From Hysterangium stoloniferum (taxonomy: Eukaryota; Basidiomycota; Agaricomycetes; Hysterangiales; Hysterangiaceae), in contig WHVD01000076.1 in NCBI GenBank assembly GCA_015178975.1, positions 1 through 64,000 on the forward strand: a stretch of 64,000 nt of DNA, in the 5' to 3' direction. The translations under genes were made by a program, and so were the position numbers. A model generated the notes under the pieces. That model was not told where the DNA came from, did no database searches, and saw only the letters and a program-made list of their open reading frames with translations. Positions 1 through 64,000 of the stretch are shown in pieces. Every line of letters begins with the position of its first letter. The stretch's first letter is position 1.

Positions 1-257
1 CTCTCAGTCTCACTCCTACGGCCAGTAAGGGATACTGTGGTGTCTCTTATTGTTGAAGTTCTACACTCCTCGACATTGGGCTTACGTCAGCCTTTTGTAT
101 TCATCTTCGTTTACGTCATCCAAGGTCCGATCTCTAGCCTCTCGCTCTGAGTGTGTTTGGTTATAGACTGGTTTCAAGAACGACTGTGTCAGTGACCGTC
201 ATAAAGACTTGACCGTTGCGCACAGGTTATTAGGTCTTTCCTAGTAACAAACTTACA
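1..257 (+). repeat. 5' LTR of gypsy element 1 (3' part only)
   Basis: Nearly identical to 7573-7829, the last 257 bases of the right-hand LTR (few differences). It ends with CA at 257, after which the two copies diverge completely, which fixes the LTR boundary. The first ~410 bases of this LTR lie outside the window. Confidence 0.9.
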
Positions 258-277
258 TATTGGCTGCCCCAGAGAGG
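258..277 (+). other. primer binding site of gypsy element 1
   Basis: Directly after the LTR end comes a 3-base spacer and then TGGCTGCCCCAG from 261. A TGG start just inside the 5' LTR is what is expected of a site complementary to a tRNA 3' CCA end. The tRNA was not identified. Confidence 0.6.
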
Positions 278-536
278 CCAGTAACACCTCATACACACAA
301 ATATCTTCCATCACTCACATCACATCGATCCTCCTTATTTGTAACTGATTGCCAGCTTCTCTTACATCAACATCGATCAAGCACAGCTTTCAGCCACATC
401 AGATCAATATCTCTTCCTTCCATCCAACTTCCATTTCCACATATATTCCCTCCGACATCTCTTTCCTTATTTAGGTATCATCTAGGAACACCCAGCGCGT
501 ATAGGACGATTTACGACATTCCGGGATTAAATCAAT

Positions 537-1926
537 ATGAATACTCAGAGCACACGTACTAAATTGGATTTCCCAACTCCTCGTTTGTGTAATGCTCCGA
601 AGATTTTCAAAGGTCGTTTCGATGAAGTAGAATCATTTCTAAAAGAATTTGACAAACTTTCGGATGCCTACAATCTCTCAAAATGATAAATTTGAACTTG
701 TTATCAATTATGTGTCAAGGAAGGTTCGAGAGACAATTGAAGGTCTTACCTCATTCGCTCAGAAGAACTGGACTGCCTTTTGCGATCAACTAAAGCTCCT
801 CTACAATCATATCAAGATGGAGAAGCGATACAAAGAAAAGGACCTGGCTAAGTTTGTCAAGAAATCAAAGGAGAAATCGATCAAGAATCTTTATGGTTTT
901 ACCAAGTATCAACGACAAATCACTCGTATGGTGGATGGTTATTACAGAAAAATAAGATTTTCGAAAAAGAGTATCAAGTCTATTTTTGGAAAGGACTTCC
1001 CCGCTCGGTTTTGCAAACAATTAGAGCGTCGCATTATCCAGACCAAGCCTGATTGGGATCTCTCTGTTCCATTACTATTGATGACATCATTTTGGCAGCA
1101 TCGCATATTTTCAATGTCTCGAGATTTTATAATGAAGACTCAAGTGATGACTCCGATGACGACTCTACAAGTGAAGATTCCGATTCGATTCTGGTTCTAA
1201 TTCCGATTCAGAAGACTCTGATAATGAGGACCAGAGTGATTCAGATGATGATCGAAAGAAGAAGAAGAAGAGCCGAAGCAAATCAAAATCCAAGTCTAAG
1301 AAGAAACTCGAAGCGACCAAGACTAAGGTCAAGACTAGCCAACCGACAGCTGCACCTCCATCGAATCAAGATCTCCAAATGAAACAGATGAAGTTGCTGA
1401 CCTCATTGATCAACTCGGACGCCTCAACCTCAATGATCCAGCCTATGCTGCCTTATATTTTCAAATTGCACAGAAGGCACCCAACACTAGTAGCTTTCTT
1501 ACAAAGCCCCAATTCCGTCAGCCCGAATCTAGAGTTCGAAGCAATCAAACTGCCGTACATGCATCCTCGTCGCCTAGTAATGGCCCATTTGAATGTTACT
1601 TTTGCGGAGAACAGGGACATGGTACAAAGTGATGCACACAGGCTGATGACATGATAAAAGCAAGGACTATAATACACATAGATGGAAGAATTACATGGCC
1701 AGATGGTAGCAACATCGTTCGCAGTGGTGGAGAAACTATCCTTGCAGCAGTCAATCGTGATGTCTCGTTCAAGGCTAAAGTCAATCAGAATCGCCCAGCC
1801 ACTACAAATCTCCTATTCAAATCGAACTTTCATTATGCTGATACTGATGAAGAAGAAGACCACGAGGCAAAGGTGTTTCCAGTAATCAGACAAAGAGAGG
1901 GAAAGAAGAAAGAGAAGAGGAAGTAA
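537..1926 (+). pseudogene. gag: Ty3/gypsy gag, frameshifted and stop-interrupted
   Basis: Structural polyprotein of gypsy element 1. Translation from ATG 537 gives a typical fungal gag opening containing FKGRFDEVESFLKEF, which breaks at TGA 684. The frame is resumed one base off (from ~680 to ~1200, rich in charged helices), followed by an Asp/Ser/Lys-rich linker and another shift near 1385. A CCHC zinc knuckle is readable at 1594-1635 (C-x2-C-x4-H-x4-C, containing CYFCGEQGH), but one of its residues is replaced by TGA at 1630. The knuckle frame stays open to about 1924. At least two or three frameshifts plus stops make this non-functional. Confidence 0.8.
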
Positions 1927-2050
1927 TCGACGGTATAAACATTCCACAAAGATGAACACCCAAATCAAAGACTACCCCATCATCTGACAAACCTGTCGCA
2001 GTACCTCCTACCTTTCCAGGAAGTGGACCGATCCCTCCAGTAGGACCAAA

Positions 2051-5000
2051 TTGGAAGCCAAGTCATGGTATAGACGTTTTGTACCACAAGAAGGTGATGA
2101 AGATGAACTAATGGAAGATGACGTTGACCTCCCACCTCCAATACTGAACCCTACTGAAAAATCCTCAAAGAAGAAGACTGAGAAGACCTCCTATCCGAAA
2201 CCGAATCTCAAAGGAGAAACCAAGCTTCAGTCACGACTCACCAAAAGCTTTGATCCCGATGCATTTACAGAGGCAATCCTTTCAACACCAGTCACAGTCA
2301 AGCTGTCAGAAATTCTTGGATCGTCTCCTGGAATTGTCAAGAAAGTCCAAGATTACATTCGGCTCACTCGATCTCCAACACAGGAACCAACAGCAACTAC
2401 CAAAGTCAATACAGTATCAACAGCAGCGGTGTTCCATCCAAGCAATGCCAACCTTATTCAGCTACAACTCCGATTCGAAAATAGTGCTCCCATCATGGCT
2501 TTAATCGATACAGGCTCTCAAATTGATTTAATATCAAGAGAGATAAGTGAAAAATGCCAAATTCCAGTCGACAGGACAGCCAGGAAAATCATGCGCGATG
2601 CAGGTGGACATGACAATATGTTGGATGGATTATGTCGAGACGTCTCTCTGATTACAGGAAGCCTCAATACAAAAGCAGATCTTTGGTTAAGTGGTAAAGA
2701 ATTCCCTTTCGAAGTTTTGTTAGGACGGCCATGGTAGCGACGAAATCTTATTTCAGTTGATGAACGTAGCAGTGGTACATGGCTTTGCAAATGAGACAAC
2801 AGAGACAGGAAAGTATGGGAAGTATGTGTTAACACTTCCAGGCTTGCTTCAGATTTATTAGAGACGTACCCGAACCATTTTTTTGGGAAGGACAGGAAAC
2901 TCAAGGACTCAGTGGACTTATTAATGGCACCTCTCATCAACAAAGTTCTTCCTTATGCAGAAACAGAGGACGAAGAATGTCTGACCGAGGAAGAAACCCA
3001 GGACGACCAATTTTAGACTCAAGCACTGTCCGCAATGACGATAAACTAGAAGATACCCAAGTTCCTATGCCTAATAATCATTCTCATTCCATTCCGACTT
3101 CTATTTATCCAGCCAAACTGAATCCTTCGTCAACTGAAGCTAGTCAAGATTTCTCTTTTAAACACAGAAAAGAAAATTCGGATTCAACTCCGAGACCAAA
3201 AACAGATCAAAATTACCTTTATAAACCAGTACATCTCAAAGTCAAATCAGTTCCTGCTACATTTCCTGAAGATGCTCGTGTAATTCGACGATTTCCTGAA
3301 GATCCTCTTTTATCTCTTCCTCCTTTAAATCCTCATCCTCCCGACTTCTCTCCAACTTCAAAACTCACAGAAGAACGACTTACAGTATTCAAGATTAATC
3401 AAGATGGATTCTTATGGCCCGAAGAAGAAAAACTCTTTAAAGATATATTCAAAAACAATGAAAAAGCCTTAGCCTTCGATGAATCAGAAAGAGGCACTCT
3501 TCGATCTGATTACTTTTCCGCCTACATCATTCCAGTTGTGGAACATACTCCATGGGTTAACAAACCAATCCCTATTCCTCCAGCACTTCTTCCTGCAGTA
3601 CTCGCCAATATCAAAGCAAAGCTTGCATCAGGTGTATTCGAACCAAGTCAAGGATCTTATCGTTCTCCTATGTTCTTCGTTAAGAAAAAGGATGGCAAAC
3701 TTCGACATATTATAGACCTTCGAACACTCAATTCAGTCACAATTCGAGATGCAGGACTTCCTCCCATTATCGATTCCTTCTTAGAACCATTTGCAGCATG
3801 TTCAGTCTATTCAAGCTTTGACTTACTTTCTGGATACGATGCTAGAATGATTCATCCAAAGAGCCGAGATTTAACTTCATTCCAAACCCCTCTTGGCTTA
3901 CTTCATTATCAAGTTCTTCCCCAAGGGTACACAAACTCTGTTCCAGAATTTCAGAACTGCATCACCTTTATCCTCCAAGACGAAATGCCTCAACATGTAG
4001 GAGTTATGATTGACGATTTAGGCATCAAGGGACCTCCAACACGATATCAGAAACCAGATGGAAGCTATGAAACTCATCCAACTAACCCTGGCATTCGACG
4101 ATTCATATGGGAACATGCAGAGGTAGTCAATCATGTTCTTCATCGACTTCAGCATGCAGGCGCAACTATATCCCCTCGAAAGTCACAAGTTTCAAAACCA
4201 GAGATAATCCTTGCAGGACAAAAGCTCACATATGCAGGACGACTTCCAGATGATTCAAGAGTTTCAAAGATCCTTAAATGGCCTCCCCTCAAGACAGTTC
4301 GACAAGTACGAGAATTTTTAGGACTTTGTGGTACACTTCGTATATGGATTAAATCATATTCTGAAATTGCTCGACCACTCACTGAACTCACTCAGAAAGA
4401 TACAGAATTTATTTGGGATGCTCAACGACAAGATGCAATGGATAAGTTGAAACATGGGATTGCTAATTCCCCTGCCCTCATTCCTATTGATTACGACTCT
4501 GGACAAGAAGTCATATTTGCTGTTGACACTTCTGTCATTGCAATTGGCTTTGTTATCTATCAAATCGACAGTCAAGGACAAAGAAGACCTGTTCGTTTCG
4601 GATCTCTTCCTATTAATGACCAAGAATCAAGATATGGACAAGCAAAGTTAGAACTTTATGGCATGTACTGAGCCTTACGACATTGCCGCCTATATATCAC
4701 AGGGGTCAAGAACCTTATCATCGAAGTAGACGCCTCATACATCAAAGACATGCTCAACAATCCAGACCTCCAGCCCAATGCAACTCTCAATTGATGGATC
4801 GCAGGCATACTCCTATTCGACTTCACTTTAGTTCATGTTCCAGCTACTCGACATCGAGCCCCTGATGGACTATCAAGACGAGAAAGGGCAGAAGATGATA
4901 CAGATGAAGAACAAGAAGATGAAGAAGATGACGATTGGCTTCGAGAAGTTACAAGAGTTAATTCCTTGACTGAACAAGAAATATGTGAAGTATCGACTAA

Positions 5001-6390
5001 CATTTCAAAAGAAGGGTGGTTAGTCAACACCATAGGAAACTCAAGACATTCAGACGAGCTCTTACGTCAAATATATGACTTTCTCAACACTCTGAAACTC
5101 CCTCCATTTTCGACTCCTACAAAGTGACAATCATTCCTCAATAAAGTTCGATTTTATTATCTCCAAGATGGCAAAATGTGGAAACGACATACTCCTCGAC
5201 CTTTACAAGTCATTCTCAACAACTCTCATCGAAGTAAGATTCTCAAGCTTGCACATGATCATCTAGGACATTGTGGTGCATATTCAACAGCTCGTAATAT
5301 TGCCATACAGTTTTGGTGGCCCAATTATATAGAAGACGTCAAGCAATGGGTTCGTTCCTGTCACCCATGTCAAATTAGATCAACATTCAAGATTCATCTT
5401 CCTATCACTATTTCTATTCCGACAACTCTATTTACCAAAGTTTATCTCGACATTATGGTTATGCCAAGAGCCCAAGGATACCAATACATTGTAGCAGCTC
5501 GTGACGATCTTTCAGGAGCAGCAGAAGGATGAAAACTTCGTAAAGCATCGGCTAAGGCAGTTTCACAATTTATATTTGAAGAATTAATTTGCAGATATGG
5601 TGGAATAATGGAAATCGTTACAGATAATGGAGCAGAAGTTAAAGGTGCAACAGAAGAACTCATATGAAGATACAGCATCTCCCAGATTCGTATTTCCCCT
5701 TACAACTCTCAAGAAAATGGAGTAGTCGAAAGAGGACATTTTACAATTCGAGAAGCACTAGTCAAAGCATGTGATGGTAATATATCAAAATGGCCGGATC
5801 TAGTTCATCATACATTCTTTGCCGACAGAGTTACAGTCAGACGCGCAATGGGATTCTCCCCTTATTATCTCCTTTATGGGACAGATCCAATCCTCCCTCT
5901 CGACCTCTTTGAAGTGACATATCTTGTTTCTGGCTTCAAGAAGAACATGACAACAGCAGAACTTCTTGCCTTACGAATTCGACAACTAGCAAAGATGCCA
6001 GAAGACGTTGACAAGGCTCAACAAAGACTTATCACATCCTGACTTCAGAGTAAAGAGGAATTTGAAAGACGATATGCCAAGCGATTATGGCGTGGATCTT
6101 ACAATCCTGGAGACTTAGTCTTGGTCCAGAACACTCGGATTGAGAAGGAATTAGACCGGAAGACAAAGCCCCGATATCTAGGACCATTTAAAGTCGAATT
6201 CAAGACCAAGGGCAGATCATACATTCTTTCGGAACTTGACGGCACTATTTCCAAAAGAGGAGCGGCCGCATTTCGGCTCCTTCCATATTACTCACGTGAC
6301 AATGCGCCTATCCCTCCAGAGAAGCTTCCGGTGGATGCAATTTCCGATGAAGATGGGAATGAAGAAGATAGTGATTCAGAAGAGATTTAG
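2051..6390 (+). pseudogene. pol: Ty3/gypsy pol (protease-RT-RNaseH-integrase), broken
   Basis: Replication polyprotein of gypsy element 1. Visible in order: aspartic protease (IDTGSQIDLIS near 2500-2540, ending VLLGRPW), reverse transcriptase (KKKDGKLRHIIDLRTLN around 3685-3730, catalytic MIDDLGIKG near 4005-4030 where F/YxDD is usual), RNase H (FAVDTSVIAIG near 4515), integrase zinc domain (HDHLGHCG... CHPCQI, 5245-5375) and core (IVTDNG at ~5615, ENGVVERGH at ~5712). In-frame stops: TAG 2735, TGA 2792, then TGA at 4669, 4792, ~5124, 5530, 5665 and 6040. There is a frame change between the protease part and the RT part (before 2977). Many of the TGA stops sit where relatives appear to carry arginine, which fits CGA to TGA decay. 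Confidence 0.88.
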
Positions 6391-6458
6391 GTTGACTGGG
6401 GACAGTCAGATTTCAAAAGAAGGGTGGATGTAGAGAGTTCAATCGGAAAGAGACTAAT

Positions 6459-7040
6459 ATGGCTATAGTTTCAAGTCATGTCACAGCACAAATTCTTATA
6501 TATACTTTGGCACTCAAGATGACTTCTACACAGCCAAATCAGTTTCATCAAACAGACGACCAAAACTCCATCATGTTCAACACTGCATTGTCCTCCAAAG
6601 TAACCCTCAGTTCCTACTCGAAACCGACTCTTCAAATAGAACTCCAGCCAATAACATCTCGCTTCTCCTCATCCTCAGACATCATTTCCAAGCCCCTACC
6701 AGCCCACTCATGCTCCTCCAAGAAATACCATCGTTTCCTCCGTCGACAAGGTATTCGACTCCCATATGCTCCAGACGATCCTGTCTTCATTTGTATAGAG
6801 CACTATGATGGCTCCTCCAAAATCCTCCACTATCGATTCGATCGAGTGTTCCAGCAGGACTGTTCCCCACCGTCATCGGGAATCTATTACATGGCAACGT
6901 TCACTCCAGTAGGAGATCACAGAGGACCCAAGTTATTTAGGACCCCGGTTCCAGAGGGAAGTCAAGTAGAGCCTCATCGAGGTCATCGTCGATTCGTGTT
7001 CCTTGCGTGGTTGTGGAGCCTACTCACCACCTGGTTCTAA
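6459..7040 (+). CDS. hypothetical ORF between integrase and 3' LTR of gypsy element 1
   Basis: An uninterrupted 193-residue frame starts at ATG 6459, 69 bases after the end of pol, and stops just before the 3' LTR. I do not recognise it. It is rich in Ser/Pro/His in the first half, has a charged middle, and ends with a short hydrophobic run (FVFLAWLWSLLTTWF) that could be a membrane anchor. It lies where some gypsy elements keep a third gene (env-like or accessory), but no env hallmark such as a signal peptide or furin-type site is visible. It is odd that this frame is open while gag and pol of the same element are riddled with stops. It may be chance, or an accessory gene of this lineage. 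Confidence 0.4.
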   Translation: MAIVSSHVTAQILIYTLALKMTSTQPNQFHQTDDQNSIMFNTALSSKVTLSSYSKPTLQIELQPITSRFSSSSDIISKPLPAHSCSSKKYHRFLRRQGIRLPYAPDDPVFICIEHYDGSSKILHYRFDRVFQQDCSPPSSGIYYMATFTPVGDHRGPKLFRTPVPEGSQVEPHRGHRRFVFLAWLWSLLTTWF

Positions 7041-7158
7041 ATGGTGATTGATTGTGTCCCCTCCTTATACTGCAAAACTAGGAACACAATACGTCCAATC
7101 TCGGTTCATTGATTGGTAATATTGTCAAGATTTCAAAATCAAGCATAGCATTTGAGGG

Positions 7159-7829
7159 TGATGCATTATCATGGGATTCTTGTGTTTCTGACTCATATCA
7201 TCGATATTTCATCAGCCATCACTTCTATTACTCCATCATCCCTATTGTCTGACTCACTTCCCCTATTGTTCTATTGTGTTTCCCCATTTATCTGTATCAC
7301 ATGTCTGATCTCATCTTTTGTTTGTCATTCTCTTATTGTTCAGCGCAGCCTCCCCCTATTATTGTTCACAGCTTTACTAACACTCCTATTGTGATGACTC
7401 AGAGATGACTCACACCATATTGCATCGTTATTGTGTCGTTGTTTGTAGATGTTTGATTTGACCTGTGCTCTCTCATGTATATAAGGGCCTCTCTTTTGCC
7501 CACTATTGAACAAGAAATTTCGTTGTATCTCATTTCGAAGCTCATTCTTAAGGACAATCTCTTAAGTCTTACTCTCAGTCTCACTCCTATGGCCAGTAAG
7601 GGATACTGTGGTGTCTCTTATTGTTGAAGTTCTACACTCCTCGACATTGGGCTTACATCAGCCTTTTGTATTCATCTTCGTTTACGTCATCCAAGGTCCG
7701 ATCTCTAGCCTCTCGCTCCGAGTGTGTTTGGTTATAGACTGGTTTCAAGAACGACTGTGTCAGTGACCATCATAAAGACTTGACCGTTGCGCGCAGGTTA
7801 TTAGGTCTTTTCCTAGTAACAAACTTACA
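7159..7829 (+). repeat. 3' LTR of gypsy element 1
   Basis: A ~671-bp LTR from TG (7159) to CA (7829), preceded by a short purine run (7154-7158, GAGGG). It contains TATATAAGGG near 7478-7487 as a likely promoter. Its last 257 bases match 1-257. The start is inferred from TG plus the purine tract, because the matching part of the 5' LTR is outside the window. Confidence 0.8.
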
Positions 7830-7831
7830 TT

Positions 7832-7894
7832 GCATCTATCAATAACCTCGCAGATATATTCACTAAACCACTTACACACATCGCACATATATGA
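7832..7894 (+). pseudogene. Ty1/copia pol C-terminus
   Basis: The 21 codons from 7832 read ASINNLADIFTKPL and on to a TGA. NLADIFTKPL is the conserved end of the RNase H region of Ty1/copia polyproteins. It starts immediately at the 3' edge of gypsy element 1, so that element was inserted into the last part of a copia pol; the rest of the copia gene would lie left of this window. Confidence 0.75.
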
Positions 7895-7949
7895 CAATGT
7901 ATCGCACTTTGCCTTTGCGATCCTAAGGAGCACGTTTAGTCAGGGAGAG

Positions 7950-8294
7950 TGTTACGGATCAAGACTAACACATGCTCCAGATCCCGATACACTTGAAGTC
8001 ATAGGGTCCTCAACCCCTATTGTATTCCATAGTCTGTTTTCTTGGCAGTGACCCCTTTTGGCTCTTTTGTTCTATTGTTCCAGTTGGTTATCTACGCATA
8101 AATAGTTGGGGATTTGTACTCTAACCTCAGTCGTTCTACATATCTTGTAACAACTGAGGTACGACACGACTCATATGTTTACTGCTATAGTTTGCTTACT
8201 TAATTAACAGATATTCTATTTGTTATAGGTATTCCATTTAATACTAGTCATTCTACATATCTTGTAATGACTGAGATATTCTATTTGTTATAAC
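7950..8294 (+). repeat. Ty1/copia 3' LTR-like sequence with duplicated hairpins
   Basis: A purine tract (7941-7949, CAGGGAGAG) is followed by TGTTACGGATC, the usual arrangement of a copia PPT and LTR start. The 3' end is uncertain because no second copy is in the window. Inside are two related hairpins (8125-8159 and 8246-8272, same loop TCTACATATCTTGT) and an 18-base direct repeat (8210-8227 and 8275-8292). Confidence 0.6.
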
Positions 8295-8551
8295 CGAAAA
8301 TGTTGGTCCTGGAAGATCAACTTTGTATGACTAAGGTAAAGCTAAGCAGGATCTATGGACATGTCCTAAACCCTTCCTCAAACCCCAATCCTCTTTGGAT
8401 GCTTGGTATTGGAGTCTTTCAATACATTGGAATATAAAAATCAGCCCAACATTATAACTATATGAATAGCGTGTGTGGACTAAGGTTCACATGAATATGT
8501 GGGCATACATGTTGTAAAATCACTAGCTGTTGTTGAGTAGTGACTATAAAT

Positions 8552-10285
8552 TGTTAGGATCCTCACCCTTTCAGGCCCCATGACTTGGTCTTACCTTGAT
8601 AACCCTTTGGGGACCTGACATCAGTGCCTTGGACTATGGAGCCACTGCCTCAGGACCCTGACCCTTGGTTTATGTTGGGATCCCTGTCTTTCAGCCCAAG
8701 CAACTTGTTCTTGTTGGAATTGGTGATGAAACCACCCTTTTCCTAGGGGCAGTTCACCCATTTCCTCACTTTTTCATAGGAGGATGCTAATTGTGGACCA
8801 TGTTTTCTGAGGTTAATGTATGCCAGAACCAGTGTACACCTAGACTAGCATCCTACCTATCATGTCAGAAGGTGATTCACTAACTGACACATTGATTGAC
8901 AAACAAGTACTATTATTACAAGTCTATTACCCACTTGTAGATTGTGTATTACAATAAGTCAACTCATACTATTTTTAATAGTTCTTACCCTTGTAACCTG
9001 TAATGTATTATTACTATTTAGCATACTTGTAAACTCTTTTTACTTGAGTTAAGTAGCATATCTTGAGAAAGGAGATTCAAATTCAAATTAATCTGTATGT
9101 AGGAGTTTTGTCAATTAAATCAGTATCCACTTTTATTCAACTACGTGCCTGTGTCCCTTTTCCGAGGAGAAAGCTCAACTCAAGGAAACAAGACGGTCAA
9201 CAGATTGGCAAGGAGAGTACTCAACTTAAGCACAATGTGTGGACCTAGTAGGCAAGTGTAGCTAAATGAGCAAGTGATGTGATATTGAATGATATCCTAA
9301 ATACATGATTTGAGCCTGTATTTATACTAGTCCAGGATCCTGCTTACTAAGTAATGTGACTAGGAGAATGAGTCAGTATTTCTCATACTTGACTCATAAG
9401 TGTATTTCAGAGTCATCCAACCAGCTATGACTATGTATCTGAGTCATAGCTCTGATCATAACTCATTGCATAGTCATATGACTCACCAATGAGTCATCTC
9501 CCTCAATATGTAGTCAAGGAGATGGGGTAGATTGCATACTATAAGGGCTAGAGATACCTTATTAATATGTAATCCATGACTCTGCTGGTTTCCATGGCAG
9601 TGCCACCTAGCTACTTAGGGTTAAGATATGCTAATTCTAGGGTTTAGAACTAGCAATAAATCTTATGTTATCAGAACAATGACATCTTAAACTCTTGAGC
9701 CAAAGTTAAAGGATCCTGTCCTCTACTATTTGACTAATGTCCCTTAAAGGTTAAACAAAGAAACAAAGTGATAAAATATATGACATAACCCTCCAGCACC
9801 CTGACATCAGAGCCCCAGCACATGGCACCATCTCCTTGGCACCCCAAAACCTGTTGTGTTGTAGTTTACCCCTTTAGATGTTCCATTACATCTCCATTCC
9901 AATGCTTTCCCTTCATCTGTTCTACATGTAAATATTATTTGCCACCTCATACCTTTTAGAATACTTTTGTTACATCACATTTAGTTCTAGTTTGTTCCTT
10001 GTTCCTTTCCATACTTCTTTTGACCCATCATGACCTCCCACTTCTCTAATCAGCCTTCCAATCATCCACTACACTTAGCATAAAGTCTTTCTCATGTATG
10101 CTACAGTTCTTTAGTTTGAAACTTGACCTAGATTACCCTCCTCTTGTTTAAGTCCTTGTTACATTTCTCTTAATACTCTTTACTCTACAACTCTTAGTAT
10201 TTTTGGCCTTCTGGTTGATTGAGCTAAGTGTTGTCTTTAGTCTTTATTGTACTATGTGCTCTGTTTGAAATACCAGAGCCTAACA
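8552..10285 (+). repeat. LTR (TGTTAGGATCC...CCTAACA) split by a nested insertion
   Basis: It begins TGTTAGG and ends CCTAACA, so the ends are inverted as in an LTR. Without the 1074-bp insertion at 8712-9785 it is ~660 bp. A diverged inverted copy covers 18707 down to ~18155. Downstream of its end, at 10286, begins a leader (TCATGTGAGGGTGC) that recurs after the LTR end at 16098, supporting a 5' LTR/leader junction. Confidence 0.65.
8712..9785 (-). mobile_element. nested LTR-like element, full copy (family N)
   Basis: This 1074-bp block interrupts the LTR at 8552-10285; the uninterrupted sequence is seen in the inverted copy near 18500-18560. In the minus orientation it starts TGTCATATATTTTATC and ends CCAATTCCAACA, with GTATAAATACAG in the middle (a possible LTR promoter). 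Partial copies lie at 17171-17964 (plus) and 50000-50248 (plus). No coding region was found; the 61-codon frame present in two copies (9063-9248 and 17714-17899) is probably incidental. Confidence 0.7.
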
Positions 10286-11826
10286 GCTCATGTGAGGGTG
10301 CAACACATGCATTGAAGCCAAGCTCCACTTTGCCTCATAGAACCAGACCTCCCAATTAGTATGATTCACCATTTTTGGACCTCCAAAATCATCCCCATTT
10401 GCCCCCCTTGCTTAGATCTTAACATAAATCATCTTCCTTAGATAATCATAAACCATAGTCAATCAATTCCTTTTGTCACTTTTTGCAACTTTATGTCTTG
10501 TGACTTTTGAGATTAGTTTTTGCAAGACATTTTGTGACCTTTTATGACTTTTACAACTCTTTGCAAACTGCACTGAATCTGTAGGAATCAGAAAAGGTCA
10601 GTTCAAAGTTTCTCAGCTTGAAAGAGCTTCAAGAAACTCTTGTGCAACTGTCAATTCTTCAGAATTTCATCTATCCATTTCTTGAATTTCCAAAGTGTTT
10701 TGGACCAAGAAAAATTTGCTATAAAGTATATAATTTCATACACTGAAGGCACCCCAAGGGTTTTGGAGTTTGAAAACCTTCCGAAAATCTCAATATTTGG
10801 CCAAATTTCCTAAGAATTCTTTGAACTGATGAACTGTTTAAACATTTTGAGTTTTAGGAGGATTTTCTAAAGTGGAAAAATATATCTGGGAACCTTCAGA
10901 GTTTATGACAGGAAATTCTGACTGATGATGTTTCCTCAGAGTTCTTGACACAGATCTTTAGGGATTTAGAACATATGATTTCCCACCTTGAAAAAACCTA
11001 CTAAAATCTGAAAATTTGAAACACTTTGCCAGTTGAAAAAATGTTTAGAAAATTTAACTAAATATTAAGATTTTCAGAAGGTTCTCCAACTCCAGAAACC
11101 TTGGAGTGTCTCCAATAACAGTGGTTTTAGATATAATTAAATTCTAAATTTCAATATGATACATATGCTATTTGACAAAACTTTGAGACAGCTTTGTCTT
11201 GACACATGGTTTTTTCAGGTCTTCATCTTCACCTTCCTACCTCAAGAAACATCAGAGTTGTCATAGTCATCATCCAACACAAAATAAACGACACTACACT
11301 TGTGATCAAAGATATTCAAGTCACTCCCACAGAATATAGATGATATACATACAGGTGTGTTATCCAGCAGGTTTCATTAGATATCTGATTTAAACCCACT
11401 TGCTATCAAGTGGTCATGGCATCTGGATTCCTCTCACATCTCCTATATTGTGAAGTTATACATTAGGCTGGTTACAAAATGCCTTGGTGGGCTCATTTGA
11501 CCATCTGTGCAATATTCACAATTGGCATTCTTTTCAAGTTGGATCTCATGGAAAAGAAGTGTTCCAGCATTGGCTCAAGGTTTCAAATGGAGAGAAATAC
11601 CTTATGAAATCTGCCCAATGCTGTCCCTGTATGTTCTAAAATCCCCTCCTTTTATTCCAGAGTTTTATGCCTCATGATAGCTGATCTGGAGATTGATCAT
11701 AGCTTGTGAAGTTTATATGAGTCTGACTGACTGAGATAGATATTGGCATAGATTAGTGAGTGATTTTTGTGGATGTTCTTTGCTGTTCTTCAGTGACTTG
11801 CTTCATGCTATCCCAACTAACTAAAC
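10286..11826. other. AT-rich non-coding internal region of an old LTR element
   Basis: No credible coding frame. The sequence is AT-rich with many short oligo-A/T runs and repeated phrases such as CCAGAAACC/TTTTGGAGTTTG. Position and leader sequence suggest the internal region of the LTR element that starts at 8552. Confidence 0.4.
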
Positions 11827-12180
11827 ATGGAAATAACAATGGTAGGGTTGTCTTTGAAAATTATCAATGGTATTCTATTTGAAGTAGTTATCATTCATAA
11901 ATCCAAGGTGATTTTAGCCACAACTGATGCTTGCAAATATCATTCCACATTTGATTGGCATCAACGAGAAGCTGCAGAGCACTGTGTGAAATATATTATT
12001 TCTCCTGGTTTAGGAAAGATGTTACTGTGTTATCTGGGAAATGATTATATGTTGTTCCAAATGGATCATGCAAGGCCCTCTGCAGGCCAACCATGTTCCT
12101 CTAACACTGATGTCAAGTTCGAATTAGATGTTACTGACACACTAATGAAAGGTGTGATGATCACCCAAAGGGGGGAATGA
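11827..12180 (+). CDS. hypothetical 117-residue ORF, probably retroelement 3' end
   Basis: Open frame ATG 11827 to TGA 12178. Not recognised. It ends over a strong polypurine run (AAAGGGGGGAATGAG, 12167-12181), which resembles a polypurine tract abutting a 3' LTR, so the frame may be the tail of a retroelement polyprotein. No catalytic motif is visible. Confidence 0.3.
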   Translation: MEITMVGLSLKIINGILFEVVIIHKSKVILATTDACKYHSTFDWHQREAAEHCVKYIISPGLGKMLLCYLGNDYMLFQMDHARPSAGQPCSSNTDVKFELDVTDTLMKGVMITQRGE

Positions 12181-13145
12181 GCCATGAGGTTTAAGTGCTC
12201 AAAGCAGTTACTGAGGATTGGTCATTGATTGAGCTGTGCATTCTGTCACAATGTGGAAGAAGATGAGCAAGAATGGGAATAATATCGAGGCTGCACACTA
12301 TGGAATATGTGAATTTAGTGTTGGAAGATGCAGCTATTAGCTTCAGAGTCACAGTGATTATTTTTTCAACAGACTCCAGGAGTGACCAATTTAGACTCTT
12401 GTGCATCAGAATCAGACTAGTACATCTTTACAAGACTGAGGTGAGTTGTTCTTCTTCTGCCGTTACTGGTTAGTTTACTTATGCATGCTATAGGTTGTTT
12501 TAAATATATATATTAATCGGTTGTACATCTTTACAAAACTGAGGTTCTTCTAGTTTTTACTTTGTAACATCTACCCAGCCAAGTCCATCCATTACATCAC
12601 TTTGACAACACCCCAGTCATGGACCAACATTGGATCTGAGTGCACCACAAAGTCACACCCAAAGTTAACCATTTCATTGTCATATAAGAGTGGCTCAGGT
12701 GCTCTGGTGTACTTCTTGTCGACATCTATCTTGGTGATGCTTGGACAGGATTTGCAACATACCTGAGAATGCTGTTACCTTCCGTATATGCACAGATCTA
12801 TTTGGTGACCAGTTCCATCACTGCCACCCTTTCCATATTGCAGATTCATTCCCTAGTGTCCTAACTACCATCTTCCAAGCACAGAGATGCCTCACTATTG
12901 TGCGACTTCAATGTCATTCCCGCCACCTCCACGTCTTTCTCCACCCATCCTCAGTCAGATCGTGACTCCTAGCGACGACGTAAGTGTGTGATGACTTACG
13001 AAATGAAGGAACCAGTTGCTCTGGAGTTGACTGTTCGTTCAGTTTGCATGCTACCCCTTGCGTACCGTCGGACTTGAAAAGCAGCCTTGGTCTCGGGCAA
13101 GTGAGTTAAAAATTGAGCACCCTCATCATATACATAAAAGTACAG
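12181..13145. other. no gene seen
   Basis: Possible LTR sequence at the left. A 25-base phrase (TACATCTTTACAARACTGAGGT) occurs at ~12421 and again at ~12524. No open frame with recognisable content. Confidence 0.4.
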
Positions 13146-13440
13146 TCAAATGCTTTGGTTAAGCTCTGTGGGACAAACAGAGGTTTCATTTCGGGTTTCG
13201 CTGAAACGCGTGAGCGCTAAAGTACTGAAGTCCTCTGAGGGAGTGAGACACCTACAATGCGATCTTGTCATCAATACGCGTGACGCCACGCGTTCCATTC
13301 CATTGTATTGAGCTTTTGATAGGCCACATGTGTCTTTCTCCTTATCTCTATTCTTCTTTTGTTTTATATCATTGTTCAAAGATTATACTGACCCATTGTT
13401 TCTCTTTGTTCCGTGTGTTTTCAACATATTGTTTTGTTCT
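13146..13440 (+). pseudogene. relic 3' end of a tandem copy of the downstream GTPase gene
   Basis: Bases ~13275-13430 align with 14551-14710, the 3' end of the GTPase gene and its trailer (shared words include GCGTGACG, CACG.GTTCCATTC, CTTTTGTT.TATATCAT). The rest of the upstream copy is gone. It forms part of the promoter region of the intact gene. Confidence 0.55.
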
Positions 13441-13470
13441 CTAGATCGTCCCACTCGTAGTTTCTCTGCA

Positions 13471-13476
13471 TATAAA
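13471..13476 (+). promoter_or_regulatory. TATA box of the GTPase gene
   Basis: TATAAA 31 bases upstream of the proposed start codon at 13507. Confidence 0.5.
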
Positions 13477-13506
13477 GTTTCCCGGCCATTCAACATAGAG
13501 CACATC

Positions 13507-14644
13507 ATGTCGCAAGAACAGCTTGAAAATTCCAATAATCTTGTAGGGAGTACTCATAATAATCGCAGATTCCCTTTTTAATCTGCAAATAGCTCATCGA
13601 ACATATTCGAATTTTGGTTATTGGCAACGCCAACGCTGGAAAGACAACCATTCTGGAAAAGGTGTGCCATGCCCGGGGTCACGAACCGGTCTATCTCAAT
13701 GTAAGTGATCTGTGTCATACATAACTGCAATATCCCCAGTGCACTTTACTCTATTCTTTTCTTACTTGCGATTCAAAGCTGGAGCCATCAGCCTCGGTCT
13801 GTGTCGGATCGACTTGGACCTCTAGTGGTGGTGCACTCATGATAAATTTTTAGCGCGGAAACCACGAGATCGAACACCAGTTTCAATATCCAACTGCTCA
13901 CGGCTTCGTATTTCATGACTCCTGCGGGTTCGAAGCGGGTGGTGCTGTCGAGCTGCAAAAGGTAAAGAACTTTATCGAAAAGAAGGCAAAAGCTGTGCAA
14001 TTAAAGGATCGACTGCATGCCATCTGGTGCGCTGAAATTCCGTGTTATTTTTCCAATATCTGACTTTTGCGGTTCAGGTATTGTTTTCCAACGAGTAACG
14101 ATAGAGGGATGGCCAGTGCAGAGATGAGTCTGTTTGAGAGCGGCACGGGAAATGGTCAGCGAGTGTCTGCTTCATCAGTTGAGCCTACTAATTATTCTCA
14201 TCATCATTCAAGTTCCCGTTATCGCCATTTTCACGAAGATGGATGCTCTGGACCAGGTGGCACGCAATCAATTGATGTGGAATAATGATAATCTTTCTCC
14301 TGAAGAAATTGAAAAGCAAGTTCCCGATCTCGCAGAGGAGATATTCCAAAAGAAATATCTCGGACGACTCGACGAAGTAAATCACAAACCTCGTTATGTC
14401 GTACGTCTCCGTGGTACGTTGCTTCTTGTCGATGGCACAGTAACCTGCTAAGCCACACTCTTCAGACATGAACAAAGAGGGTACTAATTGTGATGAGCTG
14501 ATCGCGATAACTTCACAGACCCTTGACCGTGACACGAAAACTGTTCTATCTGCGCGTGACGTCACGGGTTCCATTCTGCGGTTGATAGCTACATGTTTCT
14601 TTCCCCTTGTCTCTATATTTCTTTTGTTCTATATCATAATTTAA
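13507..14644 (+). CDS. small P-loop GTPase (G-domain protein), seven exons
   Basis: A guanine-nucleotide-binding protein of a type common in Agaricomycete genomes. Exons 13507-13542, 13593-13700, 13779-13796, 13854-14026, 14078-14154, 14213-14413, 14466-14644; all introns are GT-AG and 50-78 nt, and phases join to 263 residues. Motifs: Walker A GNANAGKTT (residues 23-31), Walker B/G3 FHDSCGFEAGG (D76xxG79), G4 TKMD (145-148). LHAIWYCFP and FESGTGNVPVIAIF around the splice junctions confirm the joins. The last ~22 residues are strongly hydrophobic (FFPLVSIFLLFYIII), a possible C-terminal membrane anchor; the usual family C-terminus appears replaced here. The role of the family is unknown to me. 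Confidence 0.85.
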
Positions 14645-15063
14645 AGCTTATATTGTATCTTCTGCTAGAATATTCTACCTCCATTTTCCTCTTGTTCCCA
14701 TTGTTTTCGGCGTGGGGGGACAGTCACAATTTATTGAATATACAAAATCTTATGAAAAAATCCTCATATTTTTTAATGAGACAATTTCTTCTAGCTATAA
14801 TCACATGTTTTAGGAGTTTATATTGCATTACCAAAAGCTTTTATTCATAATTTCTCTAGAATATCATCAGATTGGACATCTTTTCACATTTGAGTACTTG
14901 CACTTCTCAGCACTTGTGCTCAACTCCTACTTAACATACCCTTTTCATTTATTCTTACACTGTTTAGATATTTTGTATGCTCACAGCACAACCTATCTTA
15001 CACATTGGAGCCTCACTTTGGTGATCCTCTGTTAGATTGAGTAATGCTAGCAGTGTTTCCCAG
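14645..15063. other. no gene seen
   Basis: AT-rich sequence with short open frames of low-complexity hydrophobic content. Nothing recognised. Confidence 0.4.
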
Positions 15064-15134
15064 GGTCAGGTGGTGTAATGGTAACACCCTTGCTATATAT
15101 GCAGAAGCCCTGGATTCAATCCCCAGTCTGGCCA
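15064..15134 (+). tRNA. tRNA-like sequence, decayed tRNA or SINE head
   Basis: 71 bases fold as a cloverleaf: acceptor GGTCAGG/TCTGGCC, D stem GTGT/ACAC with loop AATGGTA, T loop TTCAATC with stem CTGGA/CCCAG, discriminator A, and T6 at 15139-15144 as a Pol III stop. Defects: C-A mismatch and a wobble in the anticodon stem, A instead of T before the would-be anticodon TAT, and A-C at the base of the T loop. Internal promoter boxes A and B are still recognisable, so it may be transcribed even if not a working tRNA. Confidence 0.45.
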
Positions 15135-15625
15135 TTCATTTTTTACACTTTTAACATCCTCACACCTTAAGATTAAGAGTGTTCTTTTAATTTTCACACA
15201 ATTCTGCCCAAACAGAAGTTGAAACCAGTACAACCTTGCTCCCTGTTAGGGACTGTCTGTACTCAGACTACAGTAGATGCCATGTACCCAAGTCAATTAC
15301 AAAGTTAAGGACCTACTGTCCTTAACTCCCTAGATTATATACATGCTTGTGCATCTAGCTAAGACCTAAATCAGTACTAGGTGTCATGCACAGACCTTCT
15401 CAGATCTCATGCACAGACCTTGTAATCTAATATCTAAACACTACTAAAGATATCCATTGATAGCACTATAACCCTTGGGATGTCAGATAGGATAACAAAT
15501 ATAGATTTATCTTCTAGGTTTGGCATTAAGGCACACCCTGACACTCCCTCTGCCCTCATAACAGTGCCACTGCTTGAATAACCCAAAGCCTCTTGGTTCC
15601 CTTTGCCACTGCTCTACTTGTCCCC

Positions 15626-15715
15626 TGACTGACCAACATTTAAAAGCTTTGAAGATTGCCAAAAGTTCCTTATCATGAATGTCATAATTGAGTTCAGAAA
15701 CTGATATTTGTCTTG
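15626..15715 (-). pseudogene. Ty3/gypsy RNase H fragment
   Basis: Minus-strand translation gives SVSELNYDIHDKELLAIFK, almost identical to the RNase H of the chromovirus at 31305-31390. Only ~80-90 bases are present, stranded among LTR fragments. Confidence 0.75.
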
Positions 15716-15773
15716 ATCTGTTTTGTAACCCAGTTGCCAGCCATTTTATTTTGTCCATGTGTATGTATGTTCC

Positions 15774-16098
15774 TGTTATGACCCAGACTTTTCCTGGACT
15801 ATGGTGACCCCTGCCTGCTTCCTGCCTTCCATTCTGTTTTTCCATTCCATCAGATTGTAGTATCATTTGTCTATATAAACTAGCACAAATTGTATTTACA
15901 ACACAGTCAGAAAATCAACTTAGTTTCCCCCATACTCCAATTATAGTTTGGCTCTTGACCCAGAACTTGTGGGTTTTCTGACCTAGAGTCTTCAGACTTC
16001 CCACCTCACCTCTCCCACATACTTACCATCTTACCATCCTTCCCTCTTCCTGGACCCCCTGGACTTCCCATTCACTCTGTCAGAAATTGGACACAACA
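15774..16098 (+). repeat. LTR (TGTTATGACCC...CACAACA)
   Basis: A 325-bp segment bounded by TG/CA with TATATAAAC at ~15873. It is followed at 16099 by ATCATGTGAGGGTGC, the same leader that follows the LTR at 10285. Parts (AGTCAGAAAATCARCTTA) recur near 16980-17010. Confidence 0.55.
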
Positions 16099-16495
16099 AT
16101 CATGTGAGGGTGCAGCACATTAACTGAAGCCAAGTCCTACCTGCCACCTGGACTTTCCACAGGTTCTCCCCAGGACCCTATCTGTAAGACCCAAGCTTAA
16201 CAGGCACATTCTTTAGATAGTTTATCCATTGTTTGGACTGCACTCCCCTCATTCTACCTTTGTCATGCAGTCTTCCCTTCTTCTTGAGCCCCTATTCTAG
16301 ATCCTGCCCCCCTGCAGTTACTCCCCCCAGTCCTTCCAGCTAGATAGTTTCAATTCCTAGATATATTTGGGCTAATATCTGCACTTGATTCATATAGTAG
16401 TACTAATCATAGCCTGCCAATTGCTATCTAGTGACTCTATCAGTACCCACCTAAACTACTGTGAGGTGAGCCAAAGCTGCGGCTTTCAGGCAAAG
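16099..16495. other. retroelement leader fragment, no gene
   Basis: Begins with the leader shared with 10286; otherwise pyrimidine-rich sequence without a coding frame. Confidence 0.4.
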
Positions 16496-16867
16496 TGTTA
16501 TGACTGGAATTCCTGCCGGACTCTGGGCACTAACTTATATGCACCCATGCCCTATATGCACCAATTATGAGTTTACTGGAATTCCCACTGGACTCTGTAC
16601 ATCAGACTTGTCCACGTTCAACTTCATTATGTCATGTATCAGTCACTGGAATACCTGCTGGACTCCGTCCCTGTCTATGTCTGACCTCGTCCCATGCATC
16701 AGTCACTGGACCCTGCTCGGAAAACCCATCATCCCTCTAACTGAGCCCCATTCCCATTTTAGTCAAATGACCTGTCACGATTCAGACTCCACTCCCACTC
16801 CATTTCTCGTTATGGTTTATGACCTGTCACAATTCAGACTCCACTCCATCCCATTCCATTCCTAACA
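16496..16867 (+). repeat. LTR-like block with internal ~60-bp repeats
   Basis: Bounded by TGTTATGACTGG and CCTAACA. Contains three or four copies of a phrase like CACTGGAATACCTGCTGGACTC (16503, 16574, 16643, 16705) and a doubled GACCTGTCACRATTCAGACT (16769 and 16820). An inverted partial copy lies at 17966-18154. Confidence 0.5.
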
Positions 16868-17170
16868 CCAAATTTGGTGTTTACTTATCTCATTTTATGT
16901 TTTGCTAGTTTCATTTTCATTATTACTGGATTTGGTATGTTATTCATTCCACAGTCTATATAGTCTGGCAGATGTTGTACATACAATCCAGTCAGAAAAT
17001 CAGCTTATATTCTCCCCAGTAATCTAGTACATTTTCCACTCTAAACTCCTCTTTGAATTACACCACTCTCACTAGTCGGAGCCCATGGGCTCCAATGCAT
17101 CTATCACTCAACCTCCAACTTATTTATCTCGACTCCCTGACCTCTCGACCCATGACCTCTGACCTACAAC
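16868..17170 (+). repeat. LTR fragment, no gene
   Basis: Part (16950-17020) matches the LTR at 15774-16098. The rest is a pyrimidine-rich stretch without coding content. Confidence 0.4.
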
Positions 17171-17964
17171 TGTCATATATTTTATCACTTTGTTTCTTTG
17201 TTTAACCTTTAAGGGACATTAGTCAAATAGTAGAGGACTGGATCCTTTAACTTTGGCTCAAGAGTTTAAGATGTCATTGTTCTGATAACATAAGATTTAT
17301 TGCTAGCTCTAAACCCTAGAATTAGCATATCTTAACCCTAAGTAGCTAGGTGGCACTGCCATGGAAACCAGCAGAGTCATGGATTACATACTAATAAGGT
17401 ATCTCTAGCCCTTATAGTATGCAATCTACCACATCTCCTTGACTACATATTGAGGGAGATGACTCATTGGTGAGTCATATCAATATGACTATGCAATGAG
17501 TTATAATCAGAGCTATGACTCAGATACATAGTCATAGCTGGTTGGATGACTCTGAAATACACTTATGAGTCAAGTATGGGAAATACTGACTCATTCTCCT
17601 AGTCACATTACTTAGTAAGCAGGATCCTGGACTAGTATAAATACAGGCTCAAATCATGTATTTAGGATATCATTCAATATCACATCACTTGCTCATTTAG
17701 CTACACTTGCCTACTAGGTCCACACATTGTGCTTAAGTTGAGTACTCTCCTTGCCAATCTGTTGACCATCTTGTTTCCTTGAGCTGAGCTTTCTCCTTGG
17801 AAAAGGGACACGGGCACGTAGTTGAATAAAAGTGGATACTGATTTAATTGATAAAACTCCTACATACAGATTAATTTGAATTTGACTCTCCTTTCTCAAG
17901 CTACACTACTTAACTCAAGTAAAAAGAGTTTACAAGTACACTAAATAGTAATAATACATTACAG
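17171..17964 (+). mobile_element. family N element, partial copy in opposite orientation
   Basis: Matches the reverse complement of about 8995-9785 with few differences, from TGTCATATATTTTATC to the shared TAATACATTACA. The terminal ~280 bases present in the full copy are missing. Confidence 0.75.
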
Positions 17965-18707
17965 TTGGAGATAGACAGGAGCAGAGTCCAGTGGGTATTC
18001 CAGTGACTGATACATGAAGTAACGAAGGTCCAGTGTGGACAAGTCTGATGTATGGAGTCTGGCAGGTTTTCTGGTAAACTGATAATTGGTGCATGTAGGG
18101 TGTGGGTGCATATAAGTTAGTGCCCAGAGTCTGGCGGGTTTTTTGGTCATAACAAAGAGTGGTAGAGTAAAGACTATTAAGAGAAATGTAAAGAGAACTT
18201 AAACAAGAGGAGGGTAATGTAGGTCAAGTTTCAAACTAAAGAACTGTAGCATACATGAGAAAGACTTTATACTAAGTGTAACAGATGGCTGGAAGGCCAA
18301 TTAGAGAAGTAAGAGGTCATGATGGGTCAAAAGAAGTATGGAAAGGAACAAGGAACAAACTAGAACTAAATGCAATGTAACAAAGTATTCTAAAAGGTAT
18401 GAGGTAGCAAATAATGTTTACATGTAGAACAGAGCATTGGAACAGAACACCAAAAGGGGCAAACTACAACACAACAGGTTTCAGGGTGCCAAGGAGGTGC
18501 TATGTCCCAGGGCTCTAATGTTGGGGTGCTGGAGGGTTACAAGGGTAAGAACAAGTTGCAGGGGCTGAAAGACAGGGATAACAATATAAACCAAAGTGTC
18601 AGGGTCCCAAGGTGGCTCCATAGCCCAAGGCACTGATATCAGGGTCCTGGAAGGGTTATCAAGGTAAGACCAAGTTGTGGGGGCCCAAAAGGGTGAGGAT
18701 TCTAACA
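17965..18707 (-). repeat. composite of two inverted LTR fragments
   Basis: 17966-18154 is the reverse complement of the block at ~16496-16690, starting TGTTATGACC at 18154. 18155-18707 is the reverse complement of the LTR at 8552 (starting TGTTAGAATCC at 18707). Together with 17171-17964 this forms nested insertions. Confidence 0.65.
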
Positions 18708-19198
18708 CCTTCAACCAGATCTGAGTTTCTTATTGTGAGTCACAGCACACTTGGTGTATCAGGAAAGTGGGAAGATCAGTATGTCTCCCATCTATATTGT
18801 CTGGAGCCATCTAGCTAGCTCTGCTAGACTAGGCTAGACACACTACCTTCACAAGATCCCTATTTACTAGTCAGTATAAAAGCTTACTATAGATCTAGGG
18901 AGTCTAGGTAGGCTAGGGAGTCTACATAATAGGTGTAGACATTCCCAAATCACTGATATGTGCGGAGAAATATCCCCCTCCTTCCGGGGCGGCATAGCAG
19001 TACAGCTTAGTGTTATCTAGTCCAGATGATTTCTCCATTCGCGAAGAAGGCTCTGATGACAGTGATGAACGCGACCACCCCTTCGACTTCTTCCCCCTGC
19101 AGTTCATTTATGTAATATCAATCAGAGATCATCATTGCTTCACCCCGTTAGGAAACCACCCACCCTCTGTGGTCACCAAATTGCAATCCACTGTAGCC
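18708..19198. other. no gene seen
   Basis: Contains a short CTAGGTAGGCTAGGG-type repeat near 18890-18925. A plus frame over 19010-19453 shows no recognisable content and overlaps the duplicated protease trailer. Confidence 0.4.
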
Positions 19199-19776
19199 AA
19201 ATGCGACTCTTTCCACGTGGTACCTATGTTTGGATGGCAACAATACGCAAGCATCCCGAGACATTCCGAGGTTCCATACCCGATGGATCGAATGACATAC
19301 GTCCAAGTCAAGTTGGCTCTATCTCAACATCAGTTTATCATTATACATATGGCAAAGCTCCAAGATACGCGAAAGTCCGTTAGCGTGTACGTGTACGAAA
19401 TTCAAGTGCCAAGACCTAAGACCCAAGATGTAGGTGTAGCAGGATTTATTTAATATTTAATTAGTTGTGGAGTGCGTATAGTGGGCGTTCGCCTCCAAAT
19501 GCGACTCTTTCCACGTGGTACCTAATACGCAAGCATCCCGAGACATTCCGAGTTTCCATGCCCGATGGATCGAACGACATACGTCCAAGGTGGCTCTATC
19601 GCAACATCAGTTTATCATTATACATATGGCAAAGGCCCAAGATACACGACGAAAGTCCGTTGGCGTGTGTACAAGTACGAAATACAAGTCCCAAGACCTA
19701 AGACCCAAGATGTAGGTGTAGCCGGATTTATTTAATATTTAATTGGTTGTGGAGTGCGTATAGGGGGTGTTCGCCA
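19199..19776. repeat. tandem duplication of the 3' end of the aspartic protease gene
   Basis: Two ~280-298 bp units, 19199-19496 and 19497-19776, sharing AAATGCGACTCTTTCCACGT at their starts and GTTGTGGAGTGCGTATAG near their ends. The right unit contains the last ~37 coding bases and stop of the protease (minus strand); the left unit carries a decayed copy of those bases plus the trailer. Confidence 0.85.
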
Positions 19777-21834
19777 CCCCTACCCGATTCTTATCCTTGT
19801 CATATGCGACATAGAATCTTTCGCTGCGAACGAGGGGAAAGATGTAAGAAGAGGGGACGGAAGAAAGAAAACGGGAAAATTAACTCACTGGAAAACATAC
19901 CCATTCACAAAATCAATCGGCGGCGCACCATTCTCAGCCGCAGTGGAGAGATTGGCGATAATAATATATATTTTATCTGGGTCGCCGCCAACTGCTGTGT
20001 TGAGTGAGCGTGGCCATATTTGAGCATTTGGTGTGAATTCGAAGTCAGTCTGTATAGCAGTTTGAAGACAATAAATAGCGTTAGTAGAACAAAGTCTTTT
20101 TGTCCTGGAATTTTAAAACAAAAAAAGTGATGCGTACGCCGCCAATGTGAAAATATAAACTTTTCATATTTTGGAATTGTTCGTTGGTTACAGTGAGCAG
20201 GCCAACTTTACTGTCTATGACGGCGCCGGTTGCATTGGCGTATGCGGCAAATGCATTGGGGCTGACAAGAATAAGTGTCGTCCCAGTGTCTGCGTGTTAT
20301 CGCCTAGTCACCAGGAATGTCAATGAGATTTGATGTTTCAAACATACCGAAAAATCCGCTACCACCCTTGATGAGATCATTAGAGTAGTCATATCTAAGT
20401 GAATATTATACGTGTTCCAAAGATCAAAGGACAGAAAACATACCTAACCGACTGGTCAATCCCCCAGTACCTCGACGCCGGCTCTTTAACGGTCAGAGTC
20501 TGGTACGCAATGTTACCAGTGAGCTTGGACTTGTCGACTCCACCAAAAGTTAGTTCGCCGTTTTTAGTGGAAATATTTGTCGTGGGTTGAAATGAAACGC
20601 CAACAACATTGGAGCCAATGACACCTACAAATATTGGATTTGGGGCACACCTTGCGACCTGCTGGGAACATACCTTGTTTGGCGAGCGTCTGGAGCGGAA
20701 GCAGTTAGCACGGGTTGTTACGCAGTGTATTAGTTGGAGCGTACATCTGTAATAGTCGGGATCTCTTTGGCAGGGTTGTGAGTGAAGGTATTCGTTGATA
20801 ACACGGTAGGTCCTAACAGCAATAAAGTTGTTCAACCGTACAGGATATGATGTCACGGTTCAAACACCTCATACCTATGCCGAAAATGCCATCGAATGAC
20901 CCTGAACAAAGTCAACTAAGCTGGAATAGATATTCAGAAAACATCTTGTGTGTACCGTCAAACCCTTCGGTTTCTTGCGCAACCGCTATACTTTGATTAT
21001 GGGCAACGAGCTGGGGGCTCAGAGTAACTGTGTCCTTGACTAGATGTAGTGAAATTAGCGAAGAAATCGAATTAGCTTGACAAATACTCACATTCCTGTC
21101 CCGTCTAATATTGAAAGGAGCAATATTTCAGTTAGTGGGGCGTGTCTCAAAAGTCGGAAGGACCCACAAAAGACCCAGATCCGTATGTTACGGACTGACA
21201 GAATATGCTTTAACATGCACGAATCAGTGACAATAAGGTACGACTCACAATATTCTGCTTGGTGTCAACCGACGTCCTTGTGACCGTGTAAGACTTGGCT
21301 GCGCCAATCCAAGTGTTTGCCGAGCCGCTGCAATACAGGGTGATGAAAGACGTGCAAGTGAAGCAAAACATACTTACGTGTCAATAAGCAGTTGATACTT
21401 CGTAGGAGGAGTACCAATGTCAACCGGAATAAAATACTCAATCTGTTGGGATTGTTAGTTGCCATAGCTAATATTGTAGTATAGTGGAATGTAAGTAAAT
21501 TAGTAATAGCAAAAATGAAACGTACGGCGCCATTTGTGATAGGGACGCTATGAGCCTCCCTTTTACTTGCTCCACCCCCAATGGGACGCCCTGCGTCCTT
21601 GAAGGCCGCCTGAATAAGTTGATGGGCCCTCGTTCGGTCCCTCTACATGAAAAAAATGGTCGAGTTATGGACAAACCCTCAAAAGGGTTCAGATACTTCG
21701 ACAAGATTCTTAAATCCCCTAATCCCCACACGTGCAACGATATCGACAGTGATAGGTGATTCCCTCACTTGGACTAGGGGTGGTCGAATGGCGAAAACAT
21801 AAGTTACAAGCAGCAGAAAGATGGCAGGGAGCAT
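19739..21834 (-). CDS. secreted aspartic protease, pepsin family A1 (polyporopepsin-like), 15 exons
   Basis: An extracellular acid endopeptidase. Exons (from 5'): 21834-21697, 21642-21526, 21442-21378, 21327-21249, 21194-21168, 21104-21092, 21039-20956, 20901-20875, 20812-20745, 20689-20674, 20624-20444, 20394-20348, 20289-20138, 20049-19901, 19823-19739; all GT-AG with matching phases, giving 415 residues with no internal stop. Signal peptide MLPAIFLLLVTYVFA, basic propeptide to about residue 85, then the bilobal enzyme: first catalytic motif LLIDTGSANTWIG (D106), flap VTYGSGSF, second motif DTGTTLILVS (D288), C-terminal DFVNGERFYVAYD. Exons of 13 and 16 nt explain why simple frames miss it. 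It is transcribed away from the gene at 22887. Complete and apparently functional. Confidence 0.93.
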
Positions 21835-22886
21835 GACGGAGGTAAGGACAGAGGTGAGAGGGAGGCTCTCAACAGGGGAGAGAAGACCATAGCCTTAGCC
21901 TTTAAGGCTGTATGGGTTTGAAGTGTATAGGAGTGGTTCTTAATTCATCCGTAATTCATCCGAATATGGTCGTAGCTTTTCGATCACCGGCCAATTGTTC
22001 GAGAGTTTATGTAAGGCGTTATGTCACTCAACGTAGCCATAGCCATTCAATTTCCTGAGACGCATATCACGGCCATTCAATTTCCTAAGACGCAGATCAC
22101 GGCCATTCAATCTAAAACGGATATCACGGGATCAACAAAAAGGAATTCATTGACACCATTATGTAAGCAGCTGACTGGTTATTTTCAGAATAATGCAGCG
22201 AGACGTTGATACTGCTGGGGCAAACCACTTTTGGGGCACCGGAAAATACTTCTTAAGGAGATGAACTGCAAGAAATCAATTCTATTTTGTACTAAATCGT
22301 GGCATTCCAGGTCACGTAAAAGTGGTAACCTTTGGATGTCGGGGATGAAACTGGATAAACAAACCGAGGCGCCGAACATCGTAAGCAGCTCGTAGATTTA
22401 ATATTTTGTGACCTTTTCTAAAGGTATTATAGTATCCTCGCTTACCAACAACCTATACCGCTCACAATTTGCGCAATAATATCTAAATGAACGCAGTGGA
22501 TCTCATATTCAAGTTTCTCATGTAATACCAATATTAGTAGGCACCATTGCTAGTATACAATATCCGGCAAGATATCAGATCGGTTTGGTCCCCTTGCGAT
22601 TCCACGCTCTTTTGAGCCAATTCGTCTCAATTGTATAACAACAAACCCTAATGAATAAAAGGATCGAAATTGAAATATGTTCAGCTGTTCAGCTGCAAAG
22701 CCGTCAATCCATGCGTTGTGCAGGCGTAAAACTAACCTTTGATGTAGGAAACAGCTGAGTAGATGACGTCATTCATTCATACAGGCGCACCCCTTACATC
22801 AGCGGCCACATCGGGGACTATCTTTATGTAATTGTTGACCAAGACGAAGCCCTAACAGACTATAAAACTAATTTCTTTTATAAAAC
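21835..22886. other. divergent intergenic region
   Basis: Separates the protease (minus) from the hypothetical gene at 22887 (plus), so it must hold both promoters. A TATAAAA-like pair lies at 22860-22885, directly before the ATG on the plus side. It contains the 30-bp tandem repeat listed separately. Confidence 0.5.
22042..22130 (+). repeat. three 30-bp tandem repeats upstream of the protease gene
   Basis: Units start at 22042, 22072 and 22102, consensus GCCATTCAATTTCCTRAGAC followed by GCAKATCACG; the third is shortened and diverged. They sit ~210-300 bases upstream of the protease start codon and could bind a regulator. Confidence 0.75.
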
Positions 22887-23535
22887 ATGTCGCAATCACC
22901 AGCGGCGCGTTTGCACACGGAGCTCCGAGTCATCATATACTACGCATATGGTGACATGGTGATGGTTAAAACTAACGAAACGTGTACTTATCACGCCATA
23001 TATTGTTGGAAATCAATGTAGGTCATTGCAGGCTGTTAGTATTATTATTGATAATTCGTGTATTACACATGGTGCAGGAGAATGACTGCTGGAGTCGGCT
23101 GGGGATCATTGACTATTATTACTCAGCCCTGTATCCCAATGGTGGAAACCACTGGTCAACGATGGGTAGCGTTGGGGGGACTGTTGTCCGGATAACTCCC
23201 TTTACGCTTTCCCGCGGTAAATCGGATAGTGTGAATGTGTCCAAGTATCGCTAGCACCTAAAGTAGACTGCCAATTTGACTTTAACAGATGCTACTTGAC
23301 AGTTAGAAATTCACGCGCGGCTGCCAATGCTGTGCCGCCGCAGTGGAAAGCTTATGGAATTATGACCTCCATTCCGAAATTTCCTAACGGATCCAAGGTC
23401 TTGCTGCTAGGACTTGGCCCGTCGGAGTCGTGTCAAATAGCGTTTGGAAATTTAGGGTTTGAGATGGACATCCGTTCATCACTTTTCCGCTCATGTGTGA
23501 GAACTTTTTGTTCGAGAACCCTTGGGCTAGGTTAA
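22887..23535 (+). CDS. hypothetical protein, three exons
   Basis: Not recognised. Model: exons 22887-22981, 23032-23244, 23289-23535, introns of 50 and 44 nt with GT-AG ends and matching phases, giving 184 residues. ATG 22887 follows two TATAAAA-like motifs (22861 and 22879). The product has a hydrophobic stretch after residue ~32 (LLVLLLIIRVLHMV), then a tract with ENDCWSRLG, NHWSTMGSVGGTVVRI and CYLTVRN that looks like a beta-rich domain. Two other acceptors are possible for intron 1. The gene may be a real lineage-specific gene or a decayed one; no function is proposed. Confidence 0.45.
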
Positions 23536-24081
23536 TAATTACCTCAGAATTAAAATGGTAGGGATTCTGCCCTTAACACTAAACGAAATTGAAGGATTCG
23601 AACATAAATTCTTGACAAAGGTGCTCTTCGGGCTTTTTTTTTGTTTCTATTTGTTTCTATTTTATTTCTATTTTATTTCTTTTGTGGTGTGAACAGGTTA
23701 TGCGGGTGAACAGGTCATGCAAGTAGCCAAGCTATTCTCCTGAAAGAATGCTCTTCCGAAGGGAGATGAACGATTGGCCCGAGCTCCTGTGAAGAGTTTA
23801 TCTGTGGAGCCTCTCATTGGTGGGTGATCCCGTCCGTGACAGAGGCTAGATCGGAGAGTCGAATCATCCGTTCGGCTAAAGGGACTTCTTATTCCCAGTT
23901 CCCCCGGACCGTGAACTACTTACGCTTCACATTCTGAACCTTAATAAGGAATTGGAGAAGGTTGGCTGCCAAGTTGTCTGGTCCGGTTTCTTGGTTTATG
24001 ATACTCCATGAACAAGGATGATCGTATTTGAGGCAAGAGCCACTACTCAGGGTTTCGTTGCATTCCCCCTCACACCAACCT
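23536..24081. other. intergenic, no gene seen
   Basis: Contains a T-rich TTTATTTCTATT repeat at ~23640-23680. Upstream region of the P450 gene. Confidence 0.4.
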
Positions 24082-26193
24082 ATGAGGTTCCTATCTCCAC
24101 CTGCAGCGGTCTTGCCATCGCTCCATTATGTTTTCTCGCTCAATGAAACTCTCATGACCTTATGTATAGGAATGGGGCTGTTTGCAGGCATTATTGCCTA
24201 CCGCCTTGCACGGAGGCCAAATTATGTGGGTTCCTAGGTCCTCGATCTTGATCCTATCCTGATTGTTTCCTAAGGATGCTATTCCTGCGATCGGAGGCAC
24301 TGATCTGTTTTCATCCTGGAAAACCGCCATGGATGTAACGGAACATGGGAGGGACATGGTACAGATGGGATACGACAAGGTGTGTACTACACAAGTCATT
24401 CTGAATCAATGATTGGTCATGCTCGAGCTGTCAATTCCTAGTACAAACCAGGTATCTTTCGACTGCCAGACCTCAATCGATGGCAGATCATTGTATGTGG
24501 ACAAAAGTATATCAGTGAAATTGCCAGAGCACCCAATGATGTATTTTCCTTCACCGATGCCGTGGAAGAGGTACGCAGTCACGTCATCTGGCTTCTCGTT
24601 CTCACTTACATGGTGCAGAGAATTTTCGGCAAATATCTCCTGGGGCCGACCATACTCAGCAACCCTTACCATTCCGAGGTCGTCCGAGAAAAATTGACTC
24701 GGAGCCTCATTACCATATTCGCAGATGTGAAGGAAGAAATTATGTTTGCTTTGGAAGATAATATCCCACTTTCAGAAGGTACACTTCTCACGATTACATA
24801 TGAAAGACCTCCATTATTGAAATGCTTGCCTTTATCGAGAGTGGACCAAAGTTGTTGTGTATCCAGCGATAACACAGATTGTTGCCCGCGCCTCCGGCCG
24901 CGTTGTTGTTGGTATGCCGCTTTGTACGTTAACGACTATTCGGAACTCTTTCCCCTCAATTTGCTGATTGATTCCTCCAGGCCGGAACCCTGAATATCTC
25001 AATCTTAGTATCAGGCATGCTTTCGACGTTTCTCACGGCCGCAACGTGCTCAGCCGATTTCCTGGCTTCCTTCGAGGGTAATCCTGTCTGTATATCCATA
25101 TAATGATGTCGCTCAGTTTGTATAACAGAGTTGCTGGACGGCTTTTAACGAACCTCCCTAAAACGATTCGTTTAACACACAACCATTTGGGGCCAATGAT
25201 TGAGGAACGCCAAAGAAAAATCACCGAGTACGGGCCAGATTATCCTGATAAGCCGGTTAGACTTTTTCGGGTTCCACATTACTTCTTTTTCATGCTTTTA
25301 TTCTTTATAGAATGATTTCTTGAGTTGGTTGATGGACGCTGCGAAAGGCGACGAACGATCGCCTAGCAAGCTCACAAACAGGGTTATGTCACTCAATGTT
25401 GCTTCTATCCATACCGGTGCCATGGTATCTATATTTGGTGTTTCTGATTGTTCCTCCCTCTGATTATCTGATAATTTAGACATTCGCGCATACCCTATTC
25501 CATCTCGCAGCTGAACCAAAATATCTCGCACCACTGCGAGAGGAGGTCGAGGCCATTGTCAAGGAAGATGGATGGTCAAAGGCCGCCATGTCGAAGATGC
25601 ACAAATTGGATAGCTTTTTAAAGGAAAGTCAGCGGTTGAATAGTCTCGGGGCAAGTGAGTAATCTTACCTCCGATGGGCAATTTTCTGTTCTCATTTAAC
25701 ACATCATTTTAGTGACATTGACCAGGAAGGCATTGAAGGACTACACTTTTTATGACGGGACTTTCATACCCAAGGGCGCAATCATTTCTGCCGCTTCTGG
25801 CGCCATCCATATGGATGATGAAATATATCCAGATGCTCGTGTCTTTAACGGCTTCAGATTCAGCGAAATGCGGGAGAAAGACGGACAAGGAACGAGGGAT
25901 GGATTTGTTTCCACTAGTCCCGATTACATGAGCTTTGGACATGGCAAGCATGCGTGGTACGTCTGTTGTGCATTGTCTGGAAAATATGATGCTGATGTGT
26001 ATTAATCATTTTTTCAAGCCCTGGTCGATTCTTTCTTGGCAACGAACTCAAACTCATCCTTGCACATATCGTCCTAAATTATGATGTTAAGATGGAGAAG
26101 GAAGGCGTCCTGCCCACAAAGCGATGGGTTGGATTCATCTGTACGACTGATAGTAGCGAGTCTGTCATGTTCCGCCGTCGTAGGGGCGGATGA
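24082..26193 (+). CDS. cytochrome P450 monooxygenase, 11 exons
   Basis: A membrane-bound haem-thiolate oxygenase of the endoplasmic reticulum, needing a P450 reductase; substrate unknown. Exons 24082-24225, 24275-24379, 24442-24570, 24619-24778, 24840-24923, 24981-25077, 25129-25255, 25311-25424, 25480-25654, 25713-25956, 26019-26193; phases all agree, giving 517 residues, the normal family length. N-terminal membrane anchor around residues 23-41 (LMTLCIGMGLFAGIIAY). I-helix HTGAM region (~316-320), ExxR as ESQR (369-372), haem loop FGHGKHACPGRF with the thiolate Cys460 split across the last intron (TG|C). No defects seen. It resembles the P450s found in fungal secondary-metabolite pathways, but no synthase gene is adjacent. 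Confidence 0.94.
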
Positions 26194-26934
26194 AATTATA
26201 TACATCTGTGTTATTGCCTTGTCCGTTAGCTTTGGGAATAGTCAATGTACGATCCGCGGATTCATTATACAATTATTGTCCATTTAAGCAGCACGTGAAA
26301 ACAGATGATCGGAAACTAAGATACCTTCCAGTGTGCGTGCAATAAACAAGCGCTTCCTTCGCTCCAATCCGGGAACAACCAAAACCACAGCCTCTGAAGT
26401 CTTGCTTGAAAGCACAACCCTCAGTCTCCCCGACACCATCCACCATCCATACTAACTTCTGACCATTTGACTATTAAATATATATATATAATCAGAATTT
26501 TAAAGATGTGCGATGCAATGAGGCGACCAAGCATATGTGGCTGTTGGGAAGACCCATAATGTTTGCAATTACAACATACGTCACCGTGAGAAAGAGCACA
26601 GCGACAATGCTAGCTCTTTCATCACATCAGGGATGGCCGAAGATAATCAATAGATAGGAAAAGAGATTATAAATGCACTTATAACAAGCGAAGGTGTGGA
26701 AGCGGAGCCGAAGACGGGTTTGTAGAGATGAAGGCGAGGACGGCGATGAGAATAAGTCGAAGGCAAAGACAAGGGTGACTTGAAGGCAAAAGCAAAGGAC
26801 CCAACACAGCGGGCGCCTGATTGTGAATATATTCCTACGATTGTCAACAATTCACTGCCACAGCCTAAAAGTGCCAGTCAATAAATAAATAAATGATATA
26901 GGACAGAGATCCCGTGTTAATTGGATGAAAAAAC
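26194..26934. other. intergenic, no gene seen
   Basis: Contains (TA)n at ~26478-26491 and an (AATA)n stretch at ~26881-26895. A minus open frame at 26647-26850 has no recognisable content. Confidence 0.45.
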
Positions 26935-27496
26935 CTTAGTAGAGCATTTGGGGATTAAACTCATTGTAAGCCCCCTTGGAGCCAATCCTTGGTGGATTTT
27001 GAATCCATTTAATGATCTTGGAGCTTACAGCATGGAAAATCCAACTTTCGTAGGGCCCAATCCCTTGAGTTTGTGACTCTGGGGATTTGTTTGGTGTATG
27101 TGATTTAGCCTCCATTGAGCATATGGAGAAAAAGGGTGGAACAAATGAGAGTTTAACTGAATTGTGGTTCATCTACCTGATACTATATCATCCTCTATTG
27201 GGGACATAAATTGAATTTTTAAATTGACAGGCACACATTAATGTGATGCTATACTGTCACATGCAGGAATTTTACAGATTTTCAATTGTATCAGTTCTGT
27301 CCAACAACAGGAAAGATAAAGGATTAAAAATCCCAATGGACTATATGAGATTGCAGGAGTTTATATCTACCCACATAGTATATGCTTAAAAGATACTATG
27401 TGCACCTACTCACGTCACATTTAACAGGTTTTGGCCCCTGCACTCTAACACTCTAGTATAACATTTTGCAAACTCACTTTCTTCTAAGGAAGTTTC
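26935..27496 (+). repeat. 5' LTR and leader of an old copia-like element (left part)
   Basis: Ends in CATTTAACA at 27427, followed by leader sequence that continues, after removal of the chromovirus, at 35052 and then into a copia gag relic at ~35391. The 5' boundary of the LTR is not clear. Confidence 0.45.
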
Positions 27497-28080
27497 TGTT
27501 AAGTGCCGTGTCGGGAACTTATTCCGGAACTATCGGGAAGTCACCGGGAAGTCGGAAACTCGTGGATAGGGTCAGAACGTCGGCTTCAGCTTATGTGCTG
27601 CGCCTCTACGCAAACGCTCAATGTCCTTAATTTCGGAAGTGAACTAACGACGGAAGATATGGATATTCAGAGTTCCGAAGAGTTCCGAATATCGAGCGTA
27701 CAGAAAGACGGGAGGAGGAATAAGAAACTAAGTCGATATCAGATCTAAAGTAAAGTACAAATTCGCGGAAACTAATATAAGTCTACTCGTTATTGTACTA
27801 CAAACTGAGACCATAATAAGACGGAAACGGAAGTATTCTTAAAACGGAAATACAATAAGACATATTAGGAAGACAATATTCCGAGACGGGAATACAACAA
27901 CAAACGAGTGAATACTTGTCAACGGGCAAATTACCAAATGCGGAACAAACGAAGAACGCGGATGATACGGTAACTATGATGTTCCGTAGTCGGATATCGG
28001 ATATCGAAAGTGGGAGATCGGAAGTCGGAAGTCGGAGATCGGAAGTCGGATATTGAAACATCCGGGAACGGGTCGTAACA
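27497..28080 (-). repeat. 3' LTR of the chromovirus
   Basis: 584 bp, TGTTAAGTGCC...GGTCGTAACA on the plus strand; in element orientation it starts TGTTACGACCCG. It has two copies of a ~21-bp GATCGGAAGTCGGAAG unit near 28010-28055, where the 5' LTR has four. Confidence 0.95.
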
Positions 28081-28095
28081 GTACCCCCCTGTTAG
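28081..28095 (-). other. polypurine tract of the chromovirus
   Basis: In element orientation ACAGGGGGGTAC stands directly before the 3' LTR, the priming site for plus-strand synthesis. Confidence 0.8.
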
Positions 28096-28208
28096 GCCGA
28101 AATCCCATAGAGGCGATTAGGTACTGAGTGTTTGAAGCGATGGCTGACTGTTATGTGTCGTGAAATTTATGCAATTATGGAGGTGAGAGTTTCGGTTATT
28201 ATTCTGAG

Positions 28209-28215
28209 TATAAAA
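28209..28215 (+). promoter_or_regulatory. TATA box for the antisense gene
   Basis: TATAAAA, 50 bases upstream of the ATG at 28265, inside the element but outside the LTR and on the strand opposite gag-pol. Confidence 0.5.
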
Positions 28216-28264
28216 ACCTCCAAATATTCGAATTAACGTTTTTGTTTCTTTATCCACGACTTGT

Positions 28265-29398
28265 ATGTCGATTCGTCGGCCGTTATTCATCACTACCCCG
28301 GAAGACTCAGATACCGAAATATCCATCCTGCAAAGAATGTCGAAGGTCGCAGAACTTCAACAAAAACGCCAGAAAATGGAGGAGTTGAAGCGACGACAGG
28401 AGGAGGAGGAAAAAGCGTTGATAAAAGAGTTGAGGGATGCGGAAGAGGCGGAAAAATGGGAATTGGAGCGGGCGAAGGCGGAAAAAGAAAAAGAGTTGGC
28501 GAGGTTGCGGAAAGTGATGGAGGATCGGAGGTTGAAGGAAGAAGAAGTGAAGAAACAACAAGAAGCTGAGGCGGCGGAAAAATGTAAGGAGGTAAGGGAA
28601 GGAAAGGTGAGTCCGATTCCATAGATTTCCGTGGTTACAACCGATAACTGTTGCGTACAGCGAAAAGCCGTGGAGGTGGAAGTAGAGGGAGAAGCTGGGC
28701 CTTCGAGTCCTAAAGTAAGTGCATCTACAAAAGGTCGGTAATTGACTAATCTTCCGAAACAGAAACAAAAGGTCAAGGCTCCGGAACGGATGGAAATTGC
28801 CCATGACACTCCATGTGTTCGATGTTCCGTACGGGATATAACTTGTTGGAAACAGAAGGTAAAATGGGGTGGAACTTGTTATCCTTGCACGGTCCTCAAA
28901 CTTCCGTGCACTCTTGCTGCGAAAAGGGTTCCGAAAAGCGAAAAGGCTCAAACACCTACCATCGCAGAAGGTTCAGGAGCGACCAAAACTGTGGAAACTA
29001 AGGTGCCGAGTACGGATGGTATGGGCATTGGGCTCTTTAAAGAATTGGTCGATACAATGGTCTTCATCGGGGTTGAGATGCGGGAAATGCGGGAAACACT
29101 GGATCGCCATAATGAGATCCAGGAGAAGGGTTTCCGTTCGTTGGTCCGGAATTTCCGGAGGCAAAACGATTTCCTGGAGAAGATGATGGTTAGTATCGGT
29201 GTAATCGCGGTATCCGAATGATTTGCCGATAAGGCGAAAAACCAGCCGAACGATCCATTGGCGGAGTGTGTGGAGCGGAGATGGGGGTCGGGAAAAGAGG
29301 AGAGTGAAGATGAGGAGGTACAGGATATGGTGGAAAGTGCGGAGGTTGCAGGAGATGAAGTGGAAGGTGGATTTGGGGTGTCAGAGACTTTGAGATAG
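28265..29398 (+). CDS. retrotransposon-borne antisense Zn2Cys6/coiled-coil protein, three exons
   Basis: A putative DNA-binding accessory protein carried by the chromovirus, antisense to gag-pol. Exons 28265-28606, 28661-28714 and from 28763; both introns (54 and 48 nt) have clean GTGAGT/GTAAGT donors and CAG acceptors, phase 0. Residues ~25-112 are an extreme Glu/Lys/Arg coiled coil. A six-cysteine array follows (28816-28920), C-x2-C-x6-C-x10-C-x2-C-x6-C, which fits the fungal Zn(II)2Cys6 binuclear cluster consensus. A second helical segment precedes TGA at 29219 (284 residues). The same frame continues after that TGA through an acidic tail to TAG 29396-29398, so the TGA is probably a decayed CGA and the original product was ~343 residues. 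Function in the element is unknown. Confidence 0.75.
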
Positions 29399-29483
29399 AT
29401 TTAATAATATTTTTGACTTGCAAAACCTAAAACGAGTGTGAAAACGGAAGTGTCGGAAGTTGATCAGAAAAGGAACAGAATGA

Positions 29484-32400
29484 TTAGAGTGATGATAAAG
29501 GTCCGGGTTTGCCTGGATAAGCCGTGTGGAAGTCAGTAACAATTTCCATAGCATGTCCAAGTTCCGTGGCCAATATCCATGAAGTTTCCTCGTCGGTACC
29601 TTCATAACCTGCCCATTTGACTAAATAGAGCAATTTACAAGTACGTCGGCAATTGTCGATTTTAGAATCCAAAATTTTGGAGACTTCGAATTCGGGTTCT
29701 CCATCAATGATGACCGGAGGGGATGGAGGCTGAATACGTTCCGGGAATGAGTTAGGAACACAAGGTTCTAACATGGAAACGTGGAAAACAGGGTGGACTG
29801 CTCGCATACTGTCGGGAAGACGGAGAGTCCATGAAAGTGAGCTGGCTTGTGCTATAATTTCGAAAGGTCCTAAGAATTTCTCAGCGAGTTTTTTAGAAGG
29901 TCGGGTAGTACGGAAGAATTGAGCTTTTACAAAAACCTGATCACCAACTTTAAAATTAGGAGGCGGGATCCTGTTTTTGTCCGCGGAACGTTGATAATGT
30001 TCCTGTGCGGAAGAAATTCCGAAGTTCTTGATGTAATTCGTCGAGGTCGGTAATAAATTCTTGAGCACGGACAGAAGCCAAATCTTGTTCGGAATGTACT
30101 GTGAGATTCGGATTATAGCCTTTATTGGCGAAGAAGGGAGATATGCCGGTGGTTGCATTCGGAGAGTTATTGTAGGCGAATTCCATGATCGGAAGAAGGG
30201 ATTTCCAGTTGTCCTGTTGATAATTACAATAGATGCGGAGATATTGTTCCAATGTTTGATTAACACGTTCTGTTTGTCCATCACCTTCCGGGTGATATCC
30301 CGAGGTGAAGTGTAGTTTCATGTCGAGGGCTTTTCCGAGGGCCTGGAAGAAATGGGAGACGAACTTGGAGCCTCGATCGGAAGTTACGTGAGATGGAACT
30401 CCGTGTTTGGAAAATACGTGAATAATGAAAAGTTCCGCTAATTGTAAGGACGTGATTGTATCATGAGTGGGTATGAAAATGCCTTGTTTCGAGAATCGGT
30501 CCACAACAACTAGAATGGATGTAAAGCCTTCGGAAGTCGGGAGTTGTTCGATGAAATCCATGGAAATTGAATTCCAGGGTTTTTCTGGTATTGGGAGTTG
30601 CTTGAGAAGGCCGTACGGCTTATGCCTCTGGGTTTTAGAGCGTAAGCAGGTGGTGCATGGCTTACAGAACTTAGTTACGAAATCTCGGAGGTTGGGCCAA
30701 GTATATTCTCTACGGATTAAACCAAGAGTATTGTTGATGCCGTAATGTCCGGAGATTGGATGATCGTGTTTATACTGAAGTACGCGGAGTCGGAGATTGT
30801 TGGAATCTGGAACGTAGATACGTCCATCGAGACGGATAAAACCTTGAGAGTCTTGTGACCATCGGGGTTGGTCAGGATTGTCGGGAACTTCTAAATGTGG
30901 CTTGAGGGCCGGGTCGGAAGTGAGTACAGAAAGGATATCTTGATGTAATTGCTCAATGTCCATAATCATGACGCTACGCATAATTGGATAGTAAAGGGAA
31001 GTTGCTCGGATAGATGCGGAAAGTTGTTGCGTTGTAAAAAGCGGTTTCAGGTTATGTGGATTAACAACAGCGTAGTTACTTTCCCCCTCTTTAGGATAGA
31101 CGTCCCATCGTCGAGTCATGGCATCTGGTTTTCCACCAAGACGTCTGGGTCGGAAACGGATAATCATGTTGAAAGCGGAAAGAAATTCAGACCAACGGGC
31201 CTGCCAGCGGGTTAAAAGTTTAGTGGTAGAAAAATATTCGAGATTTTTGTGATCGGTAACGACGTCAACGGGAGTTGCGGAACCTTCGAGATAATGGCGC
31301 CAATGTTTGAAAGCTTCAAAAATTGCCAAAAGTTCCTTATCATGAACATCGTAATTGAGTTCGGATACTGAAAGTGTCCGAGAAAGAAATGCGACCGGAT
31401 GAATTTCACCGTCGGACTCTTGAATGGAAAGAATTGCGGCAATTGCATAATCGGAAGCATCGGTTTCCACAATAATTGGAAAATCAGGTTTCCAATGGGA
31501 AAGAATCGGGGCAGAAGTGAAAGCATTTTTTAAAGTCTGGAAGGTGGAGCGGCATTTGTCATCAAAAACCCATGGTTGAGTTTTACGGGTAAGACGAGTG
31601 AGTGGTACTGTAATATCCGAGTAGTTCCGAATAAAACGACGGTAAAAGTTGGCAAAACCTAAAAATGATTGAATGTCCTTGACCTTCCGTGGTTCGGGCC
31701 AGTCACGGACAACTTGAACCTTGGTTTCATCCATACGGAGACCATCAGGGCTGATGATGAAACCTAAGTATTCAATAGAATCCATGTCGAAATAACATTT
31801 TTTACCGTTGGCGAAAAGACCGTTTTTACAGAGTCTTCGGAAGACTTCACGGACTTGTTCATCGTGAAAAGCGGGATCCTCGGAAAATACCAAAATGTCG
31901 TCCAAATAGACTATAACACATACATCAAGCATGTCGGAAAATATATCATTAACAAAACGTTGAAAAGCGGAAGGGGCGTTGGTAAGGCCGAACGGCATAA
32001 CCAACCATTCAAAGGATCCATAGCGAGTCCGAAAAGCAGTTTTCCATTCGTCACCCTCGGCAATTCGGACCAAATGATAGGCGTGTTTGAGGTCTATTTT
32101 GGTGTAAATTCGAGCTTTCCGTGGGGCGTCGAGTAAGTCGGTAACGAGTGGGAGTGGATACTTATCTTTCCGTGTGATGGAATTTAACCCTCTGAAATCG
32201 ACACAGAGTCGAAGAGAGCCGTCCTTCTTTCGGACAAAAAGGACGGGTGCTCCATACAGAGACTTTGAGGGACGGATAAAACCTATCGACAGATGTTCAT
32301 CCAGGAACTCCCGAATAGACGAAAGTTCCGATTGGGATAATGGGTAAATAGGTCCTAATGGAGGGTTTGAACCGGGCTCAATATCGATTTTTAAGTCGTA

Positions 32401-33177
32401 GGGCCTATGTGGTGCAAGCCTGTCAGCTTTTTGCTTACTGAAAATGTCCGCGAAATCATGATATTTCTTGGGAACTCCTTCCAGATCGGCTTTTAGCTCG
32501 GATAATTCTGGAGTTGCAAAACGTCCAGATGCTTCATCAACTTTTAAGCTGATCGAAAAACATTGCGAGCCATCCAGTTTACTCGCCCTAAGAAATGCCG
32601 AAGCGTTGATGAGAGAGATTTTTGGGGGCTCGGAAGTTTCGATAGAAGCCGGAGATGCCGTTGATGCCGAAAAGGCGTTGGCCGGAAAAGACGCTGCAGG
32701 AGGAACGGAAGTGTCGGGAGTCCGGAAAGTAATACTGCCCAATACCCAGTCAATCAACGGATTATATCGGGTGAGCCAGTTGTATCCAAGAACTGCCGAA
32801 CAGCTAGAGTCCAACTGTGTTACGAAAAATGTAACCGTCTGGGGTGTTCCACAAGGGAACCGGATAGACATGTCGCAGGCTTGAGTAATTGCCGTATTGC
32901 TAGTGCCGTCAAACAAACGCAAGGAAATTGCGGGAACAGAATGGAGTTTCAGATTATGTTTCGTGGCAAAGGTGGTATCTACAAGACAGTGTGTGGAGCC
33001 GGAATCTATTAGAGCTCGGAACACTAAATTTCCAAGAAAGTCAGAGACGAGTTTTACAAATAATGAATCGGGATTAGAGAGAGCGGACGCGTTGAGACGG
33101 ACAACCTCGGAAACACGGAGAGAGTCAACGCAACCCTCTGTCTGTGCAGATTCCGGAGGGTTGCTTACTCTTTTTTT
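29484..33177 (-). CDS. pol: chromovirus pol with one frameshift before the chromodomain
   Basis: Polyprotein reached from gag by -1 frameshifting at 33171-33177, then open to ~29956. Order: aspartic protease (ALIDSGSTHCLVD, ~33015-32980), reverse transcriptase with YLDD at 31898-31909, RNase H (ETDASDYAIAAILS near 31470, LNYDVHDKELLAIFEAF near 31340), integrase zinc finger (HYGINNT...CTTCLRSK) and core (SDRGSKFVS, DGQTERVNQTL), then the C-terminal barrel (VGDQVFVKAQFFR) and a chromodomain (FEVSKILDSK ... LYLVKWAGY ... TSWI) ending at 29484. Near 30016-30018 one base is missing, moving the barrel and chromodomain (29484 to ~30015) into another frame; repairing nothing else would be needed for a full polyprotein, so this copy is defective but recently active. 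The chromodomain normally directs integration to marked histones. Confidence 0.93.
33130..33177 (-). promoter_or_regulatory. programmed -1 ribosomal frameshift signal joining gag and pol
   Basis: On the minus strand gag reads TCA AAA AAA GAG TAA. The heptamer A-AAA-AAA (33171-33177) is a canonical slippery site; the -1 frame is pol and is open from there. After a 6-base spacer holding the gag stop comes a perfect 9-bp hairpin, GCAACCCTC (33156-33164) pairing with GAGGGTTGC (33130-33138), loop 17 bases. Heptamer, spacer and stem match the classical retroviral layout. Confidence 0.85.
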
Positions 33178-34391
33178 GACTCCGTGGCGGGTTTTTCCTT
33201 AGACGTCGTAGTCGTAGTGGAAGTTGCCGCGCGAGCCTTGGAAGAGCTGGATTTAACGGTACAGTCGGAAACCTTGTGTCCGCCTTTCCCGCAGAAAAGG
33301 CAGAGGTCGTTGTCCATACGTCGTTGTTTCTCCTTCGGGGTGAGTTTACCGTCGGTACCCAACAAATGGGAAATGTCGGGTTTGTCGGAAGTTGACTGTT
33401 TTTCCTTGTTGGATTTCTTGTCTTTCTTCCGGTCGGAATTTGATTTGCCAGTATTAGTGCCAGAGCCGGTATTATTGCCTGAGTTGTTGCCGGAAGACTT
33501 GCTAGTTGATGCCTTGTTGTTCTGAGAACGTTCCGTCGGGTTCTCTCGAGAGACCTCGGCTTTTCGTTCCCAATAACGGGCATCGGATGTTTGAGCTTTC
33601 ATCTGCATGAGTTGGAGAGTTTTTGGCTTCCCATCTTTGCAGATTTCATCTTTAAGGCGTGACGGAAGTCCCATATAGAAATGGTGCCTGAGGGTGGAAT
33701 CGTCCCATCCACATCGTGCGGCGAGGGTATTGAACTTGACGAGATAATCGGAAACTCGTTGATTGTCCTTCATCTTGAGCATCATTAGTTCGTTTTCTGC
33801 TTCGCCGGATTGATCGTAAGGTCCGAAATTAGTTTCCAGTTCTTCCACGAAGGCATCCCAGTCGTCGAGCCATACGGGTGTCTCGTCGGATATTCCGGAT
33901 AGTCCGGGTTCGAACCAATCCTGAGCGGTATCCTTGAGATATGAGAGCGCAAAATTGACTTTTCGACTGTCGGATTTAAAAGTGTTGGGTCGATCACGGA
34001 AACTGAAACGGCATTGAAGAAGGAAATTCTTCAATTTTTTTGGATCCTTGCCGGTAAATGGTTCGGGTTCTTTGACTCCGGTGCGGGATGATTCTTTGCT
34101 ATCCTCAGCGGATTTCAAATAGTCAGCGAATTTCACAATGGAGTTGATAAACAACATTTCAGTCAGTTCGTCGGGAGATTTCTTTTTCGATGTCTCCGGC
34201 TGATCTTCTGCTTCGTTGTCGGAAGTATGGGGATCATTGGGATCCTTCGTTACCTCGGTAACCTCCTCGGTAACTTCTTCGATTGAAGCTGATGTTGTTG
34301 GCTGAATTGGGGTTTCGGGTTGGGTGGTGTAAAGTTGCAACGGGGATTGAAGTTGGGATGGTCCTTCGGCAGCTTTGCGTTTGGGACCCAT
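33165..34391 (-). CDS. gag: chromovirus gag
   Basis: Intact 408-residue capsid/nucleocapsid polyprotein from ATG 34391, which lies 35 bases inside the 5' LTR edge. Acidic N-terminus, a retrotransposon gag core (KNFLLQCRFSFRDRP ... ALSYLKDTAQDWFEP ... LETNFGPYD), then a Ser/Asn/Lys-rich linker and one CCHC zinc knuckle CLFCGKGGHKVSDC, with a short Ser/Thr tail and stop at 33165. No defects seen. It forms the virus-like particle and binds the element RNA. Confidence 0.95.
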   Translation of the reverse strand: MGPKRKAAEGPSQLQSPLQLYTTQPETPIQPTTSASIEEVTEEVTEVTKDPNDPHTSDNEAEDQPETSKKKSPDELTEMLFINSIVKFADYLKSAEDSKESSRTGVKEPEPFTGKDPKKLKNFLLQCRFSFRDRPNTFKSDSRKVNFALSYLKDTAQDWFEPGLSGISDETPVWLDDWDAFVEELETNFGPYDQSGEAENELMMLKMKDNQRVSDYLVKFNTLAARCGWDDSTLRHHFYMGLPSRLKDEICKDGKPKTLQLMQMKAQTSDARYWERKAEVSRENPTERSQNNKASTSKSSGNNSGNNTGSGTNTGKSNSDRKKDKKSNKEKQSTSDKPDISHLLGTDGKLTPKEKQRRMDNDLCLFCGKGGHKVSDCTVKSSSSKARAATSTTTTTSKEKPATESKKE

Positions 34392-34425
34392 GATGAGCGA
34401 GTCGCAGAGTTGAGATCTGATATAC

Positions 34426-35051
34426 TGTTAAGTGCCGTGTCGGGAACTTATTCCGGAACTATCGGGAAGTCACCGGGAAGTCAGAAACTCATGGATAGGG
34501 TCAGGACGTCGGCTTCAGCTTATGTGCTGCGCCTCTACGCAAATGCTCAATGTCCTTAATTTCGGAAGTGAACTAACGACGGAAGATATGGATATTCAGA
34601 GTTCCGAAGAGTTCTGAATATCGAGCGTACAGAAAGACGGGAGGAGGAATAAGAAACTAAGTCGATATCAGATCTAAAGTAAAGTACAAATTCGCGGAAA
34701 CTAATATAAGTCTACTCGTTATTGTACTACAAACTGAGACCATAATAAGATGGAAATGGAAGTATTCTTAAAACGGAAATACAATAAGACATATTAGGAA
34801 GACAATATTCCGAGACGGGAATACAACAACAAACGAGTGAATACTTGTCAACGGGCAAATTACCAAATGCGGAACAAACGAAGAACGCGGATGATACGGT
34901 AACTATGATGTTCCGTATTCGGATATCGGATATCGAAAGTGGGAGATCGGAAGTCGGAAGTGGGAGATCGGAAGTCGGAAGTGGGAGATCGGAAGTCGGA
35001 AGTGGGAGATCGGAAGTCGGATATTGAAACATCCAGGAACGGGTCGTAACA
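34426..35051 (-). repeat. 5' LTR of the chromovirus
   Basis: 626 bp; 42 bp longer than the 3' LTR because the 21-bp GATCGGAAGTCGGAAGTGGGA unit is present four times (34943-35020). About nine substitutions against the other LTR, seven of them C to T or G to A at CpG sites. Confidence 0.95.
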
Positions 35052-35760
35052 GTTTCAACCTATACTGTACATGTATATTCCCCTGCCAGGCCCAGCCTTA
35101 TTACTGTTGCTAGTAGGGAGGAACTTGTATGCCATTAAGGCTGAGTTTCCCTGGAGACTACCATCTGGACCTTGAGTTAAATAACTTTGGTTTCAACTTC
35201 TTTGTAAGTTTTCTGCATCTATACTACAATGTCATGTTTCATCCCCCAATTCCCTAAACTCAATTCCCATAACTACCACACCTGGCCTGGTGAGATGCAG
35301 CCTTGGCTTTGTGTCCAGTGTGTCTGATGCATTGTTGAGGCCTTCTCCATTGCCCCTACAATCTTCTCATTTCCCAGCAAATTACATTTGATGCTTATTA
35401 GACAAAGCAGCAGGTTGGATATACTTGAATGTTGAGGATGATCAGAAGACTCATCTCAAAGGGATTAAGGGTGATCTGGTCAAGATGTGGACCACTTTGT
35501 GTGATGTACACTTGCAGAAGCACCCTGGCATGTGCTTCAATGCATATAATAATCTCTTCTCCATCAGAAAGAAAGAGAAAGAGAATTTGCAAACTCTGAT
35601 GAATCAGGTGGATATAGCCATCCCTTCCATCCAGGATCTGTACCAATCTAATTTTGATCTTGCCAAGCTTGATGAGGAGGCTGTGAATGGTTACATACAC
35701 CACTGAGCACTAACTGCATACAAATAAGCATTGTCTGGTCTATAGCTTACTTCTACGCTC
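35052..35760 (+). pseudogene. Ty1/copia gag relic
   Basis: After 340 bases of leader, translation from ~35391 and the open frame 35425-35706 give a copia gag pattern (LKGIKGDLVKMWTTLCDVH, NNLFSIRKKEKENLQTLMNQVD, DLAKLDEEAVNGYI). There are stops before 35425 and after 35706 and no pol. The chromovirus split this older element from its left part at 26935-27496. Confidence 0.65.
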
Positions 35761-36146
35761 AGGATCATAGCACCCTGCCTCCAAGCTATCGAAACGTCAC
35801 ACAATGGCCCAGCAACCGTGACAATGGCGAGATCTACAGATTATGGTGCAAAAAGGGGACAACTTCGCAGACGGAATCAGATTCTAATGGTAATCTGATT
35901 ATGTACACATAAAATTGATCTCAGCCAATCTACTATTTGTACGTCCCCATCATGACTTCAAATATTTCCAAAGTCCTCCATTAATTAACTATCAGGTGAG
36001 ACTTTTTTCATTTTTCTGGGATATAACATCCTGTAATAGCATCTCAACCGGCAGTCGGATATACGTAACTAGATTCTTGCCTCGTGACCGGATAGAACAC
36101 TTAAATGACTGATAACCTACAAAGCGCAGTTTAGTGTTAGACTATC

Positions 36147-37196
36147 ATGTCCTCCACAACTTTTACAAGCCCTATTCAGAAACCCAACGGTCATACCCTG
36201 TTGGGTGAACGACCCACGTCTATCCTCCACAGAACGCCCTGGAGGCCACCAGTGGCCAGATCTGGCCACGGTATATTCAAAACCCCCACTTTTTGCCATA
36301 GCATATTCTTATGAAGTATTAGGGATTCACGTTGAGCTGGAGGATGGCACAACACTGATCGATGCTGTTGGTGGCGCAGCAGTTGCATGCATAGGTAACG
36401 GACATCCAGAAGTTATCAAAGCTATCCAGAAGCAAGTAGAAACGTTATCATGTGAGTACTTCGATTTTTTTAAAGCTATTATCTGGTTAAAACACATGAA
36501 TTAACCAGATGTCTACAATGTGCAGCTTTCCAATGAGCCTGCTGAGATACTGGCAGAAGAACTCGTGGCTACAGGGAAAGGCGTGTTTGAGCTTTGTGGC
36601 TTTGTTTCCGGAGGTATGGACACACAATATATCACAACCTGCGTATCTAAAAGTTATCGAAGGATCTGAAGCCATGGAGGCTGCCCTTAAATTGAGCCGT
36701 CAGGTAGCCCAAGGACTTCTAGTTTAAATGGTCTGTATTAAATCATTATTCTAGTAGTTTTACCAAATTGGCCAGCCACAACGCAACAACTACATCGGTC
36801 GCCACATCTCGTATCATGGAAATACAATTGCCACACTCGGTGTAGCATCTAATGCAGGCAGGAAAGCCCCTTATAAGGCTATCTTGGATGAGAGCCACTT
36901 TCATCACGTTTCTCCTGCATATGCCAAGCGATTTCAAAAGCCAGACGAGACGGAAGAACAGTACGTTGCCCGTCTGGCCAAGGAGCTCGATGACAAGTTT
37001 GTCGAGCTTGGTCCCGATACAGTTATTGCGTGTACGTTCAAAATCTGGATTAGTTGATTGCCTCTCAACGCGGTTCCTAGTCGTCGCAGAGACCATAGTT
37101 GGCGCGACCTCGGGTGTCGTGGCCGCTCCGAAGGGCTACTTCAAAGCCATGAAAGAGGTCACTACCTTCCAGATCATCAAACAGCTACTCACCTAA
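36147..37196 (+). pseudogene. class III (PLP-dependent) aminotransferase, 3'-truncated
   Basis: N-terminal ~60% of an ornithine/acetylornithine-type aminotransferase. Exons 36147-36270, 36317-36451, 36509-36613, 36663-36703, 36758-37031, 37081-37196 join in phase to 264 residues against the usual ~450. Conserved parts are present: ELEDGTTLIDAVGGAAVACIGNGHP, SGGSEAMEAALKLSRQ (PLP phosphate binding), SYHGNTIATL, and VAETIVGATSGVVAAPKGYF. The sequence then diverges and stops; the downstream half with the DEV motif and the catalytic PLP lysine is absent. Intron 4 ends ...CTAGTAG. Without the lysine it cannot be an active transaminase. Splicing remains perfect, so the truncation is recent or the short form is still expressed. 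Confidence 0.8.
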
Positions 37197-39347
37197 GGAT
37201 CCAATGGATGGTTAGTAGAGCTTCTAAAATATCCTCCTACTAAAGACCCGTGTCTCTATCACATACTCGGGGTAGCAGAAGACCCTCACAATCGTGCAGG
37301 GAGCTATATTCACATGTAGTTACATATACAAACCATAAGAACAATAGAATGCTATATGGGGAAGACAATGGGAATGTGAAAAAAGGGGGGATAGTGGAAC
37401 AATAGGGGAAGGGAACAAAAGGAACATGAGCTTGGATGATGCTCGAAATCCAACAAAGGACCCATAAAAACCTTAGGAGTGGAGTTTTCTAGTGAGTAGC
37501 ATAAGTTATGGGTGATGTTACTATGAAAATTTGCATCCTACTCATTTTATGATGGTGATACAGTAGTGTTGTACGATTTCGGCTGTGACTTCAGTTATGC
37601 ACTGGACCATGCTGAGGTTGAAGCTAATTGGATGCTTGTTACGGCACTTCATGAAGGCTAAGGGTGAAACAGTCACAAAAAATTAGAATTGTCATCTAAT
37701 TTAGATAAAGTTTGGCTCGCAGCATCCCGTGCATTTTTATCACCCAGATATTCAGGCAAAACTTTAATGGTGGACCCAACTTGGCCCGCTGTAGCATTTG
37801 CTTGGGATTCCTTTATTGGCTGTACAGGTGGCATGTGGTTAGAAGTGAATTATACAGTTAATTACCAAAATCCAAAGTATACCATTGCTTTCATGTAGTT
37901 AAATGCAAGTTTAATGGTTATAATATACTGTTACATTTTGAAGTATAGAAAATCGTACGATCGATTCACGGTGAAGTCACTATTTTTTTCTATTTTCCTT
38001 TGTGCCACGCATCGCAGAGACTGTTGAAGCTCTGATGCTCGAACAAAGAGAGTCCTTTGAAGTTACGGTCGAAATCCTACAGTATTCTGGTGGAAAGTAT
38101 TTTCAGACCAAGGTTATTGATAAAGTATACCTAAAGTTATGTAACACATCATGTGAAAAATAAGAGTGCTAGATACTAGATACAAGATAATAACTCAGTT
38201 TTTGCACAGTAGATGCCAAATAGCTATAGATTTATTTACCTAGATACAAGATAATAACTAGACAAATGCAATAAGTAAAGAAACTAAATAAAGGTCAATA
38301 GCAATTATCTCACCTCAGTATTTGCACGGTAGATGCCAAATAGCTGAGGTGAAGCTAACTAGGGACAAAAGAGACAAGTAAAATTAATTAATATGTGGCG
38401 GGCCTTTGTTCTTGCCCCTGCAATAGCCGAATGTACCGGACTATAACGTGCTTGATAATCCAACAATCCAAAGGAGCTAGTGATTTCGACTTCCATTTCC
38501 TGATGGAAGGCCATAGTTATGGATTGCTTGTCATAACACCTTGAACCACTCATGTAATCATCCTGTTTTTTTTCGCTGTCTAGCATGTAAGGGATTCGTT
38601 AGTTCGTCGAGTAATGCACCGTGGTCCGAACAATGTGTGACCCAGAGAGTCTATTCAACGACAGGCTTTCACTCAGGACGTCTTGGCGTTTGATCCGAAA
38701 TACGCGGTTCTAGAATATGAGTATATGTCCTCCAGGAAATCTGAACGTGGCGTCACTTTTGGAGGTGGTTCTAGGTGTGAAATTCAACACGTTAGAAGCA
38801 CAACATTGTGCGAAATGGAATTCGAAGCCGTCAGCTACTCTCCAGCAGAGTAGGCCAGCTCAGTGACCTTCTCTAACAATACTATATCAAATTAATTACT
38901 TCTCTGACGCACTTCGAGCATCATTGACTAGCATGACTAGGAGGCCTAAAATGGTTTAGATAGTCTATGCAGGGTTTTACTTGGCATCGATTTGCTCCAA
39001 CGCCATGATTACTTTGTTTTTTTTTTGCGCCGCTCACGCAGATGCGTGCACCTCAAAACTTTGTTTTAAATAATACATAGTCTATAGCAGTTAGCCCGTT
39101 TCAGCTTTGTGGCTAAATCACCTTGGAAAATACTCCCCTTACCAAACACTGGTGGTCCCCCCAAAGAACCACGAGCACAACAATGCGTTGAGAGATCCGA
39201 TCGGCCGATTTGATTTCATTATCCTTCCACAGATTCATAAGTGAAGGATATTTTTAAATGATATTGTGGAACCTGCCTAATACGGATCCCGAAACAATGG
39301 CGCTTTGTTTGGTCCACAGTCTCTTGTTTCCACACCGCTCATAAAAA
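37197..39347. other. unassigned region with coding-like relics
   Basis: A purine-rich run (37376-37395, AAAAAAGGGGGGAT) resembles a polypurine tract. Short coding-like pieces occur at 37689-37898 and at ~38017-38110 (contains EVTVEILQYSGGKYFQTK), and an open stretch at ~38660-38853 (contains DVLAFDPKYAVLEYEYM), all plus strand, with no recognisable family and no joinable model. Confidence 0.35.
38191..38350. repeat. interleaved direct repeats
   Basis: AGATACAAGATAATAACT occurs twice (~38181 and ~38242) and TTTGCACRGTAGATGCCAAATAGCT twice (~38201 and ~38320). The second is flanked by the inverted octamers CACCTCAG and CTGAGGTG, making a hairpin. Confidence 0.6.
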
Positions 39348-39428
39348 CCCCTGTGCAAAACCGTGACCATTGGATTGTCACCTCTTGTCCTTCGTTTCTT
39401 CACTCAACTCGCACCTTATACTCCCAAT

Positions 39429-40056
39429 ATGCCCCGTGTACGCCTCTCTACACATAGTCGGCTCCTCACCACCAAATGGGAGAAATGGGAGCTCAACATG
39501 ATTGAGGAATACTTCAAGGAGAACCCACATGCAACACCTGCTGATCGGGACATATACGCAAATGTACTCATGGAGGAGCGCGTCAAGGTTTCTAAAGAAT
39601 GGTGGAGTGAAGCAGAAAGACGAAATTCTCACCAAGAGTAGGTCCACATTCTCTCTCTGTCTAGTCCCATGAGGGGTATCCCCTTTTCTCATCCTCCGAT
39701 ATTTTCGCAGCTACAAGCGCAGGCTCACAAACTGGTTCAAGAACAAAAGAGCCATGATCAAGAAGCGAGGCGGTTCTGTAGAACCGCACCCCACAGGGTC
39801 TGGAGATGCGTTGTCAGAATCTTCTGCGAGTCCTGTGAGTGTGATGTCAATCTCCCCTCAATTGTTTGCGTTCTTACACAAGCCATTCTAGACAGATCAA
39901 GTTGAGGATGTCGCACAGGAATCTCGGACATGCCTCATTGCGCCAGTCACAATAGGGACTAGTCAGCTTTGTTCCAAACAGCCCTCAGTGTCCGAAGTGT
40001 ATAGGGCAGCGGAAGCGCTCATTGCGCTCAGGATGAACATGGGTGCAAGCTGGTAG
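39429..40056 (+). CDS. small protein with homeodomain-helix-3-like WFKNKR motif, three exons
   Basis: Exons 39429-39637, 39711-39834, 39892-40056; introns of 73 and 57 nt, GT-AG, phases 2 and 0; 165 residues. It has basic and aromatic helices (TKWEKWELNMIEEYFKENP, then a long loop) and, spanning the first splice junction, KRRLTNWFKNKRAMIKKR. WF-x-N-x-R is the DNA-recognition helix signature of homeodomains, and two predicted helices precede it, so a divergent homeodomain-like DNA-binding role is plausible but unproven. The C-terminal third is Ser-rich. Start ATG 39429 is the first in frame and is conserved in the inverted copy. It could also be a transposon-associated DNA-binding protein. Confidence 0.6.
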
Positions 40057-40064
40057 GACGGCTC

Positions 40065-40663
40065 CAGGAAGAGAAGGGTTGTTGACGCGTCCTCGAGTAA
40101 ATTATCTTATCGTGGAACGTTAAAGCTAAGGGACACAACTTGAGCCCGCGGCTAGAGCGAGCGAGTAGTCATTGGACGAAAAGTGCTCACAAGGCTGTTC
40201 TTTAACAGTCAATCCGAGTCCCAACATCCCAGAAATATTGTTGTGGCCTGGTCCTTCGAATGCTTCCATCGAGTCCAAGACGAATGCCGTCGGCACTTGG
40301 AAAAAATATGATTAGTTGAGCAGGCTAGATGGGCATCGGGTTATTTTAACGCATCCTCGCTGGCATGTAGCACCCCCGAGTAATAGTTTATTGAGGATCA
40401 TGCCTTGCGAGAATAAAATAGTTATGAAGACACTACAAGTGAATGAATAAGTGAGCCACGCTTAAGTCATACTTCGCACTGATCCTTATGTGACAGAAGC
40501 TAGTATGGCAATTAACCAGGAGTGGCCAAGCGAGTGTGTCATTCGAGCAGTTCCTGCGATGAATGCATCGCTTTTATAGCACTAGTGTCTGCGGTGACCA
40601 CCTTCAATATACGAGCAGCTCCCCTCCTCTCAGGCTGGGCTCCAAACCCTTCTCACTGTTAAT
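40065..40663. other. spacer between inverted arms, no gene seen
   Basis: No open frame of note and no similarity to the arms. Confidence 0.45.
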
Positions 40664-40671
40664 GAGCCGTC

Positions 40672-41270
40672 CTACCAGCTTACCCCCACATGGACACCCA
40701 TCCTGAGCGCAATGAGGGCTGTTTGGAACAAAGCTGACTAGTCCCTATTGTGACTGGCGCAATGAAGCATGTCCGAGATTCCTGTGCGACATCCTCAACT
40801 TGATCTGTCTAGAATGGCTTGTGTAAGAACGCAAACAATTGAGGGGAGATTGACATCACACTCACAGGACTTGCGGAAGATTCTGACAACACATCTCCAG
40901 ACCCTGTGTGGTGCGGTTCTACAGAACCGCCTTGCTTCTTGATCATGGCTCTTTTGTTCTTGAACCAGTTTGTGAGCCTGCGCTTGTAGCTGCGAAAATA
41001 TCGGAGGATGAGAAAAGGGGATACACCTCATGGGACTAGACAGAGAGAGAATGTGGACCTACTCTTGGTGAGAATTCGTCTTTCTGCTTCACTCCACCAT
41101 TCTTTAGAAACCTTGACGCGCTCCTCCATGAGTACATTTGCGTATATGTCCTGATCAGTAGGTGTTGCATGTGGGTTCTCCTTGAAGTATTCCTCAATCA
41201 TGTTGAGCTCCCATTTCTCCCATTTGGTGGTGAGGAGCCGACTATGTGTAGAGAGGCGTACACGGGGCAT
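40672..41270 (-). pseudogene. broken inverted copy of the WFKNKR-motif gene
   Basis: Starts at ATG 41270. Nearly identical to the plus-strand copy, but one A is missing just before the first splice donor (~41083), shifting the frame ahead of the WFKNKR exon, and ~35 bases of exon 3 are deleted. Splice sites are conserved. Confidence 0.8.
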
Positions 41271-41723
41271 ATTGGGAGTATAATGTGTGAGCTGAGTGAA
41301 GAAACGAAGGTGATAATGCAATTGTCACGGTTTTGCACAGGGTGTTTAATTTGAGTGGTGTAGAAACAAGGGAATGTGGACCTGCTCTTGGTGAGAATTC
41401 CGTAACATTTGAGAGGAGATGGACATCACATTCACAGACTCGTAGAGGAAGGCCAAAGACATGGAGTAAACTTGCCCGTTCAACTCGCACTGTTTCGAAA
41501 TCGTTAGGATACAATGGTATTCATCTGTTCACTTAGGGTGACATGTTTTATTTACAAGTAACCGTACACAGCATGCCTCTTGTCATCCCACTTTGCCTCC
41601 CAACCGATGAAAAATGTGATAGGAATATCTAGTCTGGAGAGATGAGTGATGGCATTTATTGAAAGTTTGCATATCCTTACAATCTTCAAACCCTTGTGAG
41701 CATTGTTTGTTTTTCAGATGAAT

Positions 41724-42248
41724 TTAATCAAATTTAGCTTGTAGGAATGGTGTAATAACTGCGCGTTCCTTATCCCACTATGAACGCGAAGTAAAATTAG
41801 GAGGACGGACGGATTATAAATATATATCACACACCACATTCGATGTCCAGTAGATATCAGACTCTACTAATTTTCTCGCTTCTTCGATGCTTTCCGCACG
41901 ATATATGAGCATTGACCCCGTTAACGTTTGGGTTACATCAGAGGCTTCTAAGCCATTTGAGTGCAAAACGCCTCCGCCAATCTCTGAGGCATCGGGGTTA
42001 CTATCCAGCAGTCTAACTCAGGATTGTCACTTACGCAAAAGCCCTTTATCATACAGGCCTTTTGCCGCTTTCATGTGCTGCGCGCGGACGTCCAACCTAC
42101 GTTGTAGTGCGCCGGCGTCGGTGTAATCGGGGGCATAAAGCACAAAGCGATGGAGGTTTGTTCCGGACATTGACCGAAAGTTAATAGAGAAGGAACGTCG
42201 GATGAGTTGATTGCTCGATGTTAGGCTTAGGGCCTGCAAATGTAGCAT
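41724..42248 (-). CDS. YCII-domain protein, three exons, probable mitochondrial presequence
   Basis: A small dimeric alpha/beta-barrel protein of the YCII-related family; the reaction is generally unknown. Exons 42248-42035, 41983-41835, 41777-41724 (introns 51 and 57 nt, GT-AG, phases agree), 138 residues. The N-terminal ~27 residues carry Arg/Ser and few acids (SSNQLIRRSFSINFRSM), fitting a mitochondrial presequence. The domain follows: HRFVLYAPDYTDAGALQRRL, HMKAAKGLYDKGLL, GSMLIYRAESIEEARKLVE, SDIYW...WDKERAVITPF. An upstream in-frame ATG exists at 42350, but the TATAAAAA box at 42282-42275 lies between them, so 42248 is chosen. Intact. Confidence 0.88.
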
Positions 42249-42274
42249 CGGCGTGCACCTTGGCCCTTGAGCCG

Positions 42275-42282
42275 TTTTTATA
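42275..42282 (-). promoter_or_regulatory. TATA box of the YCII gene
   Basis: TATAAAAA on the minus strand, 27 bases before the start codon at 42248. It decides the start. Confidence 0.6.
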
Positions 42283-42759
42283 CCCCGCCCTTGCGGCGAA
42301 TGCCGGAATGATGAGAAGATCCTATTAATATTGAGTTTCGGTAAATTCACCGGATGCTATGGACAACTGTTTTCCTCTGCTTTCGCGCTTATCCTCACTA
42401 TTATGCTTTTGACACAAAAATGCCATTTGAATCACCGCCGGGCAGCAGATCTCTGTACATTTTATTTTCAGTGCCTAGTGGAAATATGAGTTGCTTTCCG
42501 CCTTCAGAAGACCCGGTTACGTCCTAACGCTTCTTAGTCATTTATTTATCCAAAATACATTACTCTGGCATATAAATGGCAAGATTGCGCTCAACTGCAA
42601 TGGCCAGCCGGTTTATTTAAGGGCTTGATTTATTCATAGTGAGATCTGCCCAAATGATCCGCAGATATGCCATAATGTCACGCCTTGTCGTTTGGTTTGA
42701 ACCATTCTGACCCCCTATGACGTTTCTGAGTTGAACTGAGACAATACTTTGAGCCATCC

Positions 42760-43790
42760 ATGCTGGCTGCCGTCTTCACTGTCCTGGTGTATACAGCATG
42801 GGTGTTTGCATACATTCCCGCAATAGCGACGAATGATACAAATGCTGCAAACCAGACTGACACTGGCACATACTCCAGCACCATTTCTTCCGAGCTGGTC
42901 GAAAACAACAGCACGGGATTTCACCAGGTCAGGTCCCTAAGATCCTGTTGGATAGAAGTCTAATGGGTCAAATGCTTGGCATACTCTCAGCGCTCTGGTC
43001 CACTTTTCGGAGTTACGTTTGAACAACCAATCAAGTAGGCGACGTCGTCCGTGGTTTCCATTGAAATATTATTGAGGTTATCCAACAAACACGCCTTGGA
43101 TCGCCTTGGTGAATTGCGACACCAACACAACGGATGCTTCCCTGGACGATATCTTTACACTGGCACGGACCGAGGTGCAGTAGCCACGGTAAGCATTATC
43201 CACCACATGATCTGTCCATCCTTTTTCACATAATTAATAAACTATTAGCTGTTGTACTCGAGCACATCGGAAACTTGTCTCATTAACCCCGAATATGCAA
43301 GCTCGGATAACTCTGACCAGATATTGGACATATTCGGAACAAAAAGCAAATCATCAGCACTGTAAGCGAGTTCTTCCTGGGGTCTCAGGCTGACTCTTAC
43401 CTGTCCAAAGGCTTGTTCTTTCACAACTCTCAAATCTTTACAATACATCTTTTATGACTTATGATCCCACTCTGTTGAACAACAGCTTCGACAGTGTTAT
43501 TGCGTCCTTTGTGGCCGATAATACATCCTCTGGATTTATTATAGCGACTTTGCTATCAGCGAACTCCTCGATCCCTATAAATGGCTCTGACACTGGTAGT
43601 AATTATAACCCATCTCAAAATGGGTGAAGGCGCGGAAATCCCAATATATGCCTTGTGTTGTTAGTCCCCACACATTTCACCTTTCTCCGACACTCATTGG
43701 CCGTTTTGATTATAGGATAGTTCTTCATGCTATTATAGGCTGCATCTCTGGTGTATTTAGAAACGAGTTGTCATCCTGGTTCGTTTTTAT
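42760..43790 (+). pseudogene. secreted/membrane PA-domain protein (RING-type architecture relic), broken
   Basis: Remains of an Agaricomycete-type membrane protein with a signal peptide, lumenal protease-associated (PA) domain and, normally, a membrane helix and cytosolic RING domain. Exon 1 (42760-42927) has signal peptide MLAAVFTVLVYTAWVFA and an Asn/Thr-rich stretch. Later pieces: TPWIALVNCDTNTTDASLDD (~43090-43150), LLYSSTSETCLINPEYASS (~43249-43305), then SFDSVIASFVADNTSSGF, ending at TGA 43624. One base is missing in the LARDRGAVA motif at ~43168, shifting the frame. Beyond the stop, IVLHAIIGCISGVF (~43718) is the decayed membrane segment. No RING domain remains. Confidence 0.65.
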
Positions 43791-44259
43791 GTGAATGTTT
43801 AAGCAACCATTCAGGCCATCTTGTTTGAGTTATAATTTCCTCGTCAAAACCACTCCCTAGCGTCGATTCTCCTTTATTTATCTCTTTTTGTGTATTTTAC
43901 TTTTTATTTATTCTTTTCTTTCTTGATGATGTCACGCATGACGTAACGAAAACACATTGACAGGTGTTAATTGTTATTTGGATATCAAGTTCCTTTCTTA
44001 TGCATTATGGAAATTATGCATTTGTTAGATTTTCGGGTAAAGCGAGCAGTCGGAGTCGTATAGTGACCGGGGTCATTATTGTCCACGTTCATTAGCGCTC
44101 TTGTTATTAGTATATAATCCCCGTAGTTACGCATGTGATCCCCCATGCGTTTATAACCAACAATATCACTCAGACAGTATTGTGCTCATCCTCTATAGGT
44201 CTGGTCATATTTTCACCGAAAAGTTAACAGCATTATGAGCTGACAGTTTAGCAGGCAAG
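43791..44259. other. no gene seen
   Basis: T-rich sequence with a palindromic GATGATGTCACGCATGACGT stretch near 43927-43945. Left edge of the cysteine-rich peptide cluster. Confidence 0.4.
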
Positions 44260-44646
44260 CGCCATCCACTGTGAGCAAGTCAATGTATATACCTATTGTT
44301 TAGTTCTAAATTCGTTTCCAACAATATCGTCACCTTCTTCAGACAACACCAAGTCACTCGGTCTTGGAACAGCACTGGATAAAATTCAAAATTTTGACAA
44401 CTTCCTACAGCTATCGGCTACTAGTGCAACCCCTGATCTTTTCGATAACAAGATTTAAAGAAAGGCCAGATGACTTATTGAGACCAAAGAGCGATCCCCA
44501 CCATCTATCCGTTGCACGCACTCAATAATCATGTAGTGGAATTGTGTTATCACGAATATAATACTTGATAACTAACTTGGTACTTCTAGCCATCTCCTAC
44601 GTTGAAACATCATAGATGTATATGCGGTAATTTTCCCCACAGCGAT

Positions 44647-44943
44647 TTAACACCTCCGTACTATAAGTATATTTAGTCCAAAGATGGAGGGCATGTCTCA
44701 TAAACATTGCAGACTGACTGTTTCCGGGGCAGCATGTTGGGCCATGACCACCATACTTGGGGTCTAATGGTGGAGTAGGGCAAGTTGGGACTAATGAAGT
44801 TTGTCCTGTTAGGAAGTGCATGTATGTCATCCAGAATGAATCTTACGGGCAGGGTTGCAACATGTCTGAGCAAGGGCAACATGAGGCATAAGGGCAAGAA
44901 AGGCGGTAAGACCAAAGACGGCAGAAAGACGAATGAATTGCAT
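44647..44943 (-). CDS. small secreted cysteine-rich peptide, copy A
   Basis: Exons 44943-44847, 44790-44719, 44660-44647; introns 56 and 58 nt, both phase 1. 60-residue preprotein: signal peptide (MQFIRLSAVFGLTAFLALMP..., cleavage expected after VALA) and a ~34-residue mature peptide with six Cys: CC-x6-C-x15-CC-x6-C. Core CPTPPL ... GHGPTCCPGN, ending RRC-stop. The last exon is only 14 nt and supplies the sixth Cys. Not a family I recognise; effector, antimicrobial or wall-associated roles are all possible. Copy A has one extra Gly compared with B. A TATA box lies ~95 bases upstream. Confidence 0.8.
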
Positions 44944-45035
44944 TTATGGTTAATTTATGAATAATTCGAATGTCTTTCTGTGTATAGGCGTCCGAGAGAC
45001 TGTTTGTTGATACTGTTGAATCTCATCGCCTTGCC

Positions 45036-45045
45036 TTTATATATA
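45036..45045 (-). promoter_or_regulatory. TATA box of SSP copy A
   Basis: TATATATAAA on the minus strand, ~95 bases upstream of the start codon, at the same relative position as in copies B, C, E and F. Confidence 0.6.
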
Positions 45046-45076
45046 CCAATCATAACGCACTTTTGAAGTAATAATA

Positions 45077-45159
45077 AGTCACTTTACCTGGCGAGATTTA
45101 TGCGCCCTCGCGGGTAAATCCCGTAAAACCGCATAAAACGCGGCGCCGCCCCAGTGACT
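45077..45159. mobile_element. short insertion with AGTCACT/AGTGACT ends
   Basis: 83 bases bounded by AGTCACT and AGTGACT. The paralogous place upstream of copy B (~46826) has a single AGTGACT and no insert, so ~76 bases were inserted. Non-coding, GC-rich, with internal pairing. Confidence 0.6.
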
Positions 45160-45227
45160 AGAGAGCTTCTTAAACGGAAACAGCATGTTGGCGGGAAACA
45201 GTTGGCCCTCCCGTTCGGGACTAAGAA

Positions 45228-45311
45228 AGTCACTATACCCCGGCGAGATTTATGCGCCTGGCGGGGTAAATCCTGTCAAACCGCGTAAATCGCGGCGCCC
45301 TTGAAAAGTGC
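45228..45311. mobile_element. second copy of the short insertion
   Basis: Starts AGTCACT and contains CGGCGAGATTTATGCGCC like the copy at 45077, with ~80% resemblance by eye. The right end is diverged. Confidence 0.5.
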
Positions 45312-45800
45312 GTTCTGGTTTGTATCCGATGCCAAAATACATCAGTTATATGTACAATCCGGGGTTACTTACTCAGTGTCCCACTATCAGGTGGCATGCA
45401 TGCTCAAGCTTACTATGATCTAATTGACGCTGTTCGGCCATTCCTCATTAATTGTATATCGTGTGACTGGTTTTTTTTCTTTTCCCAGACAGGATACATA
45501 AATACAAATCTCGCCAAGTGAGGCCCAATTTGGTTCAATTCTTCTGCATTATGGAAATTATGCATTATGAGCTGGCAGTGTGGCAGGCAGTGTAAGGCTG
45601 TCGGTATCAGCCTCACTCGGTCAACACGGACAGGACTAAGTTTTCTTTATTTTTACATATCAGTAGGATACAAGGTGAATGCGAGGTTCCCTGGGGAAGA
45701 GTGGGAAAAGGATTAATGGTCAAAGAGAAGATATCCTATCACTATAGGATATGGGGTTTTTTATATAGAGTCAAGGTGAATGGGGTGGAAGAACAAGGAA

Positions 45801-45957
45801 CCGCATGATCAGGCACAGGGGTGCTACTTAACAATAAAGTGGCGGATCAATGAGTGGCTGATGGGAGAGGTTGGTGATGATGACCGCATGATAAGGCACA
45901 AGGGTGCTACCAAGTGGCGGAACAATGAGTGGTTGATGGGAGAGGTTGGTGATGACG
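45801..45957 (+). repeat. two-unit tandem repeat
   Basis: Units 45801-45883 and 45884-45957 share CCGCATGATMAGGCACARGG and GATGGGAGAGGTTGGTGATG. The open frame through it (45780-46130) is a consequence of the repeat. Confidence 0.75.
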
Positions 45958-46397
45958 TATGTGGTAAGGTGGCCAGGCTTACAGGCAGGCACCCAAGTCA
46001 TTCTGACTCAACCCTATGCATTGTGAGCAAGTCAACTGTATACACCTATTTGTTTGGTTCTAAATTCATTTACAACAATATTGCCTTTAGACAACAGCAA
46101 GTCACTCGGTCTTGGAACACCGCTGGATAAAATTCAACAATTTTGACAACTTCCTACCAGCTATCGCTTACTAGTGCAACTTCTCATCTTTTCAATGCCA
46201 AGATTTAAAGAAAGGCCAGATGACTTATGGAGATCAAAAAGCGATCCCCACCATCTATCCGTTGCACGCACTCGATAAACATGTAGCGGAATTGTGCTAT
46301 CACGAATATAATACTGAATAACTAACTTCTTGGTACTTCTAGCGATCTCCCACGTTGAAACATCATAGATGTATTGTGGTAATTTCCCCACCACGAT

Positions 46398-46691
46398 TTA
46401 ACACCTCGGTTCTATAAGCATATTTAGTCCAAAGATGGAGGGCATGTCTCATAAACATTGCAGACTGACCGTATCCGGGGCAGCATGTTGGGCCATGACC
46501 ATACTTGCGGTTTAATGGCGGAGTAGGGCAAGTTGGGACTATTGAGGTTTGTTCTGTTAGGAAGTCCATGTATGTCATCCAGAATGAATCCTACGGGCAG
46601 GGTTGCAACATGTCTGAGCAAGGGCAACATGAGGCATAATGGCAAGAAAGGCGGCAAGACTAAAAACAGCAGAAAGACGAATGAAGTGCAT
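46398..46691 (-). CDS. small secreted cysteine-rich peptide, copy B
   Basis: Exons 46691-46595, 46538-46470, 46411-46398, same intron positions and lengths as copy A (56 and 58 nt). 59 residues: signal peptide MHFIRLSAVFSLAAFLAIM to VALA, then QTCCNPALPTCPTPPL, KYGHGPTCCPGYEPRC-stop, pattern CC-x6-C-x14-CC-x6-C. All six Cys and both splice-site pairs are intact. Closest to copy A; differs from C-F in Thr before the second CC pair. Function unknown. Confidence 0.8.
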
Positions 46692-46786
46692 TTATGGTTA
46701 ATTTATGAATAATTCGAATGTCTTTCTGTGTATAGGTGCCGCCTGGGAGACCGTTTACCGATACTATTGAATCTCATCACCTTGCC

Positions 46787-46794
46787 TTTATATA
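46787..46794 (-). promoter_or_regulatory. TATA box of SSP copy B
   Basis: TATATAAA on the minus strand, ~97 bases before the start codon. Confidence 0.6.
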
Positions 46795-46861
46795 CCAATA
46801 ATAACGCATTTTTGAAGTAATAGTAAGTGACTAGAGAGCTTCTTAAACGGAAACAGCCTGG

Positions 46862-47330
46862 GGTCGGCCTGAGAGGGAAACGGCTGACCCTCCCTTCGGC
46901 ACTAAGAATGAAAGATGTAGAGCATATTAGCTCTTGCACTACTAGCTCTCCGACGGGAATTTGGAATCATCGATCCCGCCGAGAGGTCGGCCTGAGTGGG
47001 AAACGGCCGACCCTCCTGCTTGGCACTAAGAATGAAACATGTTAGCTCCCGCATTACTAACTCTCCTATAGAATCACCAATCCGGCCGGTCGGCCTGAAC
47101 GGGAAATGGCCGACCCTCCCGCTCGGCACTAAGAATGAAACAAAGAGGTATATTAGCTCCCGTACTACTAGCTCTCCGACGGTAATTTTGGAATGGCCAA
47201 TCCGGCTGGGGGGTTGGCCTAAGCGGGAAACGGCCGACCCCTCCTGCTCGGCACTAAGAAGGAAACATGTAAGGCATATTAGCTCCCAGACTACTAGCTC
47301 TTCGACGGCAATTTGGACCAATCTGTCCCT
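46862..47330. repeat. four ~105-125 bp tandem units with strong hairpins
   Basis: Units begin at ~46862, 46985, 47088 and 47212. Each has GGTCGGCC...GGCCGACC (inverted) overlapping GAGCGGG...CCCGCTC (inverted), then CTAAGAATGAAAC and TTAGCTCCCGCACTACTAGC. Single diverged units sit upstream of copies C, D, E and F, so this is an amplified piece of the cluster's own upstream sequence. Long frames across it on both strands are repeat artefacts. Confidence 0.85.
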
Positions 47331-47884
47331 TATTTCAGCAGTCTCAGGAGTATACACAACGTTGTTCCCTATGACTCTACACTAGGCCCCTGCTGATTGC
47401 CCAAATTTCATCATGGCATCAAGTATGCTGGATAAACGTCAGATTATATGGACACTCGCAATCCTAGAATCACGGATATAATGAGGAAGGGCCGAACAGC
47501 GTCAATTATATCGTATTAAGCTTGAGCATGCATGCCACCTTCGGGCATGGCATATTGGGACACACTGAGTAAGTAACCCCGGATTGTATATGTAACTAAT
47601 ATATTTTGTATCCGCATCGGATACAAAGCAGAATGCACTTTTCAAGCAAAGAATGACAAAGAGCCACCTTGAAACTCCTATCATAACATCACTGTGAAAG
47701 CTGGAAAGGTCACTAATTGTAAGATAAATGACCAATTAGAGCCTGGAATTATGAAGCTGAACACCCCATGTAGAGAAATCCGAGTGATCTAGAGATGGTC
47801 CACAGTCTCAGCAAGTCTCTAGAGTGCTCCAACATACATATATGATATAAATATATTAAATAGAAGAAGCAGTATCAAGTTTTA

Positions 47885-48084
47885 GGTGTGACTGCAGGCT
47901 CTACTGTGCTGATTGACGATTGGTGGACGGGGATAACAAGCACCATGGAGATGTTGAACTGTCGGGATTTATTGGTATATGTTGCACGTCGTTGAGGACG
48001 CTCACGGTCTTGCTGTGCTCTGCTTTGGGTTACTGTATTATCGAATGGATATTCGATTTGCTTGATGGAGAATCCGCTAGGTAG
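47885..48084 (+). pseudogene. frameshifted copy of the small hydrophobic ORF
   Basis: Corresponds to 52445-52642 but lacks one A at ~47957 (TTGAACTG versus TTGAAACTG), which breaks the frame. Confidence 0.4.
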
Positions 48085-49330
48085 TACTTTACAGTAATCG
48101 GTTGTATTTGACAAGGAAACTTTATCACCCCCTTCACCGGCATGAAAACCTGCCGTATATTTTCAACAGAAACTACAGATCAAATTGTGCATGTTAGACT
48201 GCGAAAGTTCTTCCACCCCATGAAATGGCATTGTAAATAAAACTGGGCACCGGCTCGACTTGTAGAACCTGGTGATGCTAACCTGGCAATGGATGCAAAC
48301 GTCAATTGAGGGAATGAACCATATGGCCTGCAAATATTACCTTTGTCTTGAAGGCCAAAGATAAAAAGAATTAACTCCCATAGGTGCCTTTTTAATGCAC
48401 TCAGGTGTAAATCCCTGCTGCTTTGGGAATATATCTACAAGTATTCTCTGGTGGGAGCATGAGGACCAGTTTGATATATTGAAGCCTAGCCTGACGAAAA
48501 CCAGGTATCATCAAGAAGCTATATTTGCAATTTAAAAGAATAGAAAGGCACCAGTGAGTTCTTTTTTACGATAACGTTTCCGCCTAAAAAATCAATAAAC
48601 GATGGTCGGTGCCCCCCAAGTTTCTACCACACCTGCTTAATCTCACCATTGAATCTCTTTCCTCCCACTTCCAGATCTTTGGGTCAACAATAAATAAATA
48701 CTCCCAGCTTTATTACGTTGAACTCATACACTCCTATCCCTGTCTCAGATTTTTCTTCGCATTGCTTGTTGCTTCAGTTACTAGGGAGAGGACGTGTAAC
48801 ACTGGCACCCGATTGCATGGGCTAATATTTAGGTTCCTACTAGTAAGGGAGCGCTATTTGAATTTGCGGCACTGTACGCCAATTTTGACAACTCGGGGCT
48901 CGTGCTAGGCTACATAACGAGTACAATCACACCTCGTGTAAGCCTGGTGGCTTATGACATACCGATTACGTTATCACAGACGCGCATAGTACATTTTTAA
49001 ATAATCGTTTCACTTACCGTCATCATCGTGTATCGTACTCGCCGTTCTCGACAGTTTGGTCCTGTCAATGTCTGGACTGATGCCAATGAAGGCTGCATTA
49101 GACAGCAGCCTTTCACCTCGCTCAATACCGAGATTCAAAAAACGGGTCAGGAGACATTATTGAGAACAAAGAGCTGTCCCCGCCATCCATCCAGTGCAAG
49201 TACTCCATAAACATATAATAGAATTGTGCTATCCAAATTACAATACTGAATAAGTAAATTCCCGGTACTTCTCGCCGCCCCGTACGCTGAGTCGTCGTAG
49301 ATATATATGCGGTAATTTCCCTGTCACGAT

Positions 49331-49624
49331 TTAACACCTCGGCGCTGTAGGAACATTCAGTCAGGAAATGAGGGCTGTGTCTCATGAATTGTGCAGACTG
49401 ACCGTTTCCGGGGCAGCATTCTGGGCCATGACCAAACTTGGGATTCAAGGGTGGCGTAGGGCAGGCTGGGACTGGCGAGGTTTTTTCTGTTAGAAAGTGT
49501 ATGCATGTCATCCGGAATGAAACCTACGAGCAGAGTTGCAGCATGTCTGCGCCACGGTAACATGCGGCATAATGGAAAGAAGGGCTGCAAGACCGAAAAT
49601 GGCAGAAAGACGAGTGAATTGCAT
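49331..49624 (-). CDS. small secreted cysteine-rich peptide, copy C
   Basis: Exons 49624-49528, 49471-49403, 49344-49331; introns 56 and 58 nt. 59 residues: signal peptide MQFTRLSAIFGLAALLSIM to VTVA, then QTCCNSALPACPTPPL, KFGHGPECCPGNAPRC-stop, pattern CC-x6-C-x14-CC-x6-C. TATA box at 49722-49715. An in-frame extension upstream exists, but the conserved ATG is used in all copies and lies just after AATTAACCACA. Intact; function unknown. Confidence 0.8.
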
Positions 49625-49714
49625 TGTGGTTAATTTATGAATAGTTCGAATGTCTTTGTGTGTGGAGGTGTCTGAAAGACTGTTTGTCGATACTATTGAA
49701 TCCCATCGTCTACC

Positions 49715-49722
49715 TTTATATA
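49715..49722 (-). promoter_or_regulatory. TATA box of SSP copy C
   Basis: TATATAAA on the minus strand, ~91 bases before the start codon. Confidence 0.6.
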
Positions 49723-49999
49723 CCAATGATAATGCATTTCTGAATTATTATCAAGTGATGACAATTCGGAGATAGATTTACAAACGGGAACAGCCATCTT
49801 GGCTGGGGTCCCTACACACAAGTGGAAAGTGGCCGATATTTCCGCTGGGGACTAAGAATAAAACATACAGACTATCTCAGTTACCATACTACTAGTTCTC
49901 CGACACTAATTCTGAATCACCAATCCGTGATCGGCGGGGCTACTGTGACCGCCGGTATTTCAACCAGTTCAGGAGTATATGCAACGCCGTCCCCCCTAT

Positions 50000-50248
50000 A
50001 TTAAAGAGAGTATGAGCTGGCTTATCGTAATACACAATCTAGAAGGGTTTAATAGACTTCTAATAGAAGTACTTGTATGTGAATCACCTTCTGACAAGAT
50101 ACGTTTGGTGCTAGTTTAGGTGTACACCGGTTCTGTCATGGATTAGCCTCAGAATGCATGGTCCACAATTAGCATTTTCATATGAACAGTTGAAGAAATG
50201 GGTGAACCGCCCCTAGGAAAAAGGCTGTTTTCATCACCAATTCCAACA
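50000..50248 (+). mobile_element. family N element, 5'-truncated copy with target duplication
   Basis: Matches the end of the element at 8712-9785 (reverse complement), up to the terminal CCAATTCCAACA. It is flanked by CCCTAT on both sides (49994-49999 and 50249-50254), and the paralogous site in unit 3 (~57462) is empty. Confidence 0.75.
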
Positions 50249-51016
50249 CCCTATGACTCTACACTAGACCCGGGGGCACCCTGATTGCGCAAATTTCATC
50301 ATGACGGATACACGGGTGGCTGCATCAAGTATGCCGGATAAGCGTCATATGATAGGAACGTAAACATCGCAAGGAGTCACGGGTATAATGAGGAATGGCC
50401 AAACAGCATAGATTAAATAATATCCAGCGTGAGCATGCATGCCACATTCGGGCACTGACAAGTGACACCGGGTTGTTTGAATAACTGGTGTATTTTGTCC
50501 CGCATCAGATACACGCCAGTGACGCGCTCAAACGGTCCGCCAGCAATGATCGCCACGTATTTTTGGGTAATTGTTTTGCAATTTTTGCTTCTCTTTTGAC
50601 TGCCGATTCAAATTCCATACATATCAACTATATCTCTTATAAGCAAGAGTAGATTCGCTGGCACTGATCCGGGAGCATCAACAAGTCATATATTGGGCGA
50701 GGCTGTACCCGGTCTGTCTCTTTGAGTAAAGGACGCTCTGAAGTAGGATATTTTTGATTGATGCCAGATGGTCGCATTAATGGAACGGGGACATAGGAGG
50801 CCGGTCCTCAGACATTTTCCTTAAACATATCGCTCGAGACAAAAATATATTAGGGGAAAATCTCCTAGATCTATCTAAGTCGAGCTATTACATTATATAA
50901 GAGCAATCAATATACATAGGTGCTTTCAAGGAAGCCGTTTGTAATAGATGAGACGCTCTCATACCGGACGGTTGAAAGGAACGGCAGAGTTAAAACCTTT
51001 AGTTCTGGTGCTAATG

Positions 51017-51273
51017 TCAATTCAACTTACATGCTCCTGGACAGCATTCTGGCCCTAGTCCGAATCTCAGCGACGGAGTCGGACAAACGGGAACTGTAGA
51101 CGCGCATGAAAAATGAGTGGATATATTGGGCAAGTTTAATTCAAAGGCGTCTGACGGTTAGCATTATAGCAAGGGGTTGGCGTCGGAGTGGCGCTGTACT
51201 GTGCAAGGGTGGTTTGTGAGACGGGTGAGATGATAGCCGCAAGGAGGAATGCAGACAGACGGGCGGATTGCAT
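51017..51273 (-). pseudogene. small secreted cysteine-rich peptide, copy H1 (decayed)
   Basis: Exons 51273-51156 and from 51093. Signal peptide MQSARLSAFLLAAIISPVSQ and a Pro/Thr-rich stretch match copy H2. Damage: the first CC pair is now CY, the acceptor of the last intron has become AA, and the terminal RC codons are lost (at ~50973-50980). Reading through the last donor gives ...CCPGACKLN-stop at 51017, where a substitution happens to create a new Cys. Upstream in-frame ATG at 51321 is not conserved in H2. Confidence 0.65.
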
Positions 51274-52444
51274 CGTGCGTGAGAGCTGGTTGTGCGGGCT
51301 TGAGGCATCTTGCGAAGCCATGTCAACTTACGATATCTGGTTTAAGTTATGAATAAATCCATAGGAAAAAGCTATGGCAATTAAAAAAGGGGAAGGAGGG
51401 ACAACGACAGCTTCAACAGATATCGAAAGGGGTGAGCAATCCCAGATATCGCTATTGGTTTTCGTCTATTCTGTGTTCAGTAGGCGACCACACCCTGTGG
51501 CGGAAGTCACGTCGAGTGCTGTAAGCGGAATAACTAAATAAATACATCAGTGCCGCGATGCATGTTGATCTAGTTGATCGCTGTGGCGTGCGCGCCGGGG
51601 AAGCTAGGAAGCCGTCTCCATCGAGAACAATTTAGGTGCGTTCACAGCTCTGTAGATTGAAAGATTGATTTGATGGTTGTTTCCGGGTGGCTAATGATTC
51701 TCACCAGAATGCAGGGGCTGTCCGACAAAAAGGTTTATTGAACTTATGAACTGTTGATCAGATATGGCAGGTTTTCGTGCGGAGGGAGCCACAAAGTCCC
51801 TTATAGATTATAACTAATTACTGCTACCTAATACGCTGTTTACAATGCAAATACTCAGGAACAAAAAAACATAGCCGCATCAACCGTTTCAAGAGTATAT
51901 ACAACGTTGTCCGCCTTATGACTCTACACTAGGCCCTTGCTAATTGCGCAAATTTTATCATGGCATCAGGTATGCTGGATAAACGTCAGATTATATGAAT
52001 AGGAGCATAGACACTCGCAATCCTGGAATCATGGGTATAATGAGGAATGGCCGAACAGCGTCAATTAGATCATATTAAGCTTGAATATGCATGCCACCTT
52101 CGGGCATGGCATAGTGGGACACGCTGAGTAAGTAACCCCGGATTGTATATGTAACCAATATATTTTGTATCCGCATCGGATACAAACCAGAACGCACTTT
52201 CCAAACAAAGAATGACAAAGAGCCACCTTGAAATTCCCAGCATAATATCACTGTGAAAGCTGGAAAGGTCACTAATTGTAAGATAAATGACCAATTAGTG
52301 CCTGGAATTATGAAGCTGAACACCCCATGTAGAGGAATCCGAGTGATCTAGAGATGGTCCAGTCTCAGCAAGTCTCTAGAGTGCTCCGACATACATATAT
52401 GATATAGATATATTAAATCGAGGAAGCAGTATCAAGTTTTAGGT

Positions 52445-52642
52445 GTGACTGCAGGCTCTACCGTGCTGATTGACGATTGGTGGACGGGGATAACAAGCAC
52501 CATGGAGATGTTGAAACTGTCGGGATTTATTGGTATATGTTGCACGCCGTTAAGGACGCTCACTGTCTTACTGTGCTCTGTTTTGGGTTACTATATTATC
52601 AAATGGATGTTCGATTTGCTTGATGGAGAATCCGCTAGGTAG
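52445..52642 (+). CDS. small hydrophobic ORF conserved between duplication units
   Basis: A 65-codon frame (first ATG at 52502, 46 residues from there) with WWTGITS, hydrophobic LSGFIGICC and LLCSVLGYYIIKWMF segments and end DGESAR. The same peptide is encoded at 55723-55920 and, frameshifted, at 47885-48084. It could be the last exon of a small membrane protein (an acceptor-like CAG lies at 52453), but no first exon was found. Conservation may simply reflect recent duplication. Confidence 0.3.
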   Translation: MTAGSTVLIDDWWTGITSTMEMLKLSGFIGICCTPLRTLTVLLCSVLGYYIIKWMFDLLDGESAR

Positions 52643-53293
52643 TACTTTACAGTAATCGACAAGGGGGACTTTCTCACCCCCTTCACCGGCATGAAAACCT
52701 GCCGTACATTTTCAACAGAAACTACAGATCAAATTGTGCATGTTAGACTGCGAAAGTTCTTCCACCCCATAAAATGGCATTGTAAATAAAACTGGGCACC
52801 GGCTCGACTTGCAGTACCTGGGTGATGCTCACCTGGCAATGGATGCAATTGTCAATTAACCTTATGCCCTGGGGATCACCTTTGTCTTGAAGGCCAAAGA
52901 TAAAAAGAATCAACTCTCACAGGTGCCTTTTTAATGCAATCAGGTGTAAATCCCTACTGCTTTGGAAATATATCTGCAAGTATTCTCTGGTGGGAGGGTG
53001 AGGACCACTTTGATATATTGAGGCTTAGCCTGACGAAAACCAGGTATCATCAAGAGGCTCTATTTTCAATTTAAAGGAACAGAAAGGCACTAGTGAGTTC
53101 TTTTTTACGATAACGTTTCCGCCTAAAAAATCAATAAACGATGGTCGTCGGTACCCCCCAAGTTTCTAACACACCCGCTGAATCTCACCAGTGAATCTCT
53201 TTCCTTCCACTTCCAGATCTTTGTGTCAAAAATAAATAAATACTCCCAGTTTTATTACGTTGGACTCATACACTCCTAGGGCCTCGTGCTAGG

Positions 53294-53602
53294 CTACATA
53301 ACGATTTTACACCTCCGCGCTGTAGGAACATTCAGTCAGGAAATGAGGGCTGTGTCTCATAAATGGTGCGGACTGACCGTTTCCGGGGCAGCATTCTGGG
53401 CCATGCCCAAACTTGGGAATCAAGGGTGGCGTAGGGCAAGCTGGGACTGACGAGGTTTTTTCTGTTAGGCAGTGTATGCAGGTCATCCAGAGTGAAACCT
53501 ACGAGTAGGGTTGCAACACGGTGTCTGAGCCAGGGCAACATGAGGCATAATGGAAAGAAGGGCTGCAAGACCGAAAACGGCAGAAAGACGAGCGAATTGC
53601 AT
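53294..53602 (-). CDS. small secreted cysteine-rich peptide, copy D (extended C-terminus)
   Basis: Exons 53602-53503, 53446-53378, 53319-53294; introns 56 and 58 nt. 64 residues. Signal peptide MQFARLSAVFGLAALLSIM to VALA; an inserted Pro before the first CC (QTPCCNPT); core CPTPPLIPKFGHGPECCPGN. The usual stop after RRC has changed to AAA, so translation continues KIVM before TAG, next to the breakpoint of the inverted duplication. Same changes as in copy E, so D and E are recent duplicates. The TATA box is altered (CATATAAAG). Confidence 0.7.
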
Positions 53603-54285
53603 TATGGTTAATTTATGAATAGTTCGAATGGCTTTGTGTGTATAGGTGTCTGAGAGACTTTGTCGATGCTATTGAATCCCATCATCTCTTTATATGCCAA
53701 TGATAATACATTTTTGAATTATATCAAGTGATTACAATTCAGAGACAGCGTTACGAACGGGAACAGCCAACTTGGCTGGAGGTCTCTAAACCCAAGCGGA
53801 AAATGGCCGATGTTTCCGCTGGGGACTAAGAATAAAACATAAAACATACAGAGTATTTCAGTTACCGTACTACTAGCTCTCCGACCATTCCTCATTATAC
53901 CCATGACTCCTTGCGATGTTTATGTTCCTATCATATGACGTTTATCCGGCATATTTGATGCAGCCAGCCGCGTCTCCGCCATGATGAAATTTGCGCAATA
54001 AGGCCCCCGGGTCTAGTGCAAAGTCATAGGGGGGGCAGCGTTGCATATACTCCTGACCTGGTCACAGTAGTCCAGCCGATCACGGATCGGTGGTTCCGAA
54101 TTAGCCTCGGGGAGCTAGTAGTACGGTAACTGAGATACTCTGTATGTTTTATGTTTTATTCTTAGTCCCCAGCGGAAATATCGGCCATTTTCCGCTTGGG
54201 TTTAGAGACCTCCAGCCAAGATGGCTGTTCCTGTTTGTAACACTGTCTCCGAATTGTAAATAATTCAAAAATGTATTATTATTAG

Positions 54286-54293
54286 TATATAAA
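54286..54293 (+). promoter_or_regulatory. TATA box of SSP copy E
   Basis: TATATAAA, 88-95 bases before the start codon at 54381. Confidence 0.6.
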
Positions 54294-54380
54294 GGTAGAC
54301 GATGGGATTCAATAGCTCGACAAAGTCTCTCAGACACCTATACACACAAAGACATTCGAACTATTCATAAATTAACCACA

Positions 54381-54713
54381 ATGCAATTCGCTCGTCTTTC
54401 TGCCGTTTTCGGTCTTGCAGCCCTTCTTTCCATTATGCCTCATGTTGCCCTGGCTCAGACACCGTGTTGCAACCCTACTCGTAGGTTTCACTCTGGATGA
54501 CCTGCATACACTGCCTAACAGAAAAAACCTCGTCAGTCCCAGCTTGCCCTACGCCACCCTTGATTCCCAAGTTTGGGCATGGCCCAGAATGCTGCCCCGG
54601 AAACGGTCAGTCCGCACCATTTATGAGACACAGCCCTCATTTCCTGACTGAATGTTCCTACAGCGCGGAGGTGTAAAATCGCGACGGGGAAATTACCGCA
54701 TATATATCTATGA
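54381..54713 (+). CDS. small secreted cysteine-rich peptide, copy E (inverted, extended)
   Basis: The only copy on the plus strand. Exons 54381-54480, 54537-54605, 54664-54713; introns 56 and 58 nt. 72 residues. Exons 1-2 are identical to copy D. After ...CCPGNARRC the lost stop gives a 13-residue basic tail (KIATGKLPHIYL) to TGA 54711. It has a good TATA box, unlike D. Six Cys retained. Confidence 0.72.
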
Positions 54714-55203
54714 CGATCCAGCGTACGAGACGGCGAGAAGCACCGGGAATTTGCTTATTCAGTATTGTAATTTGGATAGCACAATTCCATTATATGTTTA
54801 TTGAGTACTTGCACCGGATGGATGGCGGGGGCGGCTCTTTGTTTTCAATAAGTCGTCTGATCTGTCTATTGAATCTCGGTATTGAGCGAGGTGTGATTGG
54901 ACTCGTTATGTAGCCTAGCACGAGCCCCGAGTTGTCAAAATTGGCATGCAGTGTGGCTGCAATGCAAGTAGAGGTCCTTGCTAGTGGGAACCTAAATAGA
55001 TTGCGCAAATTTTATCATGGCATCAAGTATGCTGGATAAACGTCAGATTATATGAATTAGGAGCATAGACCTCGCAATCCTGGAATCATGGGTATAATGA
55101 GGAATGGCCGAACAGCGTCAATTAGATCATATTAAGCTTGAGTATGCATGCCACCTTCGGGCATGGCATAGTGGGACACGCTGAGTAAGTAACCCCGGAT
55201 TGT

Positions 55204-55419
55204 TGTAATCCCGTCGTCAATTGGGATCACTGGCGGTCACACAAGTTGACAGGACCACGGTGTATTGTCCAGAGCAGAACAAGATACAGGCAAGTGCAGC
55301 GTACGGTAAGATCTAAGGTCCTGAAAACTTCCCGGCTACTTATACCGTGCAACATGGTGATTATGTAATCACGTAAAACTAAAGGGTCCGTGCGTAAGAC
55401 TGGGGGCACCAGGATTACA
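55204..55419. mobile_element. 216-bp insertion with TGTAATCC/GGATTACA ends and 5-bp duplication
   Basis: Ends TGTAATCC and GGATTACA are inverted; ATTGT flanks both sides (55199-55203, 55420-55424). The paralogous sites in units 1 and 2 are empty. TG...CA ends plus a 5-bp duplication and an internal CTTATACC suggest a small solo LTR; a MITE is the alternative. Confidence 0.8.
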
Positions 55420-55722
55420 ATTGTACCTGTAACTAATATATTTTGTATCCGCATCGGATACAAACTAGAACGCACTTTTCAAACAAAGAATGACAAAGAG
55501 CCACCTTGAAATTCCCAGCATAATATCACTGTGAAAGCTGGAAAGGTCACTAATTGTAAGATAAATGACCAATTAGTGCCTGGAATTATGAAGCTGAACA
55601 CCCCATGTAGAGGAATCCGAGTGATCTAGAGATGGTCCAGTCTCAGCAAGTCTCTAGAGTGCTCCGACATATATATATGATATAGATATATTAAATCGAG
55701 GAAGCAGTATCAAGTTTTAGGT

Positions 55723-55920
55723 GTGACTGCAGGCTCTACCGTGCTGATTGACGATTGGTGGACGGGGATAACAAGCACCATGGAGATGTTGAAACTGTCG
55801 GGATTTATTGGTATATGTTGCACGCCGTTGAGGACGCTCACGGTCTTACTGTGCTCTGTTTTGGGTTACTATATTATCAAATGGATGTTCGATTTGCTTG
55901 ATGGAGAATCCGCTAGGTAG
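55723..55920 (+). CDS. second open copy of the small hydrophobic ORF
   Basis: Encodes the same 65 residues as 52445-52642 (ATG at 55780), with only synonymous or no changes visible. See that entry for description. Confidence 0.3.
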   Translation: MTAGSTVLIDDWWTGITSTMEMLKLSGFIGICCTPLRTLTVLLCSVLGYYIIKWMFDLLDGESAR

Positions 55921-56806
55921 TACTTTACAGTAATCGGTTGTATTTGACAAGGGGACTTTCTCACCCCCTTCACCGGCATGAAAACCTGCCGTACATTTTC
56001 AACAGAAACTACAGATCAAATTGTGCATGTTAGACTGCGAAAGTTCTTCCGCCCCATAAAATAGCATTGTAAATAAAACTGGGCATCGGATCGACTTGCA
56101 GTACCTGGGTGATGCTCACCTGGCAATGGATGCAAATGTCAATTAACCTTATGCCCTGGGGATCATTTTTGTCTTGAAGGCCAAAGATAAAAAGAATCAA
56201 CTCTCACAGGTGCCTTTTTAATGCAATCAGGTGTAAATCCCTACTGCTTTGGAAATATATCTGCAAGTATTCTCTGGTGGGAAGGTGAGGACCACTTTGA
56301 TATATTGAGGCTTAGCCTGACGAAAACCAGGTATCATCAAGAGGCTCTATTTTCAATTTAAAGGAACAGAAAGGCACCAGTGAGTTCTTTTTTAGGATAA
56401 CGTTTCCGCCTAAAAAATCAATAACCGATGGTCGGTGCCCCCCAAGTTTCTAGCACACCTGCTGAATCTCACCAGTGAATCTCTTTCCTTCCGATCTTTG
56501 TGTCAAAAATAAATGAATACTCCCAGTTTTATTACATTGGACTCATACACTCCTAGGGCCTCGTGCTAGGCTACATAACGAGTCCAATCACACCTCCCTC
56601 AATACCGAGATTTAATAGACAGATCAGACGACTTATTGAAAACAAAGAGCCGCCCCCGCCATCCATCCGGTGCAAGTACTCAATAAACATATAATGGAAT
56701 TGTGCTATCCAAATTACAATACTGAATAAGTAAATTCCCGGTACTTCTCGCCGTCTCGTGCGGTGAATCGTCGTAGATATATATGCGGTAATGTCCCCAT
56801 CGCGAT

Positions 56807-57101
56807 TTAACACCTCGGCACTGTAGGAACATTCAGTCAAGAAATGAGGGCTGTGTCCTCATAAATGGTGCGGACTGACCGTTTCCGGGGCAGCATTCTG
56901 GGCCAGGACCAAATTTGGGATTCAAGGGTGGCGTAGGGCAAGCTGGGACTGACAAGGTTTTTCCTGTTAGAAAGTGTATGCACGTCATGCAGAGTGAAAC
57001 CTACGACCAGCCTCGCAGCATGTCTGAGCCAGGGTAACATGCGGCATAATGGAAAGAAGGGCTGCAAGACCGAAAACGGCAGAAAGACGAGCGAATTGCA
57101 T
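56807..57101 (-). CDS. small secreted cysteine-rich peptide, copy F
   Basis: Exons 57101-57005, 56948-56880, 56820-56807; introns 56 and 59 nt. 59 residues: signal peptide MQFARLSAVFGLAALLSIM to VTLA, then QTCCEAGLPACPTPPL, KFGPGPECCPGNVPRC-stop; pattern CC-x6-C-x14-CC-x6-C. The mature part shows amino-acid changes around fixed cysteines (NSA to EAG, H to P). TATA box at 57197-57190. Intact. Confidence 0.8.
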
Positions 57102-57189
57102 TGTGGTTAATTTATGAATAGTTCGAATGGCTTTGTGTGTATAGGTGTCTGAGAGACTTTGTCGATGCTATTGAATCCCATCATCTACC

Positions 57190-57197
57190 TTTATATA
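57190..57197 (-). promoter_or_regulatory. TATA box of SSP copy F
   Basis: TATATAAA on the minus strand, ~90 bases before the start codon. Confidence 0.6.
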
Positions 57198-58157
57198 CCA
57201 ATGATAATACATTTTTGAATTATATCAAGTAATTACAATTCAGAGACAGCGTTACGAACGGGAACAGCCAACTTGGCTGGAGGTCTCTAAACCCAAGCGG
57301 AAAATGGCCGATGTTTCCGCTGGGGACTAAGAATAAAACATAAAACATACAGAGTATCTCAGTTACCGTACTACTAGCTCTCCGAGGCTAATTCGGAACC
57401 ACCAATCCGTGATCGGCTGGACTACTGTGACCAGGTCAGGAGTATATGCAACGCCGCCCCCCCTATGACTCTGCACTAGACCCGGGGGCACCCTGATCGC
57501 GCAGATTTCATCATGGCGGAGACGCGGGTGGTTGCATCAAGTATGCCGGATAAATGTCATATGATAGGAACATAAACATCGCAAGGAGTCACGGGTATAA
57601 TGAGGAATGGCCAAACAGCATAAATTAAATAATATTCAACGTGAGAATGCATGCCACATTCGGGCGTGGTACGCTGGGACACACTGAAAAGTAACTCCGG
57701 CTTGTATGAAATAACTGATGTAATTTGTCCCCGCATCAGATACACGCCAGCGACGCGCTCAAACGGCCCGCCCGCAATGATCGTCACGTATTTTTGGGTA
57801 ATTGTTTTGCAATTTTTGTTTCTTTTTTGACTGCTGATTCACATTCCGTACATATCAACTATGTCTTTTATGGACAAGAGTAGGGGAGCAGTTCGGGCAC
57901 AGTATGACAACCGTGAGCATCAACAGGCCATATATTGGGCGTGGCTGTACCTGGTCTCTCTCTTTGGGGTAGGTGGTCGCATTAATAGAACGGAGACATA
58001 GGGAGGCCGGTCCTCGGACATTTTCCATAAATCGGTCGAGACAAAAATATATTAGGGGAAAATCTCCTCGATCTATCTAGGTCGAGCCAATACATGATAT
58101 AAGAGCAATATAGGTTCTTTTCAAAGGAAACCGTTTGTAATTGACGAGATGCTCTGA

Positions 58158-58470
58158 TTAGCATCGGACGGCTGAAAGGAACGGCAGAATTAAAACCTTT
58201 AGTTCTGGTGCTAATGTCAATTCAACTTACCGGCTCCTGGACAGCATTCCGGCCCTAGTCCGAATCTCAGCGGCGGAGTCGGGCAAACGGGAACTGTAGA
58301 CGCGCATGAAAAATGAGTGGATATATGGGGCAAGTTTCATGCAAAGACGTCTTACGGTTAGCATTACAGCAAGGGGTAGGCGTAGGAGTGCTGTACTGTG
58401 CAAGGGTGGTTTGTGGGACGAGAGCGAGGATAGCCGCAAGGAGGAATGCAGATAGACGGGCGGATTGCAT
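58158..58470 (-). CDS. small secreted cysteine-rich peptide, copy H2 (divergent branch)
   Basis: Exons 58470-58356, 58293-58231, 58171-58158; introns 62 and 59 nt, phase 1 as in copies A-F. 63 residues: signal peptide MQSARLSAFLLAAILALVPQ to TLA, a Thr-Pro linker (QYSTPTPTP), then CCNANLPVCPTPPL, RFGLGPECCPGAAVRC-stop; pattern CC-x6-C-x12-CC-x6-C. The terminal 14-nt exon again encodes the last Cys. Sequence outside the core is unlike A-F, so the shared cysteine frame and gene structure define a wider family. TATATA lies near 58533-58541. Confidence 0.8.
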
Positions 58471-59140
58471 CGTGTGTGAGAGCTACTGGTTGTGCAGGCT
58501 TGAGACATCCTGCGAAGCCATTTCAACTTACAATATATAGTCTCTGATTTTCTTCAAGGTATGAATACGTCCGTGAGAAAAAGCAATGGCAATTACAAAA
58601 GGGGAAGGAGGGACAACGATAGTTTCGATATCCCAGACGTCGCTATTGGTTTTCGTCTATTCCGTGGTCAGTAGGCGAGCACACCATGTCAACTCGAGTG
58701 CTGTAAGCGGAATAATAAAACAAATACATCAGTGCCGCGATGCATGTTGACCTAGTGGATCGTTTGGGCGCGGGCGCCGGGGAAGGAAGCTGTCTCCATC
58801 GAGAACAATTTAGGCTCACACAGGTGAGTAATGAGAATTGAGGCCGTGCTTGGGCGTAAGACTCGGTCGTGTACCTGGAGGGTAAATAAGCGTTTGTGCG
58901 TTTACAGCTCTGTAGATTGAAGAATACTGTTGATTAATTTGATGATTGTTGTCGGGTGGCTAATAGTTCTCGCTAGAATGCAGAATAGGTCTATTGAACT
59001 TATGAACTGTTGAAAACACACGGCAAGTTTTCGTGCGGGCGAAAAGAGCCACAAAGTCCCTTGTATATTAGAACTGACTGCTGCTACCTAATACGCTGTT
59101 TAAAATGCAAATACTCAGGAACAAAACAACATAGCCGCAT

Positions 59141-59824
59141 CAACCAACAATTAAACCACATGCGCCTTCAACGCAACACCGATCATCTAAATATTCGAAC
59201 ATGAACGGGGAACTCACTCGTCTGCCTTCCATTATCACTCCGGCTGTGGTTTGTAAACTCCGGTCTGTATTGAGCCATTATTTGGGGAACGGCACTGGTA
59301 GTCATCAACATAGTCCAGTGAAGGCGCTCAGACCTGGGATTCGGAGGTTACAAGAACGCTGGCGCTTCATAAACGATCGATTGGTGTAATAAGCGAAATT
59401 TCAAATTCCAGATCCCCTATAAGGAGCCCAATTTCGTCACATAGTCGTAGTTGATTCCATCATTGAGCCTGGCGGAGTTCATAAACAGTAATAAAATCCG
59501 TTCTAGGCACGAATTTTTCAAAGTGTCATACGTGCAGTGACATACGATTTCCATACCTACTTAATCAAGGCCTTGTGATCGTATCGTTGTTCTTCCTCAT
59601 TCTCATTGCGAAGATCAACAAACTGCTCAGTACTAAATGGTAATAGTGCTGGTGTCTGTAGAGCTAGTAACATCCACCAGCGAAACAGGACCTGTCAAAC
59701 GCAGATCTAATGAAAACTGGCGGCCAACTACGGAACCTTGTCAATCTGTCGACCCCTGATTGTGGCCGGTGTTGAGCGGAAATACACACAGCGCAGTTGA
59801 TCCGACCATATGCGCGCCGCTGTG
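59141..59824. other. intergenic, no convincing gene
   Basis: A plus frame at 59201-59389 (62 residues) is unrecognised. Right border of the duplicated cluster. Confidence 0.4.
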
Positions 59825-60151
59825 TCATCCCGGGGCGGAGTTGGCGTATTTTCGAGATATTAAACAGGCCATGCCCGCCGATGTCTCAATTGATATGAAG
59901 GGGATGTATGTGTTATGGAGAGCCTGGCTAGGATCGTAAAGAGACAAGGTTAAATGCGCGATATATGACAAGGGCTGAAAGAACAGCCCCGCGAGAAGAT
60001 GAGAGATTCCATGAGGAATCCGAAAGTACGATCGGTCGCTTGTTCAAAGTCATACACATAAATGGCATCAGACCAAAGAAGTCACACCGTTTCGCAGAGA
60101 GAGAATGAAAAATCAAAATCGAACGTACTTCAGAGATGGTATCTTTGCCAT
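59825..60151 (-). CDS. possible two-exon hypothetical gene
   Basis: Model: exons 60151-60129 and 60038-59825, intron 90 nt with donor GTACGT and acceptor AAG, giving 78 residues with hydrophobic HGISHLLAGLFFQPLSYIAH. TATATA motifs lie at 60163-60179, close to the ATG. Not recognised; the model is weak. Confidence 0.28.
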
Positions 60152-60730
60152 GGCACGGGGGATATATAACGTGTATATAACGCAGGGATCAGTTCCATAT
60201 ATACCCACAGATTTCTCTTACCTAAAGAGTCATTGAGTACGCCTATTTCTTGGAACGTGATGGGGGCCCCAGAACTTCCTCAAAGTTGACAATCAAATGG
60301 CGAAATTCACGAGTAGAATCCAATCAAACAATAAGACAATCCTCAACATCGCCAACATGGATTCATAAAGACATAGTAAAAAACATGTGTCATAAACGCT
60401 ACACTAAAGAGAGGAAGAAGAGAGAAAAATATGGGAAGTGTCCTGGGAGCGGAAGCCAGTACTAGTATGATAACAGTAACTAGAGGAGAAACAAAAAGGA
60501 GAGGGGGGGGGTAGAATCACAAGAGTGACAATCACGATATTAAAACTAAAACGAACGGAAAACATAACAGGAAGTCTATTGCGAAATATAATAATAAGCG
60601 TTTTTTAGGATTAGGAACTTGGGAGGGGAGTGAGTGGACCAAAAAAAGGGGGGATAAAGTGGAGGAGAGTGAGTGTAAAAAGGGAACAAACAACTCGGAT
60701 AACCAACGATCAAGTGTACCAACCACACCA
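60152..60730. other. intergenic, no gene seen
   Basis: Contains a G9 run at ~60504-60513. Downstream region of the SET-domain gene. Confidence 0.45.
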
Positions 60731-63700
60731 TCACATTCCTCCCATCCCCCTCCTCGCTCTCGGTCCCAAAGGCGGGGGTCTCGATGAAAACCCGCCATGG
60801 CTCTGATGATTCGTACCCTGCCTCTGACTCTGACCGGATCCGGATCCAGAGTTAACACCCCCGCCCCGCCCATGTCTAACATCCGCACTCGGCTGTAAAT
60901 TCCCTGCTGGTGGCAGAGCATGGCGATATGGCGGCGAGGAGCGGTACGGGGGTGACGCACGGTGATAATGCGATCGCGGCTGCGTGGGGGGAGAGCGTGC
61001 ATATGGAGGACCGGAACCGGAACCGATGCCGCCGGGACGGCTTGCCTGAGCATGGGCATGGGGAGGGAGCGGCGCAGATGGCGAAACGGGGCGGGATGTC
61101 GGTGAAGGTGACGCGGGGCGCAATGAAGAGGACGATGGGTGCGGAGAGAAAGAGCGTTGTTGAGGGGGGGAGAACCCTCGCGATTGGGGAGGCGAGAACC
61201 CTCGGCCTTGGGAGCGGAAGGGAATGCCACCTCGATTGTGTGGTGCCGGTGGTGGGGAGAATTGGCCAAAGCGGTTGAAGAGTTGGGCGCGCGGTGCAGG
61301 GGGTGGTGCTGCTGCCAGTGGTTGCGGCGGTTGGGGAGGCGATCCGTTTATTTCGCCTTCTTCAAAGGAGGAACGGCCACGGCGGGCAGGGGAATGAGGT
61401 GTTAAGGACACAAGCGGAGGAGAACAGGGTGTAGGCGAGGTGGTGAAAGCTCCAGACGGGGACGCACTCGACGGGGGCGGAACATGCATATGTGAATCTG
61501 GCGGATGTTGCACAGGATCGGAAGACGACTCGGACGATCTGATCGCCGCATTTCCCTCGCGCGAAGAGGTCCTCTCACAGGCATTCCAACTAGGCGGGGG
61601 GGTCCTCCTTTCCAAAGACCGCGACGAGACATGCAGTGGAGAAGTAAACGGAACGGGTCCGTCCACGCTCAGACCAAATTTGAAAGGCTGCTCCATCGAC
61701 GCGACAGGCTGTTCGGGATGCGGGATGGTAGTCTCTTCGGGACGTAGAGTACTGGTCAGCTCAGGCGGAGTATGCGTTGCAACAGACGGCTCAGTAGACG
61801 GTTCAGCCATTACTGGGCACGGTGACGTGGGCTGCCCGCTATCATTCAACCGCTGAATACCCGCTTTCAGGATATCCATCTCCTTCAAATCCACATCGAT
61901 GTCCATGAATGGTAGATCGACAGGAGGCGGTGGTGGAAGCGGTATAGTGGCGGCGGCCGCCTCTGCCGTCTTCACCTCATCATCTTTCTTCACTCCATCT
62001 TTGGCAACATCGGCCCCAGGCCCAGGCCCAGCCCCAACTTCATTCTCCTTCTCCTTATCACTCCGCTCCCTCTCCTCCCTCTCCTTTCGTTCCCTCTCCC
62101 TCCGAATTTTCCAGTCCGAGAGTGAGAGGCGTGGAGGTGCTTGTACGGGAGGAGGCGGAGGCGGCGCGGGTGGAGATGGCTCACGAGTTGGTGAAACTGG
62201 GGTAAGTGTGGTGCTTGGCCTAAGTGTGGGGGCTGATGTAAGCGTAAGGGGCCGAGCGTCAGGGTTAGCAAGCGGGTGTGTAGATGCCGGCGTTGCCGAA
62301 GGCGTGGGATGCATCGAGGTCGACTCAGGGACGTCCGGCGCAATTAACTTTTTCATATCCCTATCCCTATCCGCATCCTCTGGCGAACCCGCTTTCAGTC
62401 TTGATGCAATATGCACATCAGGACCAACCGCCACACCAGCATCCATCTCCTTACTGCTCTCCCCACAAACAGGAACATCCGGCACCGGCATATCCTCGGA
62501 AGATGACGGTTCACGCCACGTATCATCCGCAGACGGCGGCAACAATGGCATATTGTTCAGTGTGGAGGATGTCGATGTTGGTGTTGAGAGGGTGGTTACT
62601 TTAACAGGGGAAGGTGAGGATACAGTTATGATGACTGCGGATGCATTGGGTTTAGGTGTGGGGAGGATAGGCTCGAACGGGTGAGAGTCATGGTCGTCAT
62701 CAGATGTCCCGCGTAAGGACAACCCAGCCATCGCTGTACTGGGTGACAACAACGCTAAACGCACGGGAGGAAGAAAACACATTAATACGCAAAATGGGGA
62801 AGGTAAGATAAAGCAACTACTAACCAGTCTCATCCCTGTTCATTTTCACGTCTAGTCCCAATGCCAGGCCCATATCAGTCTTGCCCTTGCCCGTCGTCCC
62901 GTCTATCCCATCATCCATCTCAACATCCACATCGCCATCTCCTACGCCTCCCTCATCCCCGCCGTCGCGGCTATCCGCAGGAGTACCAGGCGAGGCTCCA
63001 CCGCCATCCAACTCCTTAGCAGTTCGTCCGGTCCATTTCTTCCGCATCTTCGGTGGGAGGGCATTTTCACCTGGCATGGATGGGAGTTTGGATTTATTTG
63101 CCGCGGGAGAAGGTGCAGAAGCGGGAGCAGGAGCAGGACTACCAGAAAGAGGCGCAGAAGACGTCGTCGCATCCTTCACCCTCGCCTTCGCCTCCTCGGC
63201 ATTACCACTGTTCTTATTCGTTGCATCCGTCACCCGCGTCTTCCCCTTCTTCCTCCCCACCACCCCACCCCCACTCCAGCTCTCCCATTCATTACCAACC
63301 CTGGATTTCTTCCTCACAGGTCCTCCAACGCCATTAACGTCAGCCTCGCGTTTTCTACCTGCTGTCACTGGCTCAACGACAGGTTTCTTGTCAACGTCTT
63401 GGTCTCGGTCCATATCCTGGGCAGGATCCAGACCATGATCATCACCATCGCCGCGTAAACTAGACACATTCGGCTGCACAGGGGACATGACGTAGGTTTG
63501 ACCATCGCTGTCCTCCTGGTGCTGGTGTTGATGCTGGTGCGGGAGACAGGAGTTTGCCGTTAATCGTTCTTGTGCTTGTGCTTGTGCTTGAAGCGCACAG
63601 TGTGATAATGAGCCGCCACAGGCGCAGGTTGTGAATGACGCAAGGAGAGCGGCAACGACTGGTGACACCGCGACGAATGTACTACTGTAGAAGAGAGTAT

Positions 63701-64000
63701 CAGGGATTGGAAACAATAGAAATAAAAATAAAACAATGCGAGAGACGTACCCATGCATATCCCCAACATCTCTTGAGCTCCCCGTCTTTTCACCACTCTC
63801 ATCATCATCATCACCACCACGCCACTCCCACCCTAATACGACCTCCTCTCCCTTCTTCATGTCCCTCAACGCAAATATACCTAGCGAGATGCCGGACGTG
63901 TTTTCGGCGTTCGGCGTTGAGTAGAACTTGGTATGTTGATGATGGTGGTGGGCCGCATTGGACGCGCGGGCGTGGATGTCGTGCGACTGGAAACCTGGCA
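60731..64000 (-). CDS. Set3-like SET-domain protein, 5' part outside window
   Basis: C-terminal part of a large chromatin protein resembling fungal Set3 (PHD + SET) of histone deacetylase complexes. Visible exons: beyond 64000 to 63752, 63684-62825, 62754-60731 (introns 67 and 70 nt, phases agree). The first visible exon has a His-rich stretch and the end of the SET domain (SLGIFALRDMKKGEEVVLGWEW). Exon 2 continues VAALLASFTTCACGGSLSHC, a cysteine-containing segment following SET, then basic low-complexity sequence. Exon 3 is ~670 residues of Pro/Ser-rich disordered tail with a charged helix SLSDWKIRRERERKERE, a FEEGEI motif and repeats of RGFSPPQ/RSFSP. Set3-type SET domains are usually not active methyltransferases. 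PHD finger and start lie to the right of the window. Confidence 0.82.

Follow-up and report, generated by a model that had tools for sequence, protein, structure and literature searches.

Fungal genomes contain many orphan small secreted cysteine-rich proteins, and it is seldom clear which of them are real genes. The window analysed here, a 64,000-nucleotide stretch of the Hysterangium stoloniferum genome, raises this question for a cluster of eight similar short loci. A first-pass annotation had described them as copies of an unrecognised secreted peptide family under birth-and-death evolution. Are these loci genes, or are they repeats that happen to read like genes? If they are genes, what do they encode, and do they belong to any peptide family already described? 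With a probability of about 60%, we read the cluster as a tandem gene family for a six-cysteine peptide that has a signal-peptide-like start and two CC-x6-C modules and is predicted to be secreted.

Gene models

All eight copies lie where the first-pass annotation had placed them, and seven (A-F and H2) yield open spliced frames encoding precursors of 59-72 residues. Coordinates of these seven run in reading direction, from the start codon through the end of the stop. Copy A, on the reverse strand, occupies 44943-44647 and encodes 60 residues; its exons (44847-44943, 44719-44790 and 44647-44660) are separated by intron 1 at 44791-44846 and intron 2 at 44661-44718. Three reverse-strand copies encode 59 residues each: B at 46691-46398 (exons 46595-46691, 46470-46538 and 46398-46411), C at 49624-49331 (49528-49624, 49403-49471 and 49331-49344) and F at 57101-56807 (57005-57101, 56880-56948 and 56807-56820). 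Copy D (53602-53294, reverse strand; exons 53503-53602, 53378-53446 and 53294-53319) and its inverted twin E (54381-54713, forward strand; exons 54381-54480, 54537-54605 and 54664-54713) have lost the stop codon that follows the last cysteine in the other open copies. The loss adds 4 residues to the C-terminus of D, for a total of 64, and 12 to that of E, for a total of 72. H2, the most diverged open copy, lies at 58470-58158 on the reverse strand (exons 58356-58470, 58231-58293 and 58158-58171) and encodes 63 residues. A TATA motif stands 69-103 nucleotides 5' of the ATG in all seven.

The eighth copy, H1 (51017-51273, reverse strand), is decayed, as had been proposed, and is a relative of H2. 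Its first CC is replaced by Cys-Tyr, its intron 2 lacks the acceptor AG, and no TATA motif is found in the 130 nucleotides upstream of its start.

Both introns are short and in phase 1, in agreement with the annotation, and in A-F and H2 they have GT and AG ends. Intron 1 has a length of 56 nucleotides in copies A-F but of 62 in H2, and intron 2 one of 58-59. Inspection by eye reveals a second in-frame acceptor in intron 1 of A-F, AACAG, 15 nucleotides upstream. If it were used, the first module would become CC-x11-C. We prefer the downstream acceptor on two grounds: its homologue is the one used in H2, and a sequence resembling a branch site, CTAAC, lies right at the upstream AG. The copies differ in the lengths of exons 1 and 2 by multiples of three only. 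This adds little, since such events are few and a difference of 6 occurs in intron 1 too.

The predicted peptide

Each tandem gene is predicted to encode a signal-peptide-like start of 24-25 residues followed directly by the six-cysteine peptide. The start is hydrophobic in all seven open copies (11-residue Kyte-Doolittle maxima of 2.3-3.1), and a glutamine is preceded by Ala-x-Ala in A, B, D and E and by Thr-x-Ala in C, F and H2. Judged by simple hydropathy together with this motif, the annotated signal peptide is upheld. Cleavage after Ala/Thr-x-Ala would leave an N-terminal glutamine, which may cyclise. The conserved mature part would measure 34-39 residues, with D longer by 4 and E by 12, and would consist of two CC-x6-C modules joined by a linker rich in proline and glycine, with the core CPTPPL...GxGPxCCPG. 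Three disulfides would be formed in the secretory pathway, and the peptide would be released outside the cell.

The annotated cysteine pattern, CC-x6-C-x12-15-CC-x6-C, fits each of the six distinct copies (A, B, C, D, F and H2) exactly, with a central spacing of 12, 14 or 15 residues. E did not enter this score, since it matches D base for base across the common spliced frame and both introns. The six distinct precursors share 32 invariant alignment columns, all six cysteines among them.

Evidence for coding

Could the copies be non-coding repeats that merely resemble spliced genes? They do lie within segmental duplications that contain a dispersed repeat. The pattern of substitution, however, argues against chance frames. 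H2 and D differ at 12 first, 9 second and 40 third codon positions of 57; in the mature part alone the counts are 5, 6 and 24 of 33. Each of these third-position counts, full and mature, was reached in 0 of 100,000 permutations. The third-position excess appears in all five comparisons with H2, the formal permutation having been made for H2 and D. Between H2 and A, B, C, D or F, dN is low (0.19-0.28) and dS is saturated. The distribution of substitutions across codon positions shows that the family is coding: it combines intact spliced frames, conserved cysteines and codon-level constraint. For the family as a whole, chance frames are refuted, and we leave that explanation next to no probability.

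Constraint is also visible when A or B is paired with C, D or F: the six pairs have dN/dS of 0.28-0.47. Within clades the ratio is 1.08 (A/B), 1.00 (C/F), 0.84 (D/F) and 0.51 (C/D). These values come from few changes, and they indicate that selection on the youngest copies may have slackened. An individual recent copy, D or E for example, might be dead.

History of the cluster

How did the copies come to lie together? Local segmental duplications, together with inversion, have expanded the cluster. Copies D and E sit in the arms of a 365-nucleotide inverted repeat, D in the left arm (53302-53666) and E in the right (54317-54681); the arms are 99% complementary and 650 nucleotides apart. A spacer unit at 51980-53230 on the forward strand has further copies at 47433-48687 (91%) and 55420-56507 (96%). 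A third unit, at 50249-51330 on the forward strand, carries H1, and its twin at about 57461-58530 (84%) carries H2. D and E, identical over the gene, are recent copies; H2 split from A-F long ago, with dS saturated. With H1 decayed, the cluster thus contains recent copies, an old split and a dead copy, the birth-and-death evolution that the annotation had proposed.

The duplicated spacers hold a mini-ORF, MEMLKLSGFIGICC..., at about 47.95, 52.5 and 55.8 kb, which initially resembled a second small gene. It sits within a dispersed element roughly 200-220 bp long, for which at least 35 of the 41 listed matches lie on other contigs; this count is a lower bound, with 40 of 104 candidates scored. 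Alignment of 20 of the 35 off-contig matches showed indels that break the frame in these 20. We rejected the mini-ORF as a gene because it belongs to a dispersed element and its frame is broken elsewhere.

Is the peptide itself the product of a duplication? Both introns cut the CC-x6-C modules alike, in phase 1 at the fourth codon after CC, in all six distinct copies. This shared position suggests that one module was duplicated internally. The modules show no likeness beyond it: 3-5 of 18 non-cysteine bases are alike, a level reached by 0.52-0.95 of 5,000 shuffles, and in all seven copies the comparison of intron 1 with intron 2 deviates from shuffles by no more than 1.9 standard deviations. 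With no likeness between the halves, the case for internal duplication is one of spacing and intron place. A bolder version, which we consider doubtful, is that the family represents a new minimal disulfide scaffold. One CC-x6-C module with its phase-1 intron would have been duplicated to give a peptide with two-fold pseudo-symmetry, about 34 residues long. The first cysteines of the pairs would bridge the modules (I-IV) and each module would close a six-residue loop (II-III, V-VI), an arrangement retained as the loops diverge within a gene cluster of rapid turnover.

Comparison with known families

Within its own 111-Mb genome the family turned up nowhere but in this cluster. The DNA pattern for GPxxCCPG occurs at 17 places, of which 8 belong to the cluster and 9 lie outside it; the backward control occurs at 1. 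Inspected by eye, the surroundings of all the outside places sort into two sets of four loci that resemble one another and a single remaining locus; none is family-like. A Pfam scan of precursors A, B, D and H2 and of mature A gave nothing significant, its sole row being DUF5464 in D at an E value of 0.14, and the copies scanned had no significant match in the PDB. Scans of viral and prokaryote contigs, as distinct from fungal collections, were negative. Among the copies scanned, then, the family is as unrecognised as first reported.

The hydrophobins are one fungal comparison: they too are secreted (the family by prediction) and built of two CC-x-C halves. The copies might be shortened, degenerate hydrophobins, each half lacking its first cysteine, that now coat surfaces; removing that cysteine from each half of C-CC-C-C-CC-C does yield CC-C-CC-C. 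Hydrophobin genes are moreover clustered in two basidiomycete genomes, one with probable pseudogenes, according to the part of PMC3879219 consulted, which defines the class by a conserved pattern of eight cysteines. All six distinct copies that were scored have six. Neither precursors A, B, D and H2 nor mature A match PF01185, whereas the hydrophobin profile finds 18 matches in the same genome. The introns differ as well. In the two hydrophobin loci of this genome that were compared, L055 and L061, the last intron is in phase 0 and precedes the final cysteine by four codons, and no intron separates the first CC from the next cysteine; both modules of the cluster family are interrupted in phase 1, at the third codon before the cysteine. 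On cysteine number, profile and intron place we reject hydrophobin descent, which we consider very improbable, and concur with the annotation that these are not hydrophobins.

Other families share single features. KEX2-processed repeat precursors of the dikaritin type carry repeated core peptides between dibasic sites; by inspection, the present precursors have one core each, and dibasic pairs occur singly, close to the C-terminal end of A, D and E and within the linker of B. Conotoxins with six-cysteine frameworks are likewise short, disulfide-dense secreted peptides with adjacent cysteine pairs, and we claim no sequence relation. CC-C-CC-C alone is absent from the framework table in the consulted text of PMC11677113 and from the part of the PMC6471681 table compared. 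In Conus distans venom, ECCPG occurs inside a long con-ikot-ikot toxin with many cysteines, as the source excerpt has it. Plant cystine-knot peptides have the orders C-C-CC-C-C or C-C-C-C-C-C (PMC5522442, in part), and the family's CC-C-CC-C is therefore not that of a knottin. The beta-ginkgotides are plant peptides of 18-20 residues whose six cysteines include two adjacent pairs (PMC5522442, in part). The introduction of that paper writes their order as CC-C-CC-C. Its abstract, conclusion and printed sequence give C-CC-C-CC (C-x2-CC-x6-C-x2-CC), so the introduction looks like a slip; the beta-ginkgotides differ from the family in order and have half its length. Elsewhere in the literature excerpts compared, CC-C-CC-C is part of longer patterns. 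The annotation had stated that the peptides match no known cysteine pattern. None of the families compared here matched, and to that extent the statement stands, but given the introduction of PMC5522442 one cannot say outright that the order has never been written down.

The fungal small secreted cysteine-rich proteins offer the better fit. Like them, the family has a signal-peptide-like start (by hydropathy), a short, cysteine-rich mature part with an even number of cysteines, tandem copies and no Pfam domain. Its distinguishing features are the conserved mature part of 34-39 residues with six cysteines and the two introns placed alike in the two modules. From comparison with its own genome, Pfam and the PDB, the family is best read as putatively lineage-specific peptides of this class.

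Possible roles

What might such peptides do? Perhaps they serve in antagonism or defence: a secreted peptide acting against other organisms, with its core kept and its loops varying between copies, seems the likeliest single role, at somewhat under even odds. Against this reading, the mature part has a calculated pI of 6.1-8.4, unlike that of a strongly cationic antimicrobial. Next, and distinctly less probable, comes an effector of symbiosis or infection that acts on a host cell. Small size, many cysteines, a predicted signal peptide, a single locus, local duplication and loop variation would all suit an effector, yet comparisons of the A/B clade with the C/D/F clade give dN/dS values below 0.5, not the excess expected from an arms race. 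A surface or matrix peptide is unlikely, and a developmental or mating signal of the fungus itself more so. Although a short peptide with a signal-peptide-like start and a TATA promoter would fit such a signal, the precursors show neither a CaaX-like lipidation motif (the last residue of A, B, C, F and H2 is Cys) nor, by inspection, repeated dibasic processing sites. Several close copies would also be unusual for a signal.

If the module duplication is real, a very short disulfide scaffold would have arisen by duplication of a half-module, with the introns as its trace. Paralogues of different ages in one cluster provide direct evidence of coding constraint, which makes the family a solid choice for synthesis and for the mapping of its disulfides.

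Gene models

Reading of the sequence gives eight related units between 44.6 and 58.5 kb: seven open copies (A, B, C, D, E, F and H2) and the decayed copy H1. In the open copies, exon 1 covers 97-115 nt from the start codon and is followed by an intron of 56 or 62 nt bounded by GT and AG; exon 2 has 63-72 nt, intron 2 has 58-59 nt and the last exon is short. Splicing yields precursors of 59-72 residues, and the coordinates of the first-pass annotation agree exactly with these spliced models. A TATA motif lies at -69 to -103 in all seven. The stop codon of the other copies is lost in both D and E, which run on for 4 and 12 more residues, respectively.

Which acceptor closes intron 1? In A-F a second in-frame acceptor, AACAG, lies 15 nt upstream of the one used in our models. 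Adjoining this AG is CTAAC, which resembles a branch site serving the downstream acceptor, and the H2 acceptor is homologous to the downstream site of A-F. The downstream acceptor is probably the preferred one in A-F.

H1, which is related to H2, has decayed, as the earlier description has it: the second codon of its first cysteine pair encodes tyrosine, intron 2 lacks its acceptor AG and the 130 nt before the start contain no TATA motif.

Coding constraint

We compared six distinct precursors, omitting E, whose two introns and shared stretch of spliced frame do not differ from those of D. Thirty-two columns are invariant, including all six cysteines. Over 56-57 codons, the differences between H2 and A, B, C, D and F at codon positions 1/2/3 number 16/13/38, 15/13/38, 14/9/39, 12/9/40 and 12/10/37. 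The third-position count of the H2/D pair was attained in 0 of 100,000 permutations. The same was true of the mature part alone, with 5/6/24 differences in 33 codons (0 of 100,000). The family resemblance exceeds chance.

In the H2 comparisons dN is 0.19-0.28 and dS is saturated; when A or B is compared with C, D or F (six pairs), dN/dS is 0.28-0.47. Because of these ratios and the pattern of substitution by codon position, we conclude that purifying selection acts on the old family. The close pairs, with few changes each, give dN/dS values of 1.08 (A/B), 1.00 (C/F), 0.84 (D/F) and 0.51 (C/D); the youngest copies may be under relaxed constraint, may be diversifying or may simply be too recent to judge.

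Duplication history and surroundings

The repeat map reveals a patchwork of duplicated blocks. The A and B units form a pair 1.75 kb apart, the H1 unit (50249-51330) has a twin with H2 at about 57461-58530 (84%), and D and E are carried in inverted repeat arms of 365 nt (99%). In the genome comparison, a spacer unit at 51980-53230 recurs at 47433-48687 (91%) and 55420-56507 (96%). In one of the three spacer copies the match to this unit halts at 55203 and restarts at 55420; the intervening ~216 nt (55204-55419) look like an insertion.

Searches of the 111-Mb assembly of the same genome placed all 11 matches of copy A (E up to 0.001) and all 11 of H2 (E up to 10) in the cluster. Only the best-scoring candidates were scored, so strongly diverged relatives could escape.

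A dispersed element of ~200-220 bp lies at about 52518-52720, with matching places at ~47.96-48.18 and 55.80-56.01 kb. Of the 41 matches listed for it, 35 are on other contigs at 70-85% identity; among 20 fetched, TGTTGGGATTTATTGG is exact in 8 and TTTTCAACA in 9, the others being close variants. The element appears to be MITE-like and has travelled with the duplicated spacers, once in each of the three. A short tandem array at 46980-47320 has units of ~103-126 nt with near-palindromic GGTCGGCC...GGCCGACC stretches; 46820-47360 as query gave five genome matches, all in the cluster.

Elsewhere in the window, Pfam identifies Ty3/gypsy-type retrotransposon frames (gag, reverse transcriptase, RNase H and integrase) at 29956-34391 on the minus strand and also detects another reverse-transcriptase frame, at 2977-4671. 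Two long minus-strand frames at 60731-63998 have no Pfam match; by eye they are low-complexity and Pro/Ser-rich. Their open end may resemble part of a SET-type domain.

Peptide anatomy

A hydrophobic start of 24-25 residues precedes a mature part that begins at Gln, with a conserved portion of 34, 35 or 39 residues, a calculated mass of 3.5-4.0 kDa and a pI of 6.1-8.4. Its cysteines are spaced CC-x6-C-x(12, 14 or 15)-CC-x6-C. This anatomy suggests secretion and three disulfides.

Both introns split a CC-x6-C module at the fourth codon after the pair, in phase 1, in all six distinct copies; these matching places are a detail new to the present analysis. An ancestral module and its intron may have been duplicated, leaving a phase 1-1 exon between equally split modules. 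This is suggestive only, because the two halves, when compared, retain no sequence likeness. If intron place were uniform over ~105 coding bases, we estimate the chance of the second-intron coincidence at ~1 in 100, for a coincidence noticed after the fact and not set beforehand. Were the symmetry structural, the simplest pairing would be I-IV across the modules and II-III and V-VI inside them.

Comparison with known families

Precursors A, B, D and H2 and mature A have no significant Pfam match, in line with the first-pass view of an unrecognised family; the sole row was DUF5464 (E 0.14, residues 4-30 of D, mostly signal peptide). Against the PDB, mature A drew no match, and mature H2 drew only rows at chance level (E no lower than 0.85). 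A literature search by the family's peptide words gave no fungal paper among those listed. Relatives were absent from viral and prokaryote contig collections, as expected of collections that are not fungal.

Hydrophobins were chosen as the nearest fungal family for testing. Their profile matches this genome 18 times, counting pieces of exons and not genes, and one match lies on the cluster's contig (G000:C529:327906-328163). Such matches mark the source as a fungus, presumably a basidiomycete. Two hydrophobin loci, L055 and L061, have by eye eight cysteines each and an intron that follows the second CC and stands four codons before the last cysteine. This last intron is in phase 0, whereas the introns of the peptide family are in phase 1. 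Intron place and phase in these two loci, with the lack of a significant Pfam match in the copies scanned, bear out the earlier statement that these are not hydrophobins.

As far as the framework table of PMC11677113 goes, CC-C-CC-C on its own is absent. For the plant beta-ginkgotides, two different cysteine orders stand within PMC5522442: CC-C-CC-C in the introduction, and C-CC-C-CC in the abstract, a figure legend, the conclusion and the printed sequence.

Discussion

The family was correctly described at first pass: it is a real and conserved small gene family. We place it among the fungal small secreted cysteine-rich peptides, a large class in which its two-module layout is unusual. What might such peptides do? 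The genes turn over locally, and the Pro/Gly/Cys core is conserved while the loops vary. These traits suit a peptide that meets other organisms, and for this reason our best single guess, at about 0.4, is a putative role in antagonism or defence. A putative effector in symbiosis comes next and seems to us rather unlikely; a part in antagonism or defence is the tentative reading we would favor for this family.
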